A DNA stretch of 64,000 nucleotides from a virus. A program made the position numbers and the translations under genes. Positions 1 through 64,000 of the stretch are shown here, one piece after another. Position 1 is the stretch's first letter, and each line of letters opens with the position of its first letter. The notes under the pieces were generated by a model. The model searched no databases. It was given only the letters and a program-made list of their open reading frames with translations, and was not told where the DNA came from. The stretch is from positions 23,756 to 87,755 of the IMG/VR virus record IMGVR_UViG_3300045971_000431; one strand, 5' to 3'.

Positions 1-289
1 TCACAGCCTTCTGGAACTCGCCTGACAGATAGCCTGCGGCGCCAGCTGAAGTGATCGTCATAGTGACCACTGCAGCAATCAACCCGTACCCTCGCATCGT
101 GTACCCAAGCCGGGTCCAATGCTTGTAGAGCAGGGTGACGACCACCAACTTTCCCACATCCAATGCCACCGCCAGCGCGATGATGATTGGGTTGGCACCA
201 AACAGGGCCGAGAGACCGATCACCGAAACAACGGTGCCGATCGCCTCGATCGAGAATGCTGCGAGGAAAGTTAGTAGTGCGAGGATCAT
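1..289 (-). CDS. Partial hydrophobic membrane protein
   Basis: A frame starting with ATG at 289 runs leftward off the window edge, so only the first 96 residues are visible. It opens MILALLTFLAAFSIEAIGTV and is strongly hydrophobic, with about three membrane segments near residues 2-40, 41-55 and 68-88 and a basic loop (YKHWTRLGYTMRGYG) between the last two. The start overlaps the stop of the GroES-like gene by 4 bases (ATGA), so it should be translationally coupled to it and late-expressed. I do not recognise a family. Virion membrane proteins of T4-type phages are one possibility, but the C-terminal part needed to judge this lies outside the window. Confidence 0.7.
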   Translation of the reverse strand, partial: MILALLTFLAAFSIEAIGTVVSVIGLSALFGANPIIIALAVALDVGKLVVVTLLYKHWTRLGYTMRGYGLIAAVVTMTITSAGAAGYLSGEFQKAV

Positions 290-621
290 AGGGACTGGGG
301 TTGGCAGGACGCGAAGTCGTTGGTGACGGCCATGATCTTGGAGTCATCCGTCTTCCACAGCTTCTCGCCTTCGAACTTGATGCCTTCCATCCACATCAGT
401 GCTTCGACGAGGATGTAGTCGCCTGGGTTCAGGCCAGCTTCAGCAGCCTTTGGACCAACCGAGACCACTTGACCCCAACGTGCCACCTTCTGGGCAGTCA
501 CAGTCGATGGGATGATGATGCCAGATGCACGTACGCGTTCAGCGAAGCGGCCCTTGGAGCCGCTCGTCTCTTCGACGAACTTGAACATGACGACGTTATT
601 CAGCGGGCGGAGTGTGGACAT
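286..621 (-). CDS. 31: GroES-like head-assembly cochaperonin (gp31-type)
   Basis: This 111-residue protein has a GroES-type arrangement: an N-terminal strand (RPLNNVVMFKFVEE), a flexible glycine-rich and basic stretch at about residues 20-32 in the mobile-loop position, SGIIIP, then GQVVSVGPKAAEAGLNPGDYILVE, which matches the GxVVAVGxG...GDxVL block of the family. T4 gp31 is the same length and replaces host GroES so that GroEL can fold the major capsid protein. Its place in a late transcription unit fits that role. AGAGG lies about 7 bases before the ATG. GroES fold is fairly sure; dedication to capsid folding is inferred from the T4-type context. Confidence 0.7.
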   Translation of the reverse strand: MSTLRPLNNVVMFKFVEETSGSKGRFAERVRASGIIIPSTVTAQKVARWGQVVSVGPKAAEAGLNPGDYILVEALMWMEGIKFEGEKLWKTDDSKIMAVTNDFASCQPQSL

Positions 622-835
622 TGGAAGCCTCTGGTTGTTTACTGAAGATCGACCGCAGCGCGGCTGTCAGCTTCAGTTCGTTGATGATTGTCTTTTCCTC
701 GTCCGTCAGATAATTCCAGGCGTCAGAGGAAACGTATGCTTCAGTGATTGGAACAGGCTGGCCGCGCTGTTTGCGAATGCATGGGCAATCGCCAGGCGGA
801 CCCATGCAGGCGCACAAGCTCATCTCAGAGCTCAC
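596..835 (-). CDS. Small cysteine-rich protein of unknown function
   Basis: This 79-residue protein starts MSSEMSLCACMGPPGDCPC, with four cysteines in 12 residues (CxC...CxC), a spacing that could bind a metal. The rest is an ordinary helical region (YLTDEEKTIINELKLTAALRSIF). The start overlaps the upstream stop by 4 bases (ATGA) and the end runs 26 bases into the GroES-like gene. No family is recognised. Tight coupling on both sides supports its being real. Confidence 0.6.
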   Translation of the reverse strand: MSSEMSLCACMGPPGDCPCIRKQRGQPVPITEAYVSSDAWNYLTDEEKTIINELKLTAALRSIFSKQPEASNVHTPPAE

Positions 836-1071
836 TTCTTCTTGATCTGCTTGCCAGTGGAAGCAGACGTCTTGGCAGCCTCAGTTGACACAGCGAAGAT
901 GTCCATGTTCAGGTCAGGGACAACATCGGTCTTGACGCCGTCCTTGAGATCGATTGCGACCTTGCGTTGCTCAACAGCCTTTGGGACTGGGGCTGAAGCA
1001 AGTTGGGCCTTGATTGCCAGAAGCTCGAAGTCGACGACTTCGCCTCGAGCGCTGCGGGTGGTACGAGCCAT
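832..1071 (-). CDS. Small basic protein of unknown function, first gene of a late operon
   Basis: This 79-residue protein begins MARTTRSARGEVVDFELLAI and ends in a lysine-rich tail (GKQIKKK). CGGAGA lies about 9 bases before the ATG, and a TATAAATA late promoter lies 43 bases upstream. It heads the unit that continues into the cysteine-rich protein, the cochaperonin and the membrane protein at the window edge. No family recognised. Confidence 0.6.
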   Translation of the reverse strand: MARTTRSARGEVVDFELLAIKAQLASAPVPKAVEQRKVAIDLKDGVKTDVVPDLNMDIFAVSTEAAKTSASTGKQIKKK

Positions 1072-1113
1072 TGGTTAAGTCTCCGGGGTGTAGTGCCCTA
1101 TACGGCACGCTCG

Positions 1114-1121
1114 TATTTATA
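1114..1121 (-). promoter_or_regulatory. Late promoter, perfect TATAAATA
   Basis: Read on the minus strand the octamer is TATAAATA with no obvious -35 element, as in T4 late promoters read by the gp55 sigma factor. It serves 832-1071 and the cochaperonin operon. Confidence 0.8.
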
Positions 1122-1125
1122 CTTG

Positions 1126-1141
1126 CCCGCTCATGAGCGGG
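1126..1141 (-). terminator. Palindrome after the 157-residue gene
   Basis: CCCGCTCATGAGCGGG is a perfect 16-base palindrome. It lies just after the stop of the gene at 1143-1616 and just before the late promoter. There is no T-run, so it may be a processing or weak termination site. Confidence 0.45.
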
Positions 1142-1142
1142 G

Positions 1143-1616
1143 TCACACAAACTGGTTGGTGACGTTCTCGACGTTGTCAGGGAAGTAGAAGACTTCGGCG
1201 TCGTCGAAGACCCGGCAAAAGCGGGTGTACTCGTAGCGATACATCTCCTCGACGGGCTGGCCGAGAATGCGCCCGCAGAGCAGGTCGTACCAGCGGTCGG
1301 CCAGAAGTTCGCCATCCAGGTCATCATCGTCATCGACTTCTTCGCGTTCCTGCATGAACAGCTGGGTCAGATCCCACGATGGGTGGTACTTCTCGATCAG
1401 GTTTTCGATCAGGTCGATCAGTTGGTCAGGAGTTGTGCCGCCGTTGCCGAGACCCTGCACTTCGCTGTTCTTCGACACGAATGCGCCAGCCAACGCCAGC
1501 AAGAACTTCACGTCATCAGAATTCTGGATGCCAGACCAGATGGTGGTCAGACGAGCATCGGCGTCGTTTTCCCAGGTGTTGAAGTGGATCTGGTAGCCAG
1601 CGAGAATGTCAGTCAT
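1143..1616 (-). CDS. Acidic protein of unknown function
   Basis: This is a 157-residue soluble protein with a run of acidic residues at about 95-101 (VDDDDDLD) that separates an N-terminal region (LTTIWSGIQNSDDVKFLLALAGAF) from a C-terminal region rich in tyrosine, phenylalanine and acidic residues (EMYRYEYTRFCRVFDDAEVFYF). No motif is recognised. It lies 9 bases downstream of the polymerase-like fragment and is probably cotranscribed with it. Confidence 0.6.
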   Translation of the reverse strand: MTDILAGYQIHFNTWENDADARLTTIWSGIQNSDDVKFLLALAGAFVSKNSEVQGLGNGGTTPDQLIDLIENLIEKYHPSWDLTQLFMQEREEVDDDDDLDGELLADRWYDLLCGRILGQPVEEMYRYEYTRFCRVFDDAEVFYFPDNVENVTNQFV

Positions 1617-1625
1617 GGGATCTCC

Positions 1626-2180
1626 TCAATCGTGGAAGAATTCTTCCATTGGAACGTCGTATTTGATGCAGTCCACTGCGTGTAGACCGAGAATGAACAA
1701 CAGGTAGCAAGCACACGACGACCCGCGGCCAACTCCCCAAACAACGCCCTTCTCGCGAAAGACGTCTAGCACGTAGATGATGGTCTTCATGAACAAGCCC
1801 ATCCCACGACGCTGGATCTCAACGTACTCCATCTCCATGCGAGCGAGCGCATGGTTTTCTTCTGTCACGTTGTACTGCAGATCTCGCTCGCGATCGGCGT
1901 AGGCATCTGCGAAGCGTGTCCACAGATCCATTTTCAGGTACTCGTCAGGCATCTTCCAACGGAAGTCGAGGTTGATGGGTTCCTCGACTGCTGGCTTGAT
2001 CTCGTCTTCAGCTGCCACGTTGGCGTTGAACTGCGACAACTCCCAGGTGTCGCCAGTCACACGCAGCTGAGCAGGATGGATGCCACTCAGAAGGCAGTGT
2101 GCAACCATCTCAGCGTCGATGATCGAGACCCCGTCGAAACGGAGGATTCGACCATCGAGGGAGGTGCTAAGCCGCTTCAT
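1626..2180 (-). CDS. Protein with a C-terminal motif resembling bacterial DNA polymerase III alpha
   Basis: This 184-residue protein ends with GVVWGVGRGSSCACYLLFIL followed by GLHAVDCIKYDVPMEEFFHD. This closely resembles the start of the C-family polymerase palm (GxGRGSxxxSLVAYxLxITxxDPLxYxLLFERFLN). In DnaE the catalytic PDxDxDF loop comes next, but here the protein stops first, so it cannot be a complete polymerase. The N-terminal part (LDGRILRFDGVSIIDAEMVA) is unplaced. I start at ATG 2180 because the longer frame would run deep into the upstream gene; the chosen start overlaps it by 14 bases. The function is unknown; a structural or DNA-binding use of the motif is possible. Confidence 0.6.
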   Translation of the reverse strand: MKRLSTSLDGRILRFDGVSIIDAEMVAHCLLSGIHPAQLRVTGDTWELSQFNANVAAEDEIKPAVEEPINLDFRWKMPDEYLKMDLWTRFADAYADRERDLQYNVTEENHALARMEMEYVEIQRRGMGLFMKTIIYVLDVFREKGVVWGVGRGSSCACYLLFILGLHAVDCIKYDVPMEEFFHD

Positions 2181-2460
2181 GCAACGTCTTGGCCGCCAGC
2201 CGCTCGCTGCGTTCAATGGCGGTCTCGCGTACCACACCTTCGGTGTACATGGCCGCCTTCATCAGCACGGTCATGGGCACGTCGGTGTACGGGTGCTCGC
2301 AGTAGAACTGCACATCGCCCCAGTTCCCGGTGCGCAGGAACGTGCGGAACGATTCGAGATGTGACTCGAGCGACGGGTCGAAGAAGGTGCGGTTGGCGCC
2401 CGAACGACGAAGCGTCGTGGACAAGTTCAGACAGTCGGGAATGTCAGTGAAGTCGGGCAT
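2167..2460 (-). CDS. Hypothetical protein
   Basis: This 97-residue protein begins MPDFTDIPDCLNLSTTLRRS and includes the segment VQFYCEHPYTDVPMTVLMKA followed by a helical basic tail (ERSERLAAKTLHEAA). No family is recognised. It ends 14 bases inside the polymerase-like fragment, suggesting coupled translation. Confidence 0.55.
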   Translation of the reverse strand: MPDFTDIPDCLNLSTTLRRSGANRTFFDPSLESHLESFRTFLRTGNWGDVQFYCEHPYTDVPMTVLMKAAMYTEGVVRETAIERSERLAAKTLHEAA

Positions 2461-2478
2461 GGTGTCCTCTGTGGTTGA

Positions 2479-2748
2479 TCAGTCGCGAATGAGCATCTTG
2501 TAGATGTGGCGGAAGGCCAAGACCGAACCGAGTTGGTTCTCGTTCGGCTCGGCGACGATGACGCGGGTGATGGGTGAACCGTGGCCGCAGTCGTCGTCTT
2601 CGACGATTTGCCCCTCGAGCGAGAGGTACGCGTCGTACGGAATGCCGACAGATTGGTAGACCTTCTTGCGCAGCGCCTCGAGCATCTCACCAGCGTCAAT
2701 GTCAACTTCGACTTGACGATGGGTGACTTCGGTTCCCTTGATTCTCAT
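2479..2748 (-). CDS. Hypothetical protein coupled to dCMP deaminase
   Basis: This 89-residue protein starts at the ATG at 2748, chosen because it overlaps the dCMP deaminase stop by 4 bases (ATGA); the longer frame would lie wholly within that gene. It carries VDIDAGEMLEALRKKVYQSV and an aspartate-rich stretch with a cysteine and histidine (VEDDDCGHGS). No family recognised. Confidence 0.6.
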   Translation of the reverse strand: MRIKGTEVTHRQVEVDIDAGEMLEALRKKVYQSVGIPYDAYLSLEGQIVEDDDCGHGSPITRVIVAEPNENQLGSVLAFRHIYKMLIRD

Positions 2749-3206
2749 GACGTTGCCTTCAGTTGTTCGGTTGGAATTCCGAGTCGTTCGAGCATTTGGA
2801 TTCCGTCGAGAAGACGGTACTGACGCCTGAACACGACGCGCTTGATGCCGCACTGCTTCGCAAGTTTGGCACACTCGGGGCAAGGCGAATCCGTGGTGTA
2901 AAGCGTACCACCACTCGCTCGGCCATGGCCGTCTCGGGCGATCTTGGTGAGGGCGTTCGACTCGGCATGGAGAAGTTCAGGCTTCGTGAGGAGGTTCCCA
3001 TCGGGACCCCAAATTTCACAGACGTCGTCATCCCAGCCGTGTGGCATTCCGTTGTACCCGTCGGAGATGATCTGGGTTCCGACGACCACAAGGGCGCCGA
3101 CCTGTAGTCGGTTCGCCTTAGATCGCTTGGCCCAGACTTCGGCCATTTGCATGTAGGCTTCATCGAGTTCGATGCGGTTGGGATTGACTGTGATTGATGG
3201 CTGCAT
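2745..3206 (-). CDS. Deoxycytidylate (dCMP) deaminase
   Basis: dCMP deaminase converts dCMP to dUMP, feeding thymidylate synthesis. The 153-residue protein has the zinc-site signature HAE at residues 80-82 and PCPEC at 108-112, and the family segment GTQIISDGYNGMPHGWDDD. I start at ATG 3206 because an extended -10 element (TGATACAAT) ends 5 bases before it, as at several other early genes here. A GTG at 3221 preceded by GAGGA is an alternative that would add five residues and overlap the upstream stop. Its early-type promoter suits a gene that enlarges nucleotide pools before replication. Confidence 0.85.
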   Translation of the reverse strand: MQPSITVNPNRIELDEAYMQMAEVWAKRSKANRLQVGALVVVGTQIISDGYNGMPHGWDDDVCEIWGPDGNLLTKPELLHAESNALTKIARDGHGRASGGTLYTTDSPCPECAKLAKQCGIKRVVFRRQYRLLDGIQMLERLGIPTEQLKATS

Positions 3207-3211
3207 GAGCC

Positions 3212-3220
3212 ATTGTATCA
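3212..3220 (-). promoter_or_regulatory. Early promoter, extended -10 TGATACAAT
   Basis: On the minus strand the sequence is TGATACAAT, then five bases, then ATG of dCMP deaminase. The spacing puts the transcription start at the A of the start codon. No good -35 is seen, as expected for an extended -10 promoter. Confidence 0.65.
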
Positions 3221-3868
3221 CAGTTCCTCGAAGTAGAGACCGCGGCCGGTCAGGATGGCGATCTTTTGGTCAGGAGCGACCCACTTAATGGTGCCTTGGA
3301 CGTTCAGGCGGATGCCCTCTTCCAAGCACTTACGAGCGACGTCCAGAACCTTCTTGGAGGTGGTGTTGACCTGGAAGGGACGGCCGTAGTGAGCGGTGAG
3401 CTTCACCTTCCAGAAGATGCCGTAGTCGTTCGAGCGTTGTTCGATGCTGACGATGCGGGCCAGGAATGCGACCTTCTGACCTTCTTCGATGTGCGGCCAG
3501 ACGGCGACTTGGGCGGCGGTTTCCAGCTGCTTGTCGTACTGCTTGACGACGATGGCGATCTGAGCGGGAGAGAGAAGACCGCGGTTCTTGAGCTGGGTGG
3601 CCAGGCTCTCGATGAACTCGTTGTCGTATTGGTCGTGAGCGCTGCCGTCGATGTTGTCGTACGTGGTGCGCGACGGCTTCAAGATGGCAGCGATGGCAGC
3701 CTTGACGTGGTCCGTCAGGCTGGCCTCGAAGGCTTGGCGAGCGGCCAGACGTTCGGCTTCCCATTGTTGTTGACGCGCCTTGTAGGCGGCTTCCCGTGCT
3801 ACGATCTTCGCGGCCTTACGGTCGATGTCACGTTGTGCACGTTCTTCGGGGGTAAGTTTCTTTGCCAT
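3218..3868 (-). CDS. Hypothetical protein with helical N-terminus and probable small beta-barrel C-terminus
   Basis: This 216-residue protein starts at ATG 3868 (MAKKLTPEERAQRDIDRKAA), followed by a highly charged helix to about residue 60. The last 80 residues (VAFLARIVSIEQRSNDYGIF, then a series of strands up to LTGRGLYFEEL) look like an OB-type barrel. Nucleic-acid binding is a guess. The start is set by TATAAT ending 6 bases before it, with a TGTACA -35 candidate 16 bases further upstream. The longer frame to 3952 has no supporting signal. Confidence 0.65.
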   Translation of the reverse strand: MAKKLTPEERAQRDIDRKAAKIVAREAAYKARQQQWEAERLAARQAFEASLTDHVKAAIAAILKPSRTTYDNIDGSAHDQYDNEFIESLATQLKNRGLLSPAQIAIVVKQYDKQLETAAQVAVWPHIEEGQKVAFLARIVSIEQRSNDYGIFWKVKLTAHYGRPFQVNTTSKKVLDVARKCLEEGIRLNVQGTIKWVAPDQKIAILTGRGLYFEEL

Positions 3869-3874
3869 GATGCT

Positions 3875-3902
3875 ATTATACTCCAACCTGACTTCTTGTA
3901 CA
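3875..3902 (-). promoter_or_regulatory. Early promoter TGTACA-16-TATAAT
   Basis: The -10 is TATAAT (3875-3880) and a possible -35 is TGTACA (3897-3902), 16 bases apart. The -10 ends 6 bases before the ATG at 3868, again predicting a leaderless transcript. The same TGTACA -35 occurs with 17-base spacing before the gene at 21843-22988. Confidence 0.7.
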
Positions 3903-3920
3903 CATCTAGAGTGTAACAGT

Positions 3921-4319
3921 TCAATAGGCGTGTACCGCGTAGATGTGTGCAAGCACCGATCCTACCAGTATGTAGAGCAGAGGGATGTGGAAGACATGCC
4001 AATGGCCGAAAGCTTTCTGCCAAACAGTGCCAGGTTTGGCGCGCCGCAGCAGGAATCTACCAACCACCCCACTAGAAACAACGATGAGCATGCTGTAGTA
4101 CGCGGCCCCTCCATTGATCGACTGTGGGTGAAGCTTTGCGTGAGCCAAAACGGTGAAGGTACACAAACAACCGACAATGATGTGCACTCTAAACCAATGC
4201 CACATCGGGCCCAATCGATGAACACGTCGAAAGTATTTGCGGATAGGGTACGTGAACAAAACAAGCATCATGATGCCTGCTACTAACCCGGAGTAGTAGG
4301 TGAATTCGTAAGGTCTCAT
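3921..4319 (-). CDS. Four-helix membrane protein with histidine pairs, ferric-reductase or cytochrome b-like
   Basis: This 132-residue protein has about four membrane segments (near residues 8-22, 42-60, 72-92 and 108-130). Histidines sit in the membrane-facing parts: RVHIIVG and LAHAKLH in one helix, WHVFHIPL and LAHIYAVH in the last. Paired histidines on two helices are how ferric-reductase-type and cytochrome b-type proteins bind two haems, and MLIVVSSGVVGRFL resembles such bacterial domains. No flavin or NAD domain is attached. The ATG overlaps the stop of the LamG protein by 4 bases, so it is the last gene of the fibre operon. Haem binding is inferred. Confidence 0.55.
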   Translation of the reverse strand: MRPYEFTYYSGLVAGIMMLVLFTYPIRKYFRRVHRLGPMWHWFRVHIIVGCLCTFTVLAHAKLHPQSINGGAAYYSMLIVVSSGVVGRFLLRRAKPGTVWQKAFGHWHVFHIPLLYILVGSVLAHIYAVHAY

Positions 4320-5257
4320 TGATTAGGGAAAGCAGCAGTAGGCGGAGTGAAGCCTGTAGTGTAACGCGCGATGCCATGAGTCCAGCGGAATCCATCAATG
4401 TACCCATTGATTGATGGATACCCTACTGATGGGCTTGGTGTACCGCCGATGTACAACGGCGACGTACCTGCACTGCTGGCCGAAGCAGTCGTGAACGTTG
4501 ACTTCGCAACGCCGTTCGCATAGAACGTGAATACGTTCCCGTTCCGAACCATCGCGAGGTGTTGCCATGCATTAAGCACGAGTACTGGCGGGTACAAGTA
4601 GAAGAACCCACCAGAGTTTCCAACGTATGCCTCGACGCTGCCATCACCGCCCTCGAGAAATTCTTGGTACGATGTGGGAGTGATACGTTGGAAGCTTTCA
4701 GCATTCATGGTGAATGCATTCAGGTACTGCCACCACTCGATGGTGAAGTTGCTAGACCCCAGGTCAAAGTCGGTGCTGTTCGGAACCATCACGTGGGAAC
4801 CGAGTGTGCCGAACTGCATCGATGTTCCGCCGAACTTCGATTGCGTTGAACTCAATTGCGCGCCACCGACCATTGAGATTGTGCGATGGTATCCAGAACT
4901 GTCGGTGGTAGTTGTTGCGCCATTAGCGCCATCACCCTGCAACAGAAGTCGAACGTTAGCGAAGTACGGATCTGTTGGTTGAGCAACGTAGTTGGGCTGA
5001 TAGAGACCCAACCCAATGGTGGCCACTGAGGTTCCTACCACACCATTGGGCGATGGCTTCAGACCGAGACCTGGTTGAACGAGTAGACCGCGTGCAACGT
5101 TCGGCTCAGCACTAAGCCCAAGCTGTGCAACAGTGGTGACTTTGGATCTGGCAGTGTTGGGGCTTTCTGACAGCGCAACAGGAAACGCTACAAGCTTACC
5201 TGTTGCGATGTGGGCATTTCGTACCGCCGCCAAAATGCCAGTAATGGCTGCATGCAT
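4316..5257 (-). CDS. Virion adhesin with LamG (concanavalin-like) domain
   Basis: This 313-residue protein has an N-terminal anchor of about 100 residues. It is followed by a LamG-type jelly roll from about residue 105 to 305: VRLLLQGDGANGATTTTDSS, SKFGGTSMQFGTLGSHVMVP, FTIEWWQYLNAF, WQHLAMVRNGNVFTFYANGV and INGYIDGFRWTHGIARYTTG. These are the usual blocks of the fold used in phage tails to bind sugars or host surface. It lies at the end of the fibre operon; a host-recognition or decoration role is inferred. It overlaps the membrane protein start (ATGA). Confidence 0.75.
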   Translation of the reverse strand: MHAAITGILAAVRNAHIATGKLVAFPVALSESPNTARSKVTTVAQLGLSAEPNVARGLLVQPGLGLKPSPNGVVGTSVATIGLGLYQPNYVAQPTDPYFANVRLLLQGDGANGATTTTDSSGYHRTISMVGGAQLSSTQSKFGGTSMQFGTLGSHVMVPNSTDFDLGSSNFTIEWWQYLNAFTMNAESFQRITPTSYQEFLEGGDGSVEAYVGNSGGFFYLYPPVLVLNAWQHLAMVRNGNVFTFYANGVAKSTFTTASASSAGTSPLYIGGTPSPSVGYPSINGYIDGFRWTHGIARYTTGFTPPTAAFPNQ

Positions 5258-5815
5258 TTAGTACACCCAAGACGTTGGGAATTGCAGTCGAATGTTCATG
5301 ACACGGTATTGCTCGCCGACGACAATGTTCGTTGAGACCATTTCAAGGTCTGCACCCGAGCCAGTGATGCCAACGGTCCCAATGATCTGGTGCGCAGGCG
5401 CAATAGTCTGATCACGTTGTCCTGAGCCCAATGTGTAGGGTACAACCCACCAGAACCATGTCGCTGTGCCTGCAACTGATGCGCTTGCATATTGGGTAGA
5501 GATGACTGCTGGATTCACGTTGACTTGGGATGTAACGAAATCACCGGCAGTTCCAGCAGTACCAGAACCAAACGTAACGAGAATGTCTGAGGCTCTTGCA
5601 TTGATGGTGGCTGTGGCAGTTGCAGAAGCAGGGATGACTCCCTTCATCAGATAGATTGTGCCAACGAAAGCACCGCTGTAACTAAAACCGCTGTGGAGTA
5701 GACCAGCACCTGCCACGCCAGTGGCGCCTGCTGTAGCTGGGCTTCCGTCAGCCAATCTGAAGATGCGCGGCATCATCGAGGTAACCCATCCGGAACTTAG
5801 TTCAATTGTTGCCAT
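5258..5815 (-). CDS. Putative virion protein (fibre operon)
   Basis: This 185-residue protein is rich in Ala, Thr, Gly and Val, with a beta-strand-like composition typical of phage fibre parts (TATATINARASDILVTFGSG). There is no charged core or enzyme motif. It abuts the LamG gene with no spacing and shares the late operon from 10605. Assigned as structural from composition and position only. Confidence 0.55.
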   Translation of the reverse strand: MATIELSSGWVTSMMPRIFRLADGSPATAGATGVAGAGLLHSGFSYSGAFVGTIYLMKGVIPASATATATINARASDILVTFGSGTAGTAGDFVTSQVNVNPAVISTQYASASVAGTATWFWWVVPYTLGSGQRDQTIAPAHQIIGTVGITGSGADLEMVSTNIVVGEQYRVMNIRLQFPTSWVY

Positions 5816-5824
5816 GGTTGTTCC

Positions 5825-6286
5825 TTAGACCAGGGTAGCGCCAATGGATCCATCAAGGATCACATTCGAGACGCCAGCCGTGAAGCTGAGTGATGTGAAT
5901 CGGACAATGCCTTGACCAACTGAGTCTGATACCGGACCAACAATGAATGCTGTCGATGGCAGTGTTGACAGAGCGACGGTTGCAGCTAAGACGTTGGAGC
6001 TCCACACAATGCACCAAGTTCCAGTGCCGGTGTTTGTCGCATTGACGGTGGGTGGTACCGTCAATTGAAGTAGGATGCCATTAGACGGTTGCGTCCAAAC
6101 GGCACCAACATAATGCGCAAGGAATGATGCATTTGTGGATGCATAAGTTGGCCAGCTTGCAGCGATCTGCGCAGCTGTCGGTTGAACGCCGCTGTAGACG
6201 CTGATGGCGGAAGAAGCAGAGAATCCTGCTTGCAGGCCTCGACCGATAAAGAGGTTTCTAAGACTTGGGCTGAAGAGCATTGTCAT
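5825..6286 (-). CDS. Putative virion protein (fibre operon)
   Basis: This 153-residue beta-rich protein begins MTMLFSPSLRNLFIGRGLQA. AAGGA is 6 bases before the ATG at 6286, favouring this over a second in-frame ATG at 6280. It is Ser/Thr/Val-rich with no enzyme motif. Its neighbours and composition suggest a small tail or fibre-associated component. Confidence 0.55.
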   Translation of the reverse strand: MTMLFSPSLRNLFIGRGLQAGFSASSAISVYSGVQPTAAQIAASWPTYASTNASFLAHYVGAVWTQPSNGILLQLTVPPTVNATNTGTGTWCIVWSSNVLAATVALSTLPSTAFIVGPVSDSVGQGIVRFTSLSFTAGVSNVILDGSIGATLV

Positions 6287-6295
6287 ACATAGTCC

Positions 6296-7843
6296 TTATG
6301 CTGAGGCGAGGTTGCCTTCGAGATCCCACTCATTAGGACCGACCTTCATGAGCATGATCTTGCCATGCATCTTCGTGATTGTCAATGTCTCGGGAGTGTT
6401 GATGGTAACACCAGGTGCGCCAGCGATGATTACATTGCCGGCCCCATGCTTGCCGAACATGATGACACCACCCGGTGGCATTGGAGATGTAGAGGCCGTG
6501 TTGCTCCACCACTCTCCTGTTTGGGGGAATGCTGAATCAGCAAGCACGTGATAGGTGACGTTTGTCGTGGCTTTGCAGCGGTAAAGCGTGTTGTGATCAG
6601 CAGCTGATCCAACATCCGTGTTCACGCCAAGAGCAATGAGCGCATCGTCTAGGGTACTGATACCGATTGGCTTTGGGTTAGGCTGAGATGCCCATTGCGG
6701 TGGACTCACCGGACCCGTAGACATCAAGACCATACCTGCTTCGTCTACGCCTCCTTGACCAAACACAAACGAACCAACTGGATTGATACGGAGGTGACGA
6801 ATGCTACCAACGTAGAATTCAATTGCGCCTGACTGGGTGGGCTCAATTACCGAACCCTCACCGCTGAAGATCATATGTGCGCCAGCGGCAATACGAATAT
6901 CACCACCACGATTGGCCGTGTTAGCCGATGGGTGCACGCTACCACCGGTAATTTCAACACTGCCACCATCACCGTCTACTGCATAGCCGCCAACGATTCT
7001 AATGCCACCAGCATTGTAGATGCTATCTTGAGGAGCACCCCAAAGGTTGATACCTGCAGAACCTTGGCGAACTTCGATAAGGCTTGCACCCCATCCATCA
7101 GCACCGACCACACGTTCAGGGGCGGTTTCCAATTGGACATAGCTGCCTGGAATTGCAACTGGATTGAGAATTCCAAATTTCAAGATCGCTGTTGCTGGAT
7201 CGAAAGTGAAACGTGGTGATGATGTTGAACTCGTTCCCGTGCCAATGACAACTTCAGTTGCCGGATGTGCAGTCACTGATGGCAGTGGATAGAGGTGCAT
7301 GTCCCATTCAGTTGCGGACACTTGCGAAACTCGTGCATACTCTCCCTGCTTGATGAAGGCAGTGCCGCTCAGTGTGGTAAGAGTAACACCAGCGAATCCA
7401 ACGAGCTTAAGTGGTGCTGTTGCTGACAAGTTGACAACTTCAATGAAGCAGCCAGTTGGCCAGATTTGGCCCAAGTCACCAACTACAACATGGATCTCAT
7501 TCGATCCATATGAATTGATTCGCACCCGCGTCGTATGATCTGCTGGGGTAAGCGAATGCATGACATACGCAGGTGCTGTTGCGGTGATGAAGCCCGCCTT
7601 GATCTGTGAACGCTGCGTACCATTGAAGTCTGCAATCAGTGTGACTGTGAATGTCCCGGCCGTTGTGTATGTGTGGGTAGGATTCTGATCAATCGATGTG
7701 TTGCCGTCACCGAAATCCCAATTCCAACTTGATGGCGATGTAGGGCCGCCTGGACTTGAGAGGTCAGAGAATGTGACGACAAGCGGCAGCGTGCCCGTTA
7801 CCGGAGATGCTGTGAAATCAGCTGAGTAAATTACTGCTGGCAT
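6296..7843 (-). CDS. Tail fibre-type protein with N-terminal PKD domain
   Basis: This 515-residue protein opens with a PKD (polycystic kidney disease-type) immunoglobulin-like domain at about residues 5-90, with the hallmark WNWDFGDGNTS and HTYTTAGTFTVTLIA. A long region rich in Gly, Ile and Val then resembles fibre shafts, including GGIRIVGGYAVDGDGGSVEI. PKD domains in phage tails commonly mediate binding to polysaccharide or to other virion proteins. It lies between the large HxH fibre and smaller structural genes, in one operon. Confidence 0.65.
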   Translation of the reverse strand: MPAVIYSADFTASPVTGTLPLVVTFSDLSSPGGPTSPSSWNWDFGDGNTSIDQNPTHTYTTAGTFTVTLIADFNGTQRSQIKAGFITATAPAYVMHSLTPADHTTRVRINSYGSNEIHVVVGDLGQIWPTGCFIEVVNLSATAPLKLVGFAGVTLTTLSGTAFIKQGEYARVSQVSATEWDMHLYPLPSVTAHPATEVVIGTGTSSTSSPRFTFDPATAILKFGILNPVAIPGSYVQLETAPERVVGADGWGASLIEVRQGSAGINLWGAPQDSIYNAGGIRIVGGYAVDGDGGSVEITGGSVHPSANTANRGGDIRIAAGAHMIFSGEGSVIEPTQSGAIEFYVGSIRHLRINPVGSFVFGQGGVDEAGMVLMSTGPVSPPQWASQPNPKPIGISTLDDALIALGVNTDVGSAADHNTLYRCKATTNVTYHVLADSAFPQTGEWWSNTASTSPMPPGGVIMFGKHGAGNVIIAGAPGVTINTPETLTITKMHGKIMLMKVGPNEWDLEGNLASA

Positions 7844-7857
7844 GTTCGTTCCTTATT

Positions 7858-10122
7858 TTACAGTCCTGGACCATACGCAATCAGTGCCCTGACATCATAC
7901 AGCGACAGCATTAGCGGCGTGGTCAGCACCAACGCACCATTCTTGAAGAACGAAATTATCGTATCGCCATATCCACCAGGCCGCTGTTCAATTACTACAC
8001 CGACAACATCACCAGCAGCTAGTGTTGGATTTCCGGCATTAGGTACACCTTGCACGTTTATTACGCCTGTTGCTGCGTATGTCAGTGCATTTCCACTATT
8101 GACGTAAGAGGTATTTGGTTCGACGAATGCGCCGGGACTAATGACACCAATAGCAGTGTTAGTATCAGCGATTGATACTTCGAAGCAAACAGTGTTGCCG
8201 CCACCAGGAACCATGTTGGCGCCTGCTGCACTGCCTGGACCAGAAAAGGAAATCGTTCTATTGCTATTGCTTAGTGTTGCGCTTGCTGCGATCCAGCTCG
8301 GATCAAGATTACCAACTGCCATCTGCGCTAAAGCTGGATATGCAGCTTGGTAGTTTGCCAAATATGTTGGTGTTGTTGTAGCATCCCAATGTGTGAATGT
8401 TGTTTGTGGCGGCGTGCCAAACACGATGGTGTTTGTTAGCAAGGACGCGACGAAAGTTACGGTACCAGGCACCCAATTGGATCCATCCCACACGAGCGCT
8501 TGACCCGTAGATGGGGCTGGCGCAACAACATCTGACAGGCTGTCAAGAGTATGAGTGTGCGTGATGTCTGACTTGAATGCAAGAGCAGCTGTCAAACCCG
8601 CCACATCAGCCATCACGTGTGTGTGACCGATGGCCGACTTCCCAGCAAGAGCAGCTGTCAAGCCAGTCACGTCAGCCATCACGTGGGTGTGAGCAAGATC
8701 CGCTCTGTTATTGATGTTGAGCTGCAGATTGTTGAGCGCGTCTTGCAGACCTGACACATCATTGATGTTGTGTTGGTGACCCAGCAGTGAGTAGACCAGA
8801 TCATGGTTGTGGTTCAGGGCCGCATACAGCAGATCGTGGTTGTGACCAATGTTCGACTTCGCGGCCAGCAGACCCGCGAGGTCAGTGATGTTGGCTGCAA
8901 CGTGGGTGTGTACCGTGTTTGCCTTGTTAGGCAGAATGCTTTCGACATTGGTGAGGCGTGTGCCCTGATCTTCGAGAGCAAGCACCTGAGCGATGCTCAT
9001 GTATCCATCAGTTGCATTTGTGGCGCTTTGAATCTGGATAGACCAGATCCGCTCGCCAACTGGATTCGTTGAGAACGAAGTGAAGACTGGTGCGACACCG
9101 TTGATGATCAAGCTGTTGGCATTTGCTTGGTAGATCTGCGGCTGTGTTTCACTATCAATGCCAAACAGAATCGTGTTGGCATTCTTGACGAAGCCGATGC
9201 GGAATGCTAGCAGCCCATTGGGACGGACTGGGGTGATCTCGCCATTGCTGCCACAGTAGAGTGGCTTGCCAATATGACCCGACCAGTTCCACTGATCCCA
9301 TTGGATCTCGCCGCTTTGGGTGACGACACCAAACTCGCCATTGTTAAGGTCTTCCTGCACAACGCCAATTGGCGTCTTTGGGTTGATCAATGCTGGGTTG
9401 CTAGAGGCAAGACCAACTGCATCAGGGCCAGAGAAGTAGACGAGGCTGAACTGAGGGATGTTCTCAGAGGCCTTGACTGGAATGAAAGCATTTGGCGGAA
9501 TGGCCAGAATACCCGAGGTGCCTGACGTCGTCTGAATCCGGATGGGAGATGTCGTCGTGAGGAACTCGAGATTAGTGTTGGCACGGATTGGACGTTGCTG
9601 AGAATCCAGCATGATGTATCCAGGATCCGATGGGACATTCAAGCCTACCTGAGACATGCCGATCGGCATGTAGATACGAGATGTGATGATGCCGCCCGGA
9701 ACCGTTCCGGCGAACACAGCAATCTTCGTGTCCCACTTCGCGCCATTCCATACTTTCATGGTAGTGGCTGTGGTGTCGAACCAGTGCTGGTCGTTTGCCG
9801 GATTGGTTGGTGCAGTAGGACCCGAGATTGGAGCAAGGGTCGTGATGCGATGGTAGACTTCAGGCTTCCACGATGCAACCTTCGAGACAATTTCCCAGTA
9901 GAGGTAGCTCGTCACGCCCGATTGGATAGGGCCCCAAGCCAAGTCTACGTCTTGTGAAAAGACCTGGAGGTAGTCACTTGAACCGTGCGCGAAGGCAACC
10001 ACTGTTGGGGTGGGAGCCACCGTGAACGAGATGTAGCCGGCGGTGGTGGACTGTTGAAGAAACTGTGGGTTCACCCCCGCCATGTAGGCAGAGACAATGC
10101 CCTGGCGGAATGAGATCTTCAT
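7858..10122 (-). CDS. Long tail fibre with repeated HxH metal-binding motifs
   Basis: This 754-residue fibre has an N-terminal attachment part, a module ending in MKVWNGAKW near residue 130, and a shaft with seven HxH motifs at about residues 395-540 (HTH, HNH, HNH, HQH, HTH, HTH, HTH). In T4 gp37, HxH motifs coordinate iron ions along the axis of the trimeric needle. The repeats around them are alike (ADVTGLTAALAGKSAIGHTH and variants). The C-terminal 200 residues, probably the tip or receptor-binding part, are unlike anything I recognise. It lies 6 bases after the membrane protein at 10129-10578. Confidence 0.75.
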   Translation of the reverse strand: MKISFRQGIVSAYMAGVNPQFLQQSTTAGYISFTVAPTPTVVAFAHGSSDYLQVFSQDVDLAWGPIQSGVTSYLYWEIVSKVASWKPEVYHRITTLAPISGPTAPTNPANDQHWFDTTATTMKVWNGAKWDTKIAVFAGTVPGGIITSRIYMPIGMSQVGLNVPSDPGYIMLDSQQRPIRANTNLEFLTTTSPIRIQTTSGTSGILAIPPNAFIPVKASENIPQFSLVYFSGPDAVGLASSNPALINPKTPIGVVQEDLNNGEFGVVTQSGEIQWDQWNWSGHIGKPLYCGSNGEITPVRPNGLLAFRIGFVKNANTILFGIDSETQPQIYQANANSLIINGVAPVFTSFSTNPVGERIWSIQIQSATNATDGYMSIAQVLALEDQGTRLTNVESILPNKANTVHTHVAANITDLAGLLAAKSNIGHNHDLLYAALNHNHDLVYSLLGHQHNINDVSGLQDALNNLQLNINNRADLAHTHVMADVTGLTAALAGKSAIGHTHVMADVAGLTAALAFKSDITHTHTLDSLSDVVAPAPSTGQALVWDGSNWVPGTVTFVASLLTNTIVFGTPPQTTFTHWDATTTPTYLANYQAAYPALAQMAVGNLDPSWIAASATLSNSNRTISFSGPGSAAGANMVPGGGNTVCFEVSIADTNTAIGVISPGAFVEPNTSYVNSGNALTYAATGVINVQGVPNAGNPTLAAGDVVGVVIEQRPGGYGDTIISFFKNGALVLTTPLMLSLYDVRALIAYGPGL

Positions 10123-10128
10123 GGGGTG

Positions 10129-10578
10129 TTATGCCTTTGGTGGCTTGAGCGATGGGTCGGCTGCGTCAACAGCGTCAGAACCTGTGGCGTCCTTGACGGA
10201 AACTTCCTTGTAGCCGTGCTTGGCCGCAACGTACTTCGAGTAGCCTTCGATGGCGCCGACATAGGTGAGGTAGACACCGAGCAGAGACTCGGTGATGGCA
10301 CCAGCCAGTGTCAACTTGATGATGACCCACGTTGCAGTGGCACCGCCCAGGAGCTGGAGAACCTTCGTCAGAGACACAGTGCGGCCGTCCTTCGTGATCA
10401 TGTCGGCGAAGTCCAACTTCTCTGCACGCTGAATGCGCCAGAAGAGCATGAAGATGCCAAACATCAGAACAGTGATCATGACCAAACCGAAGTTGATCTG
10501 GTACCCGAACAGTTCAATGAGGACAGAAGATGAGGTGAGGGGTGCGGAAGCTGAAGCTGCGGATGCTGCGGGTGTCAT
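10129..10578 (-). CDS. Two-helix membrane protein, holin candidate
   Basis: This 149-residue protein has an Ala/Ser-rich start, a membrane helix around residues 25-45 (LVMITVLMFGIFMLFWRI) and a second around 75-105, then a charged C-terminus. ATG 10578 is chosen because GGAG lies 6 bases before it; an in-frame ATG at 10590 lacks such a site. It is the first gene after a late promoter. Size, two helices and late timing fit a holin, but the endolysin is 3 kb away, so other membrane or virion roles are equally possible. Confidence 0.6.
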   Translation of the reverse strand: MTPAASAASASAPLTSSSVLIELFGYQINFGLVMITVLMFGIFMLFWRIQRAEKLDFADMITKDGRTVSLTKVLQLLGGATATWVIIKLTLAGAITESLLGVYLTYVGAIEGYSKYVAAKHGYKEVSVKDATGSDAVDAADPSLKPPKA

Positions 10579-10604
10579 ATGGAACTCCATTGGGGTGTCA
10601 AGCC

Positions 10605-10612
10605 TATTTACG
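10605..10612 (-). promoter_or_regulatory. Late promoter CGTAAATA for the fibre operon
   Basis: Minus-strand CGTAAATAGG lies 26 bases before the ATG at 10578. The seven genes from 10578 down to 3921 follow with no other promoter seen. Confidence 0.65.
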
Positions 10613-10633
10613 GGACCGAGACCCGGGCAGCAC

Positions 10634-10653
10634 AAAGGGCCCGGAGGCCCTTT
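10634..10653 (-). terminator. Hairpin terminator after glutaredoxin
   Basis: AAAGGGCC and GGCCCTTT form an 8-base-pair stem with a 4-base loop, just before the fibre late promoter. It would end the reductase operon. Confidence 0.65.
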
Positions 10654-10706
10654 CAAAACGCGCGCGCTATCTTGAAGCTAATGCTATAAATCGCGCGCGG
10701 TGGGTG

Positions 10707-10973
10707 TCATGCTGCTTGTTGTGTTTGTTGTTCAAGGTAGCGACGCAGCTCCGTGGCTCCGCCGATCTTGATGTCGCCGCAGGTGATGAACGGCACAGTC
10801 CGCAGGTTTGGGTGTTCGGCCAAGACGGCCTCGCGAGTTACGTACTCCTCACCTTCAACGCGCGGTTGACCGACGTCGATGTTGATGGCCTTGTAGGTCA
10901 GGCCTTTCGATTTAAGGAGGGCTTTCGCCTGGTCGCAGTACGGGCAATTGGGCTTGCTGATCACAGTGAACAT
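10707..10973 (-). CDS. Glutaredoxin-like protein
   Basis: This 88-residue thioredoxin-fold protein has the active site CPYC at residues 10-13 (VISKPNCPYCDQAKALLKSK), the cis-proline block TVPFITCGD and the final helix GGATELRRYLEQ. It would supply electrons to the ribonucleotide reductase encoded two genes upstream in the same operon. Family length is normal. Its first 62 bases overlap the DUF1289-type gene. Confidence 0.85.
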   Translation of the reverse strand: MFTVISKPNCPYCDQAKALLKSKGLTYKAINIDVGQPRVEGEEYVTREAVLAEHPNLRTVPFITCGDIKIGGATELRRYLEQQTQQAA

Positions 10974-11142
10974 GTTTCTTCTCCGGGTAGTTTTGGAATG
11001 CCTCTAAGAGGACACGAGTATAGATCTGTTCCCGCTGGTCATTTGTGAGGTACATCCAGTCGGAAATCTCTTTTGATGTTCTACGGCAGCCCGTGCACTT
11101 CTCATCCTGCAAGTTGCAGGCGCCGGCGCACGGGCTGAGCAT
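10912..11142 (-). CDS. DUF1289-type small cysteine protein
   Basis: This 76-residue protein begins MLSPCAGACNLQDEKCTGCR followed by RTSKEISDWMYLTNDQR. The pattern PCxxxCxxxxxxCxGCxRTxxEIxxW is the DUF1289 signature, thought to be a small metal-binding fold. The C-terminal 20 residues overlap the glutaredoxin frame. It sits between reductase and glutaredoxin genes, so a redox or metal role linked to reductase is tempting but unproven. Confidence 0.75.
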   Translation of the reverse strand: MLSPCAGACNLQDEKCTGCRRTSKEISDWMYLTNDQREQIYTRVLLEAFQNYPEKKHVHCDQQAQLPVLRPGESPP

Positions 11143-11144
11143 GG

Positions 11145-13034
11145 TCAGATCTCGCAGCCGCCAGCCGTGCAGGCCAGAAGCTGAGCACCTTCGACGTTGT
11201 CGTCGACCTCGACGATGCTGTCCCAGTTCAGGTTGCCCGGAATCTTGTCCAGCAGGTCAAGGTACTGCTTCTCAGTGCAGTCCTCGTACGGGGCTTGACG
11301 ATAGGAACCGCCGTCGTATGGCAGGAATGACACCCCTGACATCTCGTCGAAGTGGTCCCACACGAAGGCACCGACGGCCGGCCATTCCTTTTCAGTGACG
11401 GAGATGGTGACCGACGGCTTGTGCTCGCAGTAGTGTCGCTGGAACACCAACCAGAGCTTCAGGTGTTGGATTGCTGTCAGATCCTTACGCAGGAGAGCGC
11501 CTTCCGGTGCCTTCTTCGGAAAGGTGAATACCGTAGTAGACCCAGGCTTCGTGACATCAGGTTCGTGCGGAACGCCAGCAGCGATCATGAACTGCGTCAA
11601 CGGATCCTTGTTGTCAGCACGAACGCGACGGTAGTAGTACGCGGCGTGACGAGCATGCAGACCGGAGGCGGTGTCGCAGCGTTGGCTGACCGTGCCCGAT
11701 GGCTTGATTGCTGTCGTGGCGGTAGCTTGCGGGATGCCGAGTTCTTCAGCGAAGACGCGGTTGATGTCGATGACATGGTCCCGAATCTCTTCCAGAATGC
11801 GAGCCATCTCAGGATCGTCTGGGTTCGTGAACATGTGGTTGTCGAACACACCTGTCATCGAGACGCCGAGCAGACGCTCAGCTTCGGTGTTGTCGCGCCA
11901 GACCTTGCGAAGGTACGGGAAGTGGGTCAGTGTCGACTGGAACGTGCCGAGAATGGCAGCAACACGGGCCTTCCGCTTCAGTGACTCGACCGTATCTTCA
12001 GCGCGAACGATCACTTCGGTCAGGTTGCAGAACTGGTACGGACGGAGGATGATCTCGGAGCACGGGTTCGTGCCGAAGTCGAAGTTTGGATCACGACGAC
12101 CATTCTTCTTCACGACCTTGACTGCAGCTTCGCGATTGAAGATGCCGCGCTCACCTGACTTCGACTCGTACAGGGACAGCCATTCGCGCATGAACACGCC
12201 GACGTCTGGCTTCTCGGTGTAGCATGCCGAGTTGTTGGCGAGAGCACGTTGGCCTTGGGTTTCCCACCATGCACCGCTCTTCGCGTGACGCATCCGGTCA
12301 TCGGACAGGTTCGACAGCGAGATCATTGCCGAGCGACGAACGCCGCCGACGACCACAACTTCACCGATCTTGCACATGATGTCATGGCACTCGAGCGAGT
12401 TCAGCTTCCGCCCTTGAGCGTTCTTGAACGTGCGAACCACGAACTCGAACAACGCGATCAGCGGCTCAGGACCCGAAGCACGACCACCAAACGTCTTCAG
12501 GCGGGCGCCAGCTTCACGAACCTTCTCAGTGTTCCACCGTGGTGCTTCACCGGCGTACAGCAACGTGATGATCTGGCGCAGTGCCTTGGACCAGCCTTCC
12601 TTGGAGTCGGACACCACAACCGTGGTCTCGCTGTCATAGATGCGCTCAGGAATCTCAGGCAGCTTGTTCACGTACTGGCGTTCGACGCTGAAGCCAACAC
12701 CGGTGCCACAGAGCAGGATGTACATGGCTTCGTCGAACGACTTGATGTCATCAACTGGCAGGTACGAGCAGTTGTAGCCAGCGGTGTTGTCACGTTGTAA
12801 CGCCTTACCTGAGGTCATCAGGGCGCGCATTGACGGCATGGCTTCTTGGAAGTTGATGGCGTCATGGAGCTCCTGATAGAGGTCCACGGGCATCCGATAG
12901 TTGTGCTTGGCTTCGAGGTGGCCCTTCATGAAGTCCATGTAGCGGGTGACAGTCTCGCCCCAGTTCTCACGACGGCGTTCCGCATCGATGTAGCGGGCGT
13001 AGCGGGACTTGGCAATGAATGTTTCGTAAAGCAT
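11145..13034 (-). CDS. nrdJ: Adenosylcobalamin-dependent (class II) ribonucleotide reductase
   Basis: This enzyme reduces ribonucleotides to deoxyribonucleotides. The 629-residue protein has the monomeric class II layout: RYARYIDAERRRENWGETVT at the start, a redox cysteine in AGYNCSYL (C89), the radical-site block GTNPCSEIIL (C325) with partner QFCN (C336), and a C-terminal cysteine pair ACTAGGC that is regenerated by glutaredoxin. There is no class I iron-subunit gene and no class III glycyl motif nearby. It is somewhat shorter than the Lactobacillus enzyme (about 740 residues). It depends on the host for vitamin B12, and makes dNTPs without oxygen. Confidence 0.85.
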   Translation of the reverse strand: MLYETFIAKSRYARYIDAERRRENWGETVTRYMDFMKGHLEAKHNYRMPVDLYQELHDAINFQEAMPSMRALMTSGKALQRDNTAGYNCSYLPVDDIKSFDEAMYILLCGTGVGFSVERQYVNKLPEIPERIYDSETTVVVSDSKEGWSKALRQIITLLYAGEAPRWNTEKVREAGARLKTFGGRASGPEPLIALFEFVVRTFKNAQGRKLNSLECHDIMCKIGEVVVVGGVRRSAMISLSNLSDDRMRHAKSGAWWETQGQRALANNSACYTEKPDVGVFMREWLSLYESKSGERGIFNREAAVKVVKKNGRRDPNFDFGTNPCSEIILRPYQFCNLTEVIVRAEDTVESLKRKARVAAILGTFQSTLTHFPYLRKVWRDNTEAERLLGVSMTGVFDNHMFTNPDDPEMARILEEIRDHVIDINRVFAEELGIPQATATTAIKPSGTVSQRCDTASGLHARHAAYYYRRVRADNKDPLTQFMIAAGVPHEPDVTKPGSTTVFTFPKKAPEGALLRKDLTAIQHLKLWLVFQRHYCEHKPSVTISVTEKEWPAVGAFVWDHFDEMSGVSFLPYDGGSYRQAPYEDCTEKQYLDLLDKIPGNLNWDSIVEVDDNVEGAQLLACTAGGCEI

Positions 13035-13292
13035 TTACTCTCCGTTAGATTGTTCGTTCAGTTGTTTTCGGGTCATTTGGGGACGGAGTTTGATTGCAGC
13101 TTCGGCATCGCCTTGAAGGACAACTTTGCCAATCAGCTTACGTCGGTACTCACCAGTTTCCCACTGTGTCAATGCAGGTTCTCCAGCCACCTTTCGGCGG
13201 ACAGTCTCCTGCGAAATCAGATACTCCACGAAGTCCATGTTGTACGTCACATTCGCAGATGTAACGACACTGAATACCCGAGGAGGTTTCAT
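13035..13292 (-). CDS. Hypothetical protein at head of reductase operon
   Basis: This 85-residue protein (MKPPRVFSVVTSANVTYNMD, then a basic segment RRKLIGKVVLQGDAEAAIKL) directly abuts the reductase start. I use ATG 13292 rather than the upstream GTG at 13310 because TACAAT ends 6 bases before 13292, matching the leaderless layout of other early genes. No family recognised. Confidence 0.6.
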   Translation of the reverse strand: MKPPRVFSVVTSANVTYNMDFVEYLISQETVRRKVAGEPALTQWETGEYRRKLIGKVVLQGDAEAAIKLRPQMTRKQLNEQSNGE

Positions 13293-13298
13293 ATCAGA

Positions 13299-13304
13299 AT
13301 TGTA
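13299..13304 (-). promoter_or_regulatory. Early promoter GTTACAAT for the reductase operon
   Basis: TACAAT on the minus strand is followed by six bases and the ATG at 13292. It would drive 13035-13292, the reductase, the DUF1289-type protein and glutaredoxin. The -35 is weak. Confidence 0.55.
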
Positions 13305-13361
13305 ACTCACGGCGACAAGTCTCCAGAGACAACAACAGGCTGACGATGCAGCCCGTGTAGG

Positions 13362-13964
13362 TTAGGCGAAGGACTTGGCCGGGTCAGTCGTGAACGTGCG
13401 CATTTCGTTGATGCGCCGCAACCAACCATTGAGGTACTTGGCTTGTGTCGGCTTGTTTGCGACGATAGAGCGGTAGAACGCCTCACGCAGATCGCAGACG
13501 CGATTGCATGCAGCAACTTCGTCCATGGCCTTGGCATGAGCGATCGTGTTCGGACCAATGTCACCATCAGGATCTACCTCGACGGCCTTCTGGAGAAAGA
13601 CTGCTGCACGGCCCACGCCGTGATTGACGGCACCGTCAAAGTGCAGAACAGCAAGACGAGGCGCAAACACAGTAAGTTCATCGCAATGCGCCGCGAGCCA
13701 GTAGCGGCGGAAGTAGATACGCTCGGCTCCAGCCCAGTCGAGCGTCGTGATGTCGAGATCGGGGTTCGGGTTCTTGGCAACGCCATACTTTGTCTCACCG
13801 CCCGGATCCACTGGATCGTTGACATAACCGCAGGCGCGCTTTTGCGCAGTCGTCGAGATAAGACCTTCACGTACCCCCGGAGTGTCAAGGTTCCAGAACC
13901 CGCCCACCTCATAGAGCATTGCATGATTGACTGCTTCTTCGAACGACTTAGTGTACTCTGCCAT
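13362..13964 (-). CDS. Endolysin, glycoside hydrolase 108-type muramidase
   Basis: The 200-residue protein cuts peptidoglycan. The motif GYVNDPVDPGGETKYGVAK near residues 46-64 is the family signature, and the glutamate in MLYEVGGFWN near residue 19 is the likely catalytic residue, although the usual EGG is EVGG here. The C-terminal region, including VDPDGDIGPNTIA, matches the peptidoglycan-binding half. No signal peptide is present, so it needs a holin. It is driven by its own late promoter 23 bases upstream. Confidence 0.75.
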   Translation of the reverse strand: MAEYTKSFEEAVNHAMLYEVGGFWNLDTPGVREGLISTTAQKRACGYVNDPVDPGGETKYGVAKNPNPDLDITTLDWAGAERIYFRRYWLAAHCDELTVFAPRLAVLHFDGAVNHGVGRAAVFLQKAVEVDPDGDIGPNTIAHAKAMDEVAACNRVCDLREAFYRSIVANKPTQAKYLNGWLRRINEMRTFTTDPAKSFA

Positions 13965-13986
13965 GATGGTCTCCTGTGGGGAGACC

Positions 13987-13994
13987 TATTTATC
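13987..13994 (-). promoter_or_regulatory. Late promoter GATAAATA for endolysin
   Basis: Minus-strand GATAAATAGG lies about 22 bases before the endolysin ATG, with GGAG between them. Confidence 0.65.
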
Positions 13995-14011
13995 CAGGGC
14001 CGGTCGGCCGA

Positions 14012-14521
14012 TCAGGTAAGCACGTCGCCTACGGCTTTTCCACCTACCCAGCGGTAAAGGTCATGCGGGCCCATCACGATTCCGTAGAAAAGCGACTTGC
14101 CGTGTGAGAGTTCGGGACCCGTGGGATGCACCATGGCTGAACCCTTGGGTACCATAGGGTGGTATACCGAAGCCTTCGGGCTGAAATCCACGATGTTCAA
14201 CCTGGTTGTCACGAGCTTCCCGTCATCTGGGGAGAAGAGCAGGATGTCATGTTCGAACGTGGCGATCGCCGGAACAGGAATGCAGTCGACTGAATACGTC
14301 TCACGATCAACTGCCATGATGTGCCAGCTGGTCGGGATGTCGATCTCGAGGTTCTGCACCCGCACCTTCACAGTCGGGCCGATGGTCTCTTCGAGGTACG
14401 CGAGCTCCTCCAGTTTGAAGTCCATCATGTGGCCACTGAATGACCAGAAATGGGAGACACCCATCGGAGCCGTGAGACTGTCGATGATGTAGGGACGGGA
14501 GACTTCAGATAGGATTTGCAT
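14012..14521 (-). CDS. Hypothetical protein
   Basis: A 169-residue protein of mixed strand composition, beginning MQILSEVSRPYIIDSLTAPM and ending GIVMGPHDLYRWVGGKAVGD. There is no signal peptide, helix pair or enzyme motif that I can name. It lies 3 bases after the next gene, in an early-type run of small genes. Confidence 0.55.
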   Translation of the reverse strand: MQILSEVSRPYIIDSLTAPMGVSHFWSFSGHMMDFKLEELAYLEETIGPTVKVRVQNLEIDIPTSWHIMAVDRETYSVDCIPVPAIATFEHDILLFSPDDGKLVTTRLNIVDFSPKASVYHPMVPKGSAMVHPTGPELSHGKSLFYGIVMGPHDLYRWVGGKAVGDVLT

Positions 14522-14524
14522 GGG

Positions 14525-14728
14525 TTACTTGATTCGCAGCGATTGGTTGAAGAGTGAAGTCACGGCTTCATGCCATTCGAAAAGGGCAGTCTTGACGCGT
14601 CGATTGTCTTTCTTGTCCGTCTCCAAGCAGATGCACCCTGGGCCGAGTGCATGAGAGTACGCAATCTCTTCGTGCTTGAAGATGACAGCCAGCGCATCAG
14701 CTAGCGCAGGCGTGCATTCAAACCGCAT
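14525..14728 (-). CDS. Small hypothetical protein
   Basis: A 67-residue protein (MRFECTPALADALAVIFKHE). ATG 14728 overlaps the upstream stop by 11 bases; a TTG at 14743 would be the only longer start. It contains a cysteine pair (GPGCICLET). No family recognised. Confidence 0.5.
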   Translation of the reverse strand: MRFECTPALADALAVIFKHEEIAYSHALGPGCICLETDKKDNRRVKTALFEWHEAVTSLFNQSLRIK

Positions 14729-14993
14729 GCTTGCCACCGTCAAAGAAGTCGGGGTAGAGCTTCATGAGACCTTGAACGCTCTCAGTCTTCTCAACGATCT
14801 CCTCGTCCGTGCAGCCGCATGTGCACTGGTAGACGGCCTTCACCTTCAGCTCATCACCACTGATGGTGAAGCTGATGGTCGGTTGTTCCAAGCCCCGCTC
14901 CTGACGAATGAGATTGAAGAGCTTGATCATGGCGATGGTGGCATGTTCAGCCACGTCGAGATCGCTTGGATTGGTACGGGTCTTGATGAGCAT
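14718..14993 (-). CDS. Small protein with CxCxC motif
   Basis: This 91-residue protein starts at ATG 14993, 1 base after the upstream stop, in place of a longer frame that runs into the neighbour. Residues around 60-67 are YQCTCGCTDEE, a three-cysteine cluster that could bind metal. Helical elsewhere (ATIAMIKLFNLIRQERGLEQ). No family recognised. Confidence 0.55.
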   Translation of the reverse strand: MLIKTRTNPSDLDVAEHATIAMIKLFNLIRQERGLEQPTISFTISGDELKVKAVYQCTCGCTDEEIVEKTESVQGLMKLYPDFFDGGKHAV

Positions 14994-14994
14994 T

Positions 14995-15315
14995 TCAGCG
15001 CCTGAATTCGTAGGTGAGTTTGATGGCGTACCACTCTTTGCCGTCACCAGAGAAGTGCACGAGCTGCGCCCACTTCTCAAGTTCGTAGGTGGACTTGTTG
15101 CTCTCCAGCGGAGTGTCGATGCGGAAGGTGTTCAGCACCTTCGCAGCCACCAGCGTGCCGAAGATGATCCTCAGCATCAGCCCGTACTGTGGCAGGCTGG
15201 GCACCACGTGCTTTGGCTGGAGGTCTCCTCCATTGACACGATAGAGCTGGTTTAGAGCTTCGAGAACGACAGGCTCACATGCCTGCGCTTTGATTGGACG
15301 TGATACGATCTTCAT
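14995..15315 (-). CDS. Hypothetical protein
   Basis: A 106-residue protein (MKIVSRPIKAQACEPVVLEA) with hydrophobic stretch LPQYGLMLRIIFGTLVAAKV that may be a buried helix. Its ATG overlaps the stop of the prohead-protease-like gene by 4 bases. No family recognised. Confidence 0.55.
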   Translation of the reverse strand: MKIVSRPIKAQACEPVVLEALNQLYRVNGGDLQPKHVVPSLPQYGLMLRIIFGTLVAAKVLNTFRIDTPLESNKSTYELEKWAQLVHFSGDGKEWYAIKLTYEFRR

Positions 15316-15704
15316 GCGCCGTCCTTGACCATGTTGATTGAGTGGATGACGAAGTCCTTGACCTCGCCGAACACCGAGACGGTGCCGTACCCAGCAGTGC
15401 GGAAGTCGTAGGACACCCCCGCATCGAGCAGCTCTGCAGCGATCTTCCCTTGCGGGGTTTCCATCAGCACCACATCACCGATCAACTCATTCGCCTCGTT
15501 GAAGCGGAGGTTGCCCACGATGTGCGATGCCTTGGCTAGGTCGAGCCCACCTTCTGGCATACCGATCTGACCGAAGAGGCGGCCATGAAGGCCAGCACTA
15601 TCCTCGACCTTCTTCACGGCAGCTTCGAGAGTTGCGCGTGAATAGATCCGGCCGTTGGCATTGGGAGTATCGGCCTTCATGATGACGACAGTAAATTGTT
15701 TCAT
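15312..15704 (-). CDS. Short protein resembling the S80 prohead protease domain
   Basis: The 130-residue protein follows the family blocks of T4-type prohead proteases: NANGRIYSRATLEAAV, HGRLFGQIGMPEGG, ASHIVGNLRF, LIGDVVLMETPQGKIAAELL and DAGVSYDFRTAGYGTV. In the family, the His of the SH block and the Ser of the GVS block are the expected catalytic residues, and both are present. It is much shorter than T4 gp21 (about 210 residues), and the real protease gene should lie just beyond the right window edge. Expressed from an early-type promoter with the -10 ending 5 bases before ATG 15704. It may be a regulatory or repurposed copy. Confidence 0.6.
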   Translation of the reverse strand: MKQFTVVIMKADTPNANGRIYSRATLEAAVKKVEDSAGLHGRLFGQIGMPEGGLDLAKASHIVGNLRFNEANELIGDVVLMETPQGKIAAELLDAGVSYDFRTAGYGTVSVFGEVKDFVIHSINMVKDGA

Positions 15705-15709
15705 GAGTA

Positions 15710-15717
15710 ATTGTAAC
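15710..15717 (-). promoter_or_regulatory. Early promoter TGTTACAAT (leaderless)
   Basis: Minus-strand extended -10 TGTTACAAT, then TACTC and ATG 15704. Short arms TGAG and CTCA flank the -10. Confidence 0.65.
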
Positions 15718-15744
15718 ACGCTCAGGTGTTTATCTTGGTCGTTT

Positions 15745-16092
15745 TCAGGACCGGTTTTGGGCTTTTAGCTGAACGTAGCTGACACCGGGATTTGGATCAC
15801 GTATTGTGAAGTAGACACCACCTTGCTGATCTTCAAGCCAAAAGGTGGTTCCGCCAGGCTCTTGATACGCATCCATTAGTCCTGTGCTGTTGCCAACCTT
15901 GAGGCATAACTCGTGGCCGTTGCGCGTTATGAAATCAATGATGCCAGTTGTATCTTCATCCAACCCGGTAACATCTATTCTTCCAAACATGCCCAACGTT
16001 GCCAACACATTGATGGCTCGCAAACCCAATGCGATTTCGCTGTTAGACACCTCGAGATCAATTCTGCCAAAAGCATAACCAGGACTTGTCAT
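15745..16092 (-). CDS. Hypothetical protein
   Basis: This 115-residue protein begins MTSPGYAFGRIDLEVSNSEI. ATG 16092 has GGAG six bases upstream, so I prefer it to the ATG at 16116. The C-terminal half (TTFWLEDQQGGVYFTIRDPN) looks beta-stranded. No family is recognised. Its leader overlaps, in the opposite sense, the late promoter of the GIY-YIG gene. Confidence 0.55.
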   Translation of the reverse strand: MTSPGYAFGRIDLEVSNSEIALGLRAINVLATLGMFGRIDVTGLDEDTTGIIDFITRNGHELCLKVGNSTGLMDAYQEPGGTTFWLEDQQGGVYFTIRDPNPGVSYVQLKAQNRS

Positions 16093-16103
16093 CGGTTTCT
16101 CCG

Positions 16104-16111
16104 TATAAATA
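16104..16111 (+). promoter_or_regulatory. Late promoter TATAAATA on the plus strand
   Basis: Perfect octamer on the plus strand, 22 bases before the TTG start of the GIY-YIG gene. One of only two plus-strand late promoters seen here; each precedes one of the two plus-strand genes. Confidence 0.75.
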
Positions 16112-16132
16112 AGCATTTGCGGGAGAGCAGTC

Positions 16133-16753
16133 TTGTTCTACGTCTACACGTATTCTTCCAACGGCGTTCCCTACTATGTGGGTAAGGGGCAAAAGGCTAG
16201 AGATGTGGTGCATCTCAACATGGCGAAAAATCCAAAGGTCGCGAAAGAAACCGCGTGCATCGCCGAAACGCGCAGGCTTCTAGAAGGTAACTCGCCAGTT
16301 GAAGTCAAGCGAGTGGCAGATGGTCTGTCCGAAGTCGAGGCTTTCGAATTGGAAAAAGCGCTCATCACCCAACACGGAAGACGCCAACATGGTGGGCTGC
16401 TAGTAAACAGGACCGCTGGAGGGCAGGGCGCCTGCGGCGCGGTTCGATCACCAGAAGAGCGAGCACGTGTTGGCGCAATGTTTAGGGGCATCAAACTTTC
16501 ACCGGAACGCTGCAAGAAAACGTCTGATTGGAACAAGGCCCATGGTAAGCGGCCACCGCTAAAATATGGCGCAGAACACCCACGTGCGAAGGCGGTTACT
16601 GTGCGCCTGCCGGACGGCACACACCACTCTGTACCCTGTTTGAAGGAATTTTGTAGCGTGAATGGGCTAAACATGTCGACGGTCCGCAACACTCTTTACG
16701 AGAAGAGACCCATCAAGCGCGGGCCATGGGCTGGCTTGATGCTCATGTGTTGA
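16133..16753 (+). CDS. GIY-YIG family endonuclease, probably free-standing homing type
   Basis: This 206-residue protein starts with YVYTYSSNGVPYYVGKG, a variant of the GIY...YIG catalytic core, followed by a helix with basic residues. The C-terminal region has a NUMOD-like DNA-binding look (SPEERARVGAMFRGIKLSPE and KEFCSVNGLNMSTVRNTLYE). Free-standing GIY-YIG enzymes of this kind (the T4 Seg proteins) spread themselves into related phages. The start is TTG with GGGAGA about 7 bases before it. It lies against the direction of its neighbours, overlaps the uvsW stop by 11 bases, and has its own late promoter: all signs of a later insertion. Confidence 0.75.
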   Translation: MFYVYTYSSNGVPYYVGKGQKARDVVHLNMAKNPKVAKETACIAETRRLLEGNSPVEVKRVADGLSEVEAFELEKALITQHGRRQHGGLLVNRTAGGQGACGAVRSPEERARVGAMFRGIKLSPERCKKTSDWNKAHGKRPPLKYGAEHPRAKAVTVRLPDGTHHSVPCLKEFCSVNGLNMSTVRNTLYEKRPIKRGPWAGLMLMC

Positions 16754-18152
16754 TCTTGGTTGTCTTCAGGACTGGGTACTTCGCTTCCGTGTACCATTTT
16801 TTACGTTCACGAAAATGTTTGCGAGCCCACTTCAGACAGGAGTGAACGTCCACACAGTGCACACGATCCTTGTCGTGACCCTTGCGGAGCGACCGGCCGA
16901 TGGACTGGATAGAGCGGATGAACCCCTTGCCAGCATCGATCATCATGAAATTAAAAATCCTATCGATGCTGATGCCTTGCGAAGCAATGCCGAAGGTTGC
17001 GATGACGATGAGGTCGTCACGGTTTTCGAACAAGTGGTACCACTCAGCCCGTACCTCGTTCTCGGTCTCACCTGCCAGGAACACGGAGTCCTTGATCAAC
17101 TTCTGCAGCGCCTTACCCTGCTTGATCGAGTTGACCAGCACCAGCGTGTTGCCGTACTGGTCTGCGCGAGTGATGACGAGGTCAGCGATCAGATCCAGGC
17201 GGGCTGGGTTCTTGTTGATGAATGACCGCTCGGTGCCGTAGTCAGGGAACTCCTCATCTGCTGTCTCTTGAATCTCGATTGGTTCAATCTCGAGCTGAGC
17301 AAGGTAGCCCATAGCGATCAGTTCGTGGGCATGGATCTCGTAGAGGATCTCACCGATGGCACCACGCAGGGTCATCTGATCGATCTTTGGTTTCGGGAAG
17401 GTGCCCGTGCAGCCGAAGCGGTAGGCGCAGTTCTTGCCATGGTTGTTGATGAGCTCGCCCACCACCTTGGCTGAAGCGCCGTGCGCCTCGTCCACGATGA
17501 TGCAGTGGAAGCTCTCAACGATGGCTGGGTTGTTCTGCAGCGCCTGCCACGTGGCAACCACGACCGCATGGCTGATGTCCTTCTTGGCTCCGGAGTATGT
17601 GCCAACATCAAGATTGCACATCGTGAAGGTGCCAACCGTCTGGCTCACGAGGTCCGAGGATGGCACGATGACCATCGTCTTCAGTTCGTTCTGTGCCATC
17701 ACATCTGCAAGTGCAGCGCAGATGAGGGTCTTGCCAGCACCCGTGCCAGCGATGATGAAGCCGGAGGTGGCGTTCAGGGCGGCATTCACCGCGTCCACCT
17801 GGTACGGCCGAAGCTTGACGCCCAGCTTGTGCTCAGGCTTGCGCAGGAACCATTCGGCATCCATGCGGGTTTCGATGATGTCGACTGGCCGGCGAAGGTC
17901 TCGAATCTCGATGTCGTAGCCCCAGGTTTCCAGGTACGGTGTGATCTCGTCCAACAACCGGAAGTAGACCTTCCCGGTCTTGTCAAAGAACCGAACCTTG
18001 CCATCCCACCGGCCGAGCTTGTAGAGCGGCATGAAGAACGCGCCCTCGACCATGATGGCGAACTTGTTCTCCAGCACTTGGTGGTCAGGCGGCTCGAGGC
18101 CAGAGATCTGGCAGTAGACCTCGTCTCGAACGGTGATGTAGGCCTTCTTCAT
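16743..18152 (-). CDS. uvsW: UvsW-like superfamily 2 helicase
   Basis: T4 UvsW unwinds branched DNA and R-loops and switches replication to the recombination-driven mode. This 469-residue protein has Walker A GTGAGKT (136-142), DEAH (221-224), a motif III-type CTGTFPK, and the C-terminal SIGRSLRKGHDKDRV that matches motif VI. The N-terminal 100 residues form the small DNA-binding part (YKLGRWDGKVRFFDKTGKVY), as in UvsW. Length agrees with T4 (about 500). It lies downstream of uvsY, as in T4-type phages. Confidence 0.9.
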   Translation of the reverse strand: MKKAYITVRDEVYCQISGLEPPDHQVLENKFAIMVEGAFFMPLYKLGRWDGKVRFFDKTGKVYFRLLDEITPYLETWGYDIEIRDLRRPVDIIETRMDAEWFLRKPEHKLGVKLRPYQVDAVNAALNATSGFIIAGTGAGKTLICAALADVMAQNELKTMVIVPSSDLVSQTVGTFTMCNLDVGTYSGAKKDISHAVVVATWQALQNNPAIVESFHCIIVDEAHGASAKVVGELINNHGKNCAYRFGCTGTFPKPKIDQMTLRGAIGEILYEIHAHELIAMGYLAQLEIEPIEIQETADEEFPDYGTERSFINKNPARLDLIADLVITRADQYGNTLVLVNSIKQGKALQKLIKDSVFLAGETENEVRAEWYHLFENRDDLIVIATFGIASQGISIDRIFNFMMIDAGKGFIRSIQSIGRSLRKGHDKDRVHCVDVHSCLKWARKHFRERKKWYTEAKYPVLKTTKINT

Positions 18153-18625
18153 TGCGCGAAGCGGAAGTGGCGTTCGAGGTTGTGGGAGCGGATGTAGGAG
18201 ATGGGCTTCGCGTCATGCAGCGGAGCAAGCATGAGACCCGCAGTGCTGAGGTGTGTCACGAGCAGCATGATGCGCATCGTCTCGATGGCAGAAATCTGTG
18301 CATCGGGTTCCAGACGAGCAGACACACGCACACCGTTCTCTTCCTCGTAGAAGGTGACAGAGCTGGTGGGGCCAATCGGATCCCACATGAGTACAGGCGG
18401 GGTCGACTTGATGGAACTGCCGCTGCTGTTCGAGTAGTTCAGATGGGCGACGCCTGCACCAATCGTGTAGGTGGTTCCCATTGATGGCTGTGGTGCAGCA
18501 GTCGGTATCGGCTGGTTGCTGAAGCCGTAGTTCTGTGGGTTGCCAACAACGGGTGCACCATTGCCGACATTGCCGTAGCTGTAGCCGCCATGGTATGGCT
18601 TTACTGAGGGATCAGAGGATGACAT
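18149..18625 (-). CDS. Hypothetical protein between uvsY and uvsW
   Basis: This 158-residue protein has a Gly/Asn/Pro/Tyr-rich, probably disordered N-terminal half (PYHGGYSYGNVGNGAPVVGN) and a folded C-terminal half (VTFYEEENGVRVSARLEPDA). ATG 18625 is chosen so that it only slightly overlaps uvsY; the longer frame would cover uvsY. Its ATGA overlap with uvsW indicates coupled translation. No family recognised. Confidence 0.6.
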   Translation of the reverse strand: MSSSDPSVKPYHGGYSYGNVGNGAPVVGNPQNYGFSNQPIPTAAPQPSMGTTYTIGAGVAHLNYSNSSGSSIKSTPPVLMWDPIGPTSSVTFYEEENGVRVSARLEPDAQISAIETMRIMLLVTHLSTAGLMLAPLHDAKPISYIRSHNLERHFRFAQ

Positions 18626-19073
18626 CTTGTAGTTCCGCAACTCGTAGTTTGGTGATATTCTGCAGCATCCAGCCCATCTGCTTGAACGCCTCGACGATTT
18701 CTTCCAGCTTGTCCCGCACGAGGGAGACCTCGATGACGAGCTGATTGTGTGCGACCATCTCAGGGCTACCGGCAATGAAGACGGTAGTCTCGCGGGCTCC
18801 GTAGGCGCGCTGGCCCTGCATCAGGTTCTTCAGCAGGCGCGACTCCAGTTTGCAGCTGAAGTTCTCGAGCAGCTTGACGACGTGCTTGGCTTCCTTGGCC
18901 CGCTGGCTGTAGAAGGCTTGGTGTTGTGGGAGGGTGCGTGCGATGACCTCGAGTCGCTCACCTGCAATCTCGAACATCTTCTCGGCGCCAGCAATGTCTT
19001 CCTCGAAAGCGTCGAGGATAGGACCGAGCTGCTCGGCAAGGCGAGACTCTTCAAGATCGAGTAGAGGACTCAT
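18612..19073 (-). CDS. uvsY: UvsY-like recombination mediator
   Basis: UvsY loads the UvsX recombinase onto DNA covered by gp32. This 153-residue protein has the right length, is almost wholly helical, and ends with the typical block EEIVEAFKQMGWMLQNITKL followed by a short basic helix. Its position between uvsX and uvsW agrees. The match is by motif and context, not exact sequence. Confidence 0.65.
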   Translation of the reverse strand: MSPLLDLEESRLAEQLGPILDAFEEDIAGAEKMFEIAGERLEVIARTLPQHQAFYSQRAKEAKHVVKLLENFSCKLESRLLKNLMQGQRAYGARETTVFIAGSPEMVAHNQLVIEVSLVRDKLEEIVEAFKQMGWMLQNITKLRVAELQDVIL

Positions 19074-19336
19074 TCGTGACCGCGATTGGAGATGATGAAT
19101 TCGTCAGTGTTGTAGTCGAAGTCGACCGTCTGATCGACTAGCAGATTCACAGTCTGCATGTCGGCGACTACCTTCGGCACTTGGAGTATTGTACAATCGA
19201 ACTGACGCTCATCAGCGTTAGGTATAAGGTCCACGTGCTGCCCTGCATGAGGAAGGGTGGTCACCTGGACTCGAAAGGAACTACCCGGCTCCAAGAGTTG
19301 AAGGATCTTGGACCGGGCACAGAGAGTGATTCGCAT
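19070..19336 (-). CDS. Hypothetical protein upstream of uvsY
   Basis: An 88-residue beta-rich protein (MRITLCARSKILQLLEPGSS), with an acidic end (VDFDYNTDEFIISNRGHE). ATGA overlap with uvsY. It is the first gene after a late promoter. No family recognised. Confidence 0.55.
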   Translation of the reverse strand: MRITLCARSKILQLLEPGSSFRVQVTTLPHAGQHVDLIPNADERQFDCTILQVPKVVADMQTVNLLVDQTVDFDYNTDEFIISNRGHE

Positions 19337-19365
19337 GATAGGGCGGGGCCGTAGTGGCCCTGCTC

Positions 19366-19373
19366 TATTTACT
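19366..19373 (-). promoter_or_regulatory. Late promoter AGTAAATA overlapping a stop codon
   Basis: Minus-strand AGTAAATAGA; its TAA is the stop codon of the upstream gene 19369-19548. It would give late transcripts of uvsY and uvsW. Confidence 0.5.
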
Positions 19374-19548
19374 CGGCTGCGTCGTCGGCTTCTGCCTTCT
19401 TCGGCAGGAGCGAGAGCTCGTCGATGGCGGTGCGAACTGCCTTGATGAGCTTGCCTTGTGACACAAACACCGTGGTCTTGGTGTCGGAGTCGGTGTCAAC
19501 GGTCAGGACGAAGCCGCCGTCGGCGAAGTGGATTGAGAGTCCGTTCAT
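19369..19548 (-). CDS. Small acidic-tailed protein coupled to uvsX
   Basis: This 59-residue protein, MNGLSIHFADGGFVLTVDTD at the start and EADDAAE at the end, overlaps the uvsX stop by 4 bases (ATGA). It is too short to stand out among competing frames, but the coupling and regular codon use support it. No family recognised. Confidence 0.6.
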   Translation of the reverse strand: MNGLSIHFADGGFVLTVDTDSDTKTTVFVSQGKLIKAVRTAIDELSLLPKKAEADDAAE

Positions 19549-20669
19549 GTGGTTTCCTTCTTGGCCTTACGGCCCTTTGTGGTTGGTGTTTCGTCTTGGT
19601 CGACGATGTTTTCGATCTCGTCTTCGCTGGGTTCCAAAGCCAACCCACGAGCAGCGATCGGCACGCACGCTTCATGAGCAAGCAGCTTGAGCGCGATGGT
19701 GTCATCGAACTCCTTCTCCTTGAACACGATTCGTTCGCCGTTGATCTCAGCGACGTAACTGAGCTTCTCGCCGGGTTGGGTGCCCTTGCCGGTCACGCCC
19801 ATTTCAACGAGCAGGTCCAGCAGACCAGACGTCGATGCCATGCCGCGGTTGTACGGCACGTCGAGCTCGACCTTGGTACCCAGCTTTGCGAACCGTGACT
19901 TGTAGGTCTCGAATCGCATGCGCACACCGGTGACAACGCCTTCATCCTTCAACTTCAGCTTCGTGACGATGCCGATGATCGAGGACGAGAACTTCGTCGA
20001 GTTGGTGATTGCCCAAGCACCGTCACCCATCATGACGTCTTGTGGGTACACGTGGTCCGTCACAAGCATCGTGATTGGCAGCCGACCCAAGTGAGCCACC
20101 GCCAGCCGAAGCATTGCCTTGCGGCGCTTGGCCAAGATGCCCTGGTCGGACTTGATCGTACCGTCGCGGTCGTAGTTCTCAAACTCCGTGGTGGAGCTGA
20201 GCATCGCCAACGAGTCAAGCACGATGATCGTCTTCTGCACCGCTTCACCGTAGTTGTCCTTGCCGTACGTCTTCTGGTAGTTCGAGAAGAACTCAGCAAG
20301 AACGCGGTTGACGTCTTCGATGGTCGCGACAGAGATATAGGTGAGAGCTTCTTCACGGATGTCGCACCCGATCTTCGACAGGTAGTCCACGTCGATGGCG
20401 TGTTCACTGTCAAGGAAGAGTACGTGGTAGCCGAGAAGCTGCGCCTGAAGAGCAATGTTCGACACGATGAAGCTCTTGCCAGCGCCGGATGGGCCTGCGA
20501 AAAGCGTAATCTTGCCGAGTGGAATGCCCTTCTTGAAGTCACCACTCAACGCGCGATTGAGGGCGTAGTTGCCAGTGCTCAACCAATGTTCGACAGTCCG
20601 CAGACCGACTCCCACTGTGTCAAGCTTCGCAACTTCCTTCTTGAACTTGTCAAGGAATGGTAGTGCCAT
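19545..20669 (-). CDS. uvsX: UvsX RecA-like recombinase
   Basis: UvsX forms filaments on single-stranded DNA and drives strand exchange for recombination-dependent replication. This 374-residue protein has Walker A GPSGAGKS (59-66), YHVLFLDSEHAIDVDYLSKI after it, and TIIVLDSLAML as Walker B. The C-terminus is acidic then basic (SEDEIENIVDQDETPTTKGR), as expected for interaction with partners. T4 UvsX is 391 residues. It follows gp32 and precedes uvsY. Confidence 0.95.
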   Translation of the reverse strand: MALPFLDKFKKEVAKLDTVGVGLRTVEHWLSTGNYALNRALSGDFKKGIPLGKITLFAGPSGAGKSFIVSNIALQAQLLGYHVLFLDSEHAIDVDYLSKIGCDIREEALTYISVATIEDVNRVLAEFFSNYQKTYGKDNYGEAVQKTIIVLDSLAMLSSTTEFENYDRDGTIKSDQGILAKRRKAMLRLAVAHLGRLPITMLVTDHVYPQDVMMGDGAWAITNSTKFSSSIIGIVTKLKLKDEGVVTGVRMRFETYKSRFAKLGTKVELDVPYNRGMASTSGLLDLLVEMGVTGKGTQPGEKLSYVAEINGERIVFKEKEFDDTIALKLLAHEACVPIAARGLALEPSEDEIENIVDQDETPTTKGRKAKKETT

Positions 20670-20687
20670 TGATCCTCCTGATGATTA

Positions 20688-20723
20688 AGAACAGAAGTAC
20701 CAGTTGCCTAGTACTTCCGTTCT
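20688..20723 (-). terminator. Hairpin between gene 32 and uvsX
   Basis: AGAACAGAAGTAC and GTACTTCCGTTCT form a 13-base inverted repeat with one mismatch and a 10-base loop. It could partly end gene 32 transcripts or mark an RNA processing site; no T-run follows. Confidence 0.5.
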
Positions 20724-20735
20724 ACATGGACCGAG

Positions 20736-21629
20736 TTACTCGGCAGCGCTGGCTTGTGCAGCCTTGGCAGCAGCGCGTTGGCGGAGCTGCTCAACGACGG
20801 ACAGCTTCGGAGCTGCGGTCGTCGTGGTGTCTGCTGCAGGAGTTGCAGCAGCTTGCACGGCAGGCTTGGCCGTCACGGCAGGCTTGGCGGCAGGGGCCGG
20901 AGCTTCGTCGTCACCACCGCTTTCGGGCATCGAGGCACCAGTCTGATCGGCGATCAGCATGGCTTCGAGCTGCTCACGACCCGTCTTCGGGGTACGGTAA
21001 GCCTTCAGGTCGTACAGCGTGATGGCTTCGATGATGTCATCAGCCACGTCGGTCTGCTTCGGTGCGAAGCCAGAGGTCTGGTACGAGGCGTACTCACCTG
21101 ACTTGGTCTTCTTGATGCGGAAGTTGTAGCCGCCCTTCAGCTCGTACGGAGCCTCTTCCAGATCGCCAGACTTGAATGCTGCCTGGATCTGGTTGAAGAT
21201 GGCCGGACCGAAGTCGATCAGCTTCACGAGTTGCTCAGCGTCATGTTCGACAGGGCTGTCGATCACGAGCACTTGGCCGAGGTAGCTCTTCTTGCGGTAG
21301 TACTTCTTGCCCAGGGTCTGGTTGTGGTCTGGGGACTTCTCGTCGTAGTAGCCCTGCGACAGCGTGCAGATGGGGCAGTCTTCGCCGTACATCTTCAAGC
21401 ACGCGACAGTTTCCTTCTTGCCGTTGATGACGAGTTCGTGCGTCAAGTTCTCCACAAGGAAGCCCATGCCGTTGTCGTCGTCTTGGTCGGGGAGGAAGCG
21501 CACCGTGGAGGTGCTATCGTGGGGAGCCTTCCAAAATGGAAACTTCAATTTCCACGTTTGGTCTCCACCACCGCCTTGGGTCTTCTGGGCGAAGTTTGCG
21601 GCGAGTTCTGCGAGTGTCTTCTTAGCCAT
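20736..21629 (-). CDS. 32: Single-stranded DNA-binding protein gp32
   Basis: gp32 coats single-stranded DNA and organises the replication, repair and recombination proteins. The 297-residue protein has a basic N-terminus (MAKKTLAELAANFAQKTQGG), an OB core (KLKFPFWKAPHDSTSTVRFL), the zinc-site cysteines in GEDCPICTLSQGYYD and a C-terminal tail that is Ala/Glu/Asp-rich, though less acidic than T4's. T4 gp32 is 301 residues. It has both an early-type and a late promoter and a structured leader of about 150 bases. Confidence 0.95.
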   Translation of the reverse strand: MAKKTLAELAANFAQKTQGGGGDQTWKLKFPFWKAPHDSTSTVRFLPDQDDDNGMGFLVENLTHELVINGKKETVACLKMYGEDCPICTLSQGYYDEKSPDHNQTLGKKYYRKKSYLGQVLVIDSPVEHDAEQLVKLIDFGPAIFNQIQAAFKSGDLEEAPYELKGGYNFRIKKTKSGEYASYQTSGFAPKQTDVADDIIEAITLYDLKAYRTPKTGREQLEAMLIADQTGASMPESGGDDEAPAPAAKPAVTAKPAVQAAATPAADTTTTAAPKLSVVEQLRQRAAAKAAQASAAE

Positions 21630-21674
21630 GGTTCAAAACCTTTCAAAGTTACAAATTGATTGAGTGTACAAAAG

Positions 21675-21696
21675 TTGCACGTCTTCCGACGTGCAA
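21675..21696 (-). promoter_or_regulatory. Stem-loop in the gene 32 leader
   Basis: TTGCACGTC and GACGTGCAA form a perfect 9-base-pair stem with a 4-base loop just after the late promoter, followed on the minus strand by CTTTTG. It resembles a terminator or attenuator placed in a leader. Confidence 0.55.
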
Positions 21697-21698
21697 GG

Positions 21699-21706
21699 TA
21701 TTTATA
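21699..21706 (-). promoter_or_regulatory. Late promoter TATAAATA for gene 32
   Basis: Perfect octamer on the minus strand about 70 bases before the gene 32 ATG. Confidence 0.75.
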
Positions 21707-21785
21707 CGGAACCGCCTGCTTTCAGCGACTCAACCTGCAAATGTCAGTGTACTGCGGTAACGCAAGTGCTTAACTGACAAGAGCT

Positions 21786-21793
21786 ATTGTAAC
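21786..21793 (-). promoter_or_regulatory. Early promoter GGTTACAAT for gene 32
   Basis: TACAAT on the minus strand, just after a strong terminator hairpin and about 157 bases before gene 32. Unlike other early promoters here, it makes a long leader, one that can fold (TGTCAG pairs with CTGACA). Confidence 0.5.
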
Positions 21794-21796
21794 CAG

Positions 21797-21820
21797 AAGG
21801 GGGACCACGTGGTCCCCCTT
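21797..21820 (-). terminator. Strong hairpin terminator after HD-kinase gene
   Basis: AAGGGGGACCAC and GTGGTCCCCCTT form a 12-base palindrome, 24 bases in all. It separates the gene 21843-22988 from the gene 32 promoter. Confidence 0.65.
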
Positions 21821-21842
21821 TCAGGTCGGTTACAACCTAGAC

Positions 21843-22988
21843 TTAGGTCTCGCGATGGTAGACCTGGATGACTGCATCTACCTCGCTGCCCTTCCACGCA
21901 GAGGTCTGCGCGAAGTACTGCTGCTTCAAGGCGGTGTACGGAACCTCCTTGTCGCCACGCGTCTTCTGACGGGCCAACAACGTCTTGAACGTCGTCCAGA
22001 ATTCCACCGCCACGATCTTCATGTGCAATGCGCGGGCTTGCTGCACGTACTGCGCGCGAACCTTCTTCGAGCCGTTGGTGTTGTCGACGATGACATCAGC
22101 CGAATTGCATGGGAACACACGCAACTCCTCGAAGCGGTCAGCGATCCTCGCATTGGCGAAGGCACGAAACGCGCTGTCGTTGGCGAAGGTGTAGGCCACC
22201 GCATCGCGGTAGTCTTGCTTCACGTCCGTGCCGGCACCGAACGGCGTCGTCATCTTGTTGAAGTACTCCAAGCGCATCTCATCCAACGACAAGACGACCG
22301 ACGACCGCTTCTCGTACTGAGCACGCCACGTGGACTTGCCCGAACCTGACGGCCCGACCAAGATGTAGCAGATGCCCTTGCGAGGATCCACGACATGCGT
22401 CTCCAACGGAACCGCCTTGAACTGCGCGATCCAATCTGCGACGGCCTTCAACTTCTCTTCCATGCCGTCGCTGATGCGCCCGAAAGCGTCCGACTGCAAG
22501 TGGTCGTAGAAGCACTCCTCGTCCTCACGCAAGGTGTGGGCGACGGCCGTGCGCAATGCAGAGACCTTCACCTTGTCCTTGTAGCCGAAAGGCAAGTGAT
22601 GTTCGATGATCCAGCGGACCTGACGTGCTTCATCCGGCGTGAGCAACTGCTGCAAGAACGGGTCCGTCAACCACGTTTCCGTGAAGGTGACAGCCGAGTC
22701 CTGCTCGTGGCCTGCGTACCGACGGTACGTGCCAGAGCCGTCCTTCTTCTCGAGTACTTCTTCGGCAGCAGGCTTGCCCGTGTCGTGGAACAACAAGGCG
22801 ATCGACGTGATCTTGTTCTGCTGAGGCGTGCGGAGAGGTGCGAGGTTCGTCGCGTACCAGTCCAACGCCATCTCGGTGTGAACCGCTACGTTCTCTTCAC
22901 GGTGCCAAGGGGAGGCCTCGACAGTTGCGACCAAGCCGGCCCACGCTGGGGTCTGCTTGAAGTGTTCGATGTATTGCTGGTAGTCCAT
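21843..22988 (-). CDS. HD-Pnk: HD phosphoesterase fused to 5'-polynucleotide kinase
   Basis: This 381-residue protein joins two end-healing domains. Residues 1-190 are an HD domain: VHTEM (H37), LLFHDTGK (H68, D69), H94 and IIEHHLPFG. Residues 205-381 are a P-loop kinase: VGPSGSGKST (about 211-220), SLDEMR, DNTNGSKKVRAQYVQQARAL and a lid with RQKTRGDKEVP. The order matches the characterised bacterial HD-Pnk enzymes, which remove 2',3'-phosphates and phosphorylate 5'-OH ends. A phage would use this to repair tRNA cut by host defence nucleases, as T4 Pnkp does. No partner ligase is seen in this window. It has a leaderless-type early promoter. Confidence 0.75.
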   Translation of the reverse strand: MDYQQYIEHFKQTPAWAGLVATVEASPWHREENVAVHTEMALDWYATNLAPLRTPQQNKITSIALLFHDTGKPAAEEVLEKKDGSGTYRRYAGHEQDSAVTFTETWLTDPFLQQLLTPDEARQVRWIIEHHLPFGYKDKVKVSALRTAVAHTLREDEECFYDHLQSDAFGRISDGMEEKLKAVADWIAQFKAVPLETHVVDPRKGICYILVGPSGSGKSTWRAQYEKRSSVVLSLDEMRLEYFNKMTTPFGAGTDVKQDYRDAVAYTFANDSAFRAFANARIADRFEELRVFPCNSADVIVDNTNGSKKVRAQYVQQARALHMKIVAVEFWTTFKTLLARQKTRGDKEVPYTALKQQYFAQTSAWKGSEVDAVIQVYHRET

Positions 22989-22994
22989 GGAGCC

Positions 22995-23023
22995 ATTATA
23001 TCACGGCTTCCTGCGGATGTACA
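22995..23023 (-). promoter_or_regulatory. Early promoter TGTACA-17-TATAAT with extended -10
   Basis: The minus strand reads TGTACA (23018-23023), 17 bases, then TGATATAAT, six bases and ATG 22988. This is the best-formed sigma-70-type promoter in the window and lies inside the 3' end of the upstream gene. Confidence 0.75.
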
Positions 23024-23492
23024 CCTTTTGTGTGGTCACGTTGATCGCATCGGACTTGATCGTGATGGGGCCGGTGATGTTCAGATACGGCGGCCAAAGA
23101 TCCTGACGTGTCGGCTTCGGCGCAGCGATTGGCTCGAAGTAGACGACCAGCATGCGTGCACCACCGGAACCCACGAATCGATACTCGTAGCCCTTGATCT
23201 TGAAGCCAGGAATGGTCAGGGTCGGCAGCGCGCGCCAGTCGTTGACACCGCCTTCCTTCGTCAGACACTTTCCTTCATCGCGCCACGTAACGAACGAGGT
23301 GCGCGGGCAGATGAGGATCTGGCCGTCGGCTGCAGTGTCGTTCTGCAGTGGGCCGAACACCATGACGCGAGGCGCTGTGTCGAACGACACCATGCTCGAT
23401 GGGCTCGTGCTGTCCGACTGGGGCGGGTGCGAGGAGCCGTGGGCGAACGCCGAGGTGGCGGTCAGAAGGGCGAGGGCGAGGAGATGGTTCAT
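23001..23492 (-). CDS. Secreted protein with signal peptide, unknown function
   Basis: This 163-residue protein begins MNHLLALALLTATSAFAHGS, a clear signal peptide cut after the AFA-type site. The mature part has two cysteines (ILICPRTSF, GKCLTKEGG) that could form a disulphide, and strands such as RFVGSGGARMLVVYFEPIAA. ATG 23492 is coupled to the upstream gene (ATGA). It should act in the periplasm; no family recognised. Confidence 0.6.
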   Translation of the reverse strand: MNHLLALALLTATSAFAHGSSHPPQSDSTSPSSMVSFDTAPRVMVFGPLQNDTAADGQILICPRTSFVTWRDEGKCLTKEGGVNDWRALPTLTIPGFKIKGYEYRFVGSGGARMLVVYFEPIAAPKPTRQDLWPPYLNITGPITIKSDAINVTTQKVYIRRKP

Positions 23493-23704
23493 GGTGCGGT
23501 GGGTTCTTTGGTGCCGTCGGAGAAGCCAAGTTGATAGGCCCCGTTGAGAAGGAAGACGTGCTTCTTGAGCTCTTCGTCGGTCCAGCCCGAATACGTGCGA
23601 ACTCTCTTCCCCTTGTACAAAACCTCGGCCTGGCCCGGCAGAAGAAAACCGCGTGATTCTTCGGTGATCTTGTAGGTGTATGGCTTGCGTTGACCGAGGT
23701 TCAT
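23489..23704 (-). CDS. Small hypothetical protein
   Basis: This 71-residue protein begins MNLGQRKPYTYKITEESRGF and carries TYSGWTDEELKKHVFLLNGA, a short helix-type motif. ATGA overlaps couple it to both neighbours. The longer frame to 23794 is excluded as it would lie in the upstream gene. No family recognised. Confidence 0.55.
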   Translation of the reverse strand: MNLGQRKPYTYKITEESRGFLLPGQAEVLYKGKRVRTYSGWTDEELKKHVFLLNGAYQLGFSDGTKEPTAP

Positions 23705-23955
23705 CGCTGCACCTTCGCTGTGTACGACGGTCCTTGACCCTGCTTTGCTGGCCGCTTGCGGATCGTCTGCTTGTGGGTGACTTGGCCGAACCACTCAGCA
23801 GGGATCTCGACGAGCACCCCACGGCGGAGACGGTGCGGCTTGCCATCGATCATCTGCACCTTGGCCCGAGACCGCCGTGGCCGGTTCTGAAGCTGCTCGA
23901 GCAGCTCAGCCATCGTACGAGCGGTGAGCGGTGTCTTGGGCCGAAGCTTGCTCAT
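23701..23955 (-). CDS. Small basic protein, possible nucleic-acid binder
   Basis: This 84-residue protein is very basic (NRPRRSRAKVQMIDGKPHRL and HKQTIRKRPAKQGQG). It is coupled by ATGA overlaps to both neighbours. Nucleic-acid binding is a guess from charge. Confidence 0.55.
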   Translation of the reverse strand: MSKLRPKTPLTARTMAELLEQLQNRPRRSRAKVQMIDGKPHRLRRGVLVEIPAEWFGQVTHKQTIRKRPAKQGQGPSYTAKVQR

Positions 23956-24092
23956 TGCTCTTCAAACCACCGGCGGCCGGTGCTCCAGAGCACCGCGCTA
24001 CCCAAGACGAGCACCACGAGGATGAACGGGCTGAGCACGATCCACGCGAGTAGATCGAGCACCGGATTCTCAAAGCGACCAACGCGGTTCAT
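23952..24092 (-). CDS. Tiny single-span membrane protein
   Basis: This 46-residue frame starts at ATG 24092 and overlaps both neighbours by 4 bases. It has one membrane segment (LLAWIVLSPFILVVLVLGSA) flanked by short polar ends, with a basic C-terminal side (STGRRWFEEQ). Small early membrane proteins in phages often alter host membranes or block superinfection; no specific function can be named. Confidence 0.6.
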   Translation of the reverse strand: MNRVGRFENPVLDLLAWIVLSPFILVVLVLGSAVLWSTGRRWFEEQ

Positions 24093-24298
24093 GATTGGCT
24101 TTCTTGGTTCTGTGCACGAACGACGAAGCGTGCTAGCTCGGTGAGCAGCTCATCCGTCATAAAGATCACGTGACCGTTGGAATCGTGCAGCGTGACCCCA
24201 ACGCGTGGAATGCGGGTGAAGACGGAGGAGTTCTCCTCACCCGGGTTGACGACTTCTTCCAGTTGACCGCAGTCATTGGTGTGTAGAAGAGTGTGCAT
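24089..24298 (-). CDS. Small protein, paralogue of 24636-24848
   Basis: This 69-residue protein (MHTLLHTNDCGQLEEVVNPG) contains VGVTLHDSNGHVIFMTDELL, which aligns with VGFTLTAPNGTQIFLTDDML two genes upstream. The two are likely duplicates. ATG 24298 is used because the longer frame runs into the upstream gene. Unknown function. Confidence 0.6.
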   Translation of the reverse strand: MHTLLHTNDCGQLEEVVNPGEENSSVFTRIPRVGVTLHDSNGHVIFMTDELLTELARFVVRAQNQESQS

Positions 24299-24300
24299 GA

Positions 24301-24639
24301 TCAGTCCATCCTTTCGACGGCGTAGGCACGCATTGAAGGGTAGTACTTCTTCAGGACTTCCACGTAGGCACGTGAGCCGGCCATCTTGGCATCCATCCAC
24401 TGCGTGTGGTTGCCGGATGGGTTGTAGACCTGCAGCCCGCCCTCGAAGTCGTCAGTGCGACCCATGCCGAGGTGCTTGAGCGCAGCGACCAGCGGGCCAC
24501 GAGCCGGCTTGATCTTCACCCACGAGAAACCGCAGGGATACCACTGCGTGGGGTTGGCATCGATCATCGCCTGCGCAGCGGCCTTGGCTGCGTCTTGCGC
24601 TTCCTGGATGATCTTGAATTCAACAGCGTACTTGGTCAC
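24301..24639 (-). CDS. Conserved-looking phage protein of unknown function
   Basis: This 112-residue protein has the blocks NPTQWYPCGFSWVKIKPARG and GLQVYNPSGNHTQWMDAKMA followed by GSRAYVEVLKKYY. I recall this pattern from hypothetical phage proteins but no function. It overlaps the upstream gene by 4 bases. Confidence 0.6.
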   Translation of the reverse strand: MTKYAVEFKIIQEAQDAAKAAAQAMIDANPTQWYPCGFSWVKIKPARGPLVAALKHLGMGRTDDFEGGLQVYNPSGNHTQWMDAKMAGSRAYVEVLKKYYPSMRAYAVERMD

Positions 24640-24848
24640 AGGACATCTCCATCAATGGTGATTGCTGCCAGCCGATCTTCGGCTTCGCGGATGTAGCTGT
24701 CACGCTGGAAGCTGAAGAGCTGGTCCAGCATGTCGTCCGTCAAGAAGATCTGTGTTCCATTGGGTGCCGTCAGCGTGAAGCCGACGTCAGCATGGCGCTC
24801 GAACTTCAACTCGTCGGCCTTGCCAACGTTGATGTGTTGGACTAGCAC
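24636..24848 (-). CDS. Small protein, paralogue of 24089-24298
   Basis: This 70-residue protein has VGFTLTAPNGTQIFLTDDML in the middle and a charged helix at the end (FQRDSYIREAEDRLAAI). Its central 25 residues match the paralogue. It overlaps the next gene upstream by 7 bases. Confidence 0.6.
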   Translation of the reverse strand: MLVQHINVGKADELKFERHADVGFTLTAPNGTQIFLTDDMLDQLFSFQRDSYIREAEDRLAAITIDGDVL

Positions 24849-25069
24849 GTGAGATACTCCGGGTGAAAGATGATGGTGAGCGGCTTCCCGAGGTGGTCAT
24901 GCTCGATTGTCTCCTTGCACAACATGTCGACTGTCGCACCGAAATCGGTGGCGATCACTTCATCGGCAGGAATGTGCTCAAGGTACACGCCGTGAAAACC
25001 TTCGCGCGTGTGGAGACTACGAAACGCACATTCAAACGCTTGACGTTGGATGGTCGTGAGACGGTTCAT
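24842..25069 (-). CDS. Small hypothetical protein
   Basis: A 75-residue protein (MNRLTTIQRQAFECAFRSLH) and a histidine-rich end (TIEHDHLGKPLTIIFHPEYL). It is the first gene downstream of the long hairpin at 25082-25122. No family recognised. Confidence 0.55.
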   Translation of the reverse strand: MNRLTTIQRQAFECAFRSLHTREGFHGVYLEHIPADEVIATDFGATVDMLCKETIEHDHLGKPLTIIFHPEYLTC

Positions 25070-25081
25070 TTGAACGGGAAA

Positions 25082-25122
25082 GGCCTTGGTTGCGATAGAG
25101 TAATTCTATCACAACCAAGGCC
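25082..25122 (-). terminator. 17-base inverted repeat containing a -10-like element
   Basis: Arms 25082-25098 and 25106-25122 (GGCCTTGGTTG then YGATAG) match at 16 of 17 positions, around a 7-base loop. On the minus strand, TGATAGAAT lies across the first arm and the loop, and TTT follows the second arm. It could end the protease operon and start the next one. Confidence 0.6.
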
Positions 25123-25159
25123 CGAGATGTAGATCAGTGTGTAACTGACCTGGCGTTCG

Positions 25160-25813
25160 TTACACCGGTAGGATTGTCCAGCAGTCTGTGACCTTGCCAG
25201 TGGTGACATTGGCGAACCACTCGTAGCCGAACCAGCAGTAGCCTTCTTGGCCGAAACCGGTGCCGAACGAGTTCCGAACGAGGACCATCTGGGTGGCGTC
25301 ATCGAAGCCGCAGGCGACCATGCAGTGGCTTCCGATCCAGCGAGTTGTAGCTGCAATGCCTGGCTGAACGCCTGAGTACTTCGTCACCGAAGCGAAGGTG
25401 TCAGGCACCATGAGCGCGAACAGAACAGGCAGGCCCTGTGTTAGGGCAGTCTTCATTGCAGCGAAGGACTGCACTGACTGGTAGGCCTTGATCTTGGTGC
25501 GCAGTGGTTGAGCCACGTTGTAGGCATTGGCATCAGGCTTCGTGACGATCTTGGTCGTGTCATACGGCCATGCGGTCTCAGCAGGAGCACCATACTGGGA
25601 GAGGCCCTTCATGGCGTTTCGTGGCTGGCAACCGAAATCGCCGCCAGTCTGGTTCGCATACGAGCGTGCATTCCAGTACACGAACAGGCGTGACAGATCG
25701 GAGACGCCAAGAACGGCTTCAACGACTGAGGTGGCAGCATGGGCGACGCACGAATTTGGCAGGCCTTGTTGTTCGATTGGACCGAACTTTGCGCGGAGAT
25801 CTACTGAAGCCAT
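25160..25813 (-). CDS. Papain-like (C1) cysteine protease
   Basis: This 217-residue protein has the papain layout: IEQQGLPNSCVAHAATSVVE supplies the oxyanion Gln and the catalytic Cys (about residue 22), GSHCMVACGFDD the catalytic His, and LVRNSFGTGFGQEGYCWFGY the catalytic Asn. No signal peptide or prodomain precedes it. It lies in a late unit after a 49-residue gene, next to the PEP-CTERM island. Possible roles are cutting host or virion proteins late in infection. Confidence 0.8.
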   Translation of the reverse strand: MASVDLRAKFGPIEQQGLPNSCVAHAATSVVEAVLGVSDLSRLFVYWNARSYANQTGGDFGCQPRNAMKGLSQYGAPAETAWPYDTTKIVTKPDANAYNVAQPLRTKIKAYQSVQSFAAMKTALTQGLPVLFALMVPDTFASVTKYSGVQPGIAATTRWIGSHCMVACGFDDATQMVLVRNSFGTGFGQEGYCWFGYEWFANVTTGKVTDCWTILPV

Positions 25814-25814
25814 T

Positions 25815-25964
25815 TCACTTCTCCCCAGTGAAGATCTGGTCGCGCGGGTCGGCGACATCCTTGATCACGCCCGCGAAGACTTGATCGACTACTTGCTCTA
25901 CGGCCTTCTCAGCAATCTTCTTTCCGAAGAGGCTGAGGAGCCAATTGATGAACGCTTGCCACAT
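25815..25964 (-). CDS. 49-residue protein upstream of the papain-like protease
   Basis: The frame MWQAFINWLLSLFGKKIAEK to DQIFTGEK is too short for most gene finders. It has an amphipathic aromatic N-terminus and a helical middle with regular charges (AVEQVVDQVFAGVIKDVADP). It stops 1 base before the protease start, with GGGAGA about 7 bases before the ATG. It could be an inhibitor or partner of the protease, but this is inference from position. Confidence 0.55.
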   Translation of the reverse strand: MWQAFINWLLSLFGKKIAEKAVEQVVDQVFAGVIKDVADPRDQIFTGEK

Positions 25965-25987
25965 GAAATGGTCTCCCTGAAATGGAT

Positions 25988-26008
25988 GAAGGACCCCGAG
26001 GGTCCTTC
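25988..26008 (-). promoter_or_regulatory. Stem-loop at the 5' end of a late transcript
   Basis: GAAGGACCC and GGGTCCTTC form a 9-base-pair stem with a 3-base loop immediately after the late promoter at 26009. It would lie at the very start of the late mRNA, or end readthrough from the PEP-CTERM genes. Confidence 0.55.
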
Positions 26009-26016
26009 TATTTATG
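26009..26016 (-). promoter_or_regulatory. Late promoter CATAAATA
   Basis: Minus-strand CATAAATAGA, about 45 bases before the 49-residue gene and the papain-like protease. Confidence 0.7.
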
Positions 26017-26031
26017 CTGATGGAACCTGAG

Positions 26032-26265
26032 TTACTGTGGGCGACGGCGACGATGGAGCATCGTCAACGCAGCCACACCAGCCACAAACAGCGACAGCGT
26101 GCCTGGTTCCGGCACTGGTGGGGGCGGCGGTTCAGCCACGGCCAGGATCGTGATCGCCGAGCAGAGTGCCATGCCTTCGAATGACGTCGAGTCACACGGA
26201 GGGGCGATCGATGCTTGAGCAGCCGAAGCCGCCAGAAGCATCAGAACGAGCAGCGACTTCTTCAT
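26032..26265 (-). CDS. Small PEP-CTERM protein
   Basis: This 77-residue protein has a signal peptide (MKKSLLVLMLLAASAAQAS), a short mature region with two cysteines, a proline run (EPPPPP) and a classic PEP-CTERM tail: VPEPGT, a hydrophobic helix (LSLFVAGVAALTML) and HRRRRPQ. Such tails are recognised by exosortase, which sorts proteins to the cell surface or matrix of exopolysaccharide-producing bacteria. Only about 30 residues would be exposed. It begins 3 bases after the larger PEP-CTERM gene and is cotranscribed. Confidence 0.85.
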   Translation of the reverse strand: MKKSLLVLMLLAASAAQASIAPPCDSTSFEGMALCSAITILAVAEPPPPPVPEPGTLSLFVAGVAALTMLHRRRRPQ

Positions 26266-26268
26266 CGC

Positions 26269-27054
26269 TCAGGCCTTGCGTGCGCGACGAGCTGCACCAG
26301 TGAGACCAACCAGACCGATGAGCGCGAGCGCCAGTGAAGAAGGCTCCGGAACCGTGGTCACATCGCAGCTGTTCGTCAGTTCGCAACCGCTACCTGGCAG
26401 GATGCTGACGCTCATGAACGACTGATGCAGCGGCTTGCTTGCATACGTGTCGTTGAATGCTGTGAGGGTAGCCCAGTTCGCGCCGATTGCGGCACCGCCG
26501 GCCAGAAGACTGTTCGCTTCTGTCTTGGCGCTGTTGAACGCTGCAACTTGGCCAGAATCCCACGAGTACAGCGCGCCCGCGGTAAAGTTTCCGCCAGACA
26601 GGTTGCCTGGAGCAGTGTCATACAGCGTTTCCCAGACGGCGAGTTGGAGTGCAACTGAGTCGGTCGTGGTGCCTTGTACGTCACCATTCTGGTTCAGCAG
26701 GCCTTGGGTGAAGGCATACGTGAACATCTTGCCGAGGGCCGTGCCGGCAGCAACTGCAGGAAAGCTGTCCTGGATGTACGTGATGCCTGTACCGAACGGA
26801 GCTGCACTGGTGTACAGGTCGGTGCAGAACACAGTGTACGGAATGTCATCGAAACCAGCGGTGCCACCGACCGGCAAGAACGTTGCTGACAGAGCGCCAA
26901 CACCAGCAGAGACGTTCGGTTCACCGGTTTGAACCAGCTTGCCTGCGAGAGCACCAGTGCTGAACCCGTTCAGGGTCAGGGTACCAGTGACTGGGCCAGC
27001 AGACGCGGTGAATGCGGCGACTGCCAGTGCGATTGCGGAGAGAATACGCTTCAT
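26269..27054 (-). CDS. PEP-CTERM surface protein with thioester-type domain
   Basis: This 261-residue protein has a signal peptide (MKRILSAIALAVAAFTASAG), a beta-rich body and the tail VPEPSSLALALIGLVGLTGA plus ARRARKA. In the body, VFCTD (C77) and ALQLAVWETLYD (Q137, W141) match the two motifs of thioester domains, [YFL]C and QxxxW, in which Cys and Gln form a reactive internal bond used for covalent attachment. A second cysteine pair (C224, C230) lies near the tail. ATG 27054 is chosen from the signal peptide; the longer frame adds a meaningless leader. Driven by a late promoter. Confidence 0.85.
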   Translation of the reverse strand: MKRILSAIALAVAAFTASAGPVTGTLTLNGFSTGALAGKLVQTGEPNVSAGVGALSATFLPVGGTAGFDDIPYTVFCTDLYTSAAPFGTGITYIQDSFPAVAAGTALGKMFTYAFTQGLLNQNGDVQGTTTDSVALQLAVWETLYDTAPGNLSGGNFTAGALYSWDSGQVAAFNSAKTEANSLLAGGAAIGANWATLTAFNDTYASKPLHQSFMSVSILPGSGCELTNSCDVTTVPEPSSLALALIGLVGLTGAARRARKA

Positions 27055-27191
27055 GGTGAAGACCTTTTCTGTGGTAGATGAGGGGTGCGAAATGCACGGA
27101 TCAAGAACCCGCAGTGCAACGGCGGTCAGCGTCGATCGCCTCACGGCGATATCGTCCATCTCATTGCGAGATGTCCGCGGCAATTCTATTG

Positions 27192-27205
27192 TCCTGTGGA
27201 CAGGA
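27192..27205 (-). promoter_or_regulatory. Short stem-loop in the PEP-CTERM leader
   Basis: TCCTGT and ACAGGA pair around GG, 8 bases after the late promoter octamer. Confidence 0.4.
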
Positions 27206-27213
27206 TCTGCTGC

Positions 27214-27221
27214 TATTTATA
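27214..27221 (-). promoter_or_regulatory. Late promoter TATAAATA for the PEP-CTERM operon
   Basis: Perfect octamer on the minus strand, about 160 bases before the ATG at 27054. The long leader between them shows no other gene. Confidence 0.75.
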
Positions 27222-27248
27222 CATTCTAAGCCCACAGGCACCCACGTG

Positions 27249-27461
27249 TTAACCTTGTGCAGGTTGAACCGGTTCCACATAGACCGAGAATCTCATGCCC
27301 TGGGCGAGGTACTTGATGCGCACCTCCATCACCCTGAACTTCACCAGACCATCCACGATCAGGTCGTCTTTACGAGGAACGAACGGCACCGCGTCGGTCT
27401 GACTGGTCTGGAGAACGTCGTCGCCCATCAGGACGCAGACTTCGTAGATGCCGTTTGCCAT
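27249..27461 (-). CDS. Small hypothetical protein
   Basis: A 70-residue beta-rich protein (MANGIYEVCVLMGDDVLQTS ... VKFRVMEVRIKYLAQGMRFS). ATG 27461 leaves 2 bases to the upstream stop. It looks like a small barrel; no family recognised. Confidence 0.55.
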   Translation of the reverse strand: MANGIYEVCVLMGDDVLQTSQTDAVPFVPRKDDLIVDGLVKFRVMEVRIKYLAQGMRFSVYVEPVQPAQG

Positions 27462-27463
27462 GA

Positions 27464-27925
27464 TCAGAAGTGCGGGTTCTGTTCGGACACAATGCCATCC
27501 ACCATCCACCAGGTGCCGCCGACCATGCGCCATCCGCCGGATTCCTTGTAGCGGTTGAAGGTCTTGCCGCCGTCGGTCGTAACGCGCCAGCCCTTGGTGA
27601 TGCGGATGATCTTGCCGCAGGGGTAGTAGTCGCCGTTGAAGCCGTAGGAGACTTCATCGCCGAGACGGGGAGCCGCAACGACGGTGTAGCGCGGGTAGTG
27701 GCCGGGACCAGCATCGCAACCGAGGTAGGCTGCACCCTTCATCGCGGTCAGGTACTTGGCCATCGAATCGGCATCGGCCTTGTTCTCGAAATCGCGAGCG
27801 CTGATCCAGCCGTTGGCATCCACCAACAGGGTAGTGCGCAGCTTGGCCCAGATGTTGGGGCCGCAGCCGGGATGGGTCTCGGAGGTTTCGACTGGGAGTC
27901 CGTTTTCGAGTCGGATGTAAAGCAT
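27464..27925 (-). CDS. Hypothetical protein
   Basis: This 153-residue protein begins MLYIRLENGLPVETSETHPG and is rich in Tyr, Gly and Trp (ESGGWRMVGGTWWMVDGIVS). ATG 27925 has GGAG seven bases upstream, so I prefer it to in-frame ATGs at 27937 and 27961. FNGDYYPCGKIIRITKGWRV suggests a beta barrel. Function unknown. Confidence 0.55.
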   Translation of the reverse strand: MLYIRLENGLPVETSETHPGCGPNIWAKLRTTLLVDANGWISARDFENKADADSMAKYLTAMKGAAYLGCDAGPGHYPRYTVVAAPRLGDEVSYGFNGDYYPCGKIIRITKGWRVTTDGGKTFNRYKESGGWRMVGGTWWMVDGIVSEQNPHF

Positions 27926-27947
27926 CTGAAGCTCCATTGGGTGTATG

Positions 27948-27966
27948 TTGCAATTATACACTGCAA
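27948..27966 (-). promoter_or_regulatory. Early promoter TATAAT in a dyad
   Basis: The minus strand reads TTGCA-GTGTATAAT-TGCAA: the -10 (27953-27958) sits between complementary 5-base arms. TTGCAC 17 bases upstream may serve as -35. The start codon is 27 bases downstream of the -10, with an in-frame ATG at 15. Confidence 0.6.
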
Positions 27967-27985
27967 CCTGCGCCCGTGCAAACTG

Positions 27986-28399
27986 TTACATCTTGTTGCA
28001 GGCTTGGTGGTAGAGTAAGACTTCCATGGACATTGCTTGAATCTCCCATGGATGTTCAAGCCACGGGGTCTTCTCAAAGTCGACGATCTTGCCCATCCAG
28101 GATCGTAGGCCACCCTCGAGGATCTTCATGGCTCCTCGAATGAACTGCTTCACGTGGATCATCTCATGGGCGAGGGTGCGACCGATGTTGTCAAGAGACA
28201 TGGAAGACTGCAACACGATCCAGTAGAGGTTGCCAAACTGCATCGTGATGCCATCGGCGCCGTACTCAGATCGAACGTCCTTTCGGAGGGTGATGAGGAG
28301 CAACGCTTTCGAACCAACGATCCTCAGCTCACGCGCTACCGCGTTTGCAAAGCGCTCGATGGACTTCTTGTTTCGTTTGGCCTGTACCTCGATTAGCAT
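27986..28399 (-). CDS. Zinc metallopeptidase-like protein (HExxH)
   Basis: This 137-residue protein has LAHEMIHVKQFIRG with HExxH at about residues 78-82. A downstream glutamate in WLEHPWEIQAMSMEVLLYHQ is well placed as the third zinc ligand. The layout is SprT-like or of the minimal gluzincin kind. It has no signal peptide, so it should act in the cytoplasm or capsid. Its GTG/ATG region overlaps the next gene by 1 base. Confidence 0.7.
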   Translation of the reverse strand: MLIEVQAKRNKKSIERFANAVARELRIVGSKALLLITLRKDVRSEYGADGITMQFGNLYWIVLQSSMSLDNIGRTLAHEMIHVKQFIRGAMKILEGGLRSWMGKIVDFEKTPWLEHPWEIQAMSMEVLLYHQACNKM

Positions 28400-28647
28400 C
28401 AGACACGCCGCTTCTTCCAGTCGTAGGCAACGCCGTCAGGGCACTTGCCATCGACGATGGAGTCGACGCCGGGCTTGCCTACGCTGTCAGGGTTGTCGAC
28501 AGACATGCAGACATGGGTGGCACTGATCGTGCGCAGGTGCTGCATGCGGTCAAGAGCCTTGGACATCTCGTCCATGCCGAAGTACTCGGCTTGTGGCCAG
28601 CGGTCGCCAGCAGGGTCCGGCTTGTGATAGTAGATAACGATTGACAT
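28399..28647 (-). CDS. Small hypothetical protein, leaderless early gene
   Basis: An 82-residue protein (MSIVIYYHKPDPAGDRWPQA), ending in a basic KKRRV. ATG 28647 lies 7 bases after a TATAAT element. It shares a 1-base overlap with the metallopeptidase gene and is probably cotranscribed with it. No family recognised. Confidence 0.55.
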   Translation of the reverse strand: MSIVIYYHKPDPAGDRWPQAEYFGMDEMSKALDRMQHLRTISATHVCMSVDNPDSVGKPGVDSIVDGKCPDGVAYDWKKRRV

Positions 28648-28670
28648 AGGACCAATTATACACTGATCCT
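28648..28670 (-). promoter_or_regulatory. Early promoter in a stem-loop
   Basis: Minus-strand AGGATCA-GTGTATAAT-TGGTCCT then ATG 28647. The 7-base arms match at six positions. TATAAT is 28655-28660. Confidence 0.65.
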
Positions 28671-28700
28671 ACTACAATTGTTGCTCTTTACAACCTGTTA

Positions 28701-28732
28701 CTTGTTGAACCTAGGGGTCTAGGTTCAACAAG
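28701..28732 (-). terminator. Hairpin terminator after the S74 fibre gene
   Basis: CTTGTTGAACCTAG and CTAGGTTCAACAAG form a perfect 14-base-pair stem with a 4-base loop, 20 bases after the fibre stop. No T-run. Confidence 0.65.
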
Positions 28733-28751
28733 TCGACTGGACGGGCGGTTC

Positions 28752-31208
28752 TTAGAGAGCTGCGATCACGAATGCGAGCAGTTCCTCGTATCGAATACCG
28801 AGGCGAGTAACCAGTGTAGCTCCTGCAGTTTCTGCTGGTACAGTCTCGCCATTCAGCGTGTACCAAGTGTCCTCGCAGAACAAGCCGTAATCGTTGGCAT
28901 TCAATCCAGCAGCAGTAAATGCAGCCTGGACGTCTTGAGCAATCACACCCACGTGAATGCGAGCTGCAGCACCCTTGGCAGCAACAGCATCCTTGAACTT
29001 GAAACGGCGGATAAGACCCTTGATTGCCGTTGCAACCTGAAGCTCCGCGGCTGACAAGGTAAGAACCTGCTCTTTCAGGTTTGCATCAGACGTATTGATT
29101 ACGCTTGAGGAAGCATAGATAGAGCCCCAACGATATGACATGCTTCCAAGGCTTGCCATACCATCCATCACTGGCGTCAATGAGGATTCAATTTTGGTAT
29201 TGCCCCATATCGTAGTGCTCGTGGAGTCAATTGAAATCTTCTTTGCATTACTAGCTCTGATGTAAACGCCACCTGAGTATGACGACGACAGCACAAGACT
29301 ACCAGACATACCGCAGTCCATTACGGATCCGCTAGAATACCCAACGTATGCATCGCTCATACCTGAGAGTGTCATTGATAGATAACCAATGCGCAATGCA
29401 GCATTTGTGCCACTCGACATTCCCATCGCGCTCATCGTACCAATTGCGATGCCCGAAGAACCCGTTCCGCTGTATGAGCCGTCAAGATACAGTTGAGCAT
29501 TATCCATGGACATTGATGATCCAAGTTTAATGCTGCCGCTTCCGGTGTTGCCACTGCTTGAAAAGATTGTGGCTCCCATATAAGAGAAGGTCTGGTTACT
29601 TGTCCAAGTGTTCGAAGCAGTCAGACTGGCGCCACCACTAGACGCATTTTGCCAAGACGGAGAACTTGAAAGTCCACCTGAAGTCAGTACTTGGCCAGAA
29701 TTACCTGCACTGCCATTTATTACAAAAAGTGCGTTGGATGAGAAAGTCAAAGAATTGCTATTGATTGTGAGGCCACCGAAGCAACTCGTTGCTCCACTTA
29801 CCGAGAGCGAAGTCAAGGTGCCAACAGAATTCAGTGACGAGGCGGTGACATTGGAAGCCAATGTCGTGCCGGTCAAAGTGCCGGCGGCCGCGGTAGGCGT
29901 TAACCATGTAGGAGAAGCTGATGTACCTCTCGAGGTAAGCACTTCGCCGGCAACACCAGCCGTGGTTCCTGTGTTAGCGGCGTTTTTCAAAAATAGTTGA
30001 CTAATTGCCAAGCTCAAATTAGTGCAAGCTAGCTCGATAGTGGCTGCGGTGTTGCTACTAGGTGTACGGAATGCGGTAAACCATGTACTTGAAGTGTTCA
30101 ATGCGTCATTGGCGAACTTAAAGCTTACTTGACCAGTAGTCGTCTGGTCAATAACCATAAGCTTGGTATTAGCAGCAGCACCGGAATTTGACAGCCATAG
30201 CGACGGAAGGCCACTAGGGGTACCGGCATAAACACCAGTTGTGCCAATCGTTGCGCTCGGGACCAGTGATGCTGTGGCGGTCAATGTTGTAACTGCAGTC
30301 GTTGGTGTCGTCCACGTAGGAGTAGCACCAGCGCCAGCAGAAGTAAGCACTTGACCAGATGTACCGGCAGAGGCACCAACTTGCAGTGGTGATGAAGCAC
30401 CAGCCAAGTTGAGAGCACCAGTCTGTGTGTGGGTGCCGCTAACGGCAAGTGAGCCGAGCGTGCCTACTGAAGTCAGTGATGAGCCAGTGACACTGGCAGC
30501 AAGTGTAGTACCTGTCAGCGTTGAAGCATTGACAGAGTTGCCACCCAACTGGGCGAACGTCATCGCTTGGGTGCCGACTGCAGAAATAGTGGCAGTTTGT
30601 GTCCAAGTGGTGTCGCTATTGACCGTGCCGTCAGTGGTATACACTGCAGCGCCGTTGACTTCACCAACGTCAGGTGATCCGTCCATATCAGCAGCACGCG
30701 TCCATGCGCCCGCTGCAACAACGTAGACACCATTCTGTGTAGCTGTCGTTTGGTTCTTCGCCAACACTCGGTCACCAGCAACAAGAGCTACGCCGTCAAC
30801 TGTCTGTGTGCCTGACAGCGTGATATTGGCGGTGGTAGTTGCACGTACTGCATTCTTCCAAGAGAGACCTTGCACCAAACTGTCAACATACGACTTCGTA
30901 GTCAGGTGAACAGAAGACGTTGGGTCTGCTGCAACCACATTACCGGTCACGGTAAGTGAGCCGAGGGTGCCAACGGATGTCAACGATGACGAAACGACAT
31001 TCGTGGCGAGAGTTGTGCCGAGCAATGTAGCTGCATCTGCTGCTCCAGCTGAAACCCAGGCAGTGCCGCTGTAGACATACAGCGTACTATCAGTTGCTCT
31101 GAAAAACAACTCGCCGGCGTTAGCGATCAGTGGAAAAGACGTACCGGTTTCAACCGATGCGTTAGAAATTGAAGAACCTTCGACGAGACTGATGCCGTCA
31201 TAAAGCAT
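28752..31208 (-). CDS. Tail fibre with C-terminal S74 self-cleaving chaperone
   Basis: This 818-residue fibre starts with a module GELFFRATDSTLYVYSGTAW, then a long Ser/Thr/Gly/Val shaft with repeats of SLTSVGTLGSLxVxG and TLTGTTLA. It ends with an intramolecular chaperone of the S74 type: SDANLKEQVLTL (the Ser is the expected cleavage site) and HVGVIAQDVQAAFTAAGLNA. This domain trimerises the fibre, then cuts itself off. The fibre stands alone behind its own late promoter, next to the terminase. Confidence 0.85.
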   Translation of the reverse strand: MLYDGISLVEGSSISNASVETGTSFPLIANAGELFFRATDSTLYVYSGTAWVSAGAADAATLLGTTLATNVVSSSLTSVGTLGSLTVTGNVVAADPTSSVHLTTKSYVDSLVQGLSWKNAVRATTTANITLSGTQTVDGVALVAGDRVLAKNQTTATQNGVYVVAAGAWTRAADMDGSPDVGEVNGAAVYTTDGTVNSDTTWTQTATISAVGTQAMTFAQLGGNSVNASTLTGTTLAASVTGSSLTSVGTLGSLAVSGTHTQTGALNLAGASSPLQVGASAGTSGQVLTSAGAGATPTWTTPTTAVTTLTATASLVPSATIGTTGVYAGTPSGLPSLWLSNSGAAANTKLMVIDQTTTGQVSFKFANDALNTSSTWFTAFRTPSSNTAATIELACTNLSLAISQLFLKNAANTGTTAGVAGEVLTSRGTSASPTWLTPTAAAGTLTGTTLASNVTASSLNSVGTLTSLSVSGATSCFGGLTINSNSLTFSSNALFVINGSAGNSGQVLTSGGLSSSPSWQNASSGGASLTASNTWTSNQTFSYMGATIFSSSGNTGSGSIKLGSSMSMDNAQLYLDGSYSGTGSSGIAIGTMSAMGMSSGTNAALRIGYLSMTLSGMSDAYVGYSSGSVMDCGMSGSLVLSSSYSGGVYIRASNAKKISIDSTSTTIWGNTKIESSLTPVMDGMASLGSMSYRWGSIYASSSVINTSDANLKEQVLTLSAAELQVATAIKGLIRRFKFKDAVAAKGAAARIHVGVIAQDVQAAFTAAGLNANDYGLFCEDTWYTLNGETVPAETAGATLVTRLGIRYEELLAFVIAAL

Positions 31209-31212
31209 GGTG

Positions 31213-31238
31213 ATACCTCCAGTGATTAACGGAGGTAT
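31213..31238 (-). promoter_or_regulatory. Inverted repeat linking late promoter and ribosome-binding site
   Basis: On the minus strand ATACCTCC lies in the end of the late promoter and GGAGGTAT is the ribosome-binding site of the S74 fibre gene; they are exact complements. A transcript starting at the promoter should lack most of the first arm, whereas readthrough mRNA would hide the site. Confidence 0.6.
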
Positions 31239-31243
31239 TTATA
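31236..31243 (-). promoter_or_regulatory. Late promoter TATAAATA for the S74 fibre
   Basis: Perfect octamer on the minus strand, 27 bases before the ATG at 31208. Confidence 0.75.
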
Positions 31244-31254
31244 GAAAGTCACCT

Positions 31255-32784
31255 CTAGGCCAGGAACGGAACTGGATCATCCCCGAACTGATCAGCCTCG
31301 TCTGCAGGGTTGACATACTCGTTGACCTGCTTGAAGGCTTCGTCATTCCACTCGGACAGTCGCTTCAAGAGGCGGATGATGCCGACGGTAGCCATCACAG
31401 CATCGTCGGTGCTACCTGCCTTGGCCTCGTAGGAACCGCCCTTGGCCACGAAGTTCTTCAGTTCATAGAGCAGCAACTCGGAGTTGATGTTCAGGCCGTT
31501 CTTCACCTTCTCGATCAGCTGCTTCAACTGCAAGCAGGCCAGGATCTTGGTGCGGCCAGTGGTGTAGACACCCAGCTTGCCAACAATATCACAGAACAGC
31601 TCAGCATGTTCAGGCTGCTTCTCGTCGTTCTGGTAGAGCGCAGAGACTGCCTCACCGATACCGTTCCGTTCGAATGTCCACAGCACCTCAGCACGTCCGC
31701 GTCCTGCGTAGCCACTCAGCTTCTGGATGATCCACTTCAGCTTCGCGTAGAGGAGTGGGATGTTCACGTCATTGGTACGGTACTCAGCAATCTGATTGAG
31801 CTGTGGGAAGTCGAACACCTCGATGACCGAGAAGTCCTTGCCAGATCCGGTTGCAGGGTCGCATGAAACCATGTACGTCTTCTGACCGCCACCGAGAGAT
31901 TCATCAGGCACCCAGAACTTGAAGCCCATGTCCTCATGGTGCGCAGGTATACCCTTAAGCTGGTGGATCTTCAGCGAGTTGATCAGCATAGCGTCTGACG
32001 ATAGGAACTCGCAGCCAACTTCCTGGCGGCACTTCAACAATCCGAGCTGACCGACCATCAAGTCCCAGTATGCGTCGCTACGTTCTGGGTGTTCACGCCA
32101 ATGCACCTCGAATGGCTTGTAGCCATTCGTGCCACCCATGGCACCGCGCCACAGCTGAGCGAAGAGTTCAGTGTCGCCGTTTGGCGTAGACGAAATGATG
32201 GCTGAACCGCCAGTAGACAACGTTGGTGTTAACGAAGCCCACAGCTCTTCCTGAATCCGCGGCGAGATGAAGGCCAATTCGTCAAGGTAGATCTTGGTGA
32301 TTGCAAGACCCCGGCCCGTCTTCTCAGTCGTGGCTTCAGAGATGATCCGCGTGCCGTTGTCGAATTCAATATTGTGGCGATTGTAGTATTTGACGCCGCA
32401 CTTGATCCATGTTGGTAACTGTTCGTAAGCGAACCGAATACGGGCGGCGATCTCAAGGGCGTGGGACTGGTTCTTCGAGGCGATCAGCAGCGTGCTGTCC
32501 TTGTTGAACATGCCGTACCACAAGAGATACATGGCTGCGGTGAGGGTCTTACCACACTGTCGAGGTTGCAGTGTGCAGACGAAACGGTTCTCCTGCATGC
32601 AGCGAACGAACCGTTCTTGGTAGTCGTACAGATCAAACGGGATGGTGCCCTTGGTCGGGTGCTGCACCATGATGTACTTGCGCATGAAGTGGACCGGGTC
32701 CTTCTGACACCGGGCCAACTCCTGAATCATTTGCGGCGTGTATTCATCCGTCGCAAATGCCCGCTTGATTTGGGTGTTTTTCAC
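31255..32784 (-). CDS. 17: Terminase large subunit (gp17-type)
   Basis: The 509-residue packaging motor cuts concatemers and pumps DNA into the prohead. The ATPase domain has Walker A QPRQCGKT (73-80), Walker B IYLDE (D168, E169) and the coupling motif SSTPNGD. The RNase H-type nuclease domain has SCDPATGSGKDF (D309), FERNG (E372) and STDDAVMA (about D460-461). All key residues are present. It overlaps its ATPase-dead paralogue by 4 bases. The small-subunit candidate is 7 kb upstream, unlike T4, where 16 and 17 adjoin. Confidence 0.95.
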   Translation of the reverse strand: MKNTQIKRAFATDEYTPQMIQELARCQKDPVHFMRKYIMVQHPTKGTIPFDLYDYQERFVRCMQENRFVCTLQPRQCGKTLTAAMYLLWYGMFNKDSTLLIASKNQSHALEIAARIRFAYEQLPTWIKCGVKYYNRHNIEFDNGTRIISEATTEKTGRGLAITKIYLDELAFISPRIQEELWASLTPTLSTGGSAIISSTPNGDTELFAQLWRGAMGGTNGYKPFEVHWREHPERSDAYWDLMVGQLGLLKCRQEVGCEFLSSDAMLINSLKIHQLKGIPAHHEDMGFKFWVPDESLGGGQKTYMVSCDPATGSGKDFSVIEVFDFPQLNQIAEYRTNDVNIPLLYAKLKWIIQKLSGYAGRGRAEVLWTFERNGIGEAVSALYQNDEKQPEHAELFCDIVGKLGVYTTGRTKILACLQLKQLIEKVKNGLNINSELLLYELKNFVAKGGSYEAKAGSTDDAVMATVGIIRLLKRLSEWNDEAFKQVNEYVNPADEADQFGDDPVPFLA

Positions 32785-33671
32785 CGAGTGAACTCACACA
32801 TGTATTCGCGGTTGAACGCCTCTTGGCCAATCATGCTGCGACGTTCCATTGCCCACATCTCGTCAGCCCATGGTACCATTGACCACGAGATGTTGACAGG
32901 AACGAAGGCCAAACCGCCACGAAGTGAAGCACCCTTTGATGCCATCTCCCAGAGCGCCTTAAATGGGTTCTCTGGCAGCCCCTCACCCTGACATGCAGGA
33001 GTAGAAGCAATCACGAGCTTGGTGTTACCGCCATACAAGCAAGGGCCGAAGTTCATGGCCATCTCTTGGTACGGGCCGTATGGCATATGCGCTGCTTGGT
33101 CGACGTAGAGCAGTGATACCGAAAGACCACGCCCAGCGTGTGCAGAGCAGGCAGAAAAACGGATGCTTGATCCATTGTGGAATTCGATGCATTGACGGTT
33201 GAAGTACCTGATATCGCAACGCAACCAAGATGGCAGTGCATCATGCATCTGCTTAATGCGTTTACGCATTTCCACACCAAAGTCAAACTTCGGCACGATG
33301 ACCAGTGAGGTGCGATTGCTCTGGAACATGGCATCCCACAAAATGTAGGCGAGCATCAGAGTCGTGGTGCCCATCTGGCGTGCATGCTTGCAGACGATCT
33401 TGCGGTGATGCGGGTTGTGGACTGCGTCGAGCATCTGGCGCTGGCCCTCATAGAGCTTCATGTCAACTTGACCATGAACTGGATGCATCACCTTGACGTA
33501 TTTCTCGATGAAGTAGGCAGGATCCTGCATGCAGCGCACCAGCTCGCCCTTCTCTTTTTCGGTGTAGACGTGTTCCAACGGATACACACGGCCTGGGCTG
33601 GACTTGATGGAACCTTGGATGCTGACGTCAGCAACAGCTTGTGTCTTGGCGCGCTTGGATAGGATCAACAT
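32781..33671 (-). CDS. ATPase-dead paralogue of terminase, ATPase domain only
   Basis: This 296-residue protein aligns along the terminase ATPase domain: PAYFIEKYVKVMHP, WLRCDIRYFNRQCIEFHNGS, IASTP and the end FNREYMCEF, which in the terminase lies just before the nuclease domain. But Walker A is ARQMGTTT (Lys replaced by Thr at about 102) and Walker B is LLYVDQ (catalytic Glu replaced by Gln at about 192). It has no nuclease domain. It should not hydrolyse ATP. Cotranscription with the terminase suggests a structural or regulatory partner in the motor, or an inhibitor. Confidence 0.8.
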   Translation of the reverse strand: MLILSKRAKTQAVADVSIQGSIKSSPGRVYPLEHVYTEKEKGELVRCMQDPAYFIEKYVKVMHPVHGQVDMKLYEGQRQMLDAVHNPHHRKIVCKHARQMGTTTLMLAYILWDAMFQSNRTSLVIVPKFDFGVEMRKRIKQMHDALPSWLRCDIRYFNRQCIEFHNGSSIRFSACSAHAGRGLSVSLLYVDQAAHMPYGPYQEMAMNFGPCLYGGNTKLVIASTPACQGEGLPENPFKALWEMASKGASLRGGLAFVPVNISWSMVPWADEMWAMERRSMIGQEAFNREYMCEFTR

Positions 33672-33699
33672 TGGAGAAGTCTCCTTGAAGTGGATCCTG

Positions 33700-33707
33700 T
33701 ATTTACT
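33700..33707 (-). promoter_or_regulatory. Late promoter AGTAAATA for the terminase pair
   Basis: Minus-strand AGTAAATACA, 28 bases before the paralogue's ATG. The leader has GGAG followed by ACTTCTCC, which could pair with it. Confidence 0.6.
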
Positions 33708-33719
33708 TCTCGGCGGGGG

Positions 33720-34010
33720 TCATTTCTTGACGTTGATGACGGTGTATCCACCATCGCGCTTCACGAGCGTGAAGTCGTCGTCGGCCTGTGCCCAACCGAG
33801 ACTGATGCGTTCTTCCATGTCATGCTCGAAATCCCAAGCATACACCGTCCCGCGCTGGCCGATGCGCTGGACGGTGCCGATATAGTAGGTGACCTTGCCA
33901 CCGGGATCGCCAACGGTCAAGTCCAACCGCACAGGAACATCCTTCTTGATCAGCTTGTCAATCAGCGTCAAGAGCATGGAGTATTCCTCGAAGAGTTCAC
34001 GTGTCTTCAT
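33720..34010 (-). CDS. Probable internal head protein (capsid-targeting peptide)
   Basis: This 96-residue protein begins MKTRELFEEYS, close to the N-terminus of T4 Alt (MELITELFDED), which directs proteins into the prohead and is cut after Glu. The rest is beta-rich (YYIGTVQRIGQRGTVYAWDF) like several neighbours and may be a small barrel. It is the last gene of a coupled block of eight such genes. Function after injection unknown. Confidence 0.65.
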   Translation of the reverse strand: MKTRELFEEYSMLLTLIDKLIKKDVPVRLDLTVGDPGGKVTYYIGTVQRIGQRGTVYAWDFEHDMEERISLGWAQADDDFTLVKRDGGYTVINVKK

Positions 34011-34300
34011 ATCGACAATGCCCCGCCGTTCTCTCGTATAGTCCAGATGCCATCTTCTTTGGTAAGTGATATGCCGATATCCTCGTCCCGCTGACCAAGC
34101 GTAAAGCCGTTATCGGACAATACGACTCTGTTGCCTTCCATTTTCACGATAGGTATCATCACGTCGGTGCGGATCTTTTCTGGCCACGGCCAGGTTTTGA
34201 CGTACACCTGCACCTTCTCACCCTTCTTCAGGAGATTGCTGATCAAGCTAGCCAAGAGCACAGTTTCCGCTTCAGCTAGGAATTGCTTGAAGGTCTTCAC
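34007..34300 (-). CDS. Probable internal head protein (capsid-targeting peptide)
   Basis: This 97-residue protein begins MKTFKQFLAEAE, matching the T4 internal-protein leader (MKTYQEFIAEA). After the leader, LISNLLKKGEKVQVYVKTWP resembles the next gene upstream (MIASLLKKGEKVQAYVEIFN), showing duplication. Both end in GIWTIRE or GIWTLRE. ATGA overlaps on both sides. Confidence 0.7.
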   Translation of the reverse strand: MKTFKQFLAEAETVLLASLISNLLKKGEKVQVYVKTWPWPEKIRTDVMIPIVKMEGNRVVLSDNGFTLGQRDEDIGISLTKEDGIWTIRENGGALSI

Positions 34301-34620
34301 ATCAGTATCGGTTTCCCGCCCTTCTCACGAAGCGTCCAGATACCCTTCTCCTGCTTGAACTTCATGCGATCATCGTCATCACCAAAGAATTCGTCTTCAG
34401 TGTCATTGAACTCGAACCAAGTTTCGTTTGTGTCAGTCTTGACCCACATGCGCCGGCTCTCGGCCTTTACGATCTGCTTCAGACCTGTGTCAGCCTCCCC
34501 GCCAGGATTGAATATCTCCACGTAAGCCTGAACCTTCTCGCCCTTCTTCAGGAGACTGGCAATCATGCGCGCAAGCAGTGGCACGCTTTCTTCAGCCAGA
34601 AATTCCTTGAAGGTCATCAT
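34297..34620 (-). CDS. Probable internal head protein (capsid-targeting peptide)
   Basis: This 107-residue protein begins MMTFKEFLAEESV. It is a paralogue of 34007-34300 with an acidic insertion (FNDTEDEFFGDDDDRM). I use the first of two ATGs because it aligns with the leader of its relatives and gives the ATGA overlap. Function unknown. Confidence 0.7.
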   Translation of the reverse strand: MMTFKEFLAEESVPLLARMIASLLKKGEKVQAYVEIFNPGGEADTGLKQIVKAESRRMWVKTDTNETWFEFNDTEDEFFGDDDDRMKFKQEKGIWTLREKGGKPILM

Positions 34621-34934
34621 TGGTCGATCACTCGGAAGTAGCCCCTCTTTGGATCCGTTTCATCGCCGGGGCGGGAGTCAGGGCCAATTGCAGGTGGAAT
34701 GCGTTCGAGATCATAACGATCGTCATCATCATTCTGCATCGGGATCATGTAGTATCTGCGGTTCGTGTAGACTTCGATCTTGTTGTCACGAACAGAAACG
34801 ATTTCACCGGTAACGTGGCCCTCAGGTGTATTCGCCACCCAATCTATCCGGCGACGGTCAGCTTTGAGTTTCATGAGAAGCTTCCACACGAGCGGCAGCT
34901 TGAACTCTTGCTGTAGGATTTCGCTGATCTTCAT
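34617..34934 (-). CDS. Probable internal head protein
   Basis: This 105-residue protein begins MKISEILQQEFKLP, a weaker version of the targeting leader. The body (HVTGEIVSVRDNKIEVYTNR) is a beta-type domain like its neighbours, with an acidic run NDDDDRYD. ATGA overlaps on both sides. Confidence 0.55.
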   Translation of the reverse strand: MKISEILQQEFKLPLVWKLLMKLKADRRRIDWVANTPEGHVTGEIVSVRDNKIEVYTNRRYYMIPMQNDDDDRYDLERIPPAIGPDSRPGDETDPKRGYFRVIDQ

Positions 34935-35227
34935 TCTGCATTGTCCACGAATTGATCACAAGCACTGTTGATGGCAGCGATCACCTCTTCAGGTGATAGG
35001 TTGGCCCTTTCCTGTCGCATCGATCCGCCCTTGTAGATCTGCATGTGCCAGTTGCCGTCATGCTTCTGGTAGAATATGTCGCTGCTGCAATTACCACCAA
35101 CATTGACGGTGATAGAGCCGTTCTTGTTTGTCTTGACCAAGTAACCAGCCTTGTCAATCAGCTTGGTCATGAGCTTGACGTTGAAGGCCTTGTCGTCTTC
35201 GTCTTCGAGTAGTTGATGAACCTTCAT
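34931..35227 (-). CDS. Probable internal head protein
   Basis: This 98-residue protein begins MKVHQLLEDEDDK. ATG 35227 gives the usual 4-base overlap; the longer frame is not supported. The middle part is beta-like (GSITVNVGGNCSSDIFYQKH), the end a helix (PEEVIAAINSACDQFV). Function unknown. Confidence 0.6.
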   Translation of the reverse strand: MKVHQLLEDEDDKAFNVKLMTKLIDKAGYLVKTNKNGSITVNVGGNCSSDIFYQKHDGNWHMQIYKGGSMRQERANLSPEEVIAAINSACDQFVDNAE

Positions 35228-36024
35228 ACCTTGAAGTCCTCTCCTGGCATTACGCTCAGAACCCATTCATTGTCATCCACCTTACCGAGGTGGAGCGCAT
35301 CATCATCTTCAGGAAGCAGTTCGAACCATGTGTCTGTTTTGGTCTCGATGACATCTCCATGCCTGTCAAGACGTTCCTTCGGTTCCTTGAAATTGATCTG
35401 GATGTATGGAATGTTGGCAGGCACTTTGTTATCTGAACGCAGCGTCACTGTGCCGATGTGACCGGGTAGTTCACTGTGAATGGTGCCACCATCAGCAAGA
35501 ATCTTCTTGATTGCTCGGAAGACAAAGGAGCTTCGGCCTGGTTCAAACTCTTCAGCCATCAAGTTCTTCTTGATGCGGCGAATGACTTCATTTGCATCGC
35601 CCTTCAGATCAAGCCGCTGCAGTGCATCTCGCAGTTCATCATGTGCAGACTCGACCCAATTGAAACCTATCCAGGGGCCATTGATGTGCTTTCCAATCTT
35701 TGGCATCCAATCGAACATTGGCTTCACGTCAGGGTAGCGTTCAATTCCGGCTCGTAGGATGTCATTCAGCATGTCGAGATCGGAACCCTTAGTCAGCTGG
35801 TAACCGGTGCGGAACTGCAGGCCACCTACGTAGATGCCGTAGTCCTCGAGACCATCCACGCCCCGGGTGCTCTTCACATCGGTGACTGTGAAGAGTTTCT
35901 TCTGCACGAATTGGACAAAGCGAAACAGGTCCTGGGCAGCCTGATTGCCAGCCTCCTGCTTGCGAGCAAGTTCTGCTTGAACTTGCTCTTCCCAGTCGGG
36001 TGATAGGACTTCAGCTACCTTCAT
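35224..36024 (-). CDS. Probable internal head protein, larger member
   Basis: This 266-residue protein begins MKVAEVLSPDWEEQVQAELA. It has a mostly helical body (LFRFVQFVQKKLFTVTDVKS) and a domain near the end with TWFELLPEDDDALHLGKVDD, similar to TWFEFNDTEDEFFGDDDD in 34297-34620. The start at 36024 gives an ATGA overlap. Unknown function. Confidence 0.6.
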   Translation of the reverse strand: MKVAEVLSPDWEEQVQAELARKQEAGNQAAQDLFRFVQFVQKKLFTVTDVKSTRGVDGLEDYGIYVGGLQFRTGYQLTKGSDLDMLNDILRAGIERYPDVKPMFDWMPKIGKHINGPWIGFNWVESAHDELRDALQRLDLKGDANEVIRRIKKNLMAEEFEPGRSSFVFRAIKKILADGGTIHSELPGHIGTVTLRSDNKVPANIPYIQINFKEPKERLDRHGDVIETKTDTWFELLPEDDDALHLGKVDDNEWVLSVMPGEDFKV

Positions 36025-36359
36025 GCGTCCACCAATTCGTAGTATCCAGCCCATTCGCCATCAGCAATTTTGTGGATCTTGTAGCTGTCATCGACAGGAG
36101 TTTGCAGCATGAAGAAGCTGTTGCTAACGTTTCCCGGTTCGCGCGGCTTGCGCGAGTGATCATAGATGATGTGCTCGTCCTTGATACGGATGATGCGACC
36201 AACAACGTGTCGCTTGTACGATCTCATGCCAATATCGCGGGTGCCGGTGTGTTCACCTTTGCTATGAGCGTTGAGCAGGACAGTTTCTCCCTTGTCTAGC
36301 AGCTTTTGCAGCCAGAACAGGAGATCACTCTCTTCCTCGAAGAGCTCCGTGACTTTCAT
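36021..36359 (-). CDS. Probable internal head protein (capsid-targeting peptide)
   Basis: This 112-residue protein begins MKVTELFEEESDLL, very like T4 Alt (MELITELFDEDTTL). Then WLQKLLDKGETVLLNAHSKG recalls the LLKKGEKV segments of two neighbours, and HVVGRIIRIKDEHIIYDHSR their barrel. Probably cut after LFEEE by the prohead protease. Confidence 0.7.
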   Translation of the reverse strand: MKVTELFEEESDLLFWLQKLLDKGETVLLNAHSKGEHTGTRDIGMRSYKRHVVGRIIRIKDEHIIYDHSRKPREPGNVSNSFFMLQTPVDDSYKIHKIADGEWAGYYELVDA

Positions 36360-36571
36360 GGGTGTGCAATTTGGGCGTGTACGAATTGGTGCTTTGAACG
36401 GTCGATCTTGCCTGTCTTGCGGTCGATCTTGCCACCATACAACTCAGCCTGGCGGTGAACACGGGCATTCAGTTGCTTCATGGCTTTCATGATCGTCTTC
36501 TGATCAACAGGCCCAGCGGGCGTGCCGTCAAGCAGCTTGAAGTCAGGATCAAAGAGCTCGGCTACTTTCAT
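36356..36571 (-). CDS. Probable small internal head protein
   Basis: This 71-residue protein begins MKVAELFDPDFKLL. The rest is basic and helical (KTIMKAMKQLNARVHRQAEL then KIDRKTGKIDRSKHQF), a composition suitable for lying on packaged DNA. ATGA overlaps on both sides. Confidence 0.6.
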   Translation of the reverse strand: MKVAELFDPDFKLLDGTPAGPVDQKTIMKAMKQLNARVHRQAELYGGKIDRKTGKIDRSKHQFVHAQIAHP

Positions 36572-36924
36572 GAGAGGTTGTCCATCTTGTACTTGATCTG
36601 CGCCACGATGCCTTGCAGTTCCTGGTACTTGTTGACGAGGTAGCCTTCGGAGATCTTCTCACTCATGGCTTCGAGACCATCATGGAGCTGGTGCACGAAT
36701 GCAACTGGATCCTGTTCATTGAAGGGATTGGGATCAGACTGCTCGATGTGCACTTCATCCTGACCGTGGGCGCCCATGTACATCTCCATCAGGCTGTCAG
36801 CAAAGTCAGTGAGTGCTTCATACAGCTCACCCAAAGCGAGATGCTGAGCGAAAGACTTGGTCTTCCAGTGGTGCACGTGAGCGCAGCGCTGGGCCATGAG
36901 TAGATTGCGGATGATGTTTTCCAT
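36568..36924 (-). CDS. Ferritin-like helical protein (DUF5856-type)
   Basis: This 118-residue protein has a helical bundle with metal-binding-type residues: AQRCAHVHHWKTKSFAQHLA, LGELYEALTDFADSLMEMYM and, further on, DPVAFVHQLHDGLEAMSEKI. The pattern of His and Glu resembles Dps/ferritin-like phage proteins I recall as DUF5856. It is the first gene of the internal-protein block, so it may be packaged. Oxidase or DNA-protection activity is not shown. Confidence 0.6.
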   Translation of the reverse strand: MENIIRNLLMAQRCAHVHHWKTKSFAQHLALGELYEALTDFADSLMEMYMGAHGQDEVHIEQSDPNPFNEQDPVAFVHQLHDGLEAMSEKISEGYLVNKYQELQGIVAQIKYKMDNLS

Positions 36925-36944
36925 GGGAATCCCTGTTCTAGTTG

Positions 36945-38120
36945 TTATTTACGGGCAACAGACGCACCTTCGTGCATCCTCTCAATCGGTTCGCCAACGA
37001 ATTTGGCACCGTTCTTCCACTTCTTGAACCAAGCGGCAGCTTCCCGTTTGAAGGAGCCATACTGGATTCGATTCATTGGACCTTCAAAGCTCGGGTGCAT
37101 CGAGACAAAGAGCTCGTAGTGCTTGTCCCAGAGCTTGCCGCCCCAATCTGATTCGAGAAAGTCGTATGCCTTCTCTAGGTTTGCTTCTGACTGTCCACCC
37201 TTCATCTGGCCATCTTGGCAGAGTAGGTCGACAATCTTGTGGATCATGCCGCGTTCGGCAGTGTCGTTCTTGTACTGGCCTTGATCGCTCTCAGTTACCT
37301 TTGCACGCTTGGCAGCATCGGCTTTGATTTTGGCAACGAGCTTGGTTGGTGTGAGACCAAGCACTTTGGTCTTCTTCGCCTGACTGTCATACGGTTGGTC
37401 AATGTAAAGCTGCCATGTATCTTGAGCTTCACTTCCACAGTAGAAGTCGTAGGCCCAATTGCCCTTCATGAACTTTGCAGACATGTCGCCCATCTCTACT
37501 TGGTCAAATCCGTCGGCCACCAATGCCTTCTTGATCATCTTGAACGAGAAGTCTGCATCGCTGGCATCGAGGTCGATTTCCTCAGTCAGCCCCAGCTTCT
37601 TCGTACCTGTCTGCATGGCCTCGATAGCCCACTTCCTGAACTCGTTCACGTCATAGGCTTCATCTGCAGGAACCTTAATGCCAAGACCCTGTGTGAAGTG
37701 GCCGTCTTTGCCGGCAGTGTAGGATGCCCCGCCCTCGTATGCATCGTTGTGGCCTCGGATCGTGCTTGCCGAGAGTTGCACGTTGACAGGTTCACCCATC
37801 AGTTCTTCAACTTCGTACTTGATGTAGTGATCGTAGTGTTGATCTCTTACTGCAATGTACGGGCCGTAGAGGCGAATGACTTCTGGCCAATGCGAGAACA
37901 ACCATTCGATCTCGGCTTCGAGCAGCAGATATTCGCCGAAGGTCATACCTTCGGACAAGCCCATCATCTTCTTGAAGACGTTGACGACCTTGCCCCAGTA
38001 CCAGTGACCGCGTCGCTTGCCCTTCTTGATGGCATGCTTTGCTTCTGCCCACTTGTGTTCGGCTGTCTCGATGGAAACGCCTGCGCGCTCAGCGCTTCGT
38101 TGTACGAATTTAGTCGGCAC
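36945..38120 (-). CDS. Putative virion-associated protein, 391 residues
   Basis: This protein starts at GTG 38120 with GAGG six bases upstream. The N-terminal 65 residues (GVSIETAEHKWAEAKHAIKK, then KRRGHWYWGKVVNVFKKMMG) are basic and look like a conserved domain of T4-type virion proteins. MTFGEYLLLEAE follows at about residues 59-70, resembling the capsid-targeting peptide but internal. Two further domains are unrecognised. It lies in the same late unit as the internal proteins, so a head location is likely. The stop lies within the next late promoter region. Confidence 0.55.
   Translation of the reverse strand: MPTKFVQRSAERAGVSIETAEHKWAEAKHAIKKGKRRGHWYWGKVVNVFKKMMGLSEGMTFGEYLLLEAEIEWLFSHWPEVIRLYGPYIAVRDQHYDHYIKYEVEELMGEPVNVQLSASTIRGHNDAYEGGASYTAGKDGHFTQGLGIKVPADEAYDVNEFRKWAIEAMQTGTKKLGLTEEIDLDASDADFSFKMIKKALVADGFDQVEMGDMSAKFMKGNWAYDFYCGSEAQDTWQLYIDQPYDSQAKKTKVLGLTPTKLVAKIKADAAKRAKVTESDQGQYKNDTAERGMIHKIVDLLCQDGQMKGGQSEANLEKAYDFLESDWGGKLWDKHYELFVSMHPSFEGPMNRIQYGSFKREAAAWFKKWKNGAKFVGEPIERMHEGASVARK
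36946..36953 (-). promoter_or_regulatory. Late promoter CGTAAATA for the internal-protein block
   Basis: Minus-strand CGTAAATAAC includes the stop TAA of the upstream gene and lies 21 bases before ATG 36924. Confidence 0.6.
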
Positions 38121-38694
38121 TTGGACCTCGGAGGTTGATGATTCGAAGTGCAGCCAGATTGTTGGTGACCCACCACTTGAACTTCAGATCTTCAAAGACT
38201 TCATCTCTGGCAACTTCAATGTCGTTGTAGGCATCGCGACTTGGAATGTTGATGTTCCACTCACAGACATCGCGGCGCAACCGCTGCTTGGCAGAACCAA
38301 TGATGTCATCTTCCATCAGGCGCCTGATGAACCATGAGTGGAGATTTTCTCCACTTGCAGAATCACGCTCCATGTAGTAGCCGTTCTTCAGCATCATGAT
38401 GTCACCTGAGTTCTTGCCCTCTAGGAACATCTTGAAGGTGACTTGCTTGCCTTCCTTCATGTGCTTCACCATGTAATGGATCTTGCCATTAGGCGACTGT
38501 ATCTGAACGAAATCAACACGGGCATGGAAGAAGCGTATAATCCAACGACCATCTGCAGTGGCAACGATTGCATGATCACCTTCCTTGGCTACGTCAAGAA
38601 GTCGCTCATCAAACTCTTCTGGCTCCAAGCGCAGCAGCTGCTTAGTATCAAGCAGCTTCTCAACCTTGTTGCGAACTTCAGCATCGATATTCAT
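38110..38694 (-). CDS. Hypothetical virion-region protein with a shared domain
   Basis: This 194-residue protein has a helical N-terminus, then EGKQVTFKMFLEGKNSGDIM and LKNGYYMERDSASG...FIRRLMEDD. The latter matches two copies in the gene upstream (GGYYLEFD...VIKRLMDDD and GRGFYMEKD...VKRLMDDS). The internal VTFKMFLEG resembles the targeting peptide. Function unknown. Confidence 0.6.
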   Translation of the reverse strand: MNIDAEVRNKVEKLLDTKQLLRLEPEEFDERLLDVAKEGDHAIVATADGRWIIRFFHARVDFVQIQSPNGKIHYMVKHMKEGKQVTFKMFLEGKNSGDIMMLKNGYYMERDSASGENLHSWFIRRLMEDDIIGSAKQRLRRDVCEWNINIPSRDAYNDIEVARDEVFEDLKFKWWVTNNLAALRIINLRGPSAD

Positions 38695-39926
38695 TTGATA
38701 AACACCATGTCAACGTAATCACCATTGTCTTCTTGGTCAAAGAGAACCCATCCAGCCTTCTTCAAGCTTGCTGTTCTCTGCTCGATCTTTGCATCAGCTT
38801 TTTCTGGTGTCAGCTTTTCGATATCAACACCAAATGACCTAGCTTGGGTACCATTCATTACAAGCTTGGCAAGCTTCTCACGCTGTTCTTGCTCCATCCA
38901 CATGCCAGCGGCCGAGCCTTGGCTGTCCAACCAATCTATGATGCTGGTAACGGGATCCTCTTCCTTGTTGCCAAGAATGCCACCCTTCGCCATGACGACC
39001 TTACCACCTGACAGCTTGGTCTTCATGGTCTCATCACCATTGTACGAGTACATGTGATGCTCGATCTTTGATCCGGGGTTGAGCTTGACCATGTTGTCAT
39101 GGTGGGCTTTGGCGGCACGCTCATCATCGAAGTAGGATCGTGCATCATGCATTTTGTTTTCTGATCCATCCTTCTTCAACCGATGCAGCCAAACTGGTTT
39201 TGCATCTTGCGCCTTTTTCTTGCGAGCCTTCATAGCATCAGAGCCGAGATCCTCATTCACTGGCACGATGTCGCGTAGGTGCAGTCTGACCCAGTTAGTG
39301 AATGCCTTCTCGTCGTTGAAGGCAGACTCCATACCGATGTTAGAGACTACACGCTTGCCACCACCATCCGTTGCTTCGAGCTTCCACTTCATGTTGCCAA
39401 ACGAATTCGATCGCGTAGCATCTGCAAAACCTGGGCTGTCATCCATCAATCGCTTCACGGTGTAGGTGACGTATGAAGCATGCGAACGTGGGAGATCCTT
39501 CTCCATGTAGAAGCCGCGGCCCATCATCCAAATCTTGCCTGCTTCGTCACCAAATTCCACTGGGCTCTGATCGTCCGTGTAGGTGCTCTCGGCCATGAAG
39601 GCTGGTAGCTTCTTCTCGACCCAAGCATAGAAGTCTGGGCGAATGTGTTTTGGAGTCAGAGGACGCCACAGTTCAGACGTTGGCGGATGATTACGATCGG
39701 GATCCAGCATCTTGAACATCACATCACCAACGATCAACCCGCTGGTGATAGTAGCTTCGCCGCGCTCAGTGGTATCATCATCCATAAGACGCTTGATAAC
39801 CCAGATACCGTAGGCAGGGTTTTTAACCATTTGTGCCTTGCTGTTCTGCGCATCGAACTCCAGGTAGTAGCCACCCTTCAGGTAGACCTTCCCATCATCA
39901 AGGACCTTAACTTCAGAAAGCTTCAT
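38691..39926 (-). CDS. Probable internal protein with two copies of a new repeat domain
   Basis: This 411-residue protein begins MKLSEVKVLDDGKVYLKGGY. The repeat (about 90 residues: G-Y/F-Y-x-E-x-D, then RLMDD, then a tryptophan-containing strand and a short helix ending before a KKLP or RLHL-type segment) occurs at about residues 12-108 and 127-225. The C-terminal third has a basic linker (DAMKARKKKAQDAKPVWLHR) and two small helical regions. The first residues weakly match the capsid leader. ATGA overlap with both neighbours. Confidence 0.6.
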   Translation of the reverse strand: MKLSEVKVLDDGKVYLKGGYYLEFDAQNSKAQMVKNPAYGIWVIKRLMDDDTTERGEATITSGLIVGDVMFKMLDPDRNHPPTSELWRPLTPKHIRPDFYAWVEKKLPAFMAESTYTDDQSPVEFGDEAGKIWMMGRGFYMEKDLPRSHASYVTYTVKRLMDDSPGFADATRSNSFGNMKWKLEATDGGGKRVVSNIGMESAFNDEKAFTNWVRLHLRDIVPVNEDLGSDAMKARKKKAQDAKPVWLHRLKKDGSENKMHDARSYFDDERAAKAHHDNMVKLNPGSKIEHHMYSYNGDETMKTKLSGGKVVMAKGGILGNKEEDPVTSIIDWLDSQGSAAGMWMEQEQREKLAKLVMNGTQARSFGVDIEKLTPEKADAKIEQRTASLKKAGWVLFDQEDNGDYVDMVFIK

Positions 39927-40273
39927 ACTTCATCTTCACGGGTGACAGTACACACCCAACGCCATTCGCTCGGGCGAAAGTATTCATCAAGTGTTTCCAA
40001 GAATTTCTTGAGCTTTGCTAAGTCATCCAGCCCAAAGTGGACGAGACTAGACCCAAGCCGGCCTGGCTTATGTTTGATGATCTTTCGCGCGATGGTTATG
40101 ATGGCATCTTGATCAGCATCTGTCTGTTCAACTGAAAAGCCCTGTTTCACTTCGATATCGACTTCGAGATAATCACACATGAGCGAGAACTTAATGGCAG
40201 GCAGGATATCCTTCCCGCTGTGCACAAAGAACAGATTAGGATCATGCTCAGAAGCGATCTCGAAGAGCTTCAT
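39923..40273 (-). CDS. Probable internal head protein
   Basis: This 116-residue protein begins MKLFEIASEHDPNLFFVHSG, a weak form of the leader. A helix-strand body follows (DQDAIITIARKIIKHKPGRL). ATGA overlaps on both sides. Function unknown. Confidence 0.5.
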   Translation of the reverse strand: MKLFEIASEHDPNLFFVHSGKDILPAIKFSLMCDYLEVDIEVKQGFSVEQTDADQDAIITIARKIIKHKPGRLGSSLVHFGLDDLAKLKKFLETLDEYFRPSEWRWVCTVTREDEV

Positions 40274-40722
40274 ACCTTCTTGAACTCCCCGTCAACAGCG
40301 ATCATCTTCATGATGTCTTCACGTGATGCAACGACCACGTTGTTCTGTGTCTTGCCAGCGTAGGGCACGAAGGCATTCGTCTTCTTGCGATCGCTCTTGA
40401 CCTTGGCACGGGTGGCAGCAGCGTTCAGCGCGATGTTTAGGTAGTTCGCGGCAACTTCAGCATTGCGGGCAGCGTAACGCGGCTCCACAATCTCAGTGTA
40501 AGCCATCTGATTCTGGAAGGTGTCGTAAGCAGCATCGTAGACCTGGTCGATCTTCTTGTTGATCTCGATGTCTTCCTCATCAATCTCAGGAGCAGGAGCT
40601 TCAGATTGCAGAGCAGCAAGCTCGCCTTCTGTGGCTTGCTCGTACTCAACGATCTCGGTTGGCTGCTCAGTCTCAAACAGCTCATCGAGCGGGTTGACAA
40701 GCTTGGACTTCACTGGCATCAT
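40270..40722 (-). CDS. Terminase small subunit candidate (gp16-type)
   Basis: This 150-residue protein is acidic at the N-terminus (ELFETEQPTEIVEYEQATEG) and has a central helical pair (VYDAAYDTFQNQMAYTEIVE and RNAEVAANYLNIALNAAATR). It then has a basic linker and a C-terminal segment that may bind the large subunit. Length and layout agree with T4 gp16 (164 residues), the DNA-recognition ring. It is not next to the large subunit, which lowers certainty. It could instead be a small prohead or tail factor. Confidence 0.45.
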   Translation of the reverse strand: MMPVKSKLVNPLDELFETEQPTEIVEYEQATEGELAALQSEAPAPEIDEEDIEINKKIDQVYDAAYDTFQNQMAYTEIVEPRYAARNAEVAANYLNIALNAAATRAKVKSDRKKTNAFVPYAGKTQNNVVVASREDIMKMIAVDGEFKKV

Positions 40723-41180
40723 ACGGCTCTCCCCATTGCAGGTGGTTGTTTCTGGCGGATGCCGGCAAACATCGTCTTCTCGGTGACCACGCGGAAGGTG
40801 GCGCCGTGTTGCTCAGCAAAGATGGCCGCGGCTTTCCACTTGGCATCATTGACGGCAAGTGCCTGCAGATCCCGAGGTGTAGACTTTGGCGTGGCGACAG
40901 TTTCCTTGTATGGCTTGATCTCGACGATCTCCTTACGCAGGGAACCATCCTTGTGTTTATAGAGCACGACAATGTCAGGGAAGTAGCGGTGCACGCGCAT
41001 GTCGAGAGGACTCACATACGGAATGTACAGCTCTTCAGAACCCCACCGCAGAATTGCAGGGTTGGCATCAAGCCACTGAAAGAACCGCAACTCCCACGAA
41101 CTTCTCCACACCACATTGTTTACGTTACCAACGTATTTCTGTGGATTTTTAGGAATGAACCGTCCTCTTGCTGTTGCCAT
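40719..41180 (-). CDS. 4: Head-completion protein (gp4-type)
   Basis: This 153-residue protein has the blocks of T4 gp4 (50/65): FIPKNPQKYVGNVNNVVWRS, WELRFFQWLDANPAILRWGS and HRYFPDIVVLYKH followed by IVEIKPYKET. The fold is nuclease-like, with FPD...EIKP as the likely metal site. In T4 the protein finishes the head after packaging. It overlaps the candidate small terminase gene. Confidence 0.7.
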   Translation of the reverse strand: MATARGRFIPKNPQKYVGNVNNVVWRSSWELRFFQWLDANPAILRWGSEELYIPYVSPLDMRVHRYFPDIVVLYKHKDGSLRKEIVEIKPYKETVATPKSTPRDLQALAVNDAKWKAAAIFAEQHGATFRVVTEKTMFAGIRQKQPPAMGRAV

Positions 41181-41668
41181 TATGTCACCTCGAACAGCAT
41201 GTCAAATCTAAACGGATTTGGTTGCTTTAGTAACCACGCATTGATTGGATGATCTTCAGGTAGGTTGTTATCATACTGAAGCGAGCCCTTGCTTTCCAAA
41301 ATGCTCTGCGTGCGGCGCTCTATCATCTCGGCATACACATCAGCGGGCGCTTCATCATGCCATTTTTTGAGTGATTTTTCCCAAATGGCGTGTTTAGCTT
41401 CTGCTGTTACATGGGAAGCATTCATCCAACCATACGCTTGCTTGCGTTGTTCGTCTGTCATCAATGCATTAGATTTCTTCTTACTGATGGAGATATTCTT
41501 TTTGCGCTGTTCTTGGCCACCAGCCCACTGTTGTGATACTGCCTTTGCTGTCCGTTCCTTGAATTTAGCATAAGCAATAGGATCTGCCTTCAATCTAGCT
41601 TTGGCCAGCTTGGCTCCAGCAGAACGACGAGCACGCTCTTCCTCCGACATTATTCTTGTAGCCATCAA
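41180..41668 (-). CDS. NUMOD3-like DNA-binding protein, possible homing-endonuclease remnant
   Basis: This 162-residue protein has repeated motifs typical of DNA-binding modules of homing enzymes (MSEEERARRSAGAKLAKARL and KNISISKKKSNALMTDEQRK) and many aromatic-basic helices, but no GIY-YIG or HNH catalytic core. It sits exactly between two coupled genes with 4-base and 1-base overlaps, and its composition is more AT-rich than that of its neighbours. It may be an inserted module that lost its nuclease, or a real regulator. Confidence 0.55.
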   Translation of the reverse strand: MMATRIMSEEERARRSAGAKLAKARLKADPIAYAKFKERTAKAVSQQWAGGQEQRKKNISISKKKSNALMTDEQRKQAYGWMNASHVTAEAKHAIWEKSLKKWHDEAPADVYAEMIERRTQSILESKGSLQYDNNLPEDHPINAWLLKQPNPFRFDMLFEVT

Positions 41669-43116
41669 GAGACTCCAGGATCGGTGGAAGTGGTGTAGGC
41701 CGTAACTGTCGGTGCAGAGGTAGAAGTAGAGTCACCTAGCAAAGATCCACCGGTGCCACCAGTAGCAGAGCCGCCTGCACCACTATTGCCTGCACCCTTA
41801 CTGTTTGTGAAACCGGTCTTGAACTTCGAGAATGCATTAGAGATTCCATTGCCTGCGCTGGTAGCAGAAGATCCTAGGAAGTCTCGTGATGCAGCGCCAG
41901 TCAAGTTGCTGACAGAACCGCCCAGCACTCCGCCAAGACGCTGTCCAATGTCAGTGGCAAACTTGCCGTTACCGGCAATGGACTTGACTGCGCGATTCAC
42001 CGCAGTCGATGTTACGTTCTGTGCGCCTCGGGTGGCCGCACCCGAGAGAATGTTCACGTATGGATTGTTGCCTCCCGCCTTTGTGAGAATGCCAGCAGCG
42101 CCAGTTTTCCCATCGACAGACTTGCGGCCTGATAGAATGTCAGCAGGAGCACCTGTGATATTCTTGCCCACCACTTCATGGAAGGATGGCGAGTTGATTG
42201 TTGAGATGCCCTTGTTGTGGACCATCTCCATCCAGTCGTAGTCGAACTGCATGGTGAGCAGAGATGGATCAGAGCTGTCATGTGTCAGGTCATCGAGGTC
42301 GAATGACACCAATCGCGGGTTGATGAAGTCGTAGATGTTTTCCTTGACTGTGTTCTCACCATTGGGATCAGCTGCAGAATTGTCGAGGAACATCTGCTTG
42401 ATGCGAATGACGTCAATGGCGCCACCGAAGTCAGAGTTGATGACGCTTCGGTTGGCAGTGCCCTTAGTACCAAGAATGTTCTTGACGAATGACATGCCCG
42501 TTAGACCTGGTGCAGGCGTTGAGCTTGGCAGCAATCCAGTGTTGTCGCGTGCGAAGCCGCTACGAGTAACAGGTGAGTGAATGTACATCAGCAACCGGAA
42601 GAACTCGAACACCCGATTACCAACGTCATCCATGAACGTGATGGTCATTTCGCGGTGCTTGATTCGCTTCAGCGCTTTCGTGCGGAAGTTGTATTGATTG
42701 ACGTCATCTTCGTATTCGAAGTCAACCTTTGGGCGGTCAACAGTCTTGACCATGAAGGTGAACTTGCTGTCTTCTAGCAGATCAACGTGGGCGAACCCCT
42801 CGGCCTTGAGGCCATCAAGCACTGAGCGCTTGAACTTGAACTCGACCTTGAAGAGGAACTTGAGCTTGGGACGGTAGTCAGTGCCGACAAGACCTGCTGC
42901 GTAAGAGGTCGCGTCCCATGTCCGTGCGGGACGGGGCTTCTTGCCATCGGTAACACTGTCTGAAGCGCTGCCGCCAGGTGGCTTTGGCTTTCCCTTGATT
43001 GCACCGCGGACGAAATCCTCGACGCCATCCCCGATTTGCCCTGCACCCGTGCTCTGGACAGAACCAGTTGTCGACTTGAGAATCGACTTGAGGTCGTTGG
43101 TTGGTGATGTTGCCAT
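41665..43116 (-). CDS. Tube-like baseplate protein (gp54 or gp48 class)
   Basis: This 483-residue protein has a central tail-tube-like fold: LKFLFKVEFKFKRSVLDGLK, VKTVDRPKVDFEYEDDVNQY, REMTITFMDDVGNRVFEFFR and SLLTMQFDYDWMEMVHNKGI. T4 gp48 and gp54 use this fold to start the tube on the baseplate. A 160-residue Gly/Ala/Ser-rich C-terminus follows. It lies next to the tube gene. Which of the two T4 proteins it replaces cannot be told from motifs. Confidence 0.65.
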   Translation of the reverse strand: MATSPTNDLKSILKSTTGSVQSTGAGQIGDGVEDFVRGAIKGKPKPPGGSASDSVTDGKKPRPARTWDATSYAAGLVGTDYRPKLKFLFKVEFKFKRSVLDGLKAEGFAHVDLLEDSKFTFMVKTVDRPKVDFEYEDDVNQYNFRTKALKRIKHREMTITFMDDVGNRVFEFFRLLMYIHSPVTRSGFARDNTGLLPSSTPAPGLTGMSFVKNILGTKGTANRSVINSDFGGAIDVIRIKQMFLDNSAADPNGENTVKENIYDFINPRLVSFDLDDLTHDSSDPSLLTMQFDYDWMEMVHNKGISTINSPSFHEVVGKNITGAPADILSGRKSVDGKTGAAGILTKAGGNNPYVNILSGAATRGAQNVTSTAVNRAVKSIAGNGKFATDIGQRLGGVLGGSVSNLTGAASRDFLGSSATSAGNGISNAFSKFKTGFTNSKGAGNSGAGGSATGGTGGSLLGDSTSTSAPTVTAYTTSTDPGVS

Positions 43117-43140
43117 TAGATCTGCCTGCAGAAGGTGTTC

Positions 43141-43148
43141 TATTTATG
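43141..43148 (-). promoter_or_regulatory. Late promoter CATAAATA for the baseplate-to-internal-protein unit
   Basis: Minus-strand CATAAATAGA, 24 bases before ATG 43116. Confidence 0.65.
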
Positions 43149-43164
43149 ACCACCCACAAACAAC

Positions 43165-43186
43165 AAGGGGCTCCGAAGAGCCCCTT
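43165..43186 (-). terminator. Hairpin terminator after the tube gene
   Basis: AAGGGGCTC and GAGCCCCTT form a perfect 9-base-pair stem with a 4-base loop, followed on the minus strand by GTTGTTTG. Confidence 0.75.
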
Positions 43187-43208
43187 GAGATTGGAAGTGC
43201 GATGCGTC

Positions 43209-43802
43209 TTAGGCGTTGTTGCCGCCGAGAGCAGTGCCGTAGCCAGCGCCGGATTCGATGTGACGTGCGTGGTCAAAGCGGATGGACATCGTGATCGTGG
43301 CAGCTTCAGAAGCCGAGTAGTCACGGTCACCGAAGTCGACAGAAGCGAAGTAGCAACCTTCGAGCATCCACGATTGGACAACGCCTTCGTTACCGTCGAG
43401 CTGGTCGATGGTGGCAGCGAACTTGTAGTCAGAACCGGTAGCAGCGGTGTTGAGCCAACGGCCGTCAAGGTCAGCACCGATCAGGCGCTGCATTGTCTCG
43501 GCTTGGTTCTTGATGACAGTGGCTGCGAGGCCAGTGATGTCGTCTTCAACGGTGACGTTGATTGGTTCCCACGAGTGCTTGCCAGCGATGTAGGCCACCG
43601 AGTTGTAGCGGTGAAGCGCCACTTCTTCGTAGGTCAGATTTGGCAGCGTGATGGTCGTGACCTGCATTGTGAGGTCCTTGCCATTCGTACCAGATACCAG
43701 AGCACCGATGTTCTTGAACGTGATGCGGAACTTGTTCTTGAGACGTGGGTGCAGGATACCTGGACCTGCGCCTGGGATACCGAAGTTGCTGAGATTTGCC
43801 AT
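43209..43802 (-). CDS. 19: Tail tube protein gp19
   Basis: The 197-residue protein builds the inner tube through which DNA passes. It has the tube fold with LKNKFRITFKNIGALVSGTN, LTMQVTTITLPNLTYEEVAL, HSWEPINVTVEDDIT and, near the end, SEAATITMSIRFDHAR. T4 gp19 is 163 residues. It lies between the sheath region and the baseplate tube initiator, with its own late promoter and terminator, as for an abundant protein. Confidence 0.9.
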   Translation of the reverse strand: MANLSNFGIPGAGPGILHPRLKNKFRITFKNIGALVSGTNGKDLTMQVTTITLPNLTYEEVALHRYNSVAYIAGKHSWEPINVTVEDDITGLAATVIKNQAETMQRLIGADLDGRWLNTAATGSDYKFAATIDQLDGNEGVVQSWMLEGCYFASVDFGDRDYSASEAATITMSIRFDHARHIESGAGYGTALGGNNA

Positions 43803-43838
43803 GAGTGCTCCTGCTGAGAGGGAGTTGTTCTTACCACC

Positions 43839-43846
43839 TATTTATG
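43839..43846 (-). promoter_or_regulatory. Late promoter CATAAATA for gene 19
   Basis: Minus-strand CATAAATAGG, 36 bases before ATG 43802. The leader contains CTCC that could pair with the GGAG ribosome-binding site. Confidence 0.65.
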
Positions 43847-43876
43847 CTTGCGGCATGTATGGGCGACGTTTCTGGG

Positions 43877-44440
43877 TCAGACCTTCTTACCGTCCTTGTA
43901 GATCGTGTCGAAGGCTTTCACAATAAAGCGCTCTGATCGCTCAGCAAAGACGCCTCGTTTGAGAATAGCAATGCGCTCTGGGGTCAAGTCACGAGCTCGA
44001 AGACCATGCTGAAGGAAGCAATGGACAGGAACTGGTACATCACCATTGGCCATCTTGACCGCAAGCATACGAGCCCGGCCCTCGTGACCTGTGATCTTGG
44101 CTGGACCCTTGTCTTCATCGCCAAGGCTGATGTTGAAGAACGGAATACCGACTGCGTAGCCCTTGAGGATCATCTTGGCAATGCCCTTGGCACGTTCGGT
44201 TGATTCATCTTCAAGTGCTAGCTCAGCAAAGGCCGAAGGCTTCAACATCGTCACAAACCCGTGGTAGTAGACAGACTGGTTGAATGGCACTGAACCTAGA
44301 CCGTCCTTCGCTGAGAACGTGACTTCGCCGATGTGGTAGTTGTCTTCGGCAAGGGATGGATCCCAGGGAGGAACATCGCCCAATTGTTTGGCGTAGATGG
44401 TGCCTTCTGCTTCTTGAAGGAATTGCTTGAATGTCTTCAC
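43877..44440 (-). CDS. Probable internal head protein (capsid-targeting peptide)
   Basis: This 187-residue protein begins MKTFKQFLQEAEG. Beyond it, YHIGEVTFSAKDGLG, IPFFNISLGDEDKGPAKITG and HEGRARMLAVKMANGDVPVP followed by VHCFLQHGLRARDLTPERI resemble a ParB-like or ADP-ribose-type fold; the HEGRAR segment recalls Alt-like or ParB-family proteins. I cannot name it with confidence. Its first gene in the unit is also an internal-protein candidate. Confidence 0.65.
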   Translation of the reverse strand: MKTFKQFLQEAEGTIYAKQLGDVPPWDPSLAEDNYHIGEVTFSAKDGLGSVPFNQSVYYHGFVTMLKPSAFAELALEDESTERAKGIAKMILKGYAVGIPFFNISLGDEDKGPAKITGHEGRARMLAVKMANGDVPVPVHCFLQHGLRARDLTPERIAILKRGVFAERSERFIVKAFDTIYKDGKKV

Positions 44441-44733
44441 GAAATGGGGTTCCCGTGTGTGATGCCATTCTTCCTCATGATTGGCTTGAGATGCTGAATG
44501 ACGGCTTCAACCTCGTCGTCCCATTCAGCATCAGTCTCTACTTGTCCAAGGACGGGCTCGAACAAAAGATCCCAGGCATCAGAACTTACCTCTGTGGCCG
44601 GGATATCGCCCTCCCACCAACGGGCCGCAGATTCAGCTTCGCCTTTGGACAGTCCTAGTTGACGAAACACGAGCTCGATCGGCATGCTGCCGAGAACATC
44701 GTATTCTTCCAGAAACTGTTTGAATGTCTTCAT
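44437..44733 (-). CDS. Probable internal head protein (capsid-targeting peptide)
   Basis: This 98-residue helical protein begins MKTFKQFLEEYDVL. A late promoter octamer ends 5 bases before its ATG, so its mRNA would be leaderless. ATGA overlap with the next internal-protein gene. Function unknown. Confidence 0.7.
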   Translation of the reverse strand: MKTFKQFLEEYDVLGSMPIELVFRQLGLSKGEAESAARWWEGDIPATEVSSDAWDLLFEPVLGQVETDAEWDDEVEAVIQHLKPIMRKNGITHGNPIS

Positions 44734-44738
44734 GCTGC

Positions 44739-44746
44739 TATTTACA
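44739..44746 (-). promoter_or_regulatory. Late promoter TGTAAATA (leaderless)
   Basis: Minus-strand TGTAAATA-GCAGC-ATG. With late promoters at -13 to -6, the +1 is the A of the start codon. Confidence 0.65.
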
Positions 44747-44748
44747 AC

Positions 44749-44772
44749 AAAGGGAGACCGAAGTCTCCCCTT
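44749..44772 (-). terminator. Hairpin terminator after the sheath gene
   Basis: AAGGGGAGAC and GTCTCCCTTT pair across a TTCG loop on the minus strand, followed by GTTGT. It lies 18 bases after the sheath stop. Confidence 0.75.
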
Positions 44773-44789
44773 GCGTAGAGTGGAACCGC

Positions 44790-46970
44790 TTAGATTGCGG
44801 CGCTGGTGCTGAGCACGCGGATTGGGATGTAGATGAATTCTGCGGCACGCGTTGGCTTGATAGCAACGTCGAGCCAGAGTTCATTGCGGTCGATCCGGTC
44901 TGGCGTGTTGTTCGAACCATCGCAGATCGAAGCGTAGTCGGTCAGACCGCGCTTGACGAGGATGTCGTTCATGATGCCATCAGAAGCCGTCTTCAGGTTG
45001 TCACGGGTGAGCTGGTCGTTCGGCTCGAACACGAAAGGCAGGGCGCCCTTACGCAGCGAACGACGGAGGTACATCACGAGACGAACAACGTTGATGCGGT
45101 CAAGAGCCGATGCGGCAGGAGCCGACGTCTTCTGACCCCAAACCAAGATGCCACGGCCTGGGAAGAACGTGATTGGGTTGATGTTCTTGTCGTACTCGTA
45201 CAGGTTGTCGAGCTGGCCTTGGCTCAGAACCGATTCCACGAAGGTGGTTGCAGTACCGAGATTGCCGCTGACATAACCCGTCTTCGACACACCAGTGACC
45301 ACACCACGGGCGATACCGGCTGGTGGAGTCCAAACGTAACCGACGTTGTCGCTGTAGGTGATCGTTGCGAGTGCGATGCCCGATGGAGCAATCATCACGT
45401 CACGACCGTCGAGGTTGGAAGCCAGACCCCATGGGTAGTAGTACGCTGCATTCGTGTTGCTGCGACGCTCAGAGGTCAGGGCCCATTGAGCGACCTGGTC
45501 TGGAGTCATGTGGGATGGAGTGTCAGCGAGAACCAGAGCTTCTTCGAAGACGGCAACCGACAGGGAGAGCATCTCGTCCACGGTCTCTGGATAGCCAGGG
45601 CAGAGGATGAGGTTGTACTCGTACAGTGGCGAACGAACTTCAGTGTTGCTGTTGATCTGAGCTTGCAGAGCAGTGACGATTGCCAGGCGGCGTGCACCAT
45701 CGCTGGTGCCGAGTGGTGACGTGATGGTCACTTCGGTGATGACGATGTCATACTGTTCACCAGCTGCGAATGGCGTGGTGCCTGCAGTAACCGTGAAGGT
45801 GATGTTGGTGTGCGAGAAGAGAGCACCAACGGTACCGCTACCCATTGTGCCAGACACTGAACCACGCACGTCGAACTGAGTTGGCGAAGTGAATTGGACC
45901 GAGAGGGTTTCAGGAACGGTGTGGGTTGTAACTGCGAGACCAGAGATCTTGCCATTGCCGATGTTGGCACCAACCGTCACGTTGAAGGTGAAGGTGTCAC
46001 CAGCAACGAATGGAGTAGAACCTGCGTAGATGGAGAACTCAACGCGGTTGTTGTCGAACTTCACGAAAGCTGGGTTCGAAGGAACGTTGGTTGGCGTGAC
46101 TGAACCGGTCCAAGCACCGCTGACCGACGATGCCACACTGAATGCAGTGGCTGACGTGAAGGTGATGGTGTAGGTTTCGGCTTGAGCGAAGACGTCAGGG
46201 ATCAGCGACAGGAAGGTGCCGTTGCCGGTGTTGCCAGCGCCAGGGGTCAGACCAGAGATGCTCGAACCACCGCTTGGAACCCAGGTGTTACCTAGGGAGA
46301 ACAGGAACTTGTCGCCAGCAGCGAAGTGGGTCGTGCCTGCAGCCAACGTGAAGTTGACGAAGTTGGAGCTGAATGGAAGATCCGTCTCACCTTGACCAAT
46401 GTAGCCATCAACGCTGCCAGTGACCGTGAACATGGCGCCAACTGGTGCACCATTTGCATCAACGGTAGGTGGGGTAGTGATAGTGATCGAGATCGTCTGT
46501 GGACGAACGAGCGAGCCGAATGCAGTAACAGGACCAAGAACGCCGTTGCCGATGCCGTTGAAGCTGCGCGAACCAGCAACTTCGACTGGGATGCCGAGGC
46601 TGAGGAAGGTAACAGGTTCGTCGTTCAGATCGATGTCAGCACGAACAACGTAGGCGCGATCGCCTTGGTTCAGGAACTGGTTCAGAGCGAACAGACCGTA
46701 CTCATTGCGTGCATCGCCGTGGTACTCATTGCCAGAGCTGTCCTTGCGGAAGTGTGGCACACCGTAGAGGGCGAGGGACTGGGTGAGCGAGGTAACAGTG
46801 CGTACAACGCCAGCCTCAAGCGAACCGCTTGCAATGGTCTTGCCGTTGGTCTGCAGCTTGCCTTCACGTGTTGCCACGAAGATCAGCGGCACGGTTGGTG
46901 CCGAAACCGGAATGAAGAAGCTTTCGTTGATGACCGAGACGCTTACGCCTGGGGAAACGAGAGTTGCCAT
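44790..46970 (-). CDS. 18: Tail sheath protein gp18
   Basis: The 726-residue contractile sheath subunit begins with SPGVSVSVINESFFIPVSAP, as in T4-type sheaths, and ends with the conserved assembly domain (ILVWGQKTSAPAASALDRIN, VNVVR-like RLVMYLRRSLRKGALPF, and SICDGSNNTPDRIDRNELWL). The middle 250 residues (two copies of a strand pattern with TPFAAGEQYDIVI and TPFVAGDTFTFNV) look like inserted Ig-like decoration domains. T4 gp18 is 659 residues. Own late promoter and terminator. Confidence 0.95.
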   Translation of the reverse strand: MATLVSPGVSVSVINESFFIPVSAPTVPLIFVATREGKLQTNGKTIASGSLEAGVVRTVTSLTQSLALYGVPHFRKDSSGNEYHGDARNEYGLFALNQFLNQGDRAYVVRADIDLNDEPVTFLSLGIPVEVAGSRSFNGIGNGVLGPVTAFGSLVRPQTISITITTPPTVDANGAPVGAMFTVTGSVDGYIGQGETDLPFSSNFVNFTLAAGTTHFAAGDKFLFSLGNTWVPSGGSSISGLTPGAGNTGNGTFLSLIPDVFAQAETYTITFTSATAFSVASSVSGAWTGSVTPTNVPSNPAFVKFDNNRVEFSIYAGSTPFVAGDTFTFNVTVGANIGNGKISGLAVTTHTVPETLSVQFTSPTQFDVRGSVSGTMGSGTVGALFSHTNITFTVTAGTTPFAAGEQYDIVITEVTITSPLGTSDGARRLAIVTALQAQINSNTEVRSPLYEYNLILCPGYPETVDEMLSLSVAVFEEALVLADTPSHMTPDQVAQWALTSERRSNTNAAYYYPWGLASNLDGRDVMIAPSGIALATITYSDNVGYVWTPPAGIARGVVTGVSKTGYVSGNLGTATTFVESVLSQGQLDNLYEYDKNINPITFFPGRGILVWGQKTSAPAASALDRINVVRLVMYLRRSLRKGALPFVFEPNDQLTRDNLKTASDGIMNDILVKRGLTDYASICDGSNNTPDRIDRNELWLDVAIKPTRAAEFIYIPIRVLSTSAAI

Positions 46971-47023
46971 GGTTTTTCTCCTGGATGGTAGCCGGGTGCA
47001 GCTACTCTGGTTGATTCATGCTG

Positions 47024-47031
47024 TATTTATG
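47024..47031 (-). promoter_or_regulatory. Late promoter CATAAATA for gene 18
   Basis: Minus-strand CATAAATACA. The leader has GTAGC...GCTAC, a short hairpin, then AGGAGAA before the ATG at 46970. Confidence 0.7.
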
Positions 47032-47061
47032 GAGCGAGCAGAAACTACCTTCGGTGGGGGC

Positions 47062-47457
47062 TCACTTTGGTTTGTCGACCCAGATGCTCCACAGGATGTG
47101 GGTGCCTCTGCCCAAGCCCTTGCGCTTCAGCACGTCTTCCCAGGAACGCCAATCTTCACCAGTGTAAACGCCGGGATGTTCCTCTTTGAAGGTCACTCCT
47201 CGTGGCTTGAAGGCAGCAACGATGGCACGCTTCATCATGTCTAGCTCGAACAATAGATCGTCACGTTCGATGCGTCGCTTGATACCGTAAAAGCGAACGG
47301 TGTATTCTACCTTGCCATTTGGGACAGCAAGGTTTGGCCCGTAGTTGACCATCACCTGGCCCAGCCCCATCTGTTGGCCGATCTGCTCACCAGCCACATG
47401 AAGCGAATCTGGTTCAAATCGAGGGGCTTCAGCCAGGAATTCCTTGAAGGTGATCAT
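47062..47457 (-). CDS. Probable internal head protein (capsid-targeting peptide)
   Basis: This 131-residue protein begins MITFKEFLAEAPRF, a clear internal-protein leader. The body mixes strands and helices (PNGKVEYTVRFYGIKRRIER and DDLLFELDMMKRAIVAAFKP). It is coupled by ATGA to the next internal protein and is the last gene of the gp15 unit. Confidence 0.7.
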   Translation of the reverse strand: MITFKEFLAEAPRFEPDSLHVAGEQIGQQMGLGQVMVNYGPNLAVPNGKVEYTVRFYGIKRRIERDDLLFELDMMKRAIVAAFKPRGVTFKEEHPGVYTGEDWRSWEDVLKRKGLGRGTHILWSIWVDKPK

Positions 47458-47855
47458 GCCGGGCCTGCCACCACTTTCACTGTGATCGTGATCCGTTTGG
47501 TGCCAGCTTTGACATCAGCCTTGGCAAGCGGGTTGTGTTTCATTGAGCGATGAAGCTGAATGTTGGGGCCATCCCAATTGACAGCTACGAAGCCTAGAGC
47601 ATCCATGTGCTTGATGAGTTGCTTCTCTGCCAATTTGGTCTGAAACACCAGATCTGCCTTGTCAGTTTCACCGGTGGTCCAGCTCAGGTAGATGAGGCTG
47701 TTGTCGAATGCGTCAGGACCGACTGTTACCTTTTGACCGATGGCCTGGGTTAGCTGTTGGGTTAGCTCACGCCAATGAGTGTGGCCAGAATCCATCATCG
47801 TGGTAGCCACGTCGATACCACCATGCGCCTCGAGAAACTGCTTGAAGGAGATCAT
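47454..47855 (-). CDS. Probable internal head protein (capsid-targeting peptide)
   Basis: This 133-residue protein begins MISFKQFLEAHGG. It then has a helix (HWRELTQQLTQAIGQKVTVG) and strands ending ADVKAGTKRITITVKVVAG. ATGA overlaps couple it to gene 15 and to the next internal protein. Confidence 0.65.
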   Translation of the reverse strand: MISFKQFLEAHGGIDVATTMMDSGHTHWRELTQQLTQAIGQKVTVGPDAFDNSLIYLSWTTGETDKADLVFQTKLAEKQLIKHMDALGFVAVNWDGPNIQLHRSMKHNPLAKADVKAGTKRITITVKVVAGPA

Positions 47856-48742
47856 GGCAATGGTTCTGGCGGGAAGGGAACTGGCCCCTCAGGTGGCTTG
47901 ATCTTCTCGATAGTTGTTGGGATCGAATGCATCTCGATTGGGTCTACCGTACCGTTCGCATTGCTGTCAGAGCCAACAGACATTGTCGGTGGGTTGGTGG
48001 TCGTGTCAACCACGATCTTCGCAAGAGGATCCCCAAACGGCGTGAGGTGCCCGTCTGCATCCACTTCATTCACCACCATCGAACCAAGGCTGGCGATCTG
48101 GATGATGACCTTACGGACCAGGTCGTCTTTCACGCCCATTGGGATGCTCAAGTAGATTGGCACTTCAAAGGACAGGGTCCAGACGATCATGCGACGATCG
48201 GTAGCCGAGGGATAGTTCTCCTCGTTGGCGATATCGGTCAGCTCCACCTTCGTGATACGGGTCCAGTCAAACTCACCATCAGACTTCTGGATCTGGAGGT
48301 CAGGGTTGAAGAGGACCAGGATCTGCTCAAGGATCTGGTGCATCTGTTGGGTGTTCGAGGCGTAGATCGATAGTTCGATCTGTGCGTTGTACGGGATTGG
48401 CATGGCCCGCTTGACGACGGTCAGATCTTCAGGGAAGACCCCGCCGGTCTTCATAGTGACACGCTGGTCCATCAGGCCTGGATTGCGGCGGCGTTCAGGC
48501 GCCAGTGAGAGACCCTGGAGATAGGCTGCCATTGCAGGCAGACTGAACATCTTGTTCTGCGTGTTGCCTGCCATGATGGCTGCGACCACACGATCCTTGT
48601 TGGCAACGACCACGGGCACAGTGATGTACTGCTCCTCATCGCACTCGCCCTTACCGGTCTTGACCTGCAGACCGTAGAAGATGGAGACGAACTGAAGCAG
48701 ATACTGCCGAAGCTGCGCTTGGTAAGTGAAGTGATTGATCAT
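47852..48742 (-). CDS. 15: Tail sheath stabiliser / completion protein gp15
   Basis: The 296-residue protein caps the tail and joins it to the head. It matches T4 gp15 in its blocks: YITVPVVVANKDRVVAAIM, PIPYNAQIELSIYASNTQQM, HQILEQILVLFNPDLQIQ and RMIVWTLSFEVPIYLS. It ends with a proline-rich tail, as in T4 (272 residues). A late promoter octamer ends 4 bases before the ATG, so the mRNA may be leaderless. Confidence 0.85.
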   Translation of the reverse strand: MINHFTYQAQLRQYLLQFVSIFYGLQVKTGKGECDEEQYITVPVVVANKDRVVAAIMAGNTQNKMFSLPAMAAYLQGLSLAPERRRNPGLMDQRVTMKTGGVFPEDLTVVKRAMPIPYNAQIELSIYASNTQQMHQILEQILVLFNPDLQIQKSDGEFDWTRITKVELTDIANEENYPSATDRRMIVWTLSFEVPIYLSIPMGVKDDLVRKVIIQIASLGSMVVNEVDADGHLTPFGDPLAKIVVDTTTNPPTMSVGSDSNANGTVDPIEMHSIPTTIEKIKPPEGPVPFPPEPLP

Positions 48743-48745
48743 TTG

Positions 48746-49201
48746 TTATTTACGGTCTTCAGGATCGATGGAGCTTAGATCGATATGATCGAATCTGAAC
48801 TCGAGATCAACGCGGAACGGATCTTTCTCTGTGCCTGGATCCCCAGCGATCATGTCACCATTTGTGACAACGCCGGTCAAGTCAGTGTTGACGCGCAATC
48901 CCTTAAAGTATGGAGCAAGCAGCTTGATGAAGAGCTTGGGGAAGAAGAGAGCAAGAGTTTCAGGGTCGTAGACGGTCTTACCAATCTTCTTGGCGCCCAC
49001 ATGAATGTGAATGCGAAGGTACCGATCGTGGGGCTTCTGCCCATTCCAGATGATGATCGTCACATCTTCCCTATGAATCTTCTGCTTCTTCAGCTGTTCC
49101 CAAATCAGGTCTTCAACGATGCGCTCGAATGCTTGCAGCGCATTGTGTACCACGTGTCTCTTGAAGCCCATCTCACCGAGAAACTGCTTGAACGTGATCA
49201 T
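48746..49201 (-). CDS. Probable internal head protein (capsid-targeting peptide)
   Basis: This 151-residue protein begins MITFKQFLGEMGFK. It has VTIIIWNGQKPHDRYLRIHI followed by HVGAKKIGKTVYDPETLALF, and resembles its upstream neighbour (VWSDLRDEDPDDRILFANIL), so both may be one duplicated family. The stop TAA lies in the gene 15 late promoter. Confidence 0.65.
   Translation of the reverse strand: MITFKQFLGEMGFKRHVVHNALQAFERIVEDLIWEQLKKQKIHREDVTIIIWNGQKPHDRYLRIHIHVGAKKIGKTVYDPETLALFFPKLFIKLLAPYFKGLRVNTDLTGVVTNGDMIAGDPGTEKDPFRVDLEFRFDHIDLSSIDPEDRK
48747..48754 (-). promoter_or_regulatory. Late promoter CGTAAATA for gene 15
   Basis: Minus-strand CGTAAATA-ACAA-ATG; overlaps the stop codon of the upstream gene. 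Confidence 0.55.
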
Positions 49202-49572
49202 AGCATGCCGTCGTAATCAGGAACACGGTAGCGACCGTAGACGGCTTCACCTGATGGTGACGTGGAGGAGTTAACAGTCTCGAAGATCTCTTCAACGTAT
49301 CGACCGAAATACTCAGTCAGCTTCTTGCGCATCACCTTCTGCAGGATGTTGGCGAACAGAATGCGGTCATCAGGATCTTCGTCTCGAAGATCAGACCATA
49401 CCCGAATGCTCTTGCCATTCCCGTTACTGTTGGCATCTTCTGGCGTTCGGTTCAAGTCGATCTGGTAACGGCGCACCCCGACGAGATCGGCGACCTCACG
49501 CTTGATGTCAATGAGCTTCACTCGGAACTGCTCATGCCAACCTTCAGCGAGGAAGTCTTTGAACGTGATCAT
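49198..49572 (-). CDS. Probable internal head protein (capsid-targeting peptide)
   Basis: This 124-residue protein begins MITFKDFLAEGWHE. It carries KSIRVWSDLRDEDPDDRILF, like the next gene. ATGA overlaps both neighbours. Function unknown. Confidence 0.65.
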   Translation of the reverse strand: MITFKDFLAEGWHEQFRVKLIDIKREVADLVGVRRYQIDLNRTPEDANSNGNGKSIRVWSDLRDEDPDDRILFANILQKVMRKKLTEYFGRYVEEIFETVNSSTSPSGEAVYGRYRVPDYDGML

Positions 49573-51440
49573 AGCTTGCTCGTAATGTCTCGCGTGTCAT
49601 CCAAGTTCAGGATGGCCAATTGTGATGGGCGGTGGGCAGAACGTTCGTCTCGACGGTCTGTCTCGACATAGATCCACTTGTTCTTGACGACACTGAACTT
49701 GTAGAGACGCGCAGCAATCTTCAGCTTTGGATCGTAGTTGAGACGGAAGAACTGACCATCAGTTGCAGACGAAACGTCAGGCAGCTTGAACCCTTCAAGA
49801 TAGGCAAGACCGTCTGGTGGCAGACCATCCTCAGTGTACGGGCCAACACCGTCATACGTGCCAGGTGCGCCAAAGCGGTTCGTACCTGAGCGAGTCTCAC
49901 GAACATTCGTGCCAGTCTCGGGCACCCTCGCCACAGCTTCAGCATGGTTCGCTTCAGCGGCGGTTAGAGGCGCTGTCTGGATCTGTTCGATGCCTTCGAA
50001 GAATGAGCCATCGTCGACGACATACTTCTGCGTGTCAGCCGTTCCGAGAATGTCTCGGTGTTCCTGTGAAGGAATAAGCTGCTGAGCCATGAACTTGTAG
50101 ATGACCGGCTTCCAGCCTGTGGTGTAGCCATCAGCGGCCCAACCCACGTCAGTGACTTCGAGGAACTTCCGGATCGGCTTCAGATTGTGGTCGTACTGCA
50201 TCTGGCTCGGCACTTCAAGCACGTCACCAACAACGATCGGGCGACCCAACAGAGTGATCATCGTAGCGAAGGATGTCGTGAAGGAGTAGATGTCAGCGAC
50301 TTGGAACCCGAACTTGGAAAGATCGGACTGGCTATCGAACGGCTGGTAGGCAGTCAGTAATTGGATGGAGGCGTTCGCATAGTCACGATCGCGGTTCTCC
50401 ATGAAGAGCGGGTCTTGGATGTTGTCGAGGCGCGTGGCTTGGAAGTCAAACATCTCCAGCTTTTCGACAGCCCAAGGATCACCAGTCAGGAAGCCACCGA
50501 ACAGCAGAGGGACGATGCGCCAGTAACGGGCAGGTGCTGATTGCTTCAGACTGATGAGCACTACTGGAACATCAGGCACGTTCACAACATCCACACGGTA
50601 CCAATCGAGTTCCACCTGAGCCGAGAACATGTCGCCTGCAACAAACGCAGTAGAACCAGCGGTGATCTTGAAGGATCCACGTGGTGAGTTGTACTGTGTG
50701 CCTACGTTGGCTACACCGAGAAGCTCAGTACCAGAGGAAGATGTGTACATCACCTGGAAGGTGGCAGCAGTCAGGGCAATTGCCATGAAGACGCCAGGCT
50801 TGGAGTCATATCCCTGAATGTAGCCACCAAGAGAACCATTGCCGGTGCCCGTGAACTGCACCTTGGCTGGGTCGATGCGGTAGCCACCATCAGAACGGTC
50901 GATGCGGATCTGGCGAACTCGGGTAGCCGACAAGGCACCTTGAGTGAGTCGGATCGTCGTGATGTGTTGGGCAGCTGCTACACCCGGACCATTCTCTGGT
51001 TGACCATAAGAGGTCAGGCGAATGCCGAAATCGTAGCCAATGTAAGCAGGTGTCGAGGTCACCGCAAGACCTGTCTCGACACTGGTCCATGCTGTGGCAA
51101 GTGCATCGAAGGCATTTGCTGGAGTACCGCTTGATGCGATTGCTTGACCATTCCCGGTCAGATCAATCAGCTTCCCCTGTTCATGGACACCAAGCAGCTT
51201 GAAGACATTGACTGGTGCACCTGAGATGCTGAGTGCTTCAGCGGCCAGACTTTCTTGGTAGTCAGTCTCAGGGGTAGCGCACTCGCCCTGCGTGATCTTC
51301 ATGTCGCCGATGCAAAGCTCGGGCGGATTGTACGGATTAGACGGGGCCGGTGGGGTTGCAGGCAGGCCACCATGTGGCTGACTGTTGAGGGAACCGGCGC
51401 CGTCTGGGCAACTCGTGATTGGGAGCTTTGGAACTGTCAT
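49569..51440 (-). CDS. Neck protein candidate (gp14-like) with long N-terminal extension
   Basis: In this 623-residue protein, the C-terminal part (from about residue 330: MFDFQATRLDNIQDPLFMEN, LSKFGFQVADIYSFTTSFAT, LLGRPIVVGDVLEVPSQMQY and FLEVTDVGWAADGYTTGWKP) recalls gp14-type neck proteins of T4-like marine phages. The first 330 residues are a Thr/Gly/Ala-rich beta region with a discoidin-like pattern and are an addition. Position between gp13 and gp15 supports gp14. Not certain. Confidence 0.5.
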   Translation of the reverse strand: MTVPKLPITSCPDGAGSLNSQPHGGLPATPPAPSNPYNPPELCIGDMKITQGECATPETDYQESLAAEALSISGAPVNVFKLLGVHEQGKLIDLTGNGQAIASSGTPANAFDALATAWTSVETGLAVTSTPAYIGYDFGIRLTSYGQPENGPGVAAAQHITTIRLTQGALSATRVRQIRIDRSDGGYRIDPAKVQFTGTGNGSLGGYIQGYDSKPGVFMAIALTAATFQVMYTSSSGTELLGVANVGTQYNSPRGSFKITAGSTAFVAGDMFSAQVELDWYRVDVVNVPDVPVVLISLKQSAPARYWRIVPLLFGGFLTGDPWAVEKLEMFDFQATRLDNIQDPLFMENRDRDYANASIQLLTAYQPFDSQSDLSKFGFQVADIYSFTTSFATMITLLGRPIVVGDVLEVPSQMQYDHNLKPIRKFLEVTDVGWAADGYTTGWKPVIYKFMAQQLIPSQEHRDILGTADTQKYVVDDGSFFEGIEQIQTAPLTAAEANHAEAVARVPETGTNVRETRSGTNRFGAPGTYDGVGPYTEDGLPPDGLAYLEGFKLPDVSSATDGQFFRLNYDPKLKIAARLYKFSVVKNKWIYVETDRRDERSAHRPSQLAILNLDDTRDITSKL

Positions 51441-52027
51441 GCGATTGGATCCGTAATGACAAGTTGGCGATCATCGGGATCTACCATGACGTTGCCATCA
51501 TGTAGGTCAGTGCCGTCTTTGATTTTTGATAGGAACAGCGCGATTGCTTTCACGTCTTCGTCTTGCGTATTGGTTGCTAGAACTTCCCAATCGTCGGGGC
51601 TCCAGTCTTCCAGTGATGTTACTCGCCGCACCATCTTCGTTAGTTGTTTCGGTTTGAGATTTAACGGTGCCAGCGCCTGGGTTTCCCAATCACGCGCAAG
51701 CTTCTTGATTTCGGCAGCTGATGCATCGCGCAGCTTCTTCATGAAAACGATGCCGATCCTGTTGCCATCCTCGTCCTTGGTGTATTTCACGTCAGCAATC
51801 TTAGGCACAAATCGATTGTCTTGGTTGCGGCGGCACCACCTCAGGTAACGCTGGTATTTGGTATCTGATGCAGGATCGAAGACCTTCACCACCATGTTGG
51901 TATAAGCAGGTGATTGAAACACGTGTGCGTAGTAACCCGCGCCAAGCGTCTCGATGCGCTTCATCTGACGCAGCCGTTTGATGTAGTGCTTCGCCCGTTC
52001 CTCGAAAAGCAATTCGCATACTTGCAT
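51437..52027 (-). CDS. Protein kinase-like fold with capsid-targeting peptide
   Basis: This 196-residue protein begins MQVCELLFEERAKH, an Alt-like capsid leader. Then come kinase signatures: a Gly-rich loop LGAGYYAHVF (about 28-37), the ATP lysine in NMVVKVFD (K48), a hinge GIVFMKKL, the catalytic loop TDLHDGNVMV (D174, N179) and a metal-binding Asp in VITDPI (D193). Length is minimal for the fold and the C-lobe is short. T4 injects its Alt enzyme this way; here a kinase could modify host targets at once. Substrate unknown. Confidence 0.65.
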   Translation of the reverse strand: MQVCELLFEERAKHYIKRLRQMKRIETLGAGYYAHVFQSPAYTNMVVKVFDPASDTKYQRYLRWCRRNQDNRFVPKIADVKYTKDEDGNRIGIVFMKKLRDASAAEIKKLARDWETQALAPLNLKPKQLTKMVRRVTSLEDWSPDDWEVLATNTQDEDVKAIALFLSKIKDGTDLHDGNVMVDPDDRQLVITDPIA

Positions 52028-52028
52028 G

Positions 52029-53906
52029 TCAACCGATCAAGAATGAGACGTTGCCCTTGCCGACCAGACCACCGTATTCGTAGTTGAGCAGCTCTTCCTT
52101 CAGCTCGGTCATGTCTTGACGGGCTTCAGAGACCAGCATTTCGCCGTTAAGGTTGATCGGACCATTAGCTCCTGGAGTACCAGAGCTAAACTTTGAACGA
52201 ATCATTCCAAGCTGCATCTTGCACTCAGCAAGTGCCCAGTTCTGCATGTACTGCTTGCAGTACCGATCGAGCAAGAGTTCCTGCTCGGTGCGTTCCATGT
52301 AGCATTCGAGAATGACCTTCTCATTGCGTGCAATACGGCGAGTGATCATGAGCTCACGTGATGGCTCATCCCATAGGAAGGTCAAGTCACCAGCGAAGAT
52401 CCGCTGGAAGTCCTCAGACAGCGAGTGCATCATGTGGATGGACAGGATGTCGGTGTAGCCTGACGAGTAGTACTGGTTCAGGAACGTCTGGAAGTAGATG
52501 TTGCTGTCCCAGTTCAGGGAGTTGGCACCAAGAATGTTCAGGCGGTGGATCTTGTTGACAGCAACGATGCGATCAGTTCCATCAGTGGCTGAGTTCAGGT
52601 AGTAGAGTTGCTGACCTTCCATGACCGTGTACATCACGTACTTCATCGTGTAGGCAGCATCTGACAACTGGCGGTAGTTGTCGAGAGCGTTGTCGATGGC
52701 AACGTTGAAGTGTTCTTCCTTCAGTTCGACGCACTGCACGGGCCAACCGAGCTGGGTCTTCAGCACCTTGATGAGACGAAGACGTTCATCGTAGGAACCG
52801 TCGGTACCGATAGATGTCTTGTCTGTAGATGGAGTGCCTTGCTGGTCAGTGTTTGCTTGGATCCAGGTGGAGCCGTTGAAGACGTTCAGCACCTTCGTCG
52901 AGGTGTTGTAGAAGAGTTGACCAAGATACGGAGCGGCCAATGGCACCGACTCAGCGTAGATTGCGGTCGTGAATGCTGGCGTCAGCGGTGGCTTGTTGAA
53001 GAGAGAATTGGCTGATGTTGGGTAGACCCAAGAACTACCATCCCAGAACTGAGCACGTTGCAGTGAGTAGTTCCAGATGAAGTCGCCTACAGCCGGAGTT
53101 TCTGGCACCTTGATAACGCCTGCAACCGTGCCCAGCGGAATCCACGTTGGGCCTGGAGCCATGAAGGAAAGGTTCGTTGCATCACAGGTAATCCATTTGG
53201 TGCCATCAAAGACCTTCAGCTGGTTCAAGCCTGTGTAGAAGTAGACTTGCCCCAGGGTGCCCGGGTTGTAGGGGCCCGAGATGATGGCATCTGCACGGGT
53301 GGGAGTCCACTGCGAACCATTCCAGTACTGGACCAGGTTCATGCCTCTGTCGTGGTAGACAAAGCCAGGAGATGGGGAGGTCGGCGCTTCTGGCAGAGAT
53401 GGGATGTTGCCAGTGTAGGACGAGCTGTCCTTCTCGACGCGAGATGCTTCCAGTGGGTAGGACTGGATGCCGATCGGGTAGTACTGGAGAACGTTCGTGC
53501 AAGCGTGCACCGACGCGTAGTAGAGAGTGTTCGCTACTGTGTTGGTGACCGTGACCGTGAAGGACGAGAAGCCGGTGTCGATGTTTGCCACACCTGGCAG
53601 CGGGTTGTTCAGAATGCCAGAGTAGAACCCCACGACGTGCGCGCCATCAGCTCCTTCGATACGAGAAGCTGGGACCGCCAAATCGGTGCTTGCGGTGTAC
53701 TGGGTACCATCGTCTGGATAGTTGACCGAGCTGACAGCTCGATCATTGATCGTGATGACTGCGCCATCAACCGTCTCGAGAACTGTCGGGTAGGTGACAG
53801 TGAGAGCGATCGTGGTTGGTGTTGGACGGGAGATGGCCAGCGTGAACTGCCGAGCTTCAATCCAAAGGTCATGGGTTGTCTTTGCTGTGAGATCTGATGC
53901 GGCCAT
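52029..53906 (-). CDS. 13: Neck protein gp13 with fibre-like N-terminal extension
   Basis: In this 625-residue protein, the C-terminal 240 residues match gp13: CVELKEEHFNVAIDNALDNY, RIVAVNKIHRLNILGANSLN, MITRRIARNEKVILECYMER and DMTELKEELLNYEYGGLVGK. T4 gp13 is 309 residues. The first 370 residues contain four repeats of the pattern VYHDRGMNLVQYWNGSQW, VYFYTGLNQLKVFDGTKW, IWNYSLQRAQFWDGSSW and LFYNTSTKVLNVFNGSTW. This suggests a neck appendage fused to the structural domain. Confidence 0.7.
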   Translation of the reverse strand: MAASDLTAKTTHDLWIEARQFTLAISRPTPTTIALTVTYPTVLETVDGAVITINDRAVSSVNYPDDGTQYTASTDLAVPASRIEGADGAHVVGFYSGILNNPLPGVANIDTGFSSFTVTVTNTVANTLYYASVHACTNVLQYYPIGIQSYPLEASRVEKDSSSYTGNIPSLPEAPTSPSPGFVYHDRGMNLVQYWNGSQWTPTRADAIISGPYNPGTLGQVYFYTGLNQLKVFDGTKWITCDATNLSFMAPGPTWIPLGTVAGVIKVPETPAVGDFIWNYSLQRAQFWDGSSWVYPTSANSLFNKPPLTPAFTTAIYAESVPLAAPYLGQLFYNTSTKVLNVFNGSTWIQANTDQQGTPSTDKTSIGTDGSYDERLRLIKVLKTQLGWPVQCVELKEEHFNVAIDNALDNYRQLSDAAYTMKYVMYTVMEGQQLYYLNSATDGTDRIVAVNKIHRLNILGANSLNWDSNIYFQTFLNQYYSSGYTDILSIHMMHSLSEDFQRIFAGDLTFLWDEPSRELMITRRIARNEKVILECYMERTEQELLLDRYCKQYMQNWALAECKMQLGMIRSKFSSGTPGANGPINLNGEMLVSEARQDMTELKEELLNYEYGGLVGKGNVSFLIG

Positions 53907-53937
53907 GGAAAGTTCCGGTGACGGTTGTGCCAGATCC

Positions 53938-53945
53938 TATTTATG
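53938..53945 (-). promoter_or_regulatory. Late promoter CATAAATA for the neck-to-gp15 unit
   Basis: Minus-strand CATAAATAGG, 31 bases before ATG 53906. It is 21 bases from a plus-strand late promoter. Confidence 0.7.
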
Positions 53946-53966
53946 GCCCACCTGCCTCCCACCCAC

Positions 53967-53974
53967 CGTAAATA
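53967..53974 (+). promoter_or_regulatory. Late promoter CGTAAATA on the plus strand (leaderless)
   Basis: Plus-strand CGTAAATA-GGCGC-ATG: predicted +1 is the start codon of the LysM-like gene. Confidence 0.65.
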
Positions 53975-53979
53975 GGCGC

Positions 53980-54357
53980 ATGCAATATCCATTCACGCTC
54001 CACACCTTCCGACCAACCGAAACTATCGATGCGGTGATTCGGCTATTAGGTCGCCACAGCTTGACCCACGCAGAGCTTGCTCACATGCGGGTGGTCTTCA
54101 ATGACCTGAACGGTAAGGTCGTCCCAAGACCAGGAATGACCTACAAGATCCCGCTGCCGATGGAAGTGACAGACGACTACGGCAACGTGATCGATCTACC
54201 GAAGCCAGAGCTTCCAGAGAATGAGTCGATTACCGCCCCAATCGACTCACCGGTTGAGTCGATTACCGTAGTCCCTGAGCCGGTTGTAGAGCCGCCCAAA
54301 GCAGAGGACCCGCCGAAGCAGGTCCGTGTCAAGCCAGTGCTGCAGATCTTTACTTGA
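53980..54357 (+). CDS. Small LysM-like plus-strand protein
   Basis: This 125-residue protein begins MQYPFTLHTFRPTETIDAVI. The first 60 residues read like one LysM or tail-assembly-type repeat (ELAHMRVVFNDLNGKVVPRP, then GMTYKIPL, as in the NxLxxPGxxLxIP ending). The remainder is acidic and proline-rich (PEPVVEPPKAEDPPKQ), a flexible linker. It is divergent from gp13 and overlaps, end to end, the gene 54350-54691 by 8 bases. It could be a tail or baseplate accessory protein. Confidence 0.65.
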   Translation: MQYPFTLHTFRPTETIDAVIRLLGRHSLTHAELAHMRVVFNDLNGKVVPRPGMTYKIPLPMEVTDDYGNVIDLPKPELPENESITAPIDSPVESITVVPEPVVEPPKAEDPPKQVRVKPVLQIFT

Positions 54358-54691
54358 GTGCTTCGGCCTTGATGGCGTTGGTAATTTCCTGAAGCATCTG
54401 CAGGCGGTTCGCCGTGAACCGACCCATGGTGTCATGCGGCATCTCGATCATCGATTGGCTTAGAAGTGCCTGATACCAGATGATGGTCCATGTCAAGCAG
54501 TTGTCATCGAGTTCGTCGATGAACGCTGCAATCCCCACACGTGTTGGTTCAATCTCGATGCGACTGCCCATCTTGACAATGAGGCAGTCCTTGTAGAGCC
54601 GAGTCGCCACGTTGACTGGTGCCCGTGGATTCTGCTGTGCCATCGCCATTGTAGCAACGCACAGCAGAAGACCAGCGATGAGGTGCTTCAT
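54350..54691 (-). CDS. Secreted protein, unknown function
   Basis: This 113-residue protein has a signal peptide (MKHLIAGLLLCVATMAMAQQ) and two cysteines in the mature part (KDCLIVKMG, DDNCLTWTII), likely a disulphide in the periplasm. The remainder is helical (MLQEITNAIKAEALK). It overlaps the next gene by 4 bases. Spanin or inhibitor roles can be imagined, but no motif supports one. Confidence 0.6.
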   Translation of the reverse strand: MKHLIAGLLLCVATMAMAQQNPRAPVNVATRLYKDCLIVKMGSRIEIEPTRVGIAAFIDELDDNCLTWTIIWYQALLSQSMIEMPHDTMGRFTANRLQMLQEITNAIKAEALK

Positions 54692-54876
54692 GCAGCCAAC
54701 TGTTCAGGCGTCATTGGCCGCTTCTTGTACTCGACTGGCAAATTGCCGATGTGCTCGAAACGCAGCGGCGCAATGTGCTTGTCGCAGTTGAAACCGAGAT
54801 GAGAGCCGGTCAGCGACAGAAGTTCCGTCGTGGCCTCGTTCTCACAGGGTGGAACGCAGGGTGCGGTGCACTTCAT
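54688..54876 (-). CDS. Small cysteine protein
   Basis: This 62-residue protein begins MKCTAPCVPPCENEATTELL and later has GFNCDKHIAPLRFEHIG; the CxxxC...CxxH spacing may hold zinc. ATGA overlaps both neighbours. No family recognised. Confidence 0.55.
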   Translation of the reverse strand: MKCTAPCVPPCENEATTELLSLTGSHLGFNCDKHIAPLRFEHIGNLPVEYKKRPMTPEQLAA

Positions 54877-55451
54877 GACAGCACGTTCCGCACGATCTTG
54901 GCGATGTTGAAGGCATCGTCGCAGCCGTTGTGGTGCTTGCCCTCGAGGGTCTCACCGATCTTGGCCAGCATGCGGTCCATGCCCATCTCGCGGTCCAGCT
55001 TGTGCTTCAGCGCAAACATCGTCTTGATGTTCATGTGCGCACGCATGTAGGCGAACGGGTTGGCATCGCGCCGAACCCCGTACAGGCCGCCCACGCTGGC
55101 TTTGCCGTCACAGCCGAGCTTGATCTTGTCGTACTCGCCGCAGGAGAACCACACGTGGTTCTTGGTGATGCCGTAGTCAGCAGCGATCGCGCGCAGGGTG
55201 TCATGAATGTCGGCACCAGCGTCCACGTCCTCTTGCGTCCAGCCCGTCAGCTTCGTACAGAAGGGCGAGACCTTTGTAAAGCGCGGCTTGATCACGTACC
55301 CCGATGGATCGAGGATGTTTCCGGTCTTGGTCTCGAGCACGCAGATGCCGACCTCGATGACCTCGTTGGGCTGGTCCCCTTGTTCTTCCTTGGTTTCCCA
55401 GCATGTTGCCTCAACGTCGGCAACAAAGACGTAGCGAAGTTCAGCGCCCAT
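54873..55451 (-). CDS. DEDDh 3'-5' exonuclease
   Basis: This 192-residue protein has exonuclease I motif VFVADVEATCWET (D12, E14), a region with SCGEYDKIKLGCDGKA (motif II) and HHNGCDDAFNIAKI (motif III, His and Asp). It resembles the ERI-1-like branch, which trims RNA or DNA 3' ends. Good match to the catalytic layout; substrate unknown. It is the middle gene of a coupled set with the Nudix enzyme. Confidence 0.8.
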   Translation of the reverse strand: MGAELRYVFVADVEATCWETKEEQGDQPNEVIEVGICVLETKTGNILDPSGYVIKPRFTKVSPFCTKLTGWTQEDVDAGADIHDTLRAIAADYGITKNHVWFSCGEYDKIKLGCDGKASVGGLYGVRRDANPFAYMRAHMNIKTMFALKHKLDREMGMDRMLAKIGETLEGKHHNGCDDAFNIAKIVRNVLS

Positions 55452-55858
55452 TAGGAAAGCTCCTTGAATCGTGTGAAGGCCATGAAGGCCCGGCTGTTGT
55501 AGTTGGCGAATGGCGAGATGTCTCGCTTGGAAAGCTCTTCAGGCCAGAACCAGTCAAGGCTCAGACCTTCTTCAGGTCGCAGTGATCCTGGATTGACACG
55601 TGCATCACACAGATAGGTGGTGCACCAGTAGTTGACTGCACCAGGACAGACCTCGGTGTAGATGGGGATCAGCTCGGGCGCGAAGAGGTTGACGCCGGTT
55701 TCCTCGCGCATCTCGCGGAGGGCAGCTTCGACGTTGCTCTCGCCAAAATCTACCTTGCCGCCCGGCAATCCCCACAGGTTTGGGTTGTCGCGACGGTTGA
55801 TGGCAAGAACCTTGGCGCCGTGCGGATCGAACAGGAGGAGTGCGACTGCTGTCTTCAT
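55451..55858 (-). CDS. Nudix hydrolase
   Basis: The 135-residue protein hydrolyses a nucleoside diphosphate linked to another group. It has the full Nudix box GGKVDFGESNVEAALREM followed by REETGV (about residues 33-55). It lacks an extra domain, so a small substrate such as an oxidised nucleotide or ADP-ribose is plausible. Its stop and the exonuclease start overlap by 1 base. Confidence 0.85.
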   Translation of the reverse strand: MKTAVALLLFDPHGAKVLAINRRDNPNLWGLPGGKVDFGESNVEAALREMREETGVNLFAPELIPIYTEVCPGAVNYWCTTYLCDARVNPGSLRPEEGLSLDWFWPEELSKRDISPFANYNSRAFMAFTRFKELS

Positions 55859-56103
55859 GAATGCTCCGGCGCCGCTTGGTATTGCTCTTCGTTGTAGGTC
55901 TCGATGACCTGTCGTTCCACCATGAGCTGCATGCGCTCAGCTTGGATGGCGTTGAAAACACCGTGGGCGATCTGTGCAGCACCATTGACCCGCAGCTTGG
56001 CCTCGTAGGTCATGGACCGTTGGCTCAGCTCGTTGGCCATGCGGGCCAGACAGAAGAGCCGTCCCTCAATCCACTGTAGACGTTCGTTGGAAAATGGAGA
56101 CAT
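55855..56103 (-). CDS. Small helical protein
   Basis: This 82-residue protein starts at ATG 56103 with GGAGG about 7 bases upstream; the longer frame would overlap the neighbour heavily. It is mostly helical (MSPFSNERLQWIEGRLFCLA, IAHGVFNAIQAERMQLMVER). No family is recognised. It overlaps the upstream gene by 38 bases and the Nudix gene by 4. Confidence 0.5.
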   Translation of the reverse strand: MSPFSNERLQWIEGRLFCLARMANELSQRSMTYEAKLRVNGAAQIAHGVFNAIQAERMQLMVERQVIETYNEEQYQAAPEHS

Positions 56104-56761
56104 CTTGTCCCTCCAGAGAATGTTGGAACCACTTGGGGACAGGGGTGTCTGTCCAGCGGGCGAAACGGGCTTTCGCCCCAACGTAGAAGCGACGATACGC
56201 CTCCACCACATCTTCATGCTTGTATTCATCTGGCATTGATTGTGGGTGAGGGGTCAGCAGGCCCCGGGGAATGTTGTGTGGTGCCGTACGCAGGAGCGGA
56301 ACCAGCTTCTGGGCAGAATGCACTTTACGGTATCGAACAGTGTATTCGTCGAGGACGCCTTCAAAAAGCTGTATGAGCCAATGGTAGTTGGCATCCGTGG
56401 CGCGAGCCCACATTGAACATGGATGGTTGGCATGCGTTACCTGGTAGCATATCTGGTTTTTCACAGCCCATTTTTGGATGAAGTGCGGCATCGACATCAG
56501 CTCAGGATCATAGAGATGCTCGCCGATCATCTCGCATGAAACGTACGGGGTCTCACCCTCGAAGAGCCAGAACTTCTTCGGCTTTTTCCTGTCGTACACC
56601 GACACCTGTCTGTCGTCTTGCGCAACGACCAACGTGCCGTCCAACAGCCGATGGGCTGTCGAGAGCAGCTGCCCGTATTCGAGGATCATTTTCACCACGT
56701 GCTTGTCGCAGTGCATGCGAGCGGCAACACGGGGTACCTGATCTAGACAGAATATGTTCAT
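56066..56761 (-). CDS. Conserved phage protein of unknown function (CDKHVVKM motif)
   Basis: This 231-residue protein opens MNIFCLDQVPRVAARMHCDK followed by HVVKMILEYGQLLSTAHRLL, a strongly conserved-looking block that I recall from uncharacterised phage and bacterial proteins. It also has HPCSMWARATDANYHWLIQL, rich in Trp, His and Cys. Function unknown; some relatives have been annotated as DNA repair proteins, but no catalytic residues can be named here. Leaderless-type early promoter. Confidence 0.6.
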   Translation of the reverse strand: MNIFCLDQVPRVAARMHCDKHVVKMILEYGQLLSTAHRLLDGTLVVAQDDRQVSVYDRKKPKKFWLFEGETPYVSCEMIGEHLYDPELMSMPHFIQKWAVKNQICYQVTHANHPCSMWARATDANYHWLIQLFEGVLDEYTVRYRKVHSAQKLVPLLRTAPHNIPRGLLTPHPQSMPDEYKHEDVVEAYRRFYVGAKARFARWTDTPVPKWFQHSLEGQDVSIFQRTSTVD

Positions 56762-56765
56762 GGTG

Positions 56766-56782
56766 CCATTGTATCACAATGG
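56766..56782 (-). promoter_or_regulatory. Early promoter TGATACAAT in a dyad (leaderless)
   Basis: Minus strand CCATTGT-GAT-ACAATGG: the -10 (TACAAT, 56768-56773) forms part of a 7-base inverted repeat, and ends 6 bases before ATG 56761. Confidence 0.7.
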
Positions 56783-56801
56783 CCGACCTACGGACAGAAA
56801 G

Positions 56802-57695
56802 TTATAGTCTGACCAGCGCGTAGCCGTTGTAGGCAGAGCTGAATGTAACCGTGAATGAGTTGGCGTTGGTGAACGTCACATCGCTTGGGATGATCGGCTT
56901 GTGAACACCACCACCCACATCAACGAAGAACTGGCACATCACCACGTACGGAGCCGCAGCATTCAGGTTGTGGGTGATCGTCCAGGTTGCGCCTGAACCT
57001 GCCACCTTGGCGCTGGAAGCTGGTGCAAAGGCCGCCGAGTTCACGACCTGCCAGCCTGCAGTGTAGACCTTCAGGAGACCAACAGTGGTGTCGAACCACA
57101 GCTGACCGATGACGGCTGGTGTTGGAGCCGTGGCTGATGCAAAGTTCTGCAGAAGCTCGGCGTAGTTTTGGTTGAAGACCTCGCCCCAACCAGAGAAGTT
57201 GCGACCGACGTATTCAAGACCGTCTTGTTCGACTGTCACGCCTGGCGGAATCACAACAGCACTTGCACCGCCTGTATGGAAGATGTAGTACGTGCTGACG
57301 TTGGTGACGTAGCCAACGTTGACATCGCCTGGGGTAATCGGTGCACCGATCGGTTCGTTCACACGAACTGTCGTTGAAGCGCCTGCGAAGAGCGAACTGC
57401 CAAGTGCCGGAGGAACCGTGCCAACTGGTGTGTAGACAGTGTAGCGACCTGCGTAGGAGACGTTCTCGACAACTTCAAACTGAGTTGCCTCGATCAGCTG
57501 ATATCCCGTTGGTGCCGAAGCTGCAGTGTAGAAGGCTTGCGTGCCAAAAGGTGTTGCCGTCTGACGGTAGAACTTTCCTTGGAAGACCGCTTCCCAGTTG
57601 CCAGAGACATTATCCGTGGTCGCACCGATGACAAGGGTGCCTGGAACTCCGACGCTAGACGGAGAGATGCTGACGATTGGAATGCGGCGTGCCAT
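56802..57695 (-). CDS. Virion fibre-like protein
   Basis: This 297-residue protein is Ala/Thr/Val-rich with the shared module IGQLWFDTTVGLLKVYTAGW at about residues 200-219, also found in neck and fibre proteins of this phage. It ends in a small beta domain (WTITHNLNAAAPYVVMCQFF). Its own late promoter separates it from flanking enzyme genes. It may be a head or neck fibre. Confidence 0.6.
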   Translation of the reverse strand: MARRIPIVSISPSSVGVPGTLVIGATTDNVSGNWEAVFQGKFYRQTATPFGTQAFYTAASAPTGYQLIEATQFEVVENVSYAGRYTVYTPVGTVPPALGSSLFAGASTTVRVNEPIGAPITPGDVNVGYVTNVSTYYIFHTGGASAVVIPPGVTVEQDGLEYVGRNFSGWGEVFNQNYAELLQNFASATAPTPAVIGQLWFDTTVGLLKVYTAGWQVVNSAAFAPASSAKVAGSGATWTITHNLNAAAPYVVMCQFFVDVGGGVHKPIIPSDVTFTNANSFTVTFSSAYNGYALVRL

Positions 57696-57720
57696 AGTCT
57701 ACCTACGAGATGTTGTCAGG

Positions 57721-57728
57721 TATTTATG
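57721..57728 (-). promoter_or_regulatory. Late promoter CATAAATA
   Basis: Minus-strand CATAAATACC, 25 bases before ATG 57695; its TAA is the stop codon of the MazG-like gene. Confidence 0.6.
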
Positions 57729-58068
57729 GCTCTGTCCAGTTGCCCGGTGGGTCGGGCTTGTACACACGAACTTGGTGGTGCAGCCAGTCCCAGATCTTGT
57801 GGTGCTTGATCTTCTTGCGCTCGTCGAGCTGTGCCTGAAGCACGTCACGATTGAGCAGCATGAAGTCGAGAGCCACGAGGATGTCAGCGATCTCGCGCGT
57901 CAGCCGATCACGATTCGTGCCGTTGTATTCCTCGTACGGGTTGACACTCTCGTAGCCGTGGCGAAGGATCTTGCCAATGATCTGGATGGCCTCACCACAC
58001 TCCTCAGCGAGGAGGCCGAGACGCTCGACTTCAGCATCGCTGAGACCGTTGGAGAAAGGTTCGCTCAT
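57724..58068 (-). CDS. MazG-like NTP pyrophosphohydrolase
   Basis: This 114-residue all-alpha protein has the metal-binding signature EECGEAIQIIGKILRHG followed by a downstream ExADILVALDF motif (LTREIADILVALDFMLLNRD). MazG-type enzymes remove selected NTPs or lower the alarmone pool, easing host stress in infection. ATG 58068 shares one base with the upstream stop (TAATG). Confidence 0.75.
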   Translation of the reverse strand: MSEPFSNGLSDAEVERLGLLAEECGEAIQIIGKILRHGYESVNPYEEYNGTNRDRLTREIADILVALDFMLLNRDVLQAQLDERKKIKHHKIWDWLHHQVRVYKPDPPGNWTEP

Positions 58069-58274
58069 TACCAGCTTTCGATGTCGGTTATGTCTTCTGA
58101 GATGGTCTCGCCAGAGCGCTTGCTGTGCGCAGTGATCGTCACTGGCACACCAATGCCGTTGCTCGGTCCGAACACATACGCCCACTGCCCGCTGTCATGG
58201 TACGTCAACAGCTGAACATCGAGACGCTTGAGGAACTTTGCAGCGCGTTCTTGTTCAAGTGGAGTAAGCTTCAT
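58068..58274 (-). CDS. Small hypothetical protein
   Basis: A 68-residue protein (MKLTPLEQERAAKFLKRLDV) with a helix followed by strands. Coupled to both neighbours. No family recognised. Confidence 0.55.
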   Translation of the reverse strand: MKLTPLEQERAAKFLKRLDVQLLTYHDSGQWAYVFGPSNGIGVPVTITAHSKRSGETISEDITDIESW

Positions 58275-58726
58275 TTCGAGATCCCAAATCCGATCCAGAT
58301 GGTGGTTGTTTCGTCGATCATGAACTGCGTGAGTTCGACGGTGACAGAGTGATCACGGTACGGCATCACCACGAAGTCACCAGGCTTCATGCCCATGAAC
58401 GGCGAGCGCAGTTCCACGTTGTACATGTGGAGCCAGTTGCCTTGCTCGGGCAGATCAATCCAAGGGTGGAAGTCCAATTGGGCTTCCGAGATCTGCATCT
58501 TGTAGGCCTTGATTGGGGTGGCTGGCCTTGGCGGTGGTGGGTAAGGGTAGCCAGGCAGATCGGCCACGTACTTACCATCGAGACACATCATGATCGGACC
58601 CGTCATGTCTTCGCCACGACGCAGCCGCGGATTTTGGCCGATGAGGATGTTGGCGATCCAATCCTTCTGAGCGGCTTGACGATCTGTCTTGTCAGTCTCG
58701 AGGGCGCGGAATTCCTGGAGGTTCAT
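58271..58726 (-). CDS. Hypothetical protein with proline-rich middle
   Basis: This 151-residue protein has a helical N-terminus, a middle PGYPYPPPPRPATP and a beta-type C-terminus (GDFVVMPYRDHSVTVELTQF). Coupled by ATGA to both neighbours. No family recognised. Confidence 0.55.
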   Translation of the reverse strand: MNLQEFRALETDKTDRQAAQKDWIANILIGQNPRLRRGEDMTGPIMMCLDGKYVADLPGYPYPPPPRPATPIKAYKMQISEAQLDFHPWIDLPEQGNWLHMYNVELRSPFMGMKPGDFVVMPYRDHSVTVELTQFMIDETTTIWIGFGISK

Positions 58727-59169
58727 TCGAACACCTTGCGAAGGGTGCCCACATTGTCTTCGTGGGTCGGTGAGGTCCAGCCTTCTGGCTTGATCAGGTC
58801 AGGGAGACCGAACGGATTCGGACGACCTGGCTTTACGCCTGGCGACTTCTCCATGTTCTTCTCGTGAACACGGGCCCATGCCTCGTACGCATCCACGTGG
58901 AACACATCGAGTGTGCCGATGCCGAACACGCACATGTCGATGATCGCGTCGACAACACCGTCAGCGTCGCCTTCAGCAAGGGCTTGCCTTGCTTCGGTCA
59001 GCTCTTCATGGAGCATGTCCAGGCGGAACTTCAGGTACGTGCGAAGCTTTTCCTTGTCGAACGTGTCGACGATCTCACGCACGCCAAACTTCGCGTGCAT
59101 GCTGCGAATGTCATCGACCCAGTCACCTTCGACGGTGAACTCGATAAAATTGCCGTTGTCAAAAGTCAT
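58723..59169 (-). CDS. All-alpha nucleotide pyrophosphohydrolase (HisE/MazG superfamily)
   Basis: This 148-residue protein has MHAKFGVREIVDTFDKEKLR, RLDMLHEELTEARQALAEGD, the metal-site block GVVDAIIDMCVFGIGTLDVF and the phage-specific tail EKSPGVKPGRPNPFGLPDLI. It would hydrolyse a noncanonical (d)NTP. ATG 59169 has AGGAGC at the usual distance. A second start at 59193 lies 6 bases after a -10 element, so leaderless transcripts could begin there; both might be used. Confidence 0.75.
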   Translation of the reverse strand: MTFDNGNFIEFTVEGDWVDDIRSMHAKFGVREIVDTFDKEKLRTYLKFRLDMLHEELTEARQALAEGDADGVVDAIIDMCVFGIGTLDVFHVDAYEAWARVHEKNMEKSPGVKPGRPNPFGLPDLIKPEGWTSPTHEDNVGTLRKVFE

Positions 59170-59187
59170 GATTGCTCCTGTTGGTAG

Positions 59188-59215
59188 GAGCATGGGTGTA
59201 TTGTAACCCATGCTC
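59188..59215 (-). promoter_or_regulatory. Early promoter TACAAT in a 9-base inverted repeat
   Basis: Minus strand GAGCATGGG-TTACAATACA-CCCATGCTC. The -10 (59200-59205) is in the loop. The second arm contains ATG 59193. Confidence 0.7.
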
Positions 59216-59220
59216 TGGAA

Positions 59221-59745
59221 TTATGGACCTGTTGGCAGGTCAAGAAACCAGCTTACCCCTGGCTTGTTGCGCAGGGTTCGTAGATTGATCGACCAAGGTG
59301 CTTCCTCGCGATCAGTCTCTTCGCAGTAGACAGTGCGCCCCTCTTCAAATCGTCTGATCGCGTAGTGAAGCATCGCAGTGTTGAAACTGAAGAAGCACAT
59401 CAACTGTGTGTCGGTGCCAACACGACGATAGACTGGATAGACGCAGTTGCGCCGCTCTTGTTCTAGCTTCTCCCGATGGGAGAGATAGACGCAGCAGCCG
59501 TACTTGCTAGGGAAGGCCAGCTTCGTGTCAGCGATCTGCCCAGTGTCTGCGCACTCGGCATCCCATCTGCAGTTGGACTCTGGTGGAATGATGAACCGAT
59601 CACCGTAGATGAACTTGCCGGTGGCTTTCCAGGCTGCATCATGGTTCAACCCGATCTGGCGATTATCCAACCGCCATACAAAAGGCGAATGTTCCAAGCA
59701 GCCGAAGTCAGGGTGCAACCAGAACTCAACCGAATCGGCCGACAT
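59221..59745 (-). CDS. Hypothetical protein
   Basis: This 174-residue protein starts at ATG 59745 (MSADSVEFWLHPDFGCLEHS), chosen to limit overlap with the zinc-ribbon-like gene to 20 bases. Rich in Trp, Phe and Cys; no motif recognised. Confidence 0.55.
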   Translation of the reverse strand: MSADSVEFWLHPDFGCLEHSPFVWRLDNRQIGLNHDAAWKATGKFIYGDRFIIPPESNCRWDAECADTGQIADTKLAFPSKYGCCVYLSHREKLEQERRNCVYPVYRRVGTDTQLMCFFSFNTAMLHYAIRRFEEGRTVYCEETDREEAPWSINLRTLRNKPGVSWFLDLPTGP

Positions 59746-59998
59746 GATCTTCGTCTTCGTACTTGACCACCTTGCCGCAGAGCGTACAGGTCCAAGTGTG
59801 CGTGGTTGATGCGCAGTAGTCGTAGCCACCGCTGTGGTACATGCTGTCGTGTTTCGTGTCCTCATGAGGACATGCAGTCTGCAGCGCTTCAACAGCGGTG
59901 TCAAACTTCTGTTGCAAGACAGCGCCACGCAGGTTGTGAATGGCAAGCGCGATACGCGCCACCTCTACGACATCAACGAGTTCAGGAATTTCTTTCAT
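59726..59998 (-). CDS. Small zinc-ribbon-like protein, leaderless early gene
   Basis: This 90-residue protein has CPHEDTKHDSMYHSGGYDYC and TWTCTLCGKVVKYEDEDH, the four cysteines of a possible zinc ribbon. ATG 59998 is 6 bases after TACAAT. Function unknown, perhaps nucleic-acid or protein binding. Confidence 0.6.
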   Translation of the reverse strand: MKEIPELVDVVEVARIALAIHNLRGAVLQQKFDTAVEALQTACPHEDTKHDSMYHSGGYDYCASTTHTWTCTLCGKVVKYEDEDHVGRFG

Positions 59999-60020
59999 GG
60001 AGCAATTGTAACACTGCTCC
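59999..60020 (-). promoter_or_regulatory. Early promoter TGTTACAAT in a stem-loop (leaderless)
   Basis: Minus strand GGAGCA-GTGTTACAAT-TGCTCC-ATG. The 6-base arms are perfect complements and the -10 (60005-60010) lies in the loop. Confidence 0.7.
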
Positions 60021-60037
60021 CGAAAGTTGTAACCTGG

Positions 60038-60457
60038 TTATAGGACGAACGTGATGTTCTCTGCGATGGGCCCAAGGTCAACTGAGGCAACACCTGCCTT
60101 GAGCTTGTCCGCGTTGACTGGGAATCCCGCCTGCTTCAGAAGACTGATCTCGTAGATAGCGGTGTCCTTGCGATACTCTTGGTCGAACAGCCAGTCAGTT
60201 GAGTCGAGGTGGAGCTTCTTGCAAAGTGCCCATACTGAACGCATTTTCGCGCGCTGCTTGGGCGCGGTCTCTGACGTGATCAGCGCCACAAAGCAAGGAT
60301 TCTTATCGTCAAGGTGGATGTTGATCTCGTAGCCCAGGAAGTCTGTGCCAATCTCTTCGAACATGATGCCGATGTACTCAGCGAAGAACTTGCCGATCAC
60401 AAAGGACAACACGTTGTCGGGAACGATCTCATTCTCGAAGAGCTCTTTGACTCGCAT
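60038..60457 (-). CDS. Probable internal head protein, paralogue of 60459-60890
   Basis: This 139-residue protein begins MRVKELFENEIVPDNVLSFV. It shares LFENExxPxxVL...G-F-AE with its neighbour. The leader matches the Alt-type targeting peptide. It is in one unit directly after the major capsid gene. Body unknown. Confidence 0.65.
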   Translation of the reverse strand: MRVKELFENEIVPDNVLSFVIGKFFAEYIGIMFEEIGTDFLGYEINIHLDDKNPCFVALITSETAPKQRAKMRSVWALCKKLHLDSTDWLFDQEYRKDTAIYEISLLKQAGFPVNADKLKAGVASVDLGPIAENITFVL

Positions 60458-60458
60458 A

Positions 60459-60890
60459 TCAGTAGTTCACTTCCATGAAGGATGGCGGTTCACCGAGATG
60501 CTTCTTGAAAGCGTCCTGCATTGCATCAACGCCCGCAAGCCCGAAAGCATGCATACCCGGAAACCGCACGTCGATCGTATGTGAATACACATCTTCACGG
60601 CTGATGTCGATGTCCAGGCTGTAGTCTTCATCAAGCCCGTACTTTGCAGCCAGATTGGTAATCTTGCCTCGCAGAGCTGGTAGTTTGTTAGGCGTCTTCT
60701 TGAAGGTCAACATGATGTTGGCACTTGTGTAGTTCGAGTCGAGGTTAACTTCGAGCGCCTTCGTGTCAATCTCAGGGCCAGCGAATCGTCTAGCGAACAG
60801 TTGCACAAGCTCAGCATAGAACATGCCAGTCGCATGCCCCAGAACCTTGGGCGGCATGAGTTCGTTCTCGAAGAGGTGTTTGAGGAGCAT
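60459..60890 (-). CDS. Probable internal head protein, paralogue of 60038-60457
   Basis: This 143-residue protein begins MLLKHLFENELMPPKVLGHA. A late promoter octamer ends 5 bases before the ATG, so its transcript is predicted to be leaderless. The body has alternating strands and helices (NLAAKYGLDEDYSLDIDISR). Function after injection unknown. Confidence 0.65.
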   Translation of the reverse strand: MLLKHLFENELMPPKVLGHATGMFYAELVQLFARRFAGPEIDTKALEVNLDSNYTSANIMLTFKKTPNKLPALRGKITNLAAKYGLDEDYSLDIDISREDVYSHTIDVRFPGMHAFGLAGVDAMQDAFKKHLGEPPSFMEVNY

Positions 60891-60895
60891 GGGTC

Positions 60896-60903
60896 TATTT
60901 AGG
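60896..60903 (-). promoter_or_regulatory. Late promoter CCTAAATA (leaderless)
   Basis: Minus strand CCTAAATA-GACCC-ATG 60890. Confidence 0.6.
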
Positions 60904-60914
60904 GCCGGACAAAA

Positions 60915-60938
60915 GCAAAGGACCCGAAGGTCCTTTGC
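60915..60938 (-). terminator. Hairpin terminator after the major capsid gene
   Basis: GCAAAGGACC and GGTCCTTTGC form a perfect 10-base-pair stem with a 4-base loop, then TTTTG on the minus strand. Confidence 0.8.
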
Positions 60939-60972
60939 AGAGATCCTGCCCGAAGGCAGGTGATCGTTTCGA

Positions 60973-62307
60973 TCAGGAGAAAACGACGTTCTTGACGAGG
61001 ATGCGAGAATAGTAATCTGCCGAATTGCCGAGCGACGTGCCCACGTTCGTGAAGGTGGCCTTGCCGTAACGTGTCATCAGAGACACAGCTGGCATGAACG
61101 TGTTTGCGTCCATAACCACACCGGTGCTCATCAGAGGAATGTATGGGCAGTAGAAGTAGCCAGAGTCGAGTTCCGAAGAACCGCCCTTGTAGCCGATCAG
61201 GATGTCTTCACCAGCGTCGCCCATTGCGTTGACCATGCCGACTGGCGAACCAGAGCTGTCAAGCTGCCAAGCGTCCTGGAGACCCCAGTTGTACGAGTAG
61301 ACCTTCATCTGGCCATTCAGCGTACCGACCAGCTTGTTGCCGGTTGGGTCAGAGAACGAGCCGGAGACGGCAGGTGCGAACACCGACTTCGAAGCGGACT
61401 GGAGGAGGGAAGTGATCAGGTGACCACCAACCAGCCAGTTGCCAGGTCCACGACGGGTCTTGGCGCCGATTTCGTTGGCAACCTTGTTGATCAGGATGCC
61501 GAGGTGGGCATAACGGTCGCCGAGGTAGTTCGGAGCGAAGCCACCTGGGTTGGCAGCCATTGCAGCCATGTCGAACGTAGCAACGGTAGCAGCCAGGTTC
61601 AGAAGGTCAGTCAGCACTTCGTTGTCGATTTCGTGCGCGATCTGGGCCGACAGAGCAGCGGTCAGCTCGGACTCGAGGTCCATGCCGTGCTGTGCTGACA
61701 AGTCCTGAGCGGCTTCCATCGTCCAACGTGCCTGCAGCTTGCGCGAGCCGGCAGTGATGGTTTGCTTGAGAACGGAGAGGCGCATTGACTTGCCGCCGAA
61801 GCCTTCGTAGTTGCCAGACAGGTTGGCCTGTGGGTTGGCAGTCGAAGCATCAGGAACGCCGAGGCCGAGAGACGTTGCATCAGCCAGTGCTGGTGGGTAC
61901 ACAGCTGGGTTGGTAGCAGCAGCAGACGTCGAGTAGAAACGCTTCATCTTGCTGTTGTTTGCCCAGACTTCGTCGCCAGCGGCGATGTCGTTCTGTGGTG
62001 CGCCATTGCCGTCAGCTGCTTCCGAGAAAGCGAAGCGCAGCGAGTACACCAGGCCGACTGGACCGGACATTGGCTGGAGGCCAACGAGGTCAGAAGAGAT
62101 GGTGCCTGGGAGGATACGGCGGATCATCGGAATGACGATCTTCTGGAAGTTGCTCACGGCGCCCATGTTGGTGGACGTTGGGCCAGCGGTTTCCAGCAGA
62201 TGCTGCTTCTGGTTTTCCAGAAGGGTTTCGACGACTTGCTTCTTGGTACCTTGGAGGCCTTCGAGCAAAGCCTCTTTGGTTTCTTGCCAGTTTTCAATCA
62301 GTTGCAT
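60973..62307 (-). CDS. 23: Major capsid protein gp23
   Basis: The 444-residue subunit of the head shell. It has the T4-type N-terminal propeptide (MQLIENWQETKEALLEGLQG to about residue 40) with cleavage-type LLE sites, then NFQKIVIPMIRRILPGTISS, DLVGLQPMSGPVGLVYSLRF, and a conserved end (FMPAVSLMTRYGKATFTNVG). T4 gp23 is 521 residues. It is preceded by the scaffold gene and followed by a strong terminator, as for the most abundant virion protein. Confidence 0.95.
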   Translation of the reverse strand: MQLIENWQETKEALLEGLQGTKKQVVETLLENQKQHLLETAGPTSTNMGAVSNFQKIVIPMIRRILPGTISSDLVGLQPMSGPVGLVYSLRFAFSEAADGNGAPQNDIAAGDEVWANNSKMKRFYSTSAAATNPAVYPPALADATSLGLGVPDASTANPQANLSGNYEGFGGKSMRLSVLKQTITAGSRKLQARWTMEAAQDLSAQHGMDLESELTAALSAQIAHEIDNEVLTDLLNLAATVATFDMAAMAANPGGFAPNYLGDRYAHLGILINKVANEIGAKTRRGPGNWLVGGHLITSLLQSASKSVFAPAVSGSFSDPTGNKLVGTLNGQMKVYSYNWGLQDAWQLDSSGSPVGMVNAMGDAGEDILIGYKGGSSELDSGYFYCPYIPLMSTGVVMDANTFMPAVSLMTRYGKATFTNVGTSLGNSADYYSRILVKNVVFS

Positions 62308-62335
62308 GAGATTTCTCCTTGAGGATTTGCAGAGG

Positions 62336-63229
62336 TTACTTGGTAATGCCTGCGAGGCGGCGAAGCTGAGTCATGCTCTCAGAAAGAGCAGCTGCTTTTG
62401 CCTGGGTACTATCGGTGCCGGTTGGCTCACCAGTAACGACAGTGGTCTTTGGAACGGTCTTGCCTTCAGTCAGAGTAGCTTGCTTTGCAGCAGGAGCTTC
62501 TTCCTTCAGGATGCGGCCGATGAAGAACTTGTAGGACTCTTCAAGACGGTCAGTGTCCACATTGCGGAGGACCATGGCCATTTGTTCGCGCTTCTTGCCG
62601 GTCAGAGGGGAGAGAATCTTCTCCATCTTTGACTCACGAACCATCTTGTTCAGCGCTTCTTCACGTTCGCTCAGACGCTTTTCGGCGTCTTGCAGCTTGC
62701 CCTCGGCAACTTGCAGCTTCGATTGAACTGCCGTCTCGTCGACGTAGCTCTTGGCATATTCGCCAACGAAGGCTTCGAACATCTTGCGGCCGAACTCATT
62801 CTGCTTGACGGTGTCGAGGTCCTCGCGGAGCTCTTCCATTTCGGCAGTCAGGCGCATCTCGAAGAAGGTGTCGATCTTGTCGACCAGCTGGTCAAGTTCG
62901 CTAGCAACTTCGCCAGCAAGCTTGTGCTTCTCTTCCACGAGCTTCTCAGCGAACTCGGCTTCGAGGTCGCGGAAGCGTTCGATGTCGCCACGCAGTTCAG
63001 TGATTTCCTTGGTGAGAGCTTCTGCGACGAAGGCGTCAACCTTGCCGACGAGCTCTTCACGCTCCATAAGCCATTGCTCCGACAGTTGGAGGCGAACTTC
63101 GTTGGAGACTTCTTCACGGACTTGCGTCTTGAATTGGTCGACCGAAGTGGTCCACTGTTGGGAGATTTCAGCTTTCGATTCCTCGCTAAGCAGCTCTGAT
63201 TCGAGCAGCTTCTTCAGGATTTCGTCCAT
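62336..63229 (-). CDS. 22: Prohead scaffold core protein gp22
   Basis: This 297-residue, highly charged, almost entirely helical coiled-coil protein starts MDEILKKLLESELLSEESKA at ATG 63229 (AAGGAGA upstream); the longer frame is unsupported. Blocks VDETAVQSKLQVAEGKLQDA and FIGRILKEEAPAAKQ fit scaffold cores, which are cut to peptides by the prohead protease. T4 gp22 is 269 residues. It directly precedes the capsid gene. Confidence 0.85.
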   Translation of the reverse strand: MDEILKKLLESELLSEESKAEISQQWTTSVDQFKTQVREEVSNEVRLQLSEQWLMEREELVGKVDAFVAEALTKEITELRGDIERFRDLEAEFAEKLVEEKHKLAGEVASELDQLVDKIDTFFEMRLTAEMEELREDLDTVKQNEFGRKMFEAFVGEYAKSYVDETAVQSKLQVAEGKLQDAEKRLSEREEALNKMVRESKMEKILSPLTGKKREQMAMVLRNVDTDRLEESYKFFIGRILKEEAPAAKQATLTEGKTVPKTTVVTGEPTGTDSTQAKAAALSESMTQLRRLAGITK

Positions 63230-63325
63230 GCGTGTCTCCTTAAACGTTGAAGGGTCGACCAATCGGTCGGGCTTGGATATTACTGTTTCAATACGCTTTC
63301 ACATCTTGAAACTTTGCCGTGAACC

Positions 63326-63333
63326 TATTTATA
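63326..63333 (-). promoter_or_regulatory. Late promoter TATAAATA for genes 22 and 23
   Basis: Perfect octamer on the minus strand, about 96 bases before ATG 63229. The leader can form a hairpin (CGACC-GATT-GGTCG). Confidence 0.75.
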
Positions 63334-63343
63334 CGGGCGCACG

Positions 63344-63381
63344 AAAACCAGTCGAAAACCCAAGCGTTTTCGACTGGTTTT
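63344..63381 (-). terminator. Strong hairpin terminator before gene 22
   Basis: A perfect 16-base-pair stem (AAAACCAGTCGAAAAC with its complement) and 6-base loop, with TTTT at its end. It lies between 63394-63564 and the gene 22 promoter. Confidence 0.8.
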
Positions 63382-63393
63382 GGTCAGATTGGG

Positions 63394-63564
63394 TTACTCG
63401 GTCGCACCTTCAGTCGACTCTTGAGTAGTGTCAGCGGTCTTCGCCAGGCCGGTGACTTCGCGGGTCTTCGCCACGAAGTAATCATGCATCGTCACGGAGG
63501 CTTGCTCCATGCGATCGTTGATCACGTCCTGCAGCATCGACTTCAGCATTTCTTGATGGTCCAT
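63394..63564 (-). CDS. Small prohead-region protein
   Basis: This 56-residue frame, MDHQEMLKSMLQDVINDRME to STEGATE, is short but has AAGGAGA six bases before the ATG, a late promoter 31 bases upstream and a strong terminator right after it. Helical and acidic, it fits a small prohead core or assembly component, but no T4 counterpart is recognised. Confidence 0.6.
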   Translation of the reverse strand: MDHQEMLKSMLQDVINDRMEQASVTMHDYFVAKTREVTGLAKTADTTQESTEGATE

Positions 63565-63595
63565 TGGATATCTCCTTCAGGGTTGATGGTGCAGG

Positions 63596-63603
63596 TATTT
63601 ACG
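63596..63603 (-). promoter_or_regulatory. Late promoter CGTAAATA
   Basis: Minus strand CGTAAATACC, 31 bases before ATG 63564. Confidence 0.6.
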
Positions 63604-63615
63604 TGGCGCCGGGTG

Positions 63616-63939
63616 TCACTTCTCAGCGGCAGCTTCATCAGCAGCAACCATCTTCTGCAGTCGAGTGCAGATCGATGAACGCTCTTCAGGTGTTGCGCCC
63701 TTCAGGAACTTGAGAACTGCTGCCTTGTCGACAACAACCTCATCATCACCCTTGGCCTTCAGGCCGGCTGGTGCACCCTTCTTGTCACCAGCAGACTTGG
63801 TCTTCTTTGGCTCAGCTGCAGGAGCTTCGTCGCCGAGATCCAGATCACCGCTGTCCATGTCGAAGTCAACTTCGTCATCAGCAGGAGCAGCCTTCTTGCG
63901 CTTGGCTTCAGCCAGCATTTGGAGTCGTGGGAATTGCAT
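63616..63939 (-). CDS. Prohead core-type protein (gp67/gp68 class)
   Basis: This 107-residue protein begins MQFPRLQMLAEAKRKKAAPA, has an acidic run VDFDMDSGDLDLGDEAPAAE, then a lysine-rich linker and a helical end (RSSICTRLQKMVAADEAAAE). Segmented acidic and basic composition with a short hydrophobic N-terminus fits T4-type prohead core proteins, which are cut by the protease. It sits where T4 has 67 and 68, next to the likely protease gene. Confidence 0.6.
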   Translation of the reverse strand: MQFPRLQMLAEAKRKKAAPADDEVDFDMDSGDLDLGDEAPAAEPKKTKSAGDKKGAPAGLKAKGDDEVVVDKAAVLKFLKGATPEERSSICTRLQKMVAADEAAAEK

Positions 63940-63941
63940 GA

Positions 63942-64000
63942 TCAGATCTTTCCTTTGGTGATCGCTTCGATGAGAGCGTTGATCTCTTTGGTGAAGTACT
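63942..64000 (-). CDS. Partial gene, C-terminal end only
   Basis: The frame entering from the right edge ends YFTKEINALIEAITKGKI followed by TGA, 2 bases before the next ATG. In T4-type order the prohead protease gene 21 or another core gene would be here. Only 18 residues are visible, so the identity is not shown. Confidence 0.5.
   Translation of the reverse strand, partial: YFTKEINALIEAITKGKI

What the first reader, a model, noticed from the sequence alone, without database searches (positions are those of the whole stretch)
51437..52027. Possible injected protein kinase
Seen: a capsid-type leader (MQVCELLFEE) followed by kinase-like Gly-rich loop, ATP lysine (K48), DLHDGN catalytic loop and VITDP metal site in only 196 residues. 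Known: T4 Alt is packaged and modifies host RNA polymerase on entry; T7 makes a kinase early. Inferred: this phage delivers a kinase with its genome, a combination I do not know of.
Basis: partly seen in the sequence, partly recalled or inferred. Interest (0 to 1): 0.88.

Follow-up and report, generated by a model that had tools for sequence, protein, structure and literature searches.

The report
Packaged mini-kinase of a jumbo phage
A large T4-related bacteriophage encodes a stripped-down protein kinase, related to the one phage T7 makes early in infection, that carries the short tag T4-type phages use to load proteins into their heads, so it is probably injected ready-made with the phage DNA to modify host proteins at once.

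Summary
The ORF is real: minus strand, 51437-52027, 196 aa. It is a kinase by three tests. PHROG 15752 (T7 gp0.7 kinase) matches at E=9e-17. An AlphaFold model (pLDDT 85.8, pTM 0.79) finds only protein kinases and aminoglycoside phosphotransferases among its top 50 PDB hits. G31, K48, D174, H176, N179 and D193 are invariant across 16 diverse relatives. It stops two residues after the DFG-equivalent Asp, so the rest of the C-lobe is missing. The leader MQVCELLFEE is conserved in the close kinase clade and contains the L/I-x-E motif of T4 prohead protease gp21. It belongs to a leader class on 16 of 65 window genes (null 4.4%), several nearly identical to T4 capsid-targeting sequences. In eight further sampled records the gene sits in the head-neck operon between gp13-like and gp14-like genes, an interval that elsewhere is empty or holds other leader proteins or GIY-YIG-like ORFs. 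T7-like early kinases lack the leader. Best reading: a packaged and ejected version of the T7 gp0.7 kinase family. Packaging, cleavage, ejection and activity are inferred. Injected C-lobe-less kinases were already predicted in polyvalent phage proteins, so this is a new variant of a known kind.

The parts
51437..52027 (-). mini protein kinase, T7 gp0.7 family, 196 aa
   Evidence: ORF; PHROG 15752 E=9e-17; AF2 model and PDB fold search; tblastn to T7-like kinases
51998..52027 (-). N-terminal capsid-targeting-type leader MQVCELLFEE (residues 1-10)
   Evidence: conserved in the clade; disordered in model, pLDDT<50; p=0.0035 against T4 IP/Alt leaders
52001..52003 (-). E9, predicted P1 of a gp21-type L-x-E cleavage site (L7-F8-E9)
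   Evidence: L/I-x-E specificity of T4 gp21 (PMC9026906); motif kept at residues 6-10 in nearly all leader-bearing relatives; cleavage not tested
51929..51946 (-). Gly-rich loop LGAGYY (residues 28-33)
   Evidence: G31 invariant, G29 at least 90%; beta1-beta2 in model
51884..51886 (-). K48, ATP-binding lysine on beta3
   Evidence: invariant in 16 relatives
51491..51508 (-). catalytic loop D174-L-H-D-G-N179
   Evidence: D174, H176, N179 invariant; profile aligns it to haspin's DLHWGN
51449..51451 (-). D193, DFG-equivalent metal-binding Asp
   Evidence: invariant; protein ends shortly after it
52029..53906 (-). upstream neighbour: gp13-like head-tail adaptor; its stop is 1 nt from the kinase start
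   Evidence: PHROG 211 head-tail adaptor Ad2, E=2e-41; junction sequence
49569..51440 (-). downstream neighbour: virion structural protein in gp14 position; its start overlaps the kinase stop (ATGA)
   Evidence: PHROG 11591 virion structural protein, E=5e-25
47062..49572 (-). block of leader-bearing small proteins (MITFKEFLAEA, MISFKQFLEA, MITFKQFLGE, MITFKDFLAE) around the gp15 tail-sheath stabiliser (47852-48742)
   Evidence: gp15 Pfam E=6e-40
33720..44733 (-). region with further leader-bearing small proteins (e.g. MKTFKQFLAEA 34007-34300, MKVTELFEEES 36021-36359, MKTFKQFLQEA 43877-44440)
60038..60890 (-). two leader-bearing proteins (MRVKELFENE, MLLKHLFENE) next to the capsid gene
60973..62307 (-). 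gp23-like major capsid protein
   Evidence: Pfam Gp23 E=6e-87
62336..63262 (-). gp22-like scaffold/core protein
   Evidence: PHROG 10922 E=5e-22 (function unknown), weak PHROG 237 scaffold match; 70% identity to the ORF upstream of the capsid gene in L042

Best explanation
The gene encodes a minimal Ser/Thr-type protein kinase of the T7 gp0.7 family, converted by a T4-type capsid-targeting leader into a packaged, ejected host-takeover enzyme. It is made late with the neck genes. The leader docks it into the prohead core, a gp21-type protease cuts after LFE (E9), and the mature kinase (about 187 aa) stays in the head with the DNA. On infection it enters the host with the genome and phosphorylates host proteins before any phage gene is expressed. 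By analogy with T7 gp0.7 and JSS1_004, likely targets are RNA polymerase, RNases and nucleic-acid-targeting defence proteins. Shown here by computation: kinase family, predicted fold and intact active site; conserved leader; conserved head-neck location; recurrence of the leader class in this genome. Inferred: packaging, cleavage, ejection, catalytic activity and targets.
For: Kinase: PHROG 15752 (T7 gp0.7) E=9e-17 over residues 15-195, and all 16 aligned relatives match it. Model pLDDT 85.8, with beta1-beta3, alphaC and beta4-beta8 in kinase order. Top 50 PDB hits are all kinases or APHs, best E=1.6e-5; top viral hits include T7-like phage kinases. Catalytic residues invariant. dN/dS 0.26-0.30 in relatives. 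Delivery: conserved disordered leader with L/I-x-E. Same leader class on 16/65 window genes, p=2e-8, several near-identical to T4 IPII/III MKTYQEFIAEA. The first 10 residues of IPIII suffice for packaging, and gp21 cuts at L/I-x-E (PMC9026906). Gene between gp13-like and gp14-like genes in the window and eight further sampled records, leader present in each. gp21-type protease in all 10 relatives searched; this contig ends just upstream of the scaffold gene. Cultured Rhizobium phage RHph_I1_18 carries a family member with an IP-like leader. T7-like early kinases lack the leader. Function: T7 kinase phosphorylates RNAP beta' and RNases (PMC4858673); JSS1_004 phosphorylates and disarms defence proteins (PMC12345140).
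Against: No proteomic or biochemical data for any leader-bearing member. The kinase leader alone resembles T4 leaders only moderately (p=0.0035; most relatives p=0.04-0.5). Glu at the predicted P1' position is unusual next to T4 sites (A/S in IPII/III), so cleavage may fail or be partial. No conserved alphaC Glu was seen in the alignment, and the C-lobe after beta8 is absent, so protein-substrate binding is unexplained. The T7 C-terminal shut-off domain is absent, and JSS1_004 is reported to need both domains against Dnd (PMC12345140). Sequence similarity to T7-like kinases is low (25-30% identity). TM-scores to PDB kinases are low (0.33-0.47).
Confidence: 0.74

Rival explanations
1. The kinase is packaged in the prohead core but acts during head morphogenesis, phosphorylating scaffold or other core/neck proteins, rather than in the next host.
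For: Encoded between two neck genes and closely coupled to them; T4 IPIII has a documented link to head assembly (PMC9026906).
Against: Family relatives in T7-like phages are early host-takeover enzymes next to the RNA polymerase gene. Syntenic relatives lack the kinase in this slot or have another gene there, so it seems dispensable for head assembly.
Confidence: 0.12
2. It is an ordinary gp0.7-like kinase expressed in the infected cell and not packaged; the N-terminal resemblance to capsid-targeting sequences is incidental.
For: A short leader of low information; most relatives' leaders score p=0.04-0.5 against T4 leaders; L113, inside the clade, lacks the leader and lies away from the neck genes.
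Against: Leader conserved across a clade whose members are only about 31-49% identical to the query overall. The leader class is shared with many unrelated proteins of the same genome, the leader is disordered in the model, and the gene sits in the head-neck operon in the window and eight further records.
Confidence: 0.13
3. It is a small-molecule phosphotransferase (APH-like) or a pseudokinase acting as a binder, not a protein kinase.
For: Weak Pfam APH match, E=0.0023, below the curated cut-off; APH(2'') among PDB fold hits; truncated C-lobe; no conserved alphaC Glu seen.
Against: Near full-length match to the T7 protein-kinase family; catalytic residues invariant; T7-like members of the family are experimentally protein kinases (PMC4858673, PMC12345140); purifying selection.
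Confidence: 0.1

Closest known systems
T7 gp0.7 / JSS1_004 kinase (PHROG 15752)
   Same: Same kinase core and motifs over residues 15-195; presumed role in redirecting the host and disarming defence.
   Different: T7-like members are encoded beside the phage RNA polymerase gene, have no capsid leader, and mostly carry about 110-250 further residues after the DFG-equivalent Asp (in T7 the shut-off domain); this one ends shortly after it and lies among neck genes.
T4 internal proteins IPI-III and Alt (CTS-packaged, ejected proteins)
   Same: About ten-residue N-terminal leader with an L/I-x-E cut site, head gene context, gp23/gp21-type head in relatives.
   Different: The known T4 activities are a restriction inhibitor (IPI) and an ADP-ribosyltransferase (Alt); no kinase is among them.
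Polyvalent-protein kinases (Iyer et al. 2017, PMC5512222)
   Same: Predicted to be injected; kinase core lacking the C-terminal subdomain, active site kept.
   Different: Domains mainly of large multidomain proteins of Verrucomicrobia/Chlamydia/Bacteroidetes (pro)phages with their own signature inserts; no T4-type CTS described.
Kinase of Salmonella phage Munch / Klebsiella phage fENko-Kae01
   Same: Small kinase of the same family in a jumbo phage.
   Different: No leader; lies in a block of small genes of unknown function; not flagged by LC-MS/MS in the fENko record although another gene nearby is.

Membership tests
T7 gp0.7 protein kinase family (PHROG 15752) | significant profile match over the kinase core | tested here: met
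   E=9.1e-17, protein 15-195 to profile 59-237 of 260; 16/16 aligned relatives
T7 gp0.7 protein kinase family (PHROG 15752) | Gly loop, ATP Lys, D-x-H-x-x-N catalytic loop, T-D-P metal motif | tested here: met
   invariant or near-invariant columns
T7 gp0.7 protein kinase family (PHROG 15752) | C-terminal host shut-off domain (full-length T7 gp0.7 architecture) | tested here: not met
   ends 2 residues after TDP; T7 has 145 more. A member of the kinase-domain family, not of the two-domain gp0.7 architecture
T7 gp0.7 protein kinase family (PHROG 15752) | Ser/Thr phosphotransfer activity | not testable with these tools
   needs an in vitro assay
Protein kinase fold | N-lobe (beta1-beta5, alphaC) and C-lobe up to beta8 | tested here: met
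   AF2 model, secondary structure order and Foldseek
Protein kinase fold | activation segment, APE and alphaF-alphaI of the C-lobe | tested here: not met
   protein ends at residue 196, two after D193-P194
T4-type CTS-packaged internal proteins | about 10-residue N-terminal capsid-targeting leader resembling IP/Alt | tested here: met
   p=0.0035 for this leader alone; genome-wide class p=2e-8; conserved in clade
T4-type CTS-packaged internal proteins | L/I-x-E processing site for gp21-type protease | tested here: met
   L7-F8-E9; kept in nearly all leader-bearing relatives
T4-type CTS-packaged internal proteins | gp21-type prohead protease in the phage | tested here: inconclusive
   present in all 10 relatives searched; this contig ends before the expected position; only a divergent paralog at 15312-15719
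T4-type CTS-packaged internal proteins | presence in virions and ejection into the host | not testable with these tools
   needs virion proteomics or a delivery assay
Polyvalent-protein kinases (PMC5512222) | domain of a large multidomain injected protein with the family's signature inserts | tested here: not met
   stand-alone 196-aa protein; signature inserts themselves not compared

The most novel reading that the evidence does not exclude
A branch of T4-related jumbo phages recruited the T7 gp0.7-type kinase into the virion by giving it a capsid-targeting leader, so that an active kinase phosphorylates host polymerase and defence proteins from the moment of DNA entry. The gp13-gp14 interval is a cargo slot where injected effectors are exchanged.
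Probability: 0.55. Interest if true: 0.8.

Novelty: new variant of a known kind. Interest (0 to 1): 0.63.

Why it matters
The protein-modifying enzyme known to enter with T4 DNA is an ADP-ribosyltransferase, Alt. An ejected kinase would add reversible phosphorylation to the pre-expression arsenal and place a defence-disarming activity ahead of phage transcription, when restriction enzymes act. It would also revise the published view that gp0.7-like kinases are confined to T7-like phages (PMC12345140), and it offers an unusually small natural kinase. The claim can be tested directly in a cultured phage, Rhizobium phage RHph_I1_18.

Tried and rejected
Single-sequence pattern search of viral contigs with the kinase found nothing, and a profile from six divergent sequences could not be searched; searching with neighbour proteins and with a close-clade alignment worked. 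Genome contigs gave no relatives, so there is no sign of a cellular or prophage source among those genomes at that sensitivity. Phmmer against PDB found nothing relevant; only the profile and the fold search did. Pfam alone would have missed it (APH below cut-off). The first AF2 model (6 sequences, pLDDT 79) gave borderline PDB hits; the 16-sequence model settled it. Considered and rejected: chance motif co-occurrence; a frameshift-truncated larger kinase (close relatives end at about the same point, and the next gene starts in a 4-bp overlap). Pfam found no confident function for the other leader-bearing proteins scanned. Literature searches for a packaged phage kinase returned nothing on point.

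Full report
Where it lies. The window is positions 23756-87755 of an 87,755-bp viral contig. The capsid protein is gp23-like (Pfam Gp23 E=6e-87), closest among named phages to Xanthomonas jumbo phage XacN1 (49% identity) and Stenotrophomonas phages CM1/RAS14 (46%). Capsid relatives in IMG/VR include contigs of 290-350 kb. The contig is therefore probably a fragment of a T4-related jumbo phage.

The gene. The ORF is on the minus strand, 51437-52027, 196 aa. It starts 1 nt after the stop of a gp13-like head-tail adaptor gene (PHROG 211, E=2e-41) and its stop overlaps the start of a virion structural gene in gp14 position. This is tight coupling inside a presumably late head-neck operon.

Kinase. 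Residues 15-195 match PHROG 15752, the T7 gp0.7 protein kinase, at E=9e-17. tblastn finds 72 phage records, mostly T7-like kinases, at up to about 30% identity. In a 16-sequence alignment G31, K48, Y58, N71, P75, D174, H176, N179, M181, D193 and P194 are among the invariant positions. The profile aligns the catalytic loop DLHDGN with haspin's DLHWGN, which points to D174 as the catalytic Asp and N179 as the metal Asn. The AlphaFold2 model (pLDDT 85.8, pTM 0.79) has beta1-beta3, alphaC, beta4-beta5, helices, the catalytic loop and beta7-beta8 in kinase order. All of its 50 best PDB hits are protein kinases or aminoglycoside phosphotransferases, best E=1.6e-5. TM-scores are low (0.33-0.47), partly because the rest of the C-lobe is missing: the protein ends two residues after D193-P194. 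Its close relatives end 2-6 residues after it, whereas T7 gp0.7 continues for 145. No conserved alphaC Glu is visible. dN/dS of 0.26-0.30 between close relatives shows purifying selection.

Leader. MQVCELLFEE is disordered in the model. In the close clade it reads roughly M[KQR]vxeL[IL]xEE and is kept although overall identity to this protein is only about 31-49%. Sixteen of 65 window genes carry a leader with [LIF]-x-E near residue 10, against 4.4% of internal methionine contexts (p=2e-8; the pattern was chosen after looking). A test fixed by T4 leaders alone (IPII/III MKTYQEFIAEA, IPI MKTFKEFTST, Alt MELITELFDE) puts seven window N-termini at p<3e-4. The kinase leader scores p=0.0035, and its relatives are mostly weaker one by one. 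Thus the leader class is well established; the membership of this kinase in it rests on conservation and context. In T4 the first ten residues of IPIII suffice for packaging and gp21 cuts after L/I-x-E (PMC9026906). A gp21-type protease (PF03420) occurs in all ten relatives searched; the present contig stops before the place where it is expected.

Context elsewhere. Kinase homologs lie between the gp13-like and gp14-like genes in the window phage, L007/L008, L018, L036, L038, L042, L106, L108 and L111, each with the leader; L007 and L008 appear to be the same sequence. In other relatives the same interval is empty (L012, L013, L016, L022, L048, L071; XacN1 also lacks the kinase there), or holds ORFs that look like GIY-YIG nucleases (L009, L023, L045, L050, L077) or other leader proteins (MKTFKQFLSEG and MQTFKQFLSES in L017). 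This looks like an exchangeable cargo slot. In the tree, jumbo-phage kinases separate from T7-like ones by a long supported branch, and the leader is clustered. L113, within the clade, lacks the leader and lies elsewhere. The cultured Rhizobium phage RHph_I1_18 has two adjacent kinases, the second with an IP-like leader (KSFSEHIAES), followed by another leader protein. The Munch and fENko-Kae01 kinases lack the leader and lie among small genes of unknown function.

Mechanism. Shown: family, predicted fold, intact active site, conserved leader and location. Inferred: late synthesis, docking in the prohead core through the leader, cleavage after E9, ejection with the DNA, and phosphorylation of host proteins before phage gene expression. 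T7 kinase phosphorylates RNA polymerase beta', RNase III and other proteins (PMC4858673). JSS1_004, a gp0.7 homolog, phosphorylates many host proteins and disarms several defence systems (PMC12345140). T4 internal proteins are thought to act against first-response defences (PMC9391042). A defence-disarming or transcription-redirecting role at entry is therefore the most likely, without direct evidence.

Novelty. Both halves are known: gp0.7-type kinases and T4-type CTS delivery. Injected C-lobe-less kinases were predicted in polyvalent proteins (PMC5512222). The combination of a CTS with a stand-alone gp0.7-family kinase, conserved in a jumbo-phage clade, was not found in the papers searched, and it contradicts the stated restriction of such kinases to Autographiviridae. 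I rate it a new variant of a known kind.

Noticed in passing
window 33720-49572 and 60038-60890 (minus strand): About a dozen small proteins with T4 IP/Alt-type leaders (MKTFKQFLAEA, MITFKEFLAEA, MKVTELFEEES...) and bodies without confident Pfam matches: a large candidate set of ejected proteins.
   Followed up: partly
window 49569-53906; loci L009, L012, L017, L023, L034, L045, L050, L077: The interval between the gp13-like and gp14-like genes is a variable slot: empty, kinase, other leader proteins, or ORFs resembling GIY-YIG nucleases (motif seen by eye).
   Followed up: partly
window 15312-15719 (minus strand): Short divergent relative of the gp21-type prohead protease (PF03420 E=3e-7, below cut-off) away from the capsid genes; catalytic residues not obvious by eye.
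   Followed up: no
L002 1866-2567 (Rhizobium phage RHph_I1_18 EVB91_003): Leader protein (MISFKSHLNES) directly after two kinases, with a LYRG...ESWSDD pattern suggestive of an ADP-ribosyltransferase; Pfam gave no confident match.
   Followed up: no
L097/L102/L104/L105 (record G011), L120, L122, L002: Kinases of this family occur as adjacent or tandem paralogs, up to four places in one record, some with leader-like starts.
   Followed up: no
L134 2893-3600 (Stenotrophomonas phage RAS14): A divergent family member in a cultured phage with a leader-like start (MKLIDLFEDQQ).
   Followed up: no
window 62336-63262: The scaffold ORF's first start codon is TTG, but relatives suggest the true start is the internal Met of MDEILKKLLESEL.
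   Followed up: no
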